From contig CAMNGM010000008.1 in NCBI GenBank assembly GCA_946538425.1, positions 1 through 36,025 on the forward strand: 36,025 bases of DNA, read 5' to 3'. A program made the translations under genes and the position numbers. Each line of letters begins with the position of its first letter. The stretch's first letter is position 1. The notes under the pieces were generated by a model, which was not told the origin of the DNA, made no database searches, and saw nothing but the letters and a program-made list of their open reading frames with translations. Of this stretch, positions 1 through 36,025 are shown piece by piece. This DNA is from an uncultured Bacteroidales bacterium (lineage in GTDB: Bacteria > Bacteroidota > Bacteroidia > Bacteroidales > UBA932).

Positions 1-529
1 GGAGCAGGGAGTCCAGCGGGGCGATGCTGCCGTCCTGCCGGAGCCGGTAGGTCGCAAGCGTACCGCCGGAATAGTTGGCAACGGCCAGGAGGGTGCCGTC
101 GGTGGAGACATAGCAAGGGTCTTCGCCGAGGAAAGGGACGGATGCCCGGTCGGAGCCGGGCATGACGTCATTCCCGGTTTGACCTGGAACCTCAACCGGA
201 ATGACACCGGTCGGCTGGGAGCCCACGAGTTCGAATCCGTTGCCGCCCCAGCGCCAGGCCCAGACGGAGGCGCGGGCGTCGGGCATTTCGGAGACGGCGT
301 ACACCTTGTTGCCGCTCACGGCCAGATAGGAGGGATTGGGCATCTCCGCCTTGGCGACGGGGCCCTCCCCGACGAACTGCCCGGACCGCTGGTCGAAATC
401 ATAGGCATAGAAGCCGTCGGAATAGGTACCGACGAAGGTCGTGAGGATGTCCGGACGGTTGCAGGAAACCGTCAGCAAGGCGACCAAAAGAAGGAAAAGA
501 TTCCTTCGCTTCGCTCGGAATGACATCAT
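1..529 (-). CDS. Lactonase family protein (6-phosphogluconolactonase-like beta-propeller), lipoprotein, truncated by window edge
   Basis: Minus-strand translation [52 protein letters not shown]...[17 protein letters not shown]...[22 protein letters not shown]; lactonase-type GTYS and NPSYLAV motifs and a lipobox. Not in the ORF track because it is open at the left edge. ATG overlaps the rmlA stop. Confidence 0.82.
142..205. repeat. Two adjacent palindromic repeats inside the lactonase gene
   Basis: Hairpin 1: ATGCCCGG-tcggag-CCGGGCAT (142-163). Hairpin 2: GTCATTCC(c)GGTT ... AACCGGAATGAC (167-205). Confidence 0.82.
499..524. repeat. Single REP-like module forming the 5' end of the lactonase gene
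   Basis: GATTCCTTCGCTTCGCTCGGAATGAC, 25/26 identical to 20439-20464. Confidence 0.88.
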
Positions 530-1392
530 ACCAGGTTCAAAAGATACTGCCCATATTGGTTCTTGCGCATCGGGAAGGCGACTTCCTGGAGCTTTTCCCG
601 GGTGATCCAGCCGTGCCGGAAGGCGATTTCCTCCAGGCAGGCGATCTTCAGGCCCTGCCGTTTCTCGATGACCTCGATGTAGGTCGACGCTTCGGCCAGC
701 GACTCGTGGGTGCCGGTGTCCAGCCAGGCGAAGCCGCGGCCGAGGGTCTGTACGAGCAGCTCGCCATCGGCCAGGAAAGCCTGGTTGACGGAGGTGATCT
801 CGAGTTCGCCGCGGGCGGACGGTTTCACGGCGGCGGCGACATCGACCACCTTGTTGGGATAGAAATACAGGCCCGTCACGGCGTAATTGGACTTGGGATG
901 CGCGGGTTTCTCCTCGATGGAGATGCACTTCCCCTCCGCATCGAATTCCGCGACGCCGTAGCGCTCCGGATCGGACACCCAGTAACCGAAGACGGTCGCC
1001 AGGCCGCGGTCCGCATCGACCACCGCCTGCCGCAGCTGCGCTTCGAAGCCTGCGCCGTGGAAGATATTGTCACCCAGCACCATACAGGCCGTATCGTCCC
1101 CGATGAACTCCCGCCCGATGATGAAGGCCTGGGCGAGGCCGTCCGGCGAAGGCTGCTCCGCATAGGAGAATTTCACCCCGAAGTCCGACCCGTCCCCGAG
1201 GAGGCGTTCGAAGCCCGGCAGATCGTGCGGTGTGGAAATGATGAGGATTTCCCGGATGCCGGCCATCATCAGCACGGACACCGGATAGTAGATCATCGGC
1301 TTGTCATAAATGGGCAGAAGTTGCTTGGACACTCCCTTGGTGATGGGGTACAGGCGCGTGCCGCTGCCGCCGGCGAGGACGATTCCTTTCAT
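526..1392 (-). CDS. rmlA: Glucose-1-phosphate thymidylyltransferase
   Basis: [37 protein letters not shown]...; RmlA nucleotidyltransferase signature. Confidence 0.97.
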
Positions 1393-1411
1393 ATCGGTCA
1401 GGTTTATTTTT

Positions 1412-1419
1412 CAAAGATA
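1412..1419 (-). promoter_or_regulatory. Candidate -7 box of rmlA
   Basis: Reverse complement of caaagata is TATCTTTG, 19 nt before the rmlA start. Confidence 0.45.
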
Positions 1420-1466
1420 CGAATTATTGACTGAAAACGCTTCTCGGAAGAATGCATTTTTATATG

Positions 1467-1474
1467 TATTTTTG
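1467..1474 (+). promoter_or_regulatory. Candidate -7 box of the acyltransferase-wecG-like pair
   Basis: TATTTTTG matches TAnnTTTG, 21 nt before ATG 1496. Confidence 0.4.
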
Positions 1475-1495
1475 TAAACGGATAATCGATCCTCT

Positions 1496-2587
1496 ATGGA
1501 AGGAATCATCACCCCGGATACGGGAAAAGGGAGCCGGATACACTACCTGGATGTGCTGAAGGGCATCGGAATCGTGTTCGTCGTTTTTGCGCACGCGAAT
1601 TCGATGCGCTACGGAAGCGGCTATCTCTATAGCTTCCACATCGCTCTCTTTTTCTTCATATCCGGATTATTGATGAATCCGGCGAAGTATCCTTCGTTCA
1701 ATCGGTTCTTTGTCAGCCGGATCAAGCAACTGTATGTTCCCTACGTGGTATTCTACCTGCTGTGCTACTTGTATTGGCTGATGATCGAACGCTCGCACAG
1801 GACCATTGCCGTTTCCCCCTGGGACGGATGGCTCGGACTGTTCTGGGGAAGTGACAACACACACTGGATCTACCCCGCCGCCGTCTTGTGGTTCGTCATC
1901 GGACTGCTGGCGCTGGAGCTGCTCTTCTATGCCGTCATCAAGGGAACGAAATCCTGGTGGATCCGAGGCGGTTTGCTGGCGGCATTGACCGCCATCGGCC
2001 TTCTGCTGGCCAAATACAAGCTGTACGTGCTTCCTTTCAGTTTGAACAACGCGCTGCTGGCCATTCCCTTCTTCACGACCGGGTATCTTCTGCGAAAGCC
2101 CTTGGTGGAAAGCGATGCGGTCTGTGGAGCGAAGAAAAGCCAAGTACTCCTGGCTCTCATTCCCCCGGTCGTGTTCACGATCTGGCTGTATCCCTGGATT
2201 TGCGACCTGGGGAAACAAACCGACATCAGCTATCTGACTCACCCTGCCCCCCATTGGTTCTACACGATTCCTTTCATCGAAATCGCCCTCTGGCTGGGAA
2301 TATCGTTGCTGATCGGGAAAAACAGTGTGCTGGAATGGCTGGGCCGGAATACGTTGCCCATCCTTGCCTTCCATCCCCCCATCGCCAGGATCCTGACATT
2401 TGCGGCCGGGCTGGTGTGGGGAATCAGCAAGACGGAGATACACGGGGCGTGGGGCTCCTCCATTTTGCTTGCGGCGGCCTCTGTGATCTGCTGCATCCCG
2501 CTGGTTTACCTCTGGAACCGGGCCTATCCCGGAATCATCGCCTTCATCTTCCGGGGCGAACAGCGCCCAAAAGACGTTCTGTCATGA
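1496..2587 (+). CDS. Acyltransferase 3 family membrane protein (O-acetyltransferase-like)
   Basis: Multi-TM protein starting RIHYLDVLKGIGIVFVVFAHAN, typical of acyltransferase 3 (PF01757). Confidence 0.87.
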   Translation: MEGIITPDTGKGSRIHYLDVLKGIGIVFVVFAHANSMRYGSGYLYSFHIALFFFISGLLMNPAKYPSFNRFFVSRIKQLYVPYVVFYLLCYLYWLMIERSHRTIAVSPWDGWLGLFWGSDNTHWIYPAAVLWFVIGLLALELLFYAVIKGTKSWWIRGGLLAALTAIGLLLAKYKLYVLPFSLNNALLAIPFFTTGYLLRKPLVESDAVCGAKKSQVLLALIPPVVFTIWLYPWICDLGKQTDISYLTHPAPHWFYTIPFIEIALWLGISLLIGKNSVLEWLGRNTLPILAFHPPIARILTFAAGLVWGISKTEIHGAWGSSILLAAASVICCIPLVYLWNRAYPGIIAFIFRGEQRPKDVLS

Positions 2588-3312
2588 AAATCAAGGATCT
2601 CAAGTTGGTCCGCTCGCAGGCGGAGATGCGGGATTGGCCCGAGGGGAAATTCCTCATCGACACGGTGAACACGCATTCATTCGTGCTGGCGCAGCAGGAC
2701 GAGGAATTCGCCCGCGCCCTGCTGGAAGCCGACGCGCTCCTGCCCGACGGCAGTTACATCGTCAAGGCCTGCCGATGGCTGAAAATGAAAAACGCCCCCG
2801 AGCAGAAGATTGCGGGGACGGACTTGTTCCTGTATGAGATGGACCGGCTGGAACGCCGGGGCGGGACCTGCCTGTTCATGGGCAGCAGCGAGGCAGTCCT
2901 GAAGCGGATCCGGGAAAAGGCGACGACCAAGTATCCCGGCATCCGCGTGAAAACCTACTCCCCTCCCTTCAAATCCGTTTTCTCCGAGGAGGACAACCAA
3001 GCCATCATCAATGCCATCAACGACGCGGACCCGGACCTTCTTTGGATCGGCATGACGGCGCCCAAGCAGGAGAAATGGTTGCACGACCATTGGGACGCCC
3101 TCCGAATCCACTGCCACGCCGGTGCCATCGGTGCCGTTTTCGACTTCTTCGCCGGCACGGTCAACAGAGCTCCGGAATGGTGGCTCCGTCACAATGTCGA
3201 GTGGCTGTACCGGTTCATCCGGGAACCTCGCCGGATGTGGCGCCGCATCTTCGTCAGCGGCCCGGCGTTTCTGTGGGCTGTGCTGAAAGAGAAGCTCTCC
3301 CCTTCCGCTTAA
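2584..3312 (+). CDS. WecG/TagA/CpsF family glycosyltransferase (GT26)
   Basis: MKIKDLKLVRSQAEM...LPDGSYIVKACRWL...DLLWIGMTAPKQEKW...GAIGAVFDFFAGTVNRAPEWWLRHNVEWLYRFIREPRRMWRR; ATGA overlap with the upstream acyltransferase. Confidence 0.92.
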   Translation: MKIKDLKLVRSQAEMRDWPEGKFLIDTVNTHSFVLAQQDEEFARALLEADALLPDGSYIVKACRWLKMKNAPEQKIAGTDLFLYEMDRLERRGGTCLFMGSSEAVLKRIREKATTKYPGIRVKTYSPPFKSVFSEEDNQAIINAINDADPDLLWIGMTAPKQEKWLHDHWDALRIHCHAGAIGAVFDFFAGTVNRAPEWWLRHNVEWLYRFIREPRRMWRRIFVSGPAFLWAVLKEKLSPSA

Positions 3313-4396
3313 GGAGCACCGAAACGACTGCGGTAAAAGCATACCAGACCAGCATGTCGATACAGAACACCGCCGTAACACTCATCTTCCGGCCGATAAG
3401 AACGGTCAGCAGGACCAGCGCGACATCCACGCCCAAAAGGACGGCCAATGACGCGTGCTGGGAAAGCCTGCACCGCAACAGCAGATGATGGATATGGTTC
3501 CGGTCCGGCTGGAAGGGGCTTTGGTGACGGGCCAGACGCAGGAAGACGAGACGGGGCACGTCCAACATCGGGATAATCAGGGTCGAGAAACCGATCGCCA
3601 TATAGTATCCGTTCAAGGACGGGTTTCCTTCACCGAAATCGCTGGCATTGATGATGAGAAAACTGAGAATCAGTCCGATCGTGAGCGAGCCGGAATCACC
3701 CATGAACACCTTCGTAGAACGTTCCCGGCTTCCGAACAGATTGAAAATCCAGAATACGGCCACCACGCCCAGCATCGAAACCCCGATAAGCATATGCAGG
3801 AAATGATTCTCGGCATATGCGATGACCGTCAGGGTAATCAGAGACAAGATTCCCAGTCCCGCCGCCAAGCCGTCGATGCCGTCTATCATATTGATGGAAT
3901 TCATGATGTACATAATCAGCAGGACGGACAACGGCATACCGATGATGCCCGGGAGAGAATGGACTCCGAACAACCCGCATAAATTCTTGATCCATAGGCC
4001 CGAAACGACGATGATACAGGAGGCGATGAACTGGAAAAGCAACTTCAGCCGGTAATTCACTTCCACCAGGTCGTCGGCTATGCCCACGATATACATCAGC
4101 ATACCGGAGCCCAGCAGAACCGCCAGCTGGATCAAGACATAATACTCCTGCTCGAAAAACCGGGTCAGTCCGAGGTGGTACATCATCCCCACCGTGACCG
4201 CCAGGGTAATCATCAGAACCGGCAGAAAGGATACGCCCCCCAGCCTGGGGACAGGAGCGGAATGCACTTTTCGAACCTCCGGCTTGTCAAAGAGGCGGCG
4301 CTTATACGTGACGATGAGCACCAGGTCAATGACCATCGCTCCCAGGAGCGCAGAGGCGATGAAAGCGCACAGCAAGATCAGGGCCGTCGTGTTCAT
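3254..4396 (-). CDS. Undecaprenyl-phosphate sugar-1-phosphate transferase, MraY/WecA family
   Basis: Multi-TM; RRLFDKPEVRKVHSAPVPRLGGVSF, NSINMIDGIDGLAAG, VFMGDSGSLTIG and RNHIHHLLL motifs. Confidence 0.93.
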   Translation of the reverse strand: MNTTALILLCAFIASALLGAMVIDLVLIVTYKRRLFDKPEVRKVHSAPVPRLGGVSFLPVLMITLAVTVGMMYHLGLTRFFEQEYYVLIQLAVLLGSGMLMYIVGIADDLVEVNYRLKLLFQFIASCIIVVSGLWIKNLCGLFGVHSLPGIIGMPLSVLLIMYIMNSINMIDGIDGLAAGLGILSLITLTVIAYAENHFLHMLIGVSMLGVVAVFWIFNLFGSRERSTKVFMGDSGSLTIGLILSFLIINASDFGEGNPSLNGYYMAIGFSTLIIPMLDVPRLVFLRLARHQSPFQPDRNHIHHLLLRCRLSQHASLAVLLGVDVALVLLTVLIGRKMSVTAVFCIDMLVWYAFTAVVSVLLKRKGRASLSAQPTETPGR

Positions 4397-4974
4397 GCGC
4401 CAAACAGGTTAGATTCTACAAGATAACAGAGAATGTGGCCGATCAGTGTCTGGCACTCCTGGATCCGGGGTGTCGAACGGGAGGGGACATGGATCACGTG
4501 GTCATAATCATCCATCGGACAAGGGCCGGCGCCCACGATGGCGACACTGGTAATTCCTTTCGCCTGGCAAGCGGCGAGCGCGCCCACCAGATTCGGCGAT
4601 TTCCCGGAGGTGGAAATGCCGATGAACACGTCCCCCGGCCGCCCCTGCGCCTCGATCTGACGGGCGAAAAGCCGATCGAACCCATAATCATTTCCCACCG
4701 CCGTAATGATGGAAGTATCCGTAGAAAGGGACAGCGCCGGCAACCCCGGCCGGTCGAAGGAGAACTTGTTCACCAGTTCCCCGGCCATATGCTGCGCATC
4801 GGCCGCACTTCCGCCGTTCCCGGCCCACAGCGTCTTGTTCCCGGAACGGTATGCATCCACGATAATCCCGGCGATTTCCTCGATCTTGGCAGCGAGTTCA
4901 TCGTCTTCCAGCATCCGCTGCTTGACCCGGACCGACTCGGCCATCTGGGTCTTGATCGTCTCGACAATATTCAT
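4393..4974 (-). CDS. gmhA: SIS-domain D-sedoheptulose-7-phosphate isomerase
   Basis: TLWAGNGGSAADAQHMAGELVNKF...AVGNDYGFDRLFARQIEA...GISTSGKSPN; GmhA signature. Confidence 0.87.
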   Translation of the reverse strand: MNIVETIKTQMAESVRVKQRMLEDDELAAKIEEIAGIIVDAYRSGNKTLWAGNGGSAADAQHMAGELVNKFSFDRPGLPALSLSTDTSIITAVGNDYGFDRLFARQIEAQGRPGDVFIGISTSGKSPNLVGALAACQAKGITSVAIVGAGPCPMDDYDHVIHVPSRSTPRIQECQTLIGHILCYLVESNLFGA

Positions 4975-6194
4975 AACGAACAGATTTTCTCATATAATCC
5001 AAACATCATCCGGAACTTTGCATCCCAGGACAATTCCTGCAAACGACTGTAGCAAGCCTCTGACATCGCCTGCAGGCGGGCACGGTCCCGGTCCAGGGCA
5101 TTCAAGGTATCCGCGAAATCGGCGACGCTCCGGCCCGGATCGCTCAAGGGAATCTTCACACCGGTACGACCGTCGACGATATCGCCCTGGCCGCAGGTGT
5201 CGAAGCAGATGACTGGCAGGCCGTTGGACAAAGCTTCCAGCACCACGTGCGGGGTTCCTTCCACCACGCTGGTAAAAAGGAAAACATCCATCCGGCGCAT
5301 CATCTCCTGCACTTCCCCGTGGCTGACGGCGCCATACCACCGGCAAGAGCCTTCGACCCCGAGTTCGGCGGCAAGACGGCGGAACGGAGCATCGTTCCCG
5401 GGGCCGACGAAATGGAGGCGCAGCCGGGGACTCCCCGCCCGATGCAAAGCCCGCACCGCCAGCGCCGGAAGCTTGGAGTACAGGTTGAACCGGCCCACCC
5501 AGAGGATGTCCAGAAAGCCCGAGGGCCGGGTCTCCCGAGGATGCGAACCGGTATCTGAACCCGTTTCGTTGATGGTGACTGATTCGACGCGCAGGTACTT
5601 CTTGAACAGGTCGTGGGCATCCTTCGAAGCCGTGACAACGACCCCCGCGCGCCGGATGGCTTTGCGCAGGCGGACGGAATGGCGGATCTGCCATCTGGAA
5701 ATCACTTCCTTCAGGCATACCCGGACCTTTTCGGAAAGCGGCGCATCCTTCCAGTAGGAAAGCGGATACTCGAACTTGCAGTTGGTGGGCCCGAGCACAT
5801 AAGGGATGTCCGGGATCTTCCAGAGATATCCCGGTTCCCGGAACCCGATCATATTGAGTTGGTGAAGGACATCGATGGCGTGCGTACGGCAGATCTCCCG
5901 GGCGATTTCCAGGGTCTTTTCCTGCCACTTCCGGTAATGGAGATAAAAACGCCAGTCCCCCTGGTTCCAGCACATCTTCCGGACGCGGTCCGACACCGGA
6001 TTGTAATAAAAATGCATATTGGACGCCTGCGGAAGGGTCTTGAGGGCCACCTCGATCTTCTCCCTGAACTCGCCCTCGGTGATGATGAAAAGTTCACACT
6101 CCCGGGCGAGACCGGCGCACCAGTTCCATCCCATTCCGGGTTCGCTGCCCGAATCAGGACAGACGGCGTAAGCGCTGACAAGTATCTTCTTCAT
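4971..6194 (-). CDS. Glycosyltransferase family 4
   Basis: MKKILVSAYAVCPDSGSEPGMGWNW...DILWVGRFNLYSKLPALAVRAL...VVEGTPHVVLEALSNGLPVICFDTCGQGDIV. Confidence 0.9.
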   Translation of the reverse strand: MKKILVSAYAVCPDSGSEPGMGWNWCAGLARECELFIITEGEFREKIEVALKTLPQASNMHFYYNPVSDRVRKMCWNQGDWRFYLHYRKWQEKTLEIAREICRTHAIDVLHQLNMIGFREPGYLWKIPDIPYVLGPTNCKFEYPLSYWKDAPLSEKVRVCLKEVISRWQIRHSVRLRKAIRRAGVVVTASKDAHDLFKKYLRVESVTINETGSDTGSHPRETRPSGFLDILWVGRFNLYSKLPALAVRALHRAGSPRLRLHFVGPGNDAPFRRLAAELGVEGSCRWYGAVSHGEVQEMMRRMDVFLFTSVVEGTPHVVLEALSNGLPVICFDTCGQGDIVDGRTGVKIPLSDPGRSVADFADTLNALDRDRARLQAMSEACYSRLQELSWDAKFRMMFGLYEKICSL

Positions 6195-7636
6195 TGGACG
6201 AGCACGCCTTGCAAACGGTTTCCCACGCTGCTTTCCATGCGCTCGGGAAGCCTGAATATGAAACGGTGGGAGCCCTGGGCCGAAGGCGGAACCACTTTGT
6301 TCCAGACCATGCGCAACTTCCCTCCGGACAGGGAGAACCCGGACAGGGCCAGGGCGGTCCGGTGTCCGGTCATCGTCCGGACGGCCGAAAAATCGAAGGT
6401 GTTCCGGACCATCTCCAGGGAACGGATGGTGGGGCTGAAGGTGATGAAGCCCACATCCTCGTCTTCATAGACCAGTCTGTTGTTCTTGAATTCGATCTCT
6501 CTCCCGCCGAAACTGAAACTGTCGCCCGACCGGCGCTTCCGGAAATGGAACGTGTTGTCCAGGATATCGTACCGTTCTATCATCGCCAGGGGGTAACTGT
6601 TCACGAACTGGTTAATCATCGTATTGTTCCTCAGGACGATATGCAGGACCGAAGAAAGTTCCAGGTTGCCATCCTTCTCGGAGGCGTCGAAAACGCAGTT
6701 CTCGATGAGCATCTCCTCCGTCGGTTTCTCGCCGACGACGGACAGCAACCCCACATAGGGCTGGCAGGGATACTGGTAGAACTCGCATCCCTGGACAAGG
6801 ATTTCGCCGCAACTGCCCCCCGGATAGCCTTCCTGGTCCAGATTGAACACCTCCAAGGCGAACTGTCCGGTCCTGACGGAACAGCGGTCCATCTCCAGAT
6901 GGTCGATGGGCTGCCAGAGGTTGTATACTTTCTCCAGGCTGCCCATTCCGTCGGACGAGACGTTGCGGAACACGACTTCATGTCCGATGACTTGGAAATA
7001 GTTATAGATATAGAACGCGTTCATGTCCTGTCCCCAGCCGGGCTTTCCGATGGCGGCGGCATTGTCCTCGATATGGATGTCCTCGAAAAGAAAGGATTCT
7101 CCGGGACCTTCCCGGACAGGATTGCTGAACAGGCACTCTTTCCGGTACGCGGCTCCCCATTTTCCCTGCTCCGATTCTCCCTTGTCCGAAGGGAGATACA
7201 GTCTGACGCCATTCCCATGGACGGTCATCCGGTCCCGGTTGATGAGGATCGGGATCCAGGTCTCGAGCCAATAGGCGTCCCGGTAGAAGGTCACCTCGTT
7301 GAACTTGAACACATTGGATACAATCCAATAGGCGCTGTTCCCCTCGAGGGAAAACCACCGGTCCTCCACTTTCCCGCACCAGTTTCCTTCCAGGATCACC
7401 CCGTCCAGCACCGCATCATCGCCCGTCACGGCCAGTTGGGATTCGTTCCCGACCACTTTTCCATGATGCAAGCTCCCCCGCGTCAAGTCCAGCGTCGTGC
7501 CGCGCTCCAACGTAACCGTCGCCCCCTTCAGGTCCACGGAACCTTCGACCCGGTAAACGCCTTTTTCCGGGACGGGGAACGCACCGGCCAGGCCAGCGCA
7601 TCCCAAGAGGAGTAAAAGAAGGACGATCCGTTTCAT
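6191..7636 (-). CDS. Secreted right-handed parallel beta-helix protein
   Basis: Signal peptide MKRIVLLLLLLGCAGLAGA; repeated Asn-rich coils (ENCVFDASE, LRNNTMI, ILDNTFHF, FKNNRLVYE, VRNTFDF). Confidence 0.75.
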   Translation of the reverse strand: MKRIVLLLLLLGCAGLAGAFPVPEKGVYRVEGSVDLKGATVTLERGTTLDLTRGSLHHGKVVGNESQLAVTGDDAVLDGVILEGNWCGKVEDRWFSLEGNSAYWIVSNVFKFNEVTFYRDAYWLETWIPILINRDRMTVHGNGVRLYLPSDKGESEQGKWGAAYRKECLFSNPVREGPGESFLFEDIHIEDNAAAIGKPGWGQDMNAFYIYNYFQVIGHEVVFRNVSSDGMGSLEKVYNLWQPIDHLEMDRCSVRTGQFALEVFNLDQEGYPGGSCGEILVQGCEFYQYPCQPYVGLLSVVGEKPTEEMLIENCVFDASEKDGNLELSSVLHIVLRNNTMINQFVNSYPLAMIERYDILDNTFHFRKRRSGDSFSFGGREIEFKNNRLVYEDEDVGFITFSPTIRSLEMVRNTFDFSAVRTMTGHRTALALSGFSLSGGKLRMVWNKVVPPSAQGSHRFIFRLPERMESSVGNRLQGVLVQ

Positions 7637-7643
7637 GACATCG

Positions 7644-8708
7644 TCAAAGGTTCAGATCCTCCATCAAACGACGGAAGGAACGGTCGAATGATTCGAAACA
7701 CAGGCTTTTCCGGAGGGTCGATCCGTCATGGGCGGGGAAAGTGGAAAAGACGGATCGCAGGGCAGCGGCCAGGGCGGAAGGGTCGGAAGGGGAAAAGACC
7801 CCGCCGTTGCTCCCTTCCTGAATGAGGACGTGGGAACCGGCCCTTTCCGACACGACGGCGGGGCAGCCTGCCATAAGCGCCTCCCCCACGACGGCACCGT
7901 AGGCTTCCTGTATGCTGGGAAGGACCAATACGTCCGCCGCCTGGTAGCAGGCCAGCACGTCCAGTCCATACCGTGCGCCGACGAAATGGAAACCCTCGGC
8001 ATCCCGCTGCCATTCCTGCGCCATGGGCCCAGTCCCGACGACAGCCAGGCAGGCTTCCTGCCGCAGCGTTGCGCAGGCCTGCAGCAGGACCGGGAGATTC
8101 TTTTCCGGCACCAAGCGTCCCACGAACAGGATGAGCCGTTTCCCTTCCGCCCCCACCTCCTGGCGGAAGCGGAGGGCGGCGGGGATGGTTCCTTTCAAAC
8201 GCGCCCGGTACAAGGACTCGTCAGGAAGGAGCGGCATCAACCGTCCTTTCCCGAATCGGGACTGATACCAGGCCACCGCTTCCGGAGTAGTCAGAATCAG
8301 GTCGTCCAGAAGACGGGGAACCCACCGCCGGGCCAGCCTGTGAATCCGAGAGAAATCGTTCCCGGCAATCATATCCACGTTGTCGTCGCAGATGGAAACG
8401 AGTCGGAAACCGAACTTTCTGCGCAACAGGAGCAGTTGCAGGGTGATCAGGGAGAATTCCTGGATAAAGACGACCGAGGGTCTCAGGCGCGAAAGCAGGT
8501 CCTGCAAACCTGCCGCATAGGTCTTCCCCAAGACCTTCTTGACCGGAAGCCTGTGATTCTCGAAAGTATACGCACCCAGAAAGGGCTCCACGTCCTTCGG
8601 GACGTCGGCCCCATAATAGTGATAAATGGCAAAGCCATAGTCCCGGGACAACCTTTCGCACAGGTCCAGGCGATAGGTGGCCAGGTATGTGGAGATGTAC
8701 AGGTTCAT
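7644..8708 (-). CDS. Glycosyltransferase family 4
   Basis: MNLYISTYLATYRLDLCERLSRDYG...LILFVGRLVPEKNLPVLLQA...PSIQEAYGAVVGEALMAGCPAVVSERAGS; internal Met chosen so that the start overlaps the preceding gene. Confidence 0.88.
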   Translation of the reverse strand: MNLYISTYLATYRLDLCERLSRDYGFAIYHYYGADVPKDVEPFLGAYTFENHRLPVKKVLGKTYAAGLQDLLSRLRPSVVFIQEFSLITLQLLLLRRKFGFRLVSICDDNVDMIAGNDFSRIHRLARRWVPRLLDDLILTTPEAVAWYQSRFGKGRLMPLLPDESLYRARLKGTIPAALRFRQEVGAEGKRLILFVGRLVPEKNLPVLLQACATLRQEACLAVVGTGPMAQEWQRDAEGFHFVGARYGLDVLACYQAADVLVLPSIQEAYGAVVGEALMAGCPAVVSERAGSHVLIQEGSNGGVFSPSDPSALAAALRSVFSTFPAHDGSTLRKSLCFESFDRSFRRLMEDLNL

Positions 8709-9262
8709 TCCGACAAGAACGCCAGGTGCTTCTGTTTGTCTGCCTCGTCCGGGAAACGGTCCCGGATCTTCGCAGCCGGATTGCCGCCCCAGATTTCGCA
8801 GGCGGGGACATCTTTCGTGACCACGGAGCCGGCGGCGACGATGGCTCCCTGTCCGATTTTCACGCCGGAAAGGAGGACGGAACCCGCCCCGATCCAGACA
8901 TCGTCCTCCACCTCGATGGGCGCATGATCGCCCCGAGTCCCCTTCCAGATGGTCTGGCCGGGGACATCGAAGGTGTGATCCCGCCGACCGACGAAGCGGA
9001 CTCCCCCGCCGACGAGGATGTTGTTCCCGAAATGGACATGGGTGGCCACGTCGGTCCCGATGCCGAACTGGACGTTGTGCCCGATGGTCACGTCCATGTT
9101 CTTCGCAAAGGTCACCTGCGGCATAACGCGGACAAAGCCCCGGTATCGGACCCAGGGAAACCGGACGTGGAACTTCCACCAGGTACGGACCTGATTCAGG
9201 CGATACCGCAGCGCAAAGGCCGCCCGGCCTTCCCCATTCTTCAAATTGGCATAGTCAATCAT
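8705..9262 (-). CDS. Left-handed beta-helix (hexapeptide repeat) acyltransferase
   Basis: ...IEVEDDVWIGAGSVLLSGVKIGQGAIVAAGSVVTKDVPACEIWGGNPAAKIRDRF. Confidence 0.92.
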   Translation of the reverse strand: MIDYANLKNGEGRAAFALRYRLNQVRTWWKFHVRFPWVRYRGFVRVMPQVTFAKNMDVTIGHNVQFGIGTDVATHVHFGNNILVGGGVRFVGRRDHTFDVPGQTIWKGTRGDHAPIEVEDDVWIGAGSVLLSGVKIGQGAIVAAGSVVTKDVPACEIWGGNPAAKIRDRFPDEADKQKHLAFLSE

Positions 9263-10386
9263 AACGATCCAAGCAGTTCCAGGATGTGTGCACGCCCGGA
9301 TTCAAAAGAGTACGAGGCATAGGTTGCATCGGCGATCTCCGTCCGGGATGCCGAGCAATGCATCGCGTCCCGAAGCGCTTTTTTAAAGCCCGCACGATCC
9401 TCATAGACAAACACATAGCGCCCAACAAAGGGTTCGTATCCCCGTGCTGCGGACACGTGGCAGACCGCCGGGATCCCGACTTTCAGCCCGTCCAGCAAGC
9501 GCAGCTTGATGCCAGACCCCAGGTTGATGGGACACAGGTAACAGGAGGCCGGCAGAAGGATTTCCCGCATGGACACAGGTGAAGGGACCACCCGGACTCC
9601 ACGGCTCTCGAAACCCTCGACAAAGGCCTTGGATGGCTCGCGGCCGGCGACAGTCAGCGACATGCCGGGAACGGCTTCCTGCAGGATGTCCAGATAGCCG
9701 TCGGCCCATTCCTCGAGGGACTTCCAGGTCTGGACGGAAGACAGGTTTCCGGTAATGACGAAATGGAGCGGTTCTGTCGGCCGAAGCGCCCCCTCCGGTG
9801 TCAGACGGTCATCCTCATCCAGGAAGAAAGCGCCGCCCACCTCCATCCGGGAGGTATGCGCCGGGTCGTAATAGTTGTACAGTTGTTCCAAATCGGACTC
9901 GGTGAGTGTCAGGCCCAGGTCCGATTTCAAGACGGACTCCCTTTCGGCCTTTTCCACCCATCCCAGCGTGAAACGGCGGAAATAGCGGATGTTGTCCGAG
10001 GCATATTCCAACTGGAAGTTGTGGTGGATGGTGATCACCTTGCAGCCGTAGCGGTGCGCCACGTCGACCTGTCCGTACGAGCAGGGGCTTCCGTTGAACA
10101 CGACGAGGTCATACCCGCCCGAAGCCAGTTCGCGTTCCACGCCGAAATCGTGGGGGCTGCCCGTCCGGAGGAGCCGGAGGAATTTCCGAAGCCATCCCCC
10201 GTCGGTCCGGATGGGGAGAAGACGGATGCGGGGGGACAGTTTCACCACGGGACGCCCGGGGTGTTCGGGGAAGATCATCGCCATTTCATCGGCGATGTCG
10301 GCAAACATATTGGCATAGGCCCGCGAGGCGTATACCCCGCCGGAATCCTCGTCCAGATACGTATGATTCACCATCAAAACCTTCAT
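9259..10386 (-). CDS. Glycosyltransferase
   Basis: MKVLMVNHTYLDEDSGGVYASRAYANMF...LCPINLGSGIKLRLLDGLKVGIPAVCHVSAARGYEPF. Confidence 0.78.
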   Translation of the reverse strand: MKVLMVNHTYLDEDSGGVYASRAYANMFADIADEMAMIFPEHPGRPVVKLSPRIRLLPIRTDGGWLRKFLRLLRTGSPHDFGVERELASGGYDLVVFNGSPCSYGQVDVAHRYGCKVITIHHNFQLEYASDNIRYFRRFTLGWVEKAERESVLKSDLGLTLTESDLEQLYNYYDPAHTSRMEVGGAFFLDEDDRLTPEGALRPTEPLHFVITGNLSSVQTWKSLEEWADGYLDILQEAVPGMSLTVAGREPSKAFVEGFESRGVRVVPSPVSMREILLPASCYLCPINLGSGIKLRLLDGLKVGIPAVCHVSAARGYEPFVGRYVFVYEDRAGFKKALRDAMHCSASRTEIADATYASYSFESGRAHILELLGSL

Positions 10387-10403
10387 CGGTCAATCCCCCT
10401 GGG

Positions 10404-10434
10404 CAAATATAGACAATTAAAACCTGAACGCAAA
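10404..10434 (-). promoter_or_regulatory. Candidate internal promoter (TTTG-N19-TATATTTG)
   Basis: Plus strand caaatata (10404-10411) and caaa (10431-10434) in the 56-bp gap before the GT gene at 9259-10386. Confidence 0.65.
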
Positions 10435-10442
10435 GCCCCTCA

Positions 10443-11531
10443 TCAACCTTCGAGGATATGCAGCAGCCGATCCTCGAAACAGGCCTTCCGGAAGCATTCT
10501 TCGTATCTTTCCCGTCCGGCCTCTCCCATTCTCCTCCGGAGAGGCGCGTCGGTCAGGAGTTTTTCCAGGCAACGGGTCAGGTCCACCACGTCGCCTTTGC
10601 GGGACAGAAGCCCCGTCGTACCGTTCATGACTTCGTCCGGAATGCCGCCTTCCTCGCTGGCCACGACCGGAAGGCCGGCTGACATCGCTTCCAGGATCAC
10701 CAGCGGGAAACAGTCTTCCCGGGTAGGATGGACGAAAATGTCCGCCAGCCGGTAAGCCTCTTTCTTGTCATCCCCGTACAAAGGACCGGAGAAACTGACC
10801 TTCCCCTCCAGGCCGCGTTCCTTGACCATCGTTTCCAGCGACTCCGCAGGGAAACCGGGTGAAATGGACCCGGCGAAGCAGCAGTGGAATGCCACGCCAC
10901 GGTCGGCCAACAGCCGGCAGGCATCCAGGAGGTCGCCGGCTCCCTTGTCGCCGATCACGTTGGACAGGAACAGGAGCGTGGGTTCCGCCGAATCGGTCCG
11001 GACCGGGACGGTCTCCAGGACGGGATCGATGCCGTTGGGGCACAGGCGGACATCGACGCGGTCCACAAAGCGCGCGATGTCGGGATACAGCTTCCATGAC
11101 AGCAGGATGACCTTTGTTCCCTGGAAGAAAGACCGTAACAAGCGGCTGTATCCGGGTCTCTCCGCCAAGGCGGCCACCCCCTTGTTGTGCAGATGCAGAA
11201 CCACCTTACAGCCCCTCCGTTTCAGGAAACGGACCACAAGCCGGTCTTTCAGGAAGCCGAGCGCCCGGAAGGAAGGCGTCACATACACGACATCCGGCCG
11301 GAAGCCGACCACCTCCCGGAAGACCTGCCCCAGCAAGCGGGCGACGACCGTGATCTTCTTGCACGAGAACCGGTTGATCTCGTCCATCGTGCGGGAAATG
11401 GAATAGTTGACAAACCGGCACTCGAACCGGTCGCGGAGCGCCACGCTGTCCCGGACGATGCCACCCACGACCGCGGCGCCGTGTACCGGCGGCGGCATAT
11501 GCATCAGGAACAGGATTCTCGGCTTGTCCAT
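10443..11531 (-). CDS. Glycosyltransferase family 4
   Basis: MDKPRILFLMHMPPPVHGAAVVGG...LLFLSNVIGDKGAGDLLDAC...FVHPTREDCFPLVILEAMSAGLPVVASEEGGIPDEV. Confidence 0.92.
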   Translation of the reverse strand: MDKPRILFLMHMPPPVHGAAVVGGIVRDSVALRDRFECRFVNYSISRTMDEINRFSCKKITVVARLLGQVFREVVGFRPDVVYVTPSFRALGFLKDRLVVRFLKRRGCKVVLHLHNKGVAALAERPGYSRLLRSFFQGTKVILLSWKLYPDIARFVDRVDVRLCPNGIDPVLETVPVRTDSAEPTLLFLSNVIGDKGAGDLLDACRLLADRGVAFHCCFAGSISPGFPAESLETMVKERGLEGKVSFSGPLYGDDKKEAYRLADIFVHPTREDCFPLVILEAMSAGLPVVASEEGGIPDEVMNGTTGLLSRKGDVVDLTRCLEKLLTDAPLRRRMGEAGRERYEECFRKACFEDRLLHILEG

Positions 11532-11532
11532 A

Positions 11533-12417
11533 TCAGGCGAACAGGTTGCGCAGCCTGGTCCAGGCGCGGAGGGGAACGGAATGATAGCGAAGCGCCGACC
11601 GGCGGATGGCGGGGACGACCTCCGCCGCATCAGGATAGCGGAATGGGCCCGGACGGTCATTCAGGTCGAAGCGGAAGCGGTTGTAACGGAGGCAGTTCGT
11701 GCCGGCCCCGTCAAACTCCCCGGACGCATCGACCAGGCTCTTCACCGGGAACAGGGACAGTTTCCCCTGCAGGAACTGGGAGAAACAGAACCGAATGGCC
11801 CAGGAGGCATTCCTCCCCTCCAGCCAATCCCGGAGCAGGTCCGGGCAGTCCGATCCGCCCCAGGCGGCGAAAGCACGGCGGTATTTCTCCCAATCCGCGG
11901 GTGTGGGGTTCCAATCGACGGAATCCCAACGGTCTTTCCAAGTGGCCCAGCCCCAGGAGGAACTCCGGGGGCCGAAATATGCGTCGGAACCGTAGCCTTC
12001 CGGGATGCGGACCCGGTTGGTGTAGCCGCAGACGGAAAACACGCGTTTATCGTCCGCATACCGCTCCAAGCCGTCCAGAATGAATCGCAGGAAGCCCGGT
12101 TGCACCTTCAGGTCGTCCTCGATGACGATTACCGAAGGATGGGTTTCCAGAACGCGGGATATCCCCCGGATGACGGATGCGCCCAAACCCAGGTGACGAT
12201 CGGAGCGACAGACCTCCAGCGTCCGAAAAAACCCGCTGGCAGCAGCCGCACGGGCCGTTTCCTCCACCAGCGTATCCTCGGAGGCATCGGCCGGACCGTC
12301 CACGAAAACAGTCGCGTCCAACACATCCGCGCCGGCGCAGGCCGACAGCGACGCCAGGCACGCCTGCAGGGCCTTCGGACGCCGATAAGCGAAGATGGCG
12401 AGCGCGGGGGTATTCAT
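11533..12417 (-). CDS. Glycosyltransferase with GNT-I-like (GT13-like) EDDL motif
   Basis: MNTPALAIFAYRRPKALQACLASL...VIVIEDDLKVQPGFLRFI...YFGPRSSSWGWATWKDRW; start at 12417 gives an ATGA overlap with the upstream gene. Confidence 0.8.
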   Translation of the reverse strand: MNTPALAIFAYRRPKALQACLASLSACAGADVLDATVFVDGPADASEDTLVEETARAAAASGFFRTLEVCRSDRHLGLGASVIRGISRVLETHPSVIVIEDDLKVQPGFLRFILDGLERYADDKRVFSVCGYTNRVRIPEGYGSDAYFGPRSSSWGWATWKDRWDSVDWNPTPADWEKYRRAFAAWGGSDCPDLLRDWLEGRNASWAIRFCFSQFLQGKLSLFPVKSLVDASGEFDGAGTNCLRYNRFRFDLNDRPGPFRYPDAAEVVPAIRRSALRYHSVPLRAWTRLRNLFA

Positions 12418-13949
12418 CGGCCTGTCCATTGTTTCCAAAGTTCCAGGGCTTCTTCCCGGGTAGTGCCGTCGGGAAGGGTCAGGTTCTCTCCGATATAGCT
12501 GTCGGGGTCGTCCTTGCGGATGTAAAGGCGGCACCGGCCGTTCACGACATTGCCGGTCACGCGGTTGGCGACATTGGCCTTTTCCACCTTGCTGCCGCGC
12601 ATCCGCTGGACCTTGTGGCGCTTACGCAAGTCGATGCACATGGAAGGATGCACGTCCAGCACGAGATTGTCCTCGATCCGCACGCCCAGAACGCCGTCGT
12701 CGCCGAAGATACCCCGGTTACCGTGATGACCATGGATGTCGTGGATATAGTTGTGGCGGATGACCGAACCGGCATTCTGGGTCCAGATATAAATCGCCCC
12801 CGAATCGATCAGCATCCGCATCGGCTTGCGGCGGAACGCTTCCGTCATATAGATCTCATTGTCCTCCACCACCCCGGAGGCAACCGGGTCTTCCGTCTCC
12901 GTGAAATGGGTCCCGACCCCCACGGCCGAATACGCGAAATCCTCGAAAACGTTATCCTCGATCCGGTACTCGGGGCCTTTGCAAAGGACAACCGGCGCAT
13001 TGGTCAAGGCCAGCCCCATGTCCCGGAAAACATTTCGCTCCACCCGGACATCGGCCGACTCCGGATCAGCCGCCAGACCGCCCCGGTAGCAGCGGGCCAT
13101 TTCATTGTCCCGGAAACGGACATGGTCCGTCGCTTCGCATGCCACCACGGTGCTGCGGATCCCTTCGAACGAACAGCCGGAAACGACCGTGGAATCGGCC
13201 TGGAAATCACGGAACAGGAAGAGCGGCTCCCCGGCCCTGTTTCCCAGGAAACGGATTCCTTCGGTCCGGAAGGCGCCCAACCGGCAGCCATCGACCCGGC
13301 AGAAGGTGGACGCCAGGCTGCGGTGAGGCGTTTCCGCCGGCCGGTCCACGGGATGGTTGATCATCCGGTACCGGGGAAGGCAGCGGCCGAAACGGAGTTC
13401 CGTGTACCAGGCGGTCGGGTGCTCCCCCACCTTTTCCAGAAGGGCGATTCCCCCAGCTATTTTGACCACCTTGTACAAGGCTCCCTGGAACCATTGGGTC
13501 AGGACCATATACACATCGGCCGCCTCCTCCTCGGAGAGGTCGGGTTCCTGACAGAGGAGCCGGAAACGCCCCCGATGACGCAGCGCCGGGATGGGATAGA
13601 ACAGCGCCGAATGGACCGGGCCCATCCGGCTGACGTCAGTGTCCTTTTCCAGGTCCACCCAGCCGTCTCCGGGCGAAAAAGGAACGGCGGAGCCGCCATC
13701 CGCCGCCACCAGGCGGGTGTCGTTTCCGGACAGGACGACCTCCACCCCGGCGCAGGACAACCCGCTCAGATCCAGATGGTTGTCCTTGAAGAAGAAGGTT
13801 CCCGGTCCGAATTCCACCCGGACAGAAGCCGTTTCCGGAAGAAGATTCTCCAACTTCTCCGGAAAAGCGTCGAACTCGGCTTGGGTCCGCACCGGAATCA
13901 CTTCCGGAACGGCTACGGCAAGGCTGAGGAACAGGCTGACAAGCGTCAT
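12414..13949 (-). CDS. Secreted right-handed parallel beta-helix protein
   Basis: Signal peptide MTLVSLFLSLAVA; FGPGTFFFKDNHLDLSG then VERNVFRDM, IEDNVFEDF, VEDNEIYM, IRHNYIHDIHGHHGNRG, IEDNLVLDV coils. Confidence 0.78.
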   Translation of the reverse strand: MTLVSLFLSLAVAVPEVIPVRTQAEFDAFPEKLENLLPETASVRVEFGPGTFFFKDNHLDLSGLSCAGVEVVLSGNDTRLVAADGGSAVPFSPGDGWVDLEKDTDVSRMGPVHSALFYPIPALRHRGRFRLLCQEPDLSEEEAADVYMVLTQWFQGALYKVVKIAGGIALLEKVGEHPTAWYTELRFGRCLPRYRMINHPVDRPAETPHRSLASTFCRVDGCRLGAFRTEGIRFLGNRAGEPLFLFRDFQADSTVVSGCSFEGIRSTVVACEATDHVRFRDNEMARCYRGGLAADPESADVRVERNVFRDMGLALTNAPVVLCKGPEYRIEDNVFEDFAYSAVGVGTHFTETEDPVASGVVEDNEIYMTEAFRRKPMRMLIDSGAIYIWTQNAGSVIRHNYIHDIHGHHGNRGIFGDDGVLGVRIEDNLVLDVHPSMCIDLRKRHKVQRMRGSKVEKANVANRVTGNVVNGRCRLYIRKDDPDSYIGENLTLPDGTTREEALELWKQWTGR

Positions 13950-15202
13950 CGTGAGATGGACCGGTAGTGGCCCCACTGGGCTTTTTTCTTGACGGGATCG
14001 AATGCATTGTCGTGCAGTTCGCCGATCCGGTCAGTATTGTACATATACTGGAAGAACGCCAGCAGCATCAGGGTCTCGGCCAGACCGAAGTAGGACAAGG
14101 TGGCCGCGCCCACGAGGATGTAGATCGCAATGGACTTGCTGATGAAGGATTTCTTCGCGGCCAAGCCTTTGATGCAGCACACGAGGATGGTGATCACGGG
14201 AATCAGTCCATACTGGTGCCACGTGCCGAACAGCCCCACGTCGGAATGGTAGATACCCTCCTGGGCCAGTCGCTGCATAACCGGATCGACCACCCCGGAG
14301 ATGAAGCCGTCTCCCAGGATGTAGCGGATGAAACCGTCGCGATGGGCGAACACGTAGTTCATCGACTTGATCCGGTTGTAGTCCGGATCGGACAGCTGGG
14401 AGATGGTCTCATTGTACAGCAAGCCCCATTGGCTGGCCGTCACGGCCACCATGAAAAGGGCCGCGGCGAAGATGACCGCCATCAGCATCAGTTTCCGGGC
14501 GCTCATCTTCATGTCCCAGATGGCGAACATCGAGATGACGACCGCCGCCAGGAGGGCAGTCCGGTTCTGGACCAGGAAGATGATGCCGAACAGGAAGAAG
14601 AACCAGAGCAGGTTCTTCCTGCCGAACTTGTGCATCAGCCGGTCCAGCGACATAATCAGTCCCAGGACCACATAGCGGAATCCCTGGACCGTGAGGACGT
14701 AATCACTTCCCTCGTTATTGATGAAAAAGGACTGCTCCGGGACCGGGATCAAGTTGGTGTTGACAAAGGATACCACAAGCACCACGCCCAGATAGATGAC
14801 GGAAAATGCGTACAACGCGCTGCGGATCTCCCGTTCCGTGGGCCGGATGGCGATGAATACAGGGAACGCGCAGAAAAAGAGCATGTGGCGGTTCGCCAGG
14901 CAGGACCGCAAGAATCCCTGCCCATAATAGATCTGCGCCGGGATGAACGACAGGATGATGCCGATCATGAACCACCAGAAAGGATTCATCCAGGAAATGT
15001 ACTCCCGGATATGTTTCCGCCGGTAGAACGTGAAGAGGATGAACAGCGTGATCAGGAAGAAGGTGTAACCGCCGTCCGGCCCGAGGATGCGCGTGATCGG
15101 CCGGAGTTCGAAGAAATTGGTCGAAAGGATCATCAGCACGCACAGCCAGACATCGATCAGCCGCCGTTTCTTTTTGACTACGCCCCAGTTGTACTTGCTC
15201 AT
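13946..15202 (-). CDS. wzy: O-antigen/EPS polymerase-like membrane protein
   Basis: Multi-TM, poorly conserved; position beside the flippase and GT genes; large soluble loop (HRDGFIRYILGDGFISG...HSDVGLFGTWHQYG). Confidence 0.75.
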   Translation of the reverse strand: MSKYNWGVVKKKRRLIDVWLCVLMILSTNFFELRPITRILGPDGGYTFFLITLFILFTFYRRKHIREYISWMNPFWWFMIGIILSFIPAQIYYGQGFLRSCLANRHMLFFCAFPVFIAIRPTEREIRSALYAFSVIYLGVVLVVSFVNTNLIPVPEQSFFINNEGSDYVLTVQGFRYVVLGLIMSLDRLMHKFGRKNLLWFFFLFGIIFLVQNRTALLAAVVISMFAIWDMKMSARKLMLMAVIFAAALFMVAVTASQWGLLYNETISQLSDPDYNRIKSMNYVFAHRDGFIRYILGDGFISGVVDPVMQRLAQEGIYHSDVGLFGTWHQYGLIPVITILVCCIKGLAAKKSFISKSIAIYILVGAATLSYFGLAETLMLLAFFQYMYNTDRIGELHDNAFDPVKKKAQWGHYRSISR

Positions 15203-16029
15203 CGGACGGTCTGGATCAAACGGTACAACATGCTGACGAGAGAAATCTCCCAGGCGGGATACTTCCTGTAGCAGCGGTAATAATAAGCCATGCTCCGGAA
15301 CTGCATCCGGTCCATTTCCTTCCTCTTGTACGAGGAGCCGATGACGGCGCCGTGTTCATGGATGATGGTGACAGACGGACAGAACCAGCAACGCTTTCCG
15401 ATGGCGGACAGCCGCTCGCTGAGGATGGGTTCCTCCGCATACAGGAACGTGTTCTCATCGAAGCAGCCCGCCTCGAAAAACGCATCGGCCCGGACCATGA
15501 GGAAAGAGCCCATCAGCTTGTAATGATACCCCTCGGAAGCCTTTTCGGAATAATCCAGCCGGAACTTCTCCACCTTCCGTTCCAGGGAGAGGAAAGGGGT
15601 GAGAAGATACATCCACACATAGCGGTTCCACAGCCCCTGATAGGGCTCGGGACTCTGCCGACGGCCGTCCTTGCCCACGATGCAAGGGCCGATGGCTCCG
15701 ACATCGTCATGGCGGAAAAGCTCTTTGTAAAGCGTGTCGACGACATCGTCGGAGTGGAAACGCAGATCGTTGTTGCTGAACAGGATGGCATCCGGGTCAA
15801 CGTGCTCCCGAAGCCAACGGGCGCCCAGGTTGCATCCGGCGGCATACCCCTTGTTCTCGGCACGGAGGACAGTCGCGTCCGGAAGCCGTTCCTTCAGGTT
15901 GGAGTCTTGGCTGCCGCCATTGTCCACGACGACCAGGCGATACGGTATCCGGATCCGGGAGAGTTCCTCCCGGACAAAAGCGACCGTCCGGTCATCGGAA
16001 CGGAAACTGACGATGACAATTCCTAACAT
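15199..16029 (-). CDS. Glycosyltransferase family 2 (rhamnosyltransferase-like)
   Basis: MLGIVIVSFRSDDRTVAFV...LVVVDNGGSQDSN...RAENKGYAAGCNLGARW...ILFSNNDLRF; ATG overlaps the wzx stop. Confidence 0.9.
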   Translation of the reverse strand: MLGIVIVSFRSDDRTVAFVREELSRIRIPYRLVVVDNGGSQDSNLKERLPDATVLRAENKGYAAGCNLGARWLREHVDPDAILFSNNDLRFHSDDVVDTLYKELFRHDDVGAIGPCIVGKDGRRQSPEPYQGLWNRYVWMYLLTPFLSLERKVEKFRLDYSEKASEGYHYKLMGSFLMVRADAFFEAGCFDENTFLYAEEPILSERLSAIGKRCWFCPSVTIIHEHGAVIGSSYKRKEMDRMQFRSMAYYYRCYRKYPAWEISLVSMLYRLIQTVR

Positions 16030-17465
16030 GAAGCGAATACCTTCCGCCAAATTGAACGTATCCACAACGCCAGCGCACCGTCCTTGAAAAACAACAGGTT
16101 CACGACCAGCATATACAGGCCGGTGACGGCACCTTGACAACCGAGCCGCAAGAATGCATTTCCTACAGGCAGGAACAGGAGCAGGAGCGGAACCAGCGGC
16201 AGATGGAAAACAATCACCCGCACCAGATCGCCGAGCGGGAAGCGAAGCGACAGGTTGCGGGACACGGCGATCCAGGCGCACAGAAAAACGGACAGCTCGG
16301 ACACCACCCACACGATTGCGGATCCCTGCGCCAGCATGAATCTTACCAGCAGAAGATTCAGCAGGATGCCCACGCCGGCGCCAACCGCAGAATTGACGAA
16401 GACAGCCCGATCCATCTTCATCGGCATCATCACCTGGACCACCAGGATCTGTTCCATTCCGATGACAAGGATGAGCGGAGCCACGATGCGCATCGGGACC
16501 ACCGCCCCTTCATACCCCTTGCCGGACAGGATGCGGATTACGTCCCCGGCACCGACCAGCAAGAGAAGGATGACCGGTACGCCCACGATGAAAAGAATGC
16601 GGAAAGTCTTGGAGACCAACCCCAGGAATTCGTCTTTCCGGCCCTCGGACAGGACCGCACTCATCCGGGGAAGCATCACCGTCGTGAAGGCGGTGAACAG
16701 GGCGATGACCATCGAGAAAACCTTGGTGGCGCTCGTGTAATAACCCACTTGTACCGTATCGGAGACGAAACCGAGATATGTGACGTTGAAAGTGGTGTAC
16801 ATCGATGTCAAGAACATGTACAGCCCCATCGTGAAGAAGGGTCGGACATGCCTCGCCCAATCGACTTCCTGTTTTCTGAATGACACGAACCGACGGGCAT
16901 AAGACAGGTTGATGCCGGCGTTCAAGACCACCATCAGGGTGAGAAGCAGATAATAGACTGGATAATCCTCGGGCTTACGGACCAGAAGGAAAACACCGGC
17001 CACGTAGAGGAATTTCACGAGAATCGTCCGGTTGGTGATGTACTTGAATTCCTCCATTCCCTGGAAAAGCCAGTCCATGCAAAGGAAATTTGCCAGGATC
17101 TTCACGACACCGATCCAAAGCAGGCTCCGGTACTCAGCGAGGGCGGGGACGACGAATATGGCTGCCGCGAGCGCGACTGCCGCCAGACCGGAGGTCAAGC
17201 CGTTCAGCGCAATCAAGTCCGAGAAAACGCGGTTTCGAGCCTCCCGGTCCTCACGCACCGCCGCAATCTCCCGCACACCCACGATGGCGACACCCATCAT
17301 CGAGAACAGGATGAAATAGTTCACGATGCTGTCCACGAAGTTGCAGATACCGATGTTGGACACGCCGAGCACCCTGGACACATACGGATACGTGATCAGC
17401 GGGAACAGGTAGTTCGCCACCGTCAGGAGACCGTTGTAGAAGAAATTCTTCTTAATGCTGGGCAT
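16023..17465 (-). CDS. wzx: Polysaccharide flippase, oligosaccharide export (MOP/Wzx) family
   Basis: MPSIKKNFFYNGLLTVANYLFPLITYPYVSRVLGVSNIGICNFVDSIVNYFILFSMMGVAIVGVREIA; Wzx-type N-terminus and many TM segments. Confidence 0.95.
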   Translation of the reverse strand: MPSIKKNFFYNGLLTVANYLFPLITYPYVSRVLGVSNIGICNFVDSIVNYFILFSMMGVAIVGVREIAAVREDREARNRVFSDLIALNGLTSGLAAVALAAAIFVVPALAEYRSLLWIGVVKILANFLCMDWLFQGMEEFKYITNRTILVKFLYVAGVFLLVRKPEDYPVYYLLLTLMVVLNAGINLSYARRFVSFRKQEVDWARHVRPFFTMGLYMFLTSMYTTFNVTYLGFVSDTVQVGYYTSATKVFSMVIALFTAFTTVMLPRMSAVLSEGRKDEFLGLVSKTFRILFIVGVPVILLLLVGAGDVIRILSGKGYEGAVVPMRIVAPLILVIGMEQILVVQVMMPMKMDRAVFVNSAVGAGVGILLNLLLVRFMLAQGSAIVWVVSELSVFLCAWIAVSRNLSLRFPLGDLVRVIVFHLPLVPLLLLFLPVGNAFLRLGCQGAVTGLYMLVVNLLFFKDGALALWIRSIWRKVFASC

Positions 17466-17469
17466 CGGA

Positions 17470-18426
17470 TCAGAGGGTTGAAAGGATCTGCTGCATTTCC
17501 CGGACGCGGGCCGACGTGATGTGTCCGGAAAGATAACGCCGGTAACGGTCCATGTCCACGGGACGCCGTAAAAAGTCCGTCAAGACCTGTTCGAAAACAT
17601 CGTAAGAATCCACGCTGGGAGAGAAAGACCCAAGACAGTAATAATCCGTATCGGGATTGGGCCGATACCGCATCAGGACGTGGCAGCCCGCGCTCAGGTA
17701 TTCCAGGAAGCGGGGCGTCACCTGGCTGAAACCGTGCGTTTTTCCGTCAGGTTCGTCCAGACCGGGCGTTGCGTAAAGCCCCACCCGGCAGCGACGCATC
17801 AGGTCCATGAACTTGGAGTGGTCGTCCACTTCGCCGAGACAGGTTTCCGTTTGGTCATAGTACAGGAAACGGCCGTTTTCGATTCTCCGGTAGACATAGG
17901 TGCAGGGATGTTCGGCGACGAAACGCCGGAAGAAATCCCCAAGCACGGCGTCAGGCCGCCCCATCAGAGCCACGTCGTATTGCTTTTCAGGCAATTCGTC
18001 AGTCAGGATGCTGTCCGGCAGGGAAAGGGCCAGATGAAACAGGGGCAGACCGGTCCCCTGTTTCCGGAGGAACTCGTAAGCCTCGCGACTTGAGACAAAG
18101 ATGGCGGGGCAGGCACTGTATGAACGCACAAGTGAAGGCAGCGAAGGTTCCCGGAGGAAGAAATCAATCCAATAAGGGACTACCTGCGCCCGGTTGTAGA
18201 CATTATTCTCCGCCCTGGGTTCCATCTCCATAAGCAGCAGACACTTCTTGCCGGTGGGGACGGACCGGCGGCCCGGCAGGCGGCGGAAAAAAGCCTCTTC
18301 CAATCGGTTCCTGGGGACGAGCCGGATGCCCATCTCGCGCGAGAAGATGTCTTCCCACGCATAGACCAGATCGAAACTGACTCTCTTTTCCCACGCACGT
18401 TGCGTGAGGATGCCTTCCAACTTCAT
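17470..18426 (-). CDS. Glycosyltransferase (CgeB / Glyco_trans_1_2-like)
   Basis: YDVALMGRPDAVLGDFFRRF...GFSQVTPRFLEYLSAGCHVLMRY. Confidence 0.68.
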   Translation of the reverse strand: MKLEGILTQRAWEKRVSFDLVYAWEDIFSREMGIRLVPRNRLEEAFFRRLPGRRSVPTGKKCLLLMEMEPRAENNVYNRAQVVPYWIDFFLREPSLPSLVRSYSACPAIFVSSREAYEFLRKQGTGLPLFHLALSLPDSILTDELPEKQYDVALMGRPDAVLGDFFRRFVAEHPCTYVYRRIENGRFLYYDQTETCLGEVDDHSKFMDLMRRCRVGLYATPGLDEPDGKTHGFSQVTPRFLEYLSAGCHVLMRYRPNPDTDYYCLGSFSPSVDSYDVFEQVLTDFLRRPVDMDRYRRYLSGHITSARVREMQQILSTL

Positions 18427-18427
18427 C

Positions 18428-19675
18428 CTATAACCGGCTTGCCAGATCCAGGGCGGCTCCGGCTGCCACGTCCATGTTGTAATACTCCCACTCCGCGAAC
18501 CGTCCCGTCAAGTAGAAATCATTCGGAGAAAGACGCTCCTTCAGTTCCCGAACCACTCCCCGTGTCGCTTGCGTCTGGATCGGATAGGAACACGGTGTGT
18601 AGCAATGATCCAGATACTTGGGGTGCAGCGGGATACGCTTTAATTGGTCTTCGATTTCCTTCAAGGATACCTCGTCCGTGAACTCCACCGTGGCCGTAAG
18701 GCGCCCTGGAGCATTGTTGTTTATCGAGAAATTGCCCGTGCAAATGATCCGATGCGCATCATATTCCCCATCAGGCAAGTATATCCACGTATAAGGGACA
18801 GGGTCGATCTCGCAGAAAACCGACGTGGTCCCGTGGGAAAGGAGCGAGTGCAATTCCTTTTCCAGGCCATCGAGTGAGACACCCTCGACAAGCTCGGGAA
18901 TCCTCCGGACATTCCCCGTATAAACCACGATATCATACAGTTCATCGCCTATCCTCCACTTCCCGTCCCGATGAACAATCCTGTCAATGGAAGAACCGTA
19001 CCGGATATCCAGGCATTCTGCGAGCGTGTCGGCCAGGAACTGGGAACCACCTTGTCGGGGATACCAGAAAGACGCATGGACGAAAGCCTTTTCCTCCTGA
19101 TGCGAGAAGTTGTGGTAGAAGACATCTTCGGGTGAAGGCATCGGAAGTTTACCGGCCAACCAGTCCAGCGACACCTCCGTCAGGGGACGCCGCCAGATCT
19201 TCTCATTGTACGGACGGAAATAGAGATTGAAAAGAGTCTCCCCGAACGTTTGTTCGAGGAAGTCGGCAAAATGGGCGGAGCGGATTTCCTCCCGCTTAGC
19301 CATCATCGCGGCGAAATCACGGATGGAGGCTCGCTGAACGGCTTCGGGGAGTTGATACAGGTGATCTTCGACGGGATACCCCACGACCAATCCGCCAGGC
19401 ATCACGATACAAGAGTTCCGGTCCGCCTTGACAAAAGAGACGTCCCTGTTGAAAACACCCCAGAACCAGTCCAGGACATCCTGGCGACGCGAGTTGAAGA
19501 CATGGCCGCCACAGATGTGGAACAGGGATCCCTGTACTTCCCGGCACCGGATCAGGCCTCCGGGGCGGTTCTCCTTTTCATAGACCGTCACCCGGTAGCG
19601 GTCCTGCAGCGATCGGGCCACCACCAGACCGGAAATCCCGGCGCCGACCACGGCGGCTTTCTTCTTGCCTTCCAT
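18428..19675 (-). CDS. FAD-dependent NAD(P)-binding protein related to UDP-galactopyranose mutase / protoporphyrinogen oxidase-like enzymes
   Basis: AAVVGAGISGLVVARSLQDRYRVTVYEKENRPGGL Rossmann motif; GRFAEWEYYNMDVAAGAALDLA C-terminus. Confidence 0.82.
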   Translation of the reverse strand: MEGKKKAAVVGAGISGLVVARSLQDRYRVTVYEKENRPGGLIRCREVQGSLFHICGGHVFNSRRQDVLDWFWGVFNRDVSFVKADRNSCIVMPGGLVVGYPVEDHLYQLPEAVQRASIRDFAAMMAKREEIRSAHFADFLEQTFGETLFNLYFRPYNEKIWRRPLTEVSLDWLAGKLPMPSPEDVFYHNFSHQEEKAFVHASFWYPRQGGSQFLADTLAECLDIRYGSSIDRIVHRDGKWRIGDELYDIVVYTGNVRRIPELVEGVSLDGLEKELHSLLSHGTTSVFCEIDPVPYTWIYLPDGEYDAHRIICTGNFSINNNAPGRLTATVEFTDEVSLKEIEDQLKRIPLHPKYLDHCYTPCSYPIQTQATRGVVRELKERLSPNDFYLTGRFAEWEYYNMDVAAGAALDLASRL

Positions 19676-20878
19676 CTACCTCCCCTTATACATCTCCTCG
19701 TAATACTTCTGGTAATCCCCGCTGGTGACGTTGTCCAGCCAGGCCTGGTTGTCGAGGTACCAGCGGATGGTCTTCTCGATGCCTTCCTCGAACTGGAGGG
19801 AGGGTTCCCAGCCCAGTTCGCGCTGGAGCTTGGTGCTGTCGATGGCGTAGCGGAGGTCGTGGCCGGCGCGGTCGGTCACGTAGGTGACGAGGTCGTCGTC
19901 GGCCCCTTCCGGACGGCCCAGGAGGCGGTCCGTGACGCGGATGAGGGTCTTCACGATGTCGATGTTCTTCCACTCGTTGAAACCGCCGATGTTGTAGGTT
20001 TCGGCGACCTTCCCCTCATGGAAGATCAGGTCGATGGCCCGCGCGTGGTCCTCCACGTACAGCCAGTCGCGGACGTTCTCGCCCTTGCCGTACACGGGCA
20101 GCGGCTTGCGGTGCCGGATGTTGTTGACGAACAGCGGGATAAGCTTCTCCGGGAACTGGTAAGGCCCGTAGTTGTTGGAGCAGTTCGTGACGATGGTGGG
20201 CATTCCGTACGTGTCGTGGAACGCGCGCACGAAGTGGTCGCTGGAGGCCTTGGCCGCGCTGTACGGGCTGTGCGGCTGGTACTTGAGGTCCTCCGTGAAG
20301 AACTTCTCGCCGTAGGCCAGGTGATGCTCGCCGCTGGACGCCTTCGTCGTGAACGGCGGCTCGATCCCCTCCGGATGGGTCATCTCCAGGGCGCCGTACA
20401 CTTCGTCGGTGGAGATGTGGTAGAAGCGGCAGGGGATGGATTCCTTCGCTCCGCTCGGAATGACACCCTTGTCATCTCGACCAAGCGAAGCGCGTGGAGA
20501 GATCTTCCACCCCATCGGCTCCCAGTACGCCTTGGCGGCCTGGAGCATCGACAGCGTGCCGATGACATTGGTCTGCGCGAAGGTGAAGGGATCCTTGATG
20601 GAGCGGTCCACATGGGACTCCGCCGCGAGGTGGATCACCCCGTCCACCTGCTCCTCCTGCATCAGGGAGAGCACGCCCTCGAAGTCGCAGATGTCCATCT
20701 TGACGAACCGGTAGTTTGGCCGGTCCTCGATGTCCTTGAGGTTCGCGAGATTGCCCGCGTAGGTGAGCTTGTCCAGGTTGATGATCCGGTAGTCCGGATA
20801 CTTGTTCACGAACAGGCGCACGACATGGCTGCCGATGAAGCCGGCGCCGCCGGTGATGAGGATGGTTCTACTTTTCAT
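19676..20878 (-). CDS. rmlB: dTDP-glucose 4,6-dehydratase carrying a repeat-derived in-frame insertion
   Basis: MKSRTILITGGAGFIGSHVVRLFVNKYPDYRIINLDKLTYAGN...RFYHISTDEVYGALEMTHPEG...SPYSAAKASSDHF; start assigned at MKSRTIL instead of the 460-aa track start. Confidence 0.96.
   Translation of the reverse strand: MKSRTILITGGAGFIGSHVVRLFVNKYPDYRIINLDKLTYAGNLANLKDIEDRPNYRFVKMDICDFEGVLSLMQEEQVDGVIHLAAESHVDRSIKDPFTFAQTNVIGTLSMLQAAKAYWEPMGWKISPRASLGRDDKGVIPSGAKESIPCRFYHISTDEVYGALEMTHPEGIEPPFTTKASSGEHHLAYGEKFFTEDLKYQPHSPYSAAKASSDHFVRAFHDTYGMPTIVTNCSNNYGPYQFPEKLIPLFVNNIRHRKPLPVYGKGENVRDWLYVEDHARAIDLIFHEGKVAETYNIGGFNEWKNIDIVKTLIRVTDRLLGRPEGADDDLVTYVTDRAGHDLRYAIDSTKLQRELGWEPSLQFEEGIEKTIRWYLDNQAWLDNVTSGDYQKYYEEMYKGR
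20439..20504. repeat. Composite palindromic REP/REPIN-like repeat inside rmlB
   Basis: GATTCCTTCGCTCCGCTCGGAATGAC (20439-20464) - accctt - GTCATCTCGACCAAGCGAAGCGCGTGGAGAGATC (20471-20504); imperfect inverted arms meeting at GAATGAC/GTCATCTC. Confidence 0.88.
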
Positions 20879-21404
20879 ATAGGAAGGGATGATGTTTGTC
20901 TCTTTCGGAAAGGATGATGTCGGCGGCCGGAATGCGCCAGTCGATGGCGAGGGTCGGGTCGTTCCAGGCGTAGCCGCCTTCGGACGCCGGACAGTAGAAG
21001 TTGTCGCACTTATACTGGAACACGACTTCCTCGGACAGGACGACGAACCCATGGGCAAAACCCCGCGGGATGAACATCATCCGGTGGTTCTCCCCGGTCA
21101 GTTCCTCGGCATGCCACTTCCCCCAGGTAGGCGATCCTTCCCGCAGGTCCACGGCCACGTCCAGCACAGAGCCCCGCACTACGCGCACGAGTTTCGCCTG
21201 GGCGGACTCCCCTTTCTGGTAATGCAGCCCGCGAAGCACGCCGTAGCGCGACTTGCTCTCATTGTCCTGGACAAAGTGCACGGGTCCCACTTTCTCGGTG
21301 AATTCCCGTTCATTGAAACTCTCGAAGAAATAGCCCCGCTCGTCACCGAACACTTTCGGTTCGATGAGGACGAGCCCTTCGATGCCGGTCTCGATTACAT
21401 TCAT
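20868..21404 (-). CDS. rmlC: dTDP-4-dehydrorhamnose 3,5-epimerase
   Basis: GLVLIEPKVFGDERGYFFESFNEREF...LRGLHYQKGESAQAKLVRVVRGSVLDVAVDLREGSPTWGKW. Confidence 0.97.
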   Translation of the reverse strand: MNVIETGIEGLVLIEPKVFGDERGYFFESFNEREFTEKVGPVHFVQDNESKSRYGVLRGLHYQKGESAQAKLVRVVRGSVLDVAVDLREGSPTWGKWHAEELTGENHRMMFIPRGFAHGFVVLSEEVVFQYKCDNFYCPASEGGYAWNDPTLAIDWRIPAADIILSERDKHHPFLYEK

Positions 21405-22273
21405 AGTCTGTCAATACATTTTTTCAGTGATTCATACCAGTGCGGGACCTGCACCCCGAACGTCTCCTTGACCTTGGTCTTGTCCAGCACGGAAAAGTGC
21501 GGGCGGCGGACCTTGGAAGGGAACTCGTCGGAATGGCAAGGCCTGATGTCGCAGGTGTTTCCGCTCAGGTCCCGGATGGCGCAGGCGAAGTCGAACCAGG
21601 AGCACACCCCCTCGTTGGAGAAATGGTAGATGCCCCCCTTGTCCATCTTCCGCCCGGAAATGACCTGGCAGATGAGCCGGGCCAGGTCCCAGGCATAGGT
21701 CGGCGACCCCACCTGGTCGAAGACGACCTTCAGCGCCGGGCGTTCCGCCGTGAGCTGCCGCATCGTCTTCACGAAATTCTTCCCGTACGGCGAATACAGC
21801 CATGCCGTGCGGAAGATCTGCCAGGAGCAGCCGGATTCCTGCACGGCCTGCTCGCCCTGCAGTTTCGTCGCCCCGTACACGCCGTTCGGATGCACCGGCC
21901 AGTCCTCCCGGCACGGCAGGGCGATGTCGCCCTGGAACACATAGTCCGTGGAAATGTGGATCAGGTGCGCGCCCCGCTCGGCCGCCACGCCGGCCAGGAT
22001 GCCCGGGGCGAGGTGGTTCAGCAGGTCCGCCATCTGCAAGTCGTCCTCGGCTTTGTCCACGTTCGTGTAGGCGGCGCAGTTCACGATCACGTCCACCTGC
22101 TCTGAATCGCAGATGAGCCGGACCGCATCGCGGTTGGTGATGTCCAGATAGACCGTGTCCACCCCGGGAACCGAGGTGACGTCCGTGAAAATATAGCGGT
22201 CGGGAACTCCCGCGGAAACATTCCGCAGCTCGGTTCCCAGTTGGCCGTTGGCGCCCGTGACGAGTATGTTCAT
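21401..22273 (-). CDS. rmlD: dTDP-4-dehydrorhamnose reductase
   Basis: MNILVTGANGQLGTELRN...VIVNCAAYTNVDKAEDD...HISTDYVFQG...YGATKLQGEQAV. Confidence 0.97.
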   Translation of the reverse strand: MNILVTGANGQLGTELRNVSAGVPDRYIFTDVTSVPGVDTVYLDITNRDAVRLICDSEQVDVIVNCAAYTNVDKAEDDLQMADLLNHLAPGILAGVAAERGAHLIHISTDYVFQGDIALPCREDWPVHPNGVYGATKLQGEQAVQESGCSWQIFRTAWLYSPYGKNFVKTMRQLTAERPALKVVFDQVGSPTYAWDLARLICQVISGRKMDKGGIYHFSNEGVCSWFDFACAIRDLSGNTCDIRPCHSDEFPSKVRRPHFSVLDKTKVKETFGVQVPHWYESLKKCIDRL

Positions 22274-22365
22274 AAAAGCATATATTTATATTCCTCCGCC
22301 CATTTCGAATGGACGGAGCAGGAAGACCGGCCCCGTTTTCCTGTCCAGGAATCCGGATGTCCGGC

Positions 22366-23088
22366 CTATATCTCGTCGTCGCCCTCCATCAGGGAGGCCA
22401 GTTTGACGACGGTTTCTTTCTTCAGCTCCTTGGCCGTATACTGGGTCTCGAGGGCCCGGAAACGGTGGCAGTCGGAACCCACCATCCGATACCAGCCCTT
22501 GTCCAGGAGATACTGCGCCCGCTGCCGGACGGATTCCCCGTAAAAGCCGACGATGGACGGGAGGTTCAACTGAAGGAAACATCCCATATTATGAAGCTCC
22601 CGGTAGTCGCTCTGGTCCATATAGCGATAGCGCTCCGGATGGGCGATCAGCGGGCGGTACCCCGCCTTGAAGATCTGATCCAGCACATTCCACAGATTGA
22701 TGGGAGGCGCGATGGCCGAGGTCTCCACCAGGACGACCTCGCTTCCGTGCTCCAGAAGATCTTTCCGGGAAAGACGCTCCTCAAAGACGGTATCGATCAT
22801 ATACTCCGCCGCCAGATTCAGCTTCAGGCCTCCGTCATAGACCGCCTTCAGTTCTTCGAACCGTGAACGGAGCTCTTCCGTGGTATTGGGGACGTCCTCC
22901 ATCACGTGCGGCGTAAACCAGACCTCGGAGACTCCCTGCTCCTCCAGATACCGGAGGATCGCCAGGGAGTCTTCCTGCGTCTTCACGCCATCATCCAGCC
23001 CATAGAGGATGTGGGAGTGCTGGTCGACGGCCCCTTTCAAAAGTCCGCTTTCCAGAATGGAGCGGCGCCGGTTGAACAGGCCGAACAT
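22366..23088 (-). CDS. CpsB/YwqE-type PHP-family tyrosine-protein phosphatase
   Basis: AVDQHSHILYGLDDGVKTQEDSLAILRYLEEQGV...LIAHPERYRYM...GSDCHR; follows the BY-kinase gene. Confidence 0.92.
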   Translation of the reverse strand: MFGLFNRRRSILESGLLKGAVDQHSHILYGLDDGVKTQEDSLAILRYLEEQGVSEVWFTPHVMEDVPNTTEELRSRFEELKAVYDGGLKLNLAAEYMIDTVFEERLSRKDLLEHGSEVVLVETSAIAPPINLWNVLDQIFKAGYRPLIAHPERYRYMDQSDYRELHNMGCFLQLNLPSIVGFYGESVRQRAQYLLDKGWYRMVGSDCHRFRALETQYTAKELKKETVVKLASLMEGDDEI

Positions 23089-25520
23089 CAGGATTTCTTC
23101 TCGTCGGATTCGTTACCGTACCCGTAACCGTACCCATAACCGTACCCATAACCGTAACCGTACCCGTGGCGGCCGCTGTAGGAGTCGACAGCGTTCAGGA
23201 TGATGGCCATCCGGTTGTACTTGCCTTCGTTGTACATCTCCTCGACGGTGGGCAGGGCGCGCTTGTCGAACAGACCGGCACGGAGGACGAAGATGGTGAT
23301 GTCGGCGTGCGGGGCCACGATGCTGGTATCGGCCACGAGGTCGATCGGAGGGCAGTCCATAAACACGTAATCATACCGCTCTTTCATCGCCTGAATGAGC
23401 ATCGGGAGGCGTTCGGAAACCAGCAATTCGGCCGGGTTCGGCGGGATGGATCCCACCGGAAGGAGGTCGAGATTGTCCTGCACCTTGACGACGTGCTCGA
23501 ACGGATCGTCATACTTGCCATTCAAGTAGGAGGCGACACCGGTGGAGTTCTTGCCGAGCGACTTGGAAAGGGTGGCCTTGCGGAGGTCGAGGTCCAGGAT
23601 CACCACGCGCTTGTTGCCCTTGAGCGCCATCGATGCGGCCAGGTTCATCATCGTGAAGGTCTTGCCGGCATTCGGGTTGAACGAGGTGATCATGATGGCC
23701 TGCGTCTCGGTTTCGCGGTGGATCATCAGGTCCAGGTTCGTACGCAGGACGCGGAAAGCCTCGTTCATCGAGTCGCGCTTGCCGTGCTCCACGATGATCC
23801 GGGTATTCTTGTTGTCGAAGCGGTTGAGCCGGAGACGTTCCCAGTAATTGGCGGTGACGCCCATCTGCGGCAGCTCGGCCAGGAACGGCACGGAAAGCTT
23901 GCCGAGGTCATTGCGGCCCTTGACGGTGGTGTCGAGCACTTTCATCACATAGAAGACGGCGAACGGAATGCCGAAACCCAGGATGAGGGCGATCAGCAGG
24001 ATCATCATCTTGTTCGGGGCGATCGGGGCGTTGCTGCCGGTCGCGCTCTGGATCAAGCGGGTGTTGCCGACGGTCAGGAGGCCCTGGAGCTCGTTTTCTT
24101 CCCGCTTCTGGAGGAGGAAGATGTACAGCTGCTCCTTCACTTTCTGCTGACGCTCGATGGAAAGGAGTTCCAGCTGCTGTCCGGACGTGGAGGACAGGCG
24201 GCCGAGGATGGCGTTCTCCTGCGCCTCGATCTTGTTCACCTGCAGCTGCAGGGTGGAGATGAGGTTGTCGATGGACCGGTTCACGGCGAGCTTGTACATT
24301 TCCAGGCTCTTGTTCAGGTCCTGGACATACGGGTTGTTCTCGCTGGAAAGGTTCAGGGAGCGGTCACGCTCGAGGAGGGCCGTGTTGTACTCGCGGATCT
24401 GCGCCTCGATGTTCGCGCTGGAAAGGCCGGAGTTCGCCGGCATCAGGTCGTTCACGTGGGCGGGATCGTTGATGAACTGCTTGATCATCTTGGCGATCGC
24501 CAGCTGGTTGGATGCCTCGAAGCCCTGGGCCGAATAGGCGCTGGACTGCTGCATATAGGCGGTGCCGGCCTGCTGGATGTCCGTGATGTTGTGGCTCTGC
24601 TTGTAGTCCTTGATGTCCTGCTCGATGCCGCCGAGCTCCCGCTCGATGACATTCAGGCGGTCGTTGATGAACAGGGAGGTGTTGCGCACCGACTGGTTCT
24701 TGTTCTCCACCCATTCCTCGTTGTAGATGTCCAGAAGCGTGCCGAGGACCGCTTCGGCGCGGGCCGGGAACTGGTCCTTCTGGGAGAGCACGACGACGGA
24801 GGACTGCTTGGAAGAGAGACCGGAGGAAAGCCGGCTGCAGTAGGACTTGGCCCGGGTGGCGGCATTCACCCAGGAGACCGTGATGTCGTGGGACCACTTG
24901 TCGTAGTTGACGGTCGGATAGATGACGATCTTCCCCACCGGGGTCTCCACCGTATCGGAGAGATGGCCGCTGAGTTTGTAGCCCTTGAACTCCTGGGCAC
25001 CGACGAAGAAGTCGCGGATCACATATGTGCTGTCCTTGCCCTTGCTGATATGAAAGGAGAAGCTGGACGCGGCGACGTTCTCGGGGGCGCGCATCTCGAT
25101 CGGCGAGTTCTTGTACAGTTCGCGGACGCGGAGGAACTGGTTGTCGATGTACGCGGTCTCCAGCCCCAGCCGCGTGACCACACGCTGCATCAGGTCCGGC
25201 GCGGCGAAGGCTTCGATCTCGTTGTCCACATTGGTACCGGACGTGTACCGGCGGGCGGTTCCGGCAAAGGAGGTGAGGTCGCGCATCATCGAGTTCTGCG
25301 AGTCCTCGTCCACGATGACTTTTTCCGTGCGGCTGTACGTCTTGGGCGTCTTGTAAAGATAGAAGCCGGCGGCGAAGAGCGCTGCCAGGATGCAGAAGAC
25401 GTACCACCACTTATGATCCCATACGAGGGCCCACAGGTCGGCCAGCTGCAGGGATTGCTCTTCTTCGTTACCAGCCTGCCCGGTATAGATGGGGATGTTG
25501 TTCTGATTGTTCTCAGCCAT
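23088..25520 (-). CDS. wzc: Wzc-type polysaccharide co-polymerase / BY-family tyrosine autokinase
   Basis: N-terminal Wzz domain with TM (LWALVWDHKWWYVFCILAALFAAGFYLYKTP); Walker A FNPNAGKTFTMMNL, A' VVILDLDLRKATLS, Walker B DYVFMDCPPIDL; C-terminal (GY)8 cluster. Confidence 0.96.
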   Translation of the reverse strand: MAENNQNNIPIYTGQAGNEEEQSLQLADLWALVWDHKWWYVFCILAALFAAGFYLYKTPKTYSRTEKVIVDEDSQNSMMRDLTSFAGTARRYTSGTNVDNEIEAFAAPDLMQRVVTRLGLETAYIDNQFLRVRELYKNSPIEMRAPENVAASSFSFHISKGKDSTYVIRDFFVGAQEFKGYKLSGHLSDTVETPVGKIVIYPTVNYDKWSHDITVSWVNAATRAKSYCSRLSSGLSSKQSSVVVLSQKDQFPARAEAVLGTLLDIYNEEWVENKNQSVRNTSLFINDRLNVIERELGGIEQDIKDYKQSHNITDIQQAGTAYMQQSSAYSAQGFEASNQLAIAKMIKQFINDPAHVNDLMPANSGLSSANIEAQIREYNTALLERDRSLNLSSENNPYVQDLNKSLEMYKLAVNRSIDNLISTLQLQVNKIEAQENAILGRLSSTSGQQLELLSIERQQKVKEQLYIFLLQKREENELQGLLTVGNTRLIQSATGSNAPIAPNKMMILLIALILGFGIPFAVFYVMKVLDTTVKGRNDLGKLSVPFLAELPQMGVTANYWERLRLNRFDNKNTRIIVEHGKRDSMNEAFRVLRTNLDLMIHRETETQAIMITSFNPNAGKTFTMMNLAASMALKGNKRVVILDLDLRKATLSKSLGKNSTGVASYLNGKYDDPFEHVVKVQDNLDLLPVGSIPPNPAELLVSERLPMLIQAMKERYDYVFMDCPPIDLVADTSIVAPHADITIFVLRAGLFDKRALPTVEEMYNEGKYNRMAIILNAVDSYSGRHGYGYGYGYGYGYGYGYGNESDEKKS
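23118..23165 (-). repeat. Hexanucleotide tandem array encoding (Gly-Tyr)8 at the Wzc C-terminus
   Basis: Minus strand GGGTAC GGTTAC GGTTAT GGGTAC GGTTAT GGGTAC GGTTAC GGGTAC. Confidence 0.95.
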
Positions 25521-25537
25521 ATTCTAATCTGTTTTCA

Positions 25538-26371
25538 TTACGGGTTCGCCCGCTTGCCCATTTGGGTCAAAGCGATGATGAAATTGATCGTCGTCATCGA
25601 AATACTCGCCAGGGAGATCCAGAAACTGCCGGACTTGAAGTAGTTCTCGTTGATCTCGCCCTGGCCGGCCCGGACCGTGGAAGGCGTCACGTACACGACA
25701 TCGTTCTGCTGGAGGTAGTAGGCCGGAGAATCGAAAATGCCCGAATGGGTGAGGTCCAGCTCGTAGATCTGGCGCTTGCCGTTCTGCTCGCGGATGACCT
25801 GGACGTTGTCGCGCCGGCCGTAGATGGTGAGGTCGCGGGCCAGGGCAAGGGCCTGGAGGATGGTGATCTTGTCGCCGGTGACGCTGTAGGTGCCCGGAGC
25901 GGCCACTTCACCGAGGACGGAAATCTTGAAATTCAGGAACTCGACCGTCACGACGGCATCCTTCAGGAGACCGCTGTCGGCGAGACGGTCCTTGATCAGG
26001 TCCTGCAACTGCCAGCGGTTCAGGCCGGCGACGTGCAGTTCGCCGAGGGAGGGGAAGTTGATGTCGCCCTCATTGTCGACCACGTAGCCCGTGATGCGCT
26101 GGCTGGCGCCGGAGGCGGACAATTCCGACCCGGTGTAGAACGTGGAGACGGAAAGATTGAACGGGGTGGCCATCCGAGGATCGCGGCTCGTGACAATGAT
26201 GGACAACTGGTCCTGGGGCTGGATGATGATGCCCCGGTTCTCCTTCATCGTCATGGCGGTTTCACCGCTCACATCCTGCAGGTAGTTAATTTTTTTGTAC
26301 GTTTCCGGGCTGCAGGAATGCAGACCCAAGAGCAGGCTGGCGGAACAGAAAATTGCAAATATCTTTTTCAT
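25538..26371 (-). CDS. wza: Polysaccharide export outer-membrane lipoprotein
   Basis: MKKIFAIFCSASLLLGLHSCSPETYKKINYLQDV...IIQPQDQLSIIVTSRDP...VLGEVAAPGTYSVTGDKITILQALALA. The track start at 26380 is a TTG codon. Confidence 0.95.
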   Translation of the reverse strand: MKKIFAIFCSASLLLGLHSCSPETYKKINYLQDVSGETAMTMKENRGIIIQPQDQLSIIVTSRDPRMATPFNLSVSTFYTGSELSASGASQRITGYVVDNEGDINFPSLGELHVAGLNRWQLQDLIKDRLADSGLLKDAVVTVEFLNFKISVLGEVAAPGTYSVTGDKITILQALALARDLTIYGRRDNVQVIREQNGKRQIYELDLTHSGIFDSPAYYLQQNDVVYVTPSTVRAGQGEINENYFKSGSFWISLASISMTTINFIIALTQMGKRANP

Positions 26372-26396
26372 ACGTTTCAAATGTCGGATAATCGTG

Positions 26397-26428
26397 CAAA
26401 ATTACGGTTTTTCCTTTAGGAAAGCAAA
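26397..26428 (-). promoter_or_regulatory. Candidate Bacteroidetes primary-sigma promoter for the wza-led operon (TTTG-N20-TAATTTTG)
   Basis: Plus strand caaaatta (26397-26404) and caaa (26425-26428); reverse complement fits TTTG-N19-21-TAnnTTTG upstream of wza. Confidence 0.65.
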
Positions 26429-26446
26429 TTATTGGGCGGAATGTAC

Positions 26447-26454
26447 TATCTTTG
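26447..26454 (+). promoter_or_regulatory. Candidate -7 box of rnhA
   Basis: TATCTTTG matches TAnnTTTG, 7 nt before ATG 26462; no clear -33 TTTG at standard spacing. Confidence 0.45.
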
Positions 26455-26461
26455 TAGGACC

Positions 26462-26950
26462 ATGGAGGAAAAACGACCGCCCATATTCCTGTACACCGAC
26501 GGGGCCGCCAGCGGCAACCCCGGCCCGGGCGGGTTCGGCGTCGTCCTCGTGTGCGCGGGCCGGAGGAAGGAGATTTCCGGCGGATACCGCCTCACCACCA
26601 ACAACCGGATGGAACTCCTCGCCGTCATCAAGGGCCTGGAGGCAATCAAGTGGGAGAACGCGGAAGTCCACGTCTGGAGCGACTCCTCCTACGTGGTCAA
26701 GGCCGTCAACGAGGGCTGGCTCGACACCTGGAAACGCACCGGCTTCGCCAAGAAGAAGAACGTGGACCTGTGGCTCCGCTTCGACGCCGTCTACCGCCGC
26801 CACCGCGTCTCCTTCAACTGGCTCAAGGGCCACGCCGGCCACCCCGAGAACGAGCGCTGCGACACCCTGGCCGTGGCCGCATACCAAAGCGGGGAAAACC
26901 TCCTGGAAGACACCGGATATATCACTGAAAATCAAGGATTGAACATATGA
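26462..26950 (+). CDS. rnhA: Ribonuclease HI
   Basis: PIFLYTDGAASGNPGPGGFGVVL...TTNNRMELLAVIKGLEAI...VWSDSSYVVKAVNEGW...FNWLKGHAGHPENERCDTLA; start taken as MEEKRP. Confidence 0.96.
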   Translation: MEEKRPPIFLYTDGAASGNPGPGGFGVVLVCAGRRKEISGGYRLTTNNRMELLAVIKGLEAIKWENAEVHVWSDSSYVVKAVNEGWLDTWKRTGFAKKKNVDLWLRFDAVYRRHRVSFNWLKGHAGHPENERCDTLAVAAYQSGENLLEDTGYITENQGLNI

Positions 26951-27990
26951 ACAAGCCCAAACTCGTCGTCGGCATCACCCAGGGTGACAGCAACGGCATC
27001 GGATATGAAGTGCTCATCAAGTCCCTGGCGGACTCCCGCATCCTGGACTCCTTCACCCCCGTGGTGTACGGATCGTCCAAGATCTTCGGCTTCTACCGCA
27101 AGCAGCTCCACGAGATCGAGCAGATGGACACCTACGTCATCCATACGGCGAAGGACGTCCACGTCAAGCGCATCAACATCGTCAACTGCCTGCCGGAGAA
27201 CTTCTATGCGGAGCCCGGCCAGCCCAGCCCTGACTCCGCCAAGGCGGCGATGCTGTCCCTGTCGGCGGCCGTGCAGGACCTCAAGGACGGCTACATCGAC
27301 GTCCTGGTGACCGGCCCGATCAACAAGCGGGCGATGACCGCCCAGGGTTTCGGCTTCACCGGCCACACCGAGTACCTCCAGGACGCCTTCGGGGCGAAGG
27401 AGATCGCGATGATCATGGTCTCGCCCCAGCTGCGGATCGCCGTGGCCACCGGCCACATCCCGCTGAAGGACGTCCCGGCGTCCCTCACCCAGGAGGGCAT
27501 CCTCTCGAAGCTCCGCCTGATGAACGAGTCCCTGGAGCGCGACTTCGCCATCCCCAAGCCGAAAATCGCCGTCCTGGGCCTGAACCCGCACTGCGGTGAC
27601 GGCGGCCTGCTGGGCGACGAAGAGAAGGAAATCATCCTCCCGGCCGTCCTCCAGGCGCAGGAGGAGGGCATCCTCGCCTTCGGCCCCTACTCCCCCGACG
27701 GCTTCTTCGGACTCGGGAACTACAGCCGCTTCGACGCCACCCTGGCGATGTACCACGACCAGGGCCTGGCCCCGTTCAAGGCCCTCGCCTTCGCCGATGG
27801 CGTGAACTACACGGCCGGCCTCCCGGTCGTCCGCACCTCGCCCGACCACGGCACCGCCTACGACATGGCGGGCCGCGACGAGGCCGATCCGCATTCGATG
27901 CTCCACGCCATCTACACGGCGATCGACATCTTCAACAACCGGCTCGCCTACGACGAGCTGCACAGCGGGAAAATGAGACTGGAGCGCTGA
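26947..27990 (+). CDS. pdxA: 4-hydroxythreonine-4-phosphate dehydrogenase (PdxA)
   Basis: LVVGITQGDSNGIGYEV...VLVTGPINKRAM...FTGHTEYL...VATGHIPLKDV...LGLNPHCGDGGLLG...AMYHDQGLAPFKAL...RTSPDHGTAYDMAG. Confidence 0.97.
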   Translation: MNKPKLVVGITQGDSNGIGYEVLIKSLADSRILDSFTPVVYGSSKIFGFYRKQLHEIEQMDTYVIHTAKDVHVKRINIVNCLPENFYAEPGQPSPDSAKAAMLSLSAAVQDLKDGYIDVLVTGPINKRAMTAQGFGFTGHTEYLQDAFGAKEIAMIMVSPQLRIAVATGHIPLKDVPASLTQEGILSKLRLMNESLERDFAIPKPKIAVLGLNPHCGDGGLLGDEEKEIILPAVLQAQEEGILAFGPYSPDGFFGLGNYSRFDATLAMYHDQGLAPFKALAFADGVNYTAGLPVVRTSPDHGTAYDMAGRDEADPHSMLHAIYTAIDIFNNRLAYDELHSGKMRLER

Positions 27991-27991
27991 T

Positions 27992-29632
27992 TCAGGCCAG
28001 CCGGTCGATCCGGCAGGTCCTTTCGCACAGCTGCGCGATCCTTTCGCGGTGGGTAATGAAGATCATCGTCTTGCCCGCCGCTTTTTTCGTGAGGTTGTCC
28101 ATCAGCTTCTGCTCGGTCTCGGGGTCGAGGGAGGAGCTGAACTCGTCCAGGAGGAGGATGGAGCCCGGGCGCAGAAGGCCGCGGGCGATGGCGATGCGCT
28201 GCGCCTGGCCTTCGCTGAGGCCGGCGCCGCCTTCGCCGCAGCGGGTTTCCAGCCCGTCCGGCAGGCTGAACACGAAATCGGCCACGGCCGTTTCCAGGGC
28301 CGCTCGCATCTCCTCCTCAGTCGCCTCCGGATTGCCCATCAGGAGGTTTTCGCGGACGGAGCCGCTCAGAAGCGTGTTGCCCTGCGGGACATAGACGAGG
28401 TTGCAGCGGGTGGCGGCGGAAGCCGGCACTTCCTGCGTCCCGTCATACAGGACCACACGGCCGCCGACCGGCTTCAGGAGGGCGAGCATCAGCCGGATGA
28501 GCGTACTCTTGCCCGACCCGGTCTCGCCCACGATGGCGGTCCGGGAAAGCGGCGGAAAGTCGAAGGTCAAACCTTTCAGGATCATCCGTTTGCCGTCCGG
28601 ATAACGGTAATCAAGACCCTCCACGCGGACGCCGGCGGGGCCGGCGAGCTTCACCGGTTGGCCCACCGCCTCCTTGGGGGCATCCTCCATCTCCATAAGC
28701 CGGTCGACGGACGTGGTGGAATAGATGAGGGACGGAATCTGGCGGGTCAGGTTCACGAGCGGGCGCTGGACCTGCCCCACGAGCTGCAGGAACGCCGTCA
28801 TCACGCCGAAGGTCAGGGAACCCCGCGAGATGCCGTACACGCCCCACAGGAACGCGGCGATGTAGCCGAAGGAGAAAGCGGCGCCCACCATCGCCCGGGC
28901 GATGACATTGAACCGCGTACGCTCTTTAATCTGGCCGTATTCCCGGTCCTGGAGGTCGTCAAGGCGGTCTTCCATCCGGCCCTCGTTCTCCATCGACTGG
29001 ATCACCATCCGATGCTGGAGACTTTCCTGGAGGTGGCTCTGGACCTCGCTCTCGGTCTCGCGGATCCCGCGGGTCATCTCCCGCAGACGACGGACGAACA
29101 GCCGGCTGAACAGGATGAAGAGCGGGGTGATGAGCACCAGCAGCGCGGCGAGCCGCCATTCCATCGTGCAAAGGAACACGATGGCGGCCACCAGTTGGAC
29201 CAGGGTGGTGAAAATCTGCGGGAAATCGGAGACGATGACGTTCGTGACGGTGCTCACATCGGACTCGAGTCGGTTCACCGTATCCCCCGTATGCCGCTTC
29301 TCCTTCCCCAGCCATTCGGCATACAGGAGGTTCGAATAGAGTCCTTTCCGGATGATGAAGTTCATCTTGGAGTTCGTCAGGTTCTCCACCCGCACGTTGA
29401 CGGCGGAGACCACGATCCGGAGGACGACGGTGGCGAGGACGCAGGCCGTATACAGGCCCAGGCTCCCGGCCTCCACGCCGGTGGCGATGTCCACCAGCCG
29501 CTTGCACAGGAAGATGAACAGGAGGTTCAGGCCCACGGTCAACGAGCCCAGCAGGATGTTCACGAGGATCGCCCCCCGCGCCCCCACGGAGTGCGACCAG
29601 AGCCAGCGCATATATTTAAGTATTCCTTTCAT
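27992..29632 (-). CDS. ABC transporter, fused permease/ATP-binding (type-1 exporter)
   Basis: N-terminal TM domain; Walker A VGETGSGKSTLI; signature LSEGQAQRIAIARG; Walker B ILLLDEFSSSLD. Confidence 0.95.
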   Translation of the reverse strand: MKGILKYMRWLWSHSVGARGAILVNILLGSLTVGLNLLFIFLCKRLVDIATGVEAGSLGLYTACVLATVVLRIVVSAVNVRVENLTNSKMNFIIRKGLYSNLLYAEWLGKEKRHTGDTVNRLESDVSTVTNVIVSDFPQIFTTLVQLVAAIVFLCTMEWRLAALLVLITPLFILFSRLFVRRLREMTRGIRETESEVQSHLQESLQHRMVIQSMENEGRMEDRLDDLQDREYGQIKERTRFNVIARAMVGAAFSFGYIAAFLWGVYGISRGSLTFGVMTAFLQLVGQVQRPLVNLTRQIPSLIYSTTSVDRLMEMEDAPKEAVGQPVKLAGPAGVRVEGLDYRYPDGKRMILKGLTFDFPPLSRTAIVGETGSGKSTLIRLMLALLKPVGGRVVLYDGTQEVPASAATRCNLVYVPQGNTLLSGSVRENLLMGNPEATEEEMRAALETAVADFVFSLPDGLETRCGEGGAGLSEGQAQRIAIARGLLRPGSILLLDEFSSSLDPETEQKLMDNLTKKAAGKTMIFITHRERIAQLCERTCRIDRLA

Positions 29633-30765
29633 TCTCCCTTAGCAAGTCTTTGCAAACCATAACCGAAGGCCCCTAAAAAGAAGCGGATGGATTCCTGCGG
29701 GAACACCCGGAAATGCCGCAGCCGGTCCGCCACCACCAGGCGCCAGAAGGAATGGACCTTCCGGACCAGATAGGGCTCCCGGCCCCTGGAACGGTCCACG
29801 TTTTTTCCGAAATTGCCGCAGCAGCGGATGTACTGCCAGATCCGGGCGTTCTTCGCCGGATCGGGCGCCGCCGCGAGGGGAAGCTTCTCCGCCGGGCAGC
29901 CCAGATACTCCTGCGCGAAACCGGTGAACACCTTCCACAGACGGAGGAGTCCGAGCGCCTGCAGGCGGTTCTCCAGGATGACGGGATGGATGTCCCGCTT
30001 ATGGACCGAGACGAACGTCATCCAGTCCACCAGCTGCCGCAATCCCACGCCGCCGGACCAATAGTGCTGGAGGAAGTGGACGAAGATGTAAACCGCATTG
30101 AAACCCGCCTCCGGCACCGGAATCCCGGCCCCGTCCAGCGTGACCTCGGGGAAGGGGCGTCCATCGAACTGTTCCTCAAGCAACGCTGCAAGTTTTCCGT
30201 CCAATTGTCTGGACATCAGCGTACTGATACTTCCGTGAATCTCGACTTCGATACTGCGGAAATGCATTCCCTGGTGCCAGATGCCCGCCGCTTCCTCCTC
30301 GATCCGCGTCGCCTTGGGCAGCAGGACCGCTTTCGCCGCCTCATAGGAGGACGGGAGAAGCAGGAGGTCGATGTCCCCGGGCTGGCGGCGCTCCGGATCC
30401 GGATAGTCCACGGCCAGGGCCTGGCCCTTGACCAGGACGACCGGGATGCCGGCGAGCGCCCGGAAAAGCTTCGGGATGAAGGCGTCCAGCACGCGGTTCC
30501 GCTTGGCGGTCGCCATCAGGTCCCCCAGGAAAGGGTCCAGGCGTTCGGGTTCCGCCGGAAGCAGTTCGCCGGGAAGCCGGTTGACGCCATCGGTCACCAG
30601 GGGGACGACCGTTTGCGCATAGGCCAGGCGGTACAAGGCCTCCCAGTCCGTACCGGAGGCAAACGGCGCCCGATCCGGGACCTCGTTCCAAAGCCCGGAG
30701 CGCAGCAGCGCAAAAAACTGACCGTCAACTGCCTGTCCTACTCGGCGATTCCGATTTCCTTCCAT
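29629..30765 (-). CDS. Nucleotidyltransferase family protein (NTP_transf_5-like, PF14907)
   Basis: IPVVLVKGQALAVDYPDPERRQPGDIDLLLLP followed by RSIEVEIHGSIS, an acidic GDxDL nucleotidyltransferase pattern; ATGA overlap with the ABC gene. GTG start at 30774 possible. Confidence 0.8.
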   Translation of the reverse strand: MEGNRNRRVGQAVDGQFFALLRSGLWNEVPDRAPFASGTDWEALYRLAYAQTVVPLVTDGVNRLPGELLPAEPERLDPFLGDLMATAKRNRVLDAFIPKLFRALAGIPVVLVKGQALAVDYPDPERRQPGDIDLLLLPSSYEAAKAVLLPKATRIEEEAAGIWHQGMHFRSIEVEIHGSISTLMSRQLDGKLAALLEEQFDGRPFPEVTLDGAGIPVPEAGFNAVYIFVHFLQHYWSGGVGLRQLVDWMTFVSVHKRDIHPVILENRLQALGLLRLWKVFTGFAQEYLGCPAEKLPLAAAPDPAKNARIWQYIRCCGNFGKNVDRSRGREPYLVRKVHSFWRLVVADRLRHFRVFPQESIRFFLGAFGYGLQRLAKGE

Positions 30766-31004
30766 TGGGCGCACAGGGCTTCGGCGTCCTTCAGGGCCCG
30801 TTCGCGATCCACCTCATATTCCTGCGTGAGCAGGTCGGCGAGTCGCTCCGGGGTGAAGTCCTCCCCCGCCACGGCCTTGAACAGGTAGGCGGCGGTATCG
30901 TTGAGGCTCACGAGTTTGGAGAAATTGACATTGGCCGTCCCCTCGCCGGAGACGACATTCTGTCCGCAAATGGTCCTGAGGACGAATCCTTCCTTGATTT
31001 TCAT
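30738..31004 (-). CDS. PqqD family protein (RRE-like fold)
   Basis: 88 aa: MKIKEGFVLRTICGQNVVSGEGTANVNFSKLVSLNDTAAYLFKAVAGEDFTPERLADLLTQEYEVDRERALKDAEALCAQWKEIGIAE, matching the PqqD pattern (PF05402). Confidence 0.85.
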   Translation of the reverse strand: MKIKEGFVLRTICGQNVVSGEGTANVNFSKLVSLNDTAAYLFKAVAGEDFTPERLADLLTQEYEVDRERALKDAEALCAQWKEIGIAE

Positions 31005-31492
31005 ATGTTTCTATTCTCTTTGATCCACTGTCGGTTCCACGGCAGGTGCCGGTAGATGAACAGGATATACCGGCGCACAGGGCGCAGCCACTGCCAAAAA
31101 TGTACCAGCCGCAGCTGCCCGGGAGCATACGGGTCCACGGGGCGCTTCCCGCCGCGGAGAATCTTCACCGCCTTGGCGAGAACCTGGTCCCGGCGCACGT
31201 GCTCGTGGTTTTTCGGGACTCCGTCGCCCATGATGTCCACCGCGTCCCCGTCGATGGAAAGGATGCGGTGCATCACGTACCGGCCGCCCTCGCGGGGCCC
31301 TACGCGGAACAGGACGATGTCATCGGCCTTCAGGTCCGCGCCGGCCTTCTCCAGGACGACGAGGTCCTTGCCGCCGCGGATGAACGGGAGCATGCTGTAG
31401 CCCTTGACGGGAATGGTCACCCGCTTTCCCTGTTCCAGCACCCGCAGGACGTCGGCAAAGAACGTTTCGTTGTCGATGATCATCTTTTCCAT
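31001..31492 (-). CDS. S24/S26-family (signal-peptidase-like) serine peptidase
   Basis: VTIPVKGYSMLPFIRGGKDLVVL...DDIVLFRV...RYVMHRILSIDGD...GDGVPKNHE; Ser in GYSM and His in VMHRI. Confidence 0.85.
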   Translation of the reverse strand: MEKMIIDNETFFADVLRVLEQGKRVTIPVKGYSMLPFIRGGKDLVVLEKAGADLKADDIVLFRVGPREGGRYVMHRILSIDGDAVDIMGDGVPKNHEHVRRDQVLAKAVKILRGGKRPVDPYAPGQLRLVHFWQWLRPVRRYILFIYRHLPWNRQWIKENRNI

Positions 31493-31500
31493 ACGAGGGA

Positions 31501-31528
31501 CAAAGTTACGAAAGATTTATTATTTTTG
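31501..31528. promoter_or_regulatory. Divergent candidate -7 boxes for the S26/PqqD cassette (minus) and recG (plus)
   Basis: Minus TAACTTTG (31501-31508) and plus TATTTTTG (31521-31528) between starts at 31492 and 31533. Confidence 0.45.
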
Positions 31529-31532
31529 CATT

Positions 31533-33668
31533 ATGAGCAAGGCGATGGAAACGGACATCCAGTACCTTCCGGGGGTGGGCCCGCGGCGGGCGGCGCTCCT
31601 GCGGAGCGAACTGGCGGTGGCGACGGTGGGAGACCTCGTGCGCCTGTATCCTTTCCGCTACATCGACCGCAGCACCGTCCAGAAGATCGCTGACATCCAC
31701 CCGGACCAGTCCTACGTACAGATCGTCGGCACCGTCCTGAAGGTCCGCCTGCTCGCCAAGAACGGCGCCGAACTCCCGGCCGACAAGCTCAAGTACAACC
31801 TGGTCAACCGCCTCTCGGCGATCATCGGCGACGACAGCGGCGAGATGGAAGTCGTCTTCTTCAAGGGGGTCAAGTACATGCATTCCCGGCTCATCCCGGG
31901 GCACACCTTCCTTTTCTTCGGCAAGCCGCAGGCCTTCAACGGCCGCGTCAATATGGTCCATCCCGAATTCGACGCCCCGGACAACGCGCAGGCCGGCGTC
32001 CTGACGGGCGTGTACACGTCGACGGAGAAACTCAAGAACGGCGGCATCACGGGCAAGCTGATGTGCAAGCTCGTCGCGTCGGCCCTGGACCTCGTCCTTC
32101 CCACCCTGGAGGAGACGCTTCCGGACTACATCCTCAAGGAGAAGGGCCTCGTCCCCCTGAGCTTCGCCCTCCGGCAGATCCACTTCCCCGTGGACCAGAA
32201 CGCCCTGGCGAAGGCCACCTACCGGCTCAAGTTCGAGGAGCTGTTCTACCTGCAGCTCTCGCTCCTGAAGCAGAAATACATCCGCAGCCGGAACGCCGTA
32301 GGCCTGCCGATGCCCCGGGTGGGCGATGCGTTCAACCGCTGCTACCGGGCCCTTCCCTATGACCTGACCGGCGCCCAGAAGCGCGTCATCAAGGAAATCC
32401 GCGAGGACCTCAAGGGCGGCCGCCAGATGAACCGCCTGCTGCAGGGAGACGTGGGCAGCGGCAAGACGATGGTGGCCGTGCTTTCGTCCCTCATCGCCGT
32501 GGCGAATGGCTACCAGGCCTGCCTGATGGCGCCGACGGAAGTCCTTGCGAACCAGCACTTCGCCAACATATCCAAGTACCTCGCCCCGACCGGGGTGAAG
32601 GCCGCCCTCCTCACCGGCTCCACCGGGGTGGCGGCCCGGCGCGAGATCCACGCGGGGCTCCAGGACGGCAGCATCGGCCTGATCGTGGGCACCCACGCCC
32701 TCATCGAGGACACGGTCGTGTTCAAGGCCCTCGGGCTCGCGATCGTGGACGAGCAGCACCGCTTCGGGGTGGACCAGCGCGCGAAACTCTGGGCCAAGGG
32801 CGCCGGCGGCGTGGCGCCGCACGTGCTCGTGATGACGGCGACGCCCATCCCCCGCACCCTGGCGATGACCCTGTACGGCGACTTGGACGTCTCCGTCATC
32901 GACGAGATGCCCCCGGGCCGGAAGCCCGTCCAGACGCTCTGCGTGGGCGAGAACAAGCGGGTCGCGATGTACAATTTCATCCGCGACGAGATCGCCCGGG
33001 GGCGCCAGGCCTTCATCGTCTATCCGCTCATCTTCGAGAGCGAGAAACTCGACTACAAGAACCTGGAGCTCGGCTACGAGGAAGTCGTCAAGCAGTTCCC
33101 GGAGCCCAAGTACCAGGTGGCGATCGTCCACGGCCGGCAGACGGCCGAGGAAAAGAAGTTCTTCATGGACGCCTTCGCGGCCGGCCGGGCGAACATCCTC
33201 GTGTCCACCACCGTCATCGAGGTGGGCGTGGACGTCCCCAATGCGTCCGTGATGGTCATCGAGAGCGCGGAACGCTTCGGCCTGAGCCAGCTGCACCAGC
33301 TGCGCGGCCGCGTGGGCCGGGGCGCCGAACGCTCCTACTGCATCCTGATGAAGGGGTACAAGGTGTCCAAGGAGTCCCAGAAGCGCCTGGACCTGATGTG
33401 CGCCACCGAGGACGGCTTCCAGATCGCGGAGGAGGATATGAAGATGCGCGGGCCCGGCGACCTCGAGGGCACGCAGCAGTCCGGCCTCCCGATCTCGCTG
33501 AACATCGCCTCCCTCGCCCGCGACGGGATCATCCTGTCCGACGCCCGCGGCTATGCCGCCCACATCCTGGACCTCGACCCTGCATTGGAAAAGCCCGGCA
33601 ACGCGGTTCTCGCGGCCGAGCTTCGGAAAGACAAGTATCAGCAGAAGGACTACTCGAAGATCTCCTAG
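31533..33668 (+). CDS. recG: ATP-dependent DNA helicase RecG
   Basis: MSKAMETDIQYLPGVGPRRAALL...RLLQGDVGSGKTMVA...APTEVLANQHF...IVDEQHRFGVDQR...MTATPIPRTLAMTLYGDLDVSVIDEMPPGRKPV...QLRGRVGRG. Confidence 0.98.
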   Translation: MSKAMETDIQYLPGVGPRRAALLRSELAVATVGDLVRLYPFRYIDRSTVQKIADIHPDQSYVQIVGTVLKVRLLAKNGAELPADKLKYNLVNRLSAIIGDDSGEMEVVFFKGVKYMHSRLIPGHTFLFFGKPQAFNGRVNMVHPEFDAPDNAQAGVLTGVYTSTEKLKNGGITGKLMCKLVASALDLVLPTLEETLPDYILKEKGLVPLSFALRQIHFPVDQNALAKATYRLKFEELFYLQLSLLKQKYIRSRNAVGLPMPRVGDAFNRCYRALPYDLTGAQKRVIKEIREDLKGGRQMNRLLQGDVGSGKTMVAVLSSLIAVANGYQACLMAPTEVLANQHFANISKYLAPTGVKAALLTGSTGVAARREIHAGLQDGSIGLIVGTHALIEDTVVFKALGLAIVDEQHRFGVDQRAKLWAKGAGGVAPHVLVMTATPIPRTLAMTLYGDLDVSVIDEMPPGRKPVQTLCVGENKRVAMYNFIRDEIARGRQAFIVYPLIFESEKLDYKNLELGYEEVVKQFPEPKYQVAIVHGRQTAEEKKFFMDAFAAGRANILVSTTVIEVGVDVPNASVMVIESAERFGLSQLHQLRGRVGRGAERSYCILMKGYKVSKESQKRLDLMCATEDGFQIAEEDMKMRGPGDLEGTQQSGLPISLNIASLARDGIILSDARGYAAHILDLDPALEKPGNAVLAAELRKDKYQQKDYSKIS

Positions 33669-35878
33669 TCCTTCATCCAGCGGTCCAGCCAGCCGAAATA
33701 CGTCCGGTGCCAGTAGAGGGCGTTCTGCGGCTGGAGAATCCAGTGGTTCTCCCCCGGGAACACGACCAGCTTCGAAGGGACGCCCATCATCTGGGCGGCG
33801 TTGAACGCGGCCATCCCCTCGTCGTACGGGACGCGGAAGTCGCTGCCGCCGTGGATGCACAGGATCGGCGTGTGCCAGTTCCGGACGAGCTTGTGCGGGG
33901 AGTTGGCGTAGTGGCGGACGGCCTTCGGGGCGTCGGACCAGGGCGATCCGGCCTGCTGGATGCCGCCGAAGGTGATGCCGTCGCCGGCAGGACCCACCTG
34001 GCCTTCCTCGTAGGCGTACTCGTGCGGGATGCCGCCGTTGTCCCAGTTCGGGAACCACATCTCCTCGGTGGTCATATACATATGCTCCTCGTTGAAAATG
34101 CCCGCGTGGGCGATGAAGCAATCGTACAGGTCGCCGTGGATACCGGCCAGATAATAAACACTGTAGCCTCCGTAGGAAGCGCCGCAGGCGGCGACTTTGT
34201 CCACATAGGGTTCATCCTTGATCATCTTCGCGGCGGCCAGATAGTCCTGCATGTTCAGGCCGATGTAGTCGCCCGAGATCTGCTCGCACCAGGGCTGGCC
34301 GAAGGCGGTCGTGCCGTGGCGGTTCGGAAGGACGACGACATAGCCCTGATGGGCCATCAGGCAGTAGTTCCAGCGGTAGGACCAGCCCTGCGAAAGCGTG
34401 CCCTGCGGGCCGCCCAGGCAGATCTCGATGGCCGGGTACACCTTCGTGGGGTCGAACTTGGGCGGGTACAGGACCCAGGTGAGCATCTGCCCGCCGTCGG
34501 CCGTGGGCACCATCCGGGCCTCGGTCTCGTGCTTGTCCAACTGGTCGAGCAGGTGGGCGTTCTCGAAGGTGAGCTGGTCGATGGAGTTGTCCTTCACCGC
34601 CACGAGCTCGGTCGGAAAGTCCATCGAGCAGTAGGTGGCGAGGAGGGTGCCGTCCTGCAGGATGGCGAACGGGGAGCCGAAGTCGAACCAGAGGTTCGGG
34701 GAGGTGATGCGGAAGAAAGCGGTCTCCGGATCGGCGATCACGTTGTAGATGGCCTGGACGCCCTCGACGAGGGCGTTGAAATACAAGGACTTGCCGTCAG
34801 CCGCCCACACGGGGCCGTCGGCGTTGTAGGCGAAGTCCGCCGTCAGGTCCACGATGTTCTCCACGGAAGGGTTGGCGGTCTGCCCCTCCCCTTCCGGCGC
34901 GTAGACGACGTCGGCCACCATCAGGCGCACCTTGTCGGCCTCGTAGCCGTCGCGGGCCATCGACAGCCAGGCGATCTTGCCGCCGTCGGGGCTCCACACG
35001 GGAACGGTGTCATAGCCGCCGCCCATCGGGATGACGGTGGTCTCGCCGGTCAGGATGCAGTAGATGTAGATTTCGGTGTCGGTGGAGAAGGCGTATTCCT
35101 TGCCCGTCTTCTTCTTGCAGGCGTAGGCGATGTAACGGCCGTCCGGGCTCCAGCAGAGGTTCTCGATTCCGCCGAAAGGCCCGTTCGGGAGCTGGTACAT
35201 CACGTCGGGACCGCCCAGGATGTCCAGTCCCTCCTTGACGATGCCGTTGACGAGCGGGGCGACGTAGGTGTGGTTGATGTCCTCCATCCAGTGGTCCCAA
35301 TGGCGGTACATCAAGTCCTCGGTCGCGTACGCATCGGCCTTGTCCAGGAGCGGGTCCGTGTCCACGGGACGCTCGACGGCGCTGTGCACCGTGCTCACGT
35401 ACATTATCTGGGAGGCGTCCGGGGAAAGGGAGAACTCGTCGACTCCCCGTTCGACGTCCGTCACCTGGACGCGTTTCCCCAGGCGGCCGGCCTGGAAGGG
35501 AGCCTTCCACACCTGCCCGCCCTGGAGGAAGAAGATCCACTCGCCGTCCGGGGACCAGCGGGCGTTCGAGATGCTCTTGCCGTCCATCGTGAGCTGCGTC
35601 GGTGCGCCGCCCCCGACCGGGACGACGAAAAGATTGCGGACGCTGCGGTTGTCGGCGATGGAGGTGTAGCTGACCCCGTAAAGGATGGTCTTCCCGTCCG
35701 GGGAAAGCTGCGGATCGGAGAGGCGTCCCAGGGACAGGAGGACTTCCGGAGTCATCCGGCCGTCCTCGATCTTCAGGTCAGCCGGACCGATGTAACCTTT
35801 CTGTGGTTTCATGGATTCTTCGTTGCACGCGAGGAGGGAAAAAGCCGCCACCGCGAGGGTTAACATTTTTGTTTTCAT
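33665..35878 (-). CDS. S9 family prolyl-oligopeptidase-type peptidase, lipoprotein
   Basis: MKTKMLTLAVAAFSLLACNEE lipobox; TolB-like WSPDG repeats; C-terminal hydrolase ACGASYGGYSVYYLAG...CIHGGSDFRVPYDEGMAAFNA. Confidence 0.94.
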   Translation of the reverse strand: MKTKMLTLAVAAFSLLACNEESMKPQKGYIGPADLKIEDGRMTPEVLLSLGRLSDPQLSPDGKTILYGVSYTSIADNRSVRNLFVVPVGGGAPTQLTMDGKSISNARWSPDGEWIFFLQGGQVWKAPFQAGRLGKRVQVTDVERGVDEFSLSPDASQIMYVSTVHSAVERPVDTDPLLDKADAYATEDLMYRHWDHWMEDINHTYVAPLVNGIVKEGLDILGGPDVMYQLPNGPFGGIENLCWSPDGRYIAYACKKKTGKEYAFSTDTEIYIYCILTGETTVIPMGGGYDTVPVWSPDGGKIAWLSMARDGYEADKVRLMVADVVYAPEGEGQTANPSVENIVDLTADFAYNADGPVWAADGKSLYFNALVEGVQAIYNVIADPETAFFRITSPNLWFDFGSPFAILQDGTLLATYCSMDFPTELVAVKDNSIDQLTFENAHLLDQLDKHETEARMVPTADGGQMLTWVLYPPKFDPTKVYPAIEICLGGPQGTLSQGWSYRWNYCLMAHQGYVVVLPNRHGTTAFGQPWCEQISGDYIGLNMQDYLAAAKMIKDEPYVDKVAACGASYGGYSVYYLAGIHGDLYDCFIAHAGIFNEEHMYMTTEEMWFPNWDNGGIPHEYAYEEGQVGPAGDGITFGGIQQAGSPWSDAPKAVRHYANSPHKLVRNWHTPILCIHGGSDFRVPYDEGMAAFNAAQMMGVPSKLVVFPGENHWILQPQNALYWHRTYFGWLDRWMKD

Positions 35879-35885
35879 ATAAAAC

Positions 35886-36025
35886 TTATTTGTTTCTTTC
35901 GTACATTTCCAATGCGTTACGAAATTCATCGGCTACCTGGGTCCGCAAGGCTTCCGGTTCCAACACTTCTAGCCTGTTTCCGTGCTTGCAGAGTTCCATC
36001 ACCAGGTTCGGATTGGGAATCACCC
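35886..36025 (-). CDS. C-terminus of a WYL-domain-like transcriptional regulator, truncated by window edge
   Basis: Minus translation ...IPNPNLVMELCKHGNRLEVLEPEALRTQVADEFRNALEMYERNK*, resembling WYL/HTH regulator C-termini; 7-bp gap to the S9 peptidase start. Confidence 0.65.
   Translation of the reverse strand, partial: VIPNPNLVMELCKHGNRLEVLEPEALRTQVADEFRNALEMYERNK

Follow-up and report, generated by a model that had tools for sequence, protein, structure and literature searches.

Probable core enzymes of an LPP-like RiPP system in an uncultured Bacteroidales bacterium, with candidate precursors encoded elsewhere in the genome

Linear polyphosphorylated peptides (LPPs) are RiPPs of Bacillota, described by Popov et al. 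2026 and called restricted to that phylum; Bacteroidota go unmentioned in the main text of the paper (PMC13381572). For the LPP system of Paenibacillus there is experimental support for binding, phosphorylation and cleavage. YxxP is the RRE-binding motif and is fixed by an Asn and an Asp of LppB, N33 and D70; the LPP leader, YxxPxVLxHQxIxFET, is cleaved after T-1, and the phosphorylated Ser lies at +3 (PMC13381572). Among lasso peptides, paeninodin and pseudomycoidin are tailored by PF14907 proteins and HprK-like kinases, and the PF14907-type enzyme of pseudomycoidin reportedly attaches hexoses to the phosphate (PMC8498205). A literature search, with most subscription papers and all preprints outside its scope, returned no paper on a Bacteroidota version.

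The four-gene operon

The window, i.e. the whole stretch of DNA that was analysed (36,025 nucleotides), contains an operon on the minus strand at 27992-31492. An earlier note, made from the sequence of the window, had described four overlapping genes here, and a check of the ORFs confirms them in place and strand:

31001..31492, minus strand: S26/S24-type leader peptidase, archaeal/SipW-like, Ser-His-Asp, LppS-like, 163 aa
30738..31004, minus strand: discrete RRE (PqqD), LppB-like, 88 aa, expected to bind a YxxP leader
29629..30774, minus strand: NTP_transf_5 (PF14907), LppN-like, GTG start, 381 aa
29629..30765, minus strand: the same gene with the alternative ATG start, 378 aa
27992..29632, minus strand: type-1 ABC exporter with membrane and ATPase domain, LppD-like, 546 aa

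The S26/PqqD and NTP/ABC junctions are ATGA overlaps, and PqqD and NTP overlap by 28 bp if the latter starts at ATG. The earlier note treated these genes as one cassette, and synteny bears this out: S26-PqqD-ABC, with PF14907 present or not, recurs in most of the 40 relatives examined, so the cassette is not a product of chance. A capsule locus adjoins it, with Wzc-like (23088-25520), Poly_export (25538-26380), CpsB/CapC and flippase genes, and two plus-strand ORFs (26432-26950 and 26947-27990) lie in between. Polysaccharide genes are often found near the cassettes of relatives as well.

Three of the four domain assignments made earlier are upheld by matches above the Pfam cut-off: PF05402 for PqqD (E=1.5e-13), PF14907 for NTP_transf_5 (E=5e-39), and PF00664 (ABC_membrane, 2e-39) together with PF00005 (ABC_tran, 5e-23) for the exporter, in which Pfam gave no match to a C39 peptidase domain. 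The S26 call holds as well. Its Pfam match (PF10502, E=0.0015) is under the cut-off, while NCBIfam identifies a signal peptidase I (E=1e-7), and the AlphaFold2 model (pLDDT 86) finds LexA and SpsB as best Foldseek matches (E 0.002-0.01), which makes the predicted fold that of S24/S26. Further, S33, H75 and D90 are invariant across 13 relatives. Compared by residue type, these agree in kind with S29/H68/D93 of LppS.

The PqqD protein was searched by sequence against the PDB; LppB was sought and gave no match, the only match being the lasso RRE TfuB1 of fusilassin/fuscanodin (6jx3, E=5e-5). This closest solved relative shares the conserved LNxTA and an Asp in the third helix, but its partners are a lasso B2 protease and a cyclase, which the cassette lacks. 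N35 and D73 are invariant across 14 relatives, with a spacing that matches N33/D70 of LppB.

In the PF14907 protein the invariant residues are GDxD, ExH, H233, H237 and D250. The Foldseek neighbours of its AlphaFold2 model (pLDDT 87) are ANT(2'')-Ia, LnuA, TM1012 and, more weakly, FKRP. FKRP is a ribitol phosphate transferase. Because the model resembles ANT(2'')-Ia, LnuA and, less closely, FKRP, transfer of a nucleotide or of a sugar phosphate would both be possible.

The kinase and the YxxP peptides in related genomes

We surveyed 150 genomes of the same family, of which 59 have a PqqD homologue and 91 do not. At 40 PqqD loci the conserved set consists of PqqD (38), an HprK-like kinase (33), ABC (33), S26 (30) and PF14907 (16). 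The kinase is about 300 aa long and in relatives usually belongs to the same operon as the cassette. Searched genome-wide it is present in 58/150 genomes, 57 of them PqqD-positive, i.e. in 57/59 cassette genomes, and it is a near-obligate member of the gene set. The label HprK-like refers to the P-loop GxSGTGKST, to matches below cut-off with Hpr_kinase_C (0.005) and PEPCK_ATP (3e-4), and to context. PF14907 is detected genome-wide in 53/150 genomes (51 PqqD-positive), from which it follows that its gene is often unlinked from the cassette; in some cassette genomes, e.g. G015 and G028, it was not detected.

At E<=1e-5 the kinase was found neither in the window nor in the rest of its genome, G000, which is 56% complete. 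A congener (G085) has the kinase on contig C3 and the cassette on contig C7. The kinase of the window's species would be encoded elsewhere, or would have been lost from the incomplete assembly. Among the named genomes that carry the kinase set are those of Prevotella, Segatella baroniae and Fibrobacter succinogenes.

Small intergenic ORFs near the cassettes encode short peptides with YxxP, an alternating hydrophobic/acidic run and a short tail rich in Gly, Asp and Glu. A profile built from these cassette-neighbour peptides (A1, later A3) was run on the 150 family genomes, counting a match at E<=0.1. The peptide family tracks the cassette: 40/59 PqqD-positive but only 5/91 PqqD-negative genomes have a match (P=1.5e-16, Fisher), and when genomes that contributed seeds are removed the counts are 13/32 and 5/91 (P=1e-5). 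In other families of the order, 5 genomes have kinase and peptide, 9 the kinase only, 4 the peptide only and 273 neither (P=1.3e-5); all these Fisher P values overstate independence, since the genomes share kinship. In a set of 295 genomes from the order, nearly all belonging to other families, a strong kinase and a YxxP peptide occur together in 5, against 0.4 expected.

No YxxP peptide was found at E<=0.1 in 19 of the 59 PqqD-positive genomes; divergence of the leaders from lineage to lineage is probably part of the reason. Two of the five PqqD-negative genomes with a peptide are 99% complete (G022 and G052). In G052 the PF14907 gene is present as two broken pieces, which suggests decay.

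The operonic linkage between peptide and cassette genes carries independent weight beyond co-occurrence. In another family a YxxP peptide gene lies 38 bp upstream of kinase-S26-NTP-ABC (L185), and a further locus has the order peptide-lipoprotein-kinase-S26-NTP-ABC (L186). At Prevotella and Fibrobacter loci the YxxP gene stands directly ahead of the NTP transferase or the kinase (L206-L208, L217, L236, L237, L241, L242, L249, L250). Profile A3, made from one family, detected peptides in only 10/80 named kinase loci. The leaders of Prevotella and Fibrobacter differ and were found by a regular expression, with 28 matches, some of which are clearly spurious, against 7 in reversed ORFs. NCBIfam, run on seven YxxP peptides, assigned no family and gave one weak lasso match. 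The view of the earlier note that the system is RiPP-like, with an RRE and a nucleotidyltransferase of a type known from lasso peptide clusters, is supported.

Candidate precursors and their lipoprotein neighbours

A precursor inside the window was considered and rejected: a small-ORF scan and two profiles gave no precursor-like ORF there, in line with the earlier note, which saw no precursor gene nearby. Its suggestion that the substrate may be encoded elsewhere is supported by profile searches, which found six YxxP-leader peptide genes in the genome of the window, all on different contigs from the cassette; these also speak against its description of the system as precursor-less or unconventional. 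The six candidate precursors are:

contig C64: MKKEYTKPEMRAVDLSLETTFCLS..
contig C10: ..SYETPAVRVVDTRLEVNFLQS..
contig C12: MEKEYLTPAVRVVDLKLDASFCLS..
contig C2: MKKQYLEPEVRISYVGFEVNFLTS..
contig C118: ..QYVEPALRVLDIRFEQALLQT..
contig C3: ..DYQTPSLRLIDTNLEYNLLAS..

The last profile included the C64, C10, C12, C2 and C118 peptides; the C3 peptide was left out and scored E=4e-4. The missing substrate is most likely this family of short peptides with the leader YxxPx[IV]EVVEVxVExGFAxS and an acidic core.

The consensus of the leader in 56 peptides is Y1xxP4x[IVM]6E[VI]8[VIT]9[ED]10[VILM]11x[VLI]13E14xG16F17A18xS20, with Glu14 in 49/56 and Ser20 in 44/56. Beyond position 20 the tail has 27% Asp+Glu, 15% Gly, 5% Trp and 2% Lys+Arg. 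As in LPP there is a YxxP leader, a conserved Glu near the (here predicted) cleavage site, a conserved Ser after it and a variable C terminus. However, past YxxP the sequence departs from the LPP consensus YxxPxVLxHQxIxFETxxS, and the Ser is one residue farther from the Tyr. If Glu14 is aligned to Glu-2 of LPP, cleavage would be predicted after position 15, with the Ser at +5; alternatively, cleavage may occur nearer to Ser20.

All six peptide genes of the window's genome have a lipoprotein-like ORF 3-13 bp downstream. In general such an ORF is found for 37/44 peptides with a close downstream ORF, compared with 58/330 ordinary genes (P=2e-18). The partner on C12 has an Omp28 domain and a weak fimbrillin-like match, and the one on C118 a DNA/RNA non-specific endonuclease domain. 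The coupling of precursor and lipoprotein genes hints at a function at the surface.

The proposed pathway, its alternatives and its meaning

The resemblance to LPP extends to the whole gene set: an SpI-like Ser-His-Asp peptidase, a discrete RRE, an HprK-like kinase (here in relatives), an NTP transferase and an MsbA-like exporter, in a capsule neighbourhood; no lasso cyclase is described for the LPP core. There are also differences. The hosts are Bacteroidota and Fibrobacterota instead of Bacillota, and LPP clusters contain one to three precursors, whereas here these are many and mostly unlinked, being in-operon in some other lineages. Further, unlike in LPP, the precursor genes are paired with lipoprotein genes and the kinase is sometimes unlinked. 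As the consensus of the leader and the placement of the precursors are not those of LPP, and the kinase was not found in the incomplete genome G000, we file the system as LPP-like and not as LPP. New here are an LPP-type system outside Bacillota, dispersed multicopy precursors and the precursor-lipoprotein pairs.

We consider it likely that the four genes supply the core enzymes of a RiPP pathway like that of LPP, and that its precursors, encoded elsewhere, pass through a kinase, trimming and export. From the present data, gene content, conserved residues, co-occurrence and linkage point to this. The machine would probably trim, phosphorylate and export small acidic peptides, phosphorylation and leader cleavage being argued by analogy. 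The PqqD RRE would, as in LPP, bind the YxxP leader of the short peptide, and the HprK-like kinase would phosphorylate the conserved Ser after the leader. At or after this phosphate the PF14907 enzyme may add a group, as a guess a sugar phosphate or a nucleotide; that phosphorylation comes first is suggested by LPP and pseudomycoidin. The RRE would then bring in the S26-type peptidase to cut the leader near the conserved Glu, again following LPP, and the ABC exporter would move the linear acidic peptide out. Our guess is that, once exported, the peptide probably works jointly with the lipoprotein whose gene lies beside its own.

Among the neighbours of the peptide gene a lipoprotein gene has the best support, so the peptides might serve the lipoprotein and not the cassette. 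They could, for example, be small assembly or regulatory peptides that share only lineages with a cassette whose substrate is a different one, for instance a protein linked to the capsule. The excess of lipoprotein-like downstream ORFs, the peptide-positive genomes without a cassette and the frequent polysaccharide genes near cassettes agree with this, but we hold it to be unlikely, given that in three lineages the peptide gene shares an operon with kinase or NTP genes and no lipoprotein lies in between, that the association persists in families outside the seed set, and that YxxP is a known RRE-binding motif. There is a similarly low probability that the cassette of the window is decaying or kinase-free, and only trims and exports or is inactive. 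Each of the four genes is intact, they overlap translationally, and six intact peptide genes persist; the missing kinase, which together with the decaying neighbour G052 would favour such a state, has to be seen against the incompleteness of the assembly and the separate contigs of kinase and cassette in the congener.

Nucleotidylation (AMP or GMP) by the PF14907 enzyme as the main modification of the peptide, suggested in the earlier note, appears improbable to about the same degree. The nucleotidyltransferase fold, the GDxD motif and the structural neighbours ANT(2'')-Ia and LnuA speak for it. However, PF14907 is undetected in some cassette genomes while the kinase is near-obligate, the pseudomycoidin enzyme is reported to add hexoses, and deletion of LppN left the LPP products unaltered in a heterologous host (PMC13381572). 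Far less probable still is a tailoring remnant of a lasso pathway (RRE, NTP transferase and exporter) in place of a separate linear-peptide pathway. Kinase, PF14907-type nucleotidyltransferase, PqqD-like B1 RRE and ABC exporter are indeed shared with paeninodin and pseudomycoidin; here, however, a signal-peptidase-type enzyme stands in the place of B2, and the motif is YxxP and not the WxxP of paeninodins. The four-gene operon contains no macrolactam (Asn-synthetase-like) cyclase, and PF13471, the lasso B2 domain, is over cut-off in 1/150 family genomes and in none of the contigs of G000. The lasso class itself is ruled out by this absence of B2, and the cores are acidic, poor in Lys and Arg, and without a lasso-like ring pattern.

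With the LPP-like core as the preferred reading, the range of a pathway that was said to be confined to Bacillota widens to take in Fibrobacter and the dominant Gram-negative phylum of the gut, and small hypothetical proteins without an NCBIfam name gain a testable role. The RiPP layout would be one in which many unlinked precursors appear to depend on a single core. It is possible, though we put it forward tentatively, that one LPP-like core acts in trans on a large class of unannotated small proteins of Bacteroidota and Fibrobacterota, which would thus be RiPP precursors, and that each modified peptide is made as a pair with a surface lipoprotein of its own (fimbrillin-like, Omp28, endonuclease and others). 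If so, a phospho- or phosphoglyco-peptide may, for example, link the lipoprotein to the capsule or to another surface partner. The surface function hinted at by the lipoprotein coupling could be tested in culturable species, Segatella baroniae or Fibrobacter succinogenes for example.

Surroundings of the cassette and YxxP partners

window 13946-26380: capsule/exopolysaccharide locus, adjoining the cassette
L184 (G000:C118) 300-2795, minus strand: YxxP-paired lipoprotein with an endonuclease domain (PF01223, E=1.5e-27)

The capsule locus encodes a Wzc-like protein (Wzz, GNVR, AAA), Poly_export/SLBB, CpsB/CapC, RmlD, a nucleotide-sugar dehydratase and a flippase; Wzy is a weak match. In Bacilli, the clusters for linear polyphosphorylated peptides (LPP) are likewise reported to sit inside capsule loci (PMC13381572).

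Among the lipoproteins paired with YxxP peptides, the candidate precursors, the partner at L184, in the same genome as the window, has a DNA/RNA non-specific endonuclease domain as its C-terminal part. In two other genomes, pairs of a YxxP peptide and a FISUMP (Fib_succ_major) lipoprotein stand in tandem, immediately adjoining the cassette (L057 in G149, L059 in G118).

Kinase-peptidase fusion

L055 (G004) 8337-9848, plus strand: 503-aa ORF encoding a fusion of an HprK-like kinase with an S26 peptidase

Because both domains share a single ORF, this fusion supports joint action of the kinase and the peptidase.

Variation around PF14907

G090:C1:11658-15608: lasso B2 domain and PF14907 match
G052:C21:116622-117379: PF14907 in two pieces

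The G090 region holds the sole lasso B2 domain over the cut-off in 150 family genomes, about 3 kb from the PF14907 match, which lies within an 899-aa open frame; it is possibly a real lasso cluster adjoining an LPP-like system. The genome G052 keeps a YxxP peptide, lacks PqqD and has PF14907 split in two, and looks like a system in decay. Some relatives (G130, G114, G092) carry 5-6 PF14907 genes per genome, far more than the cassette needs.
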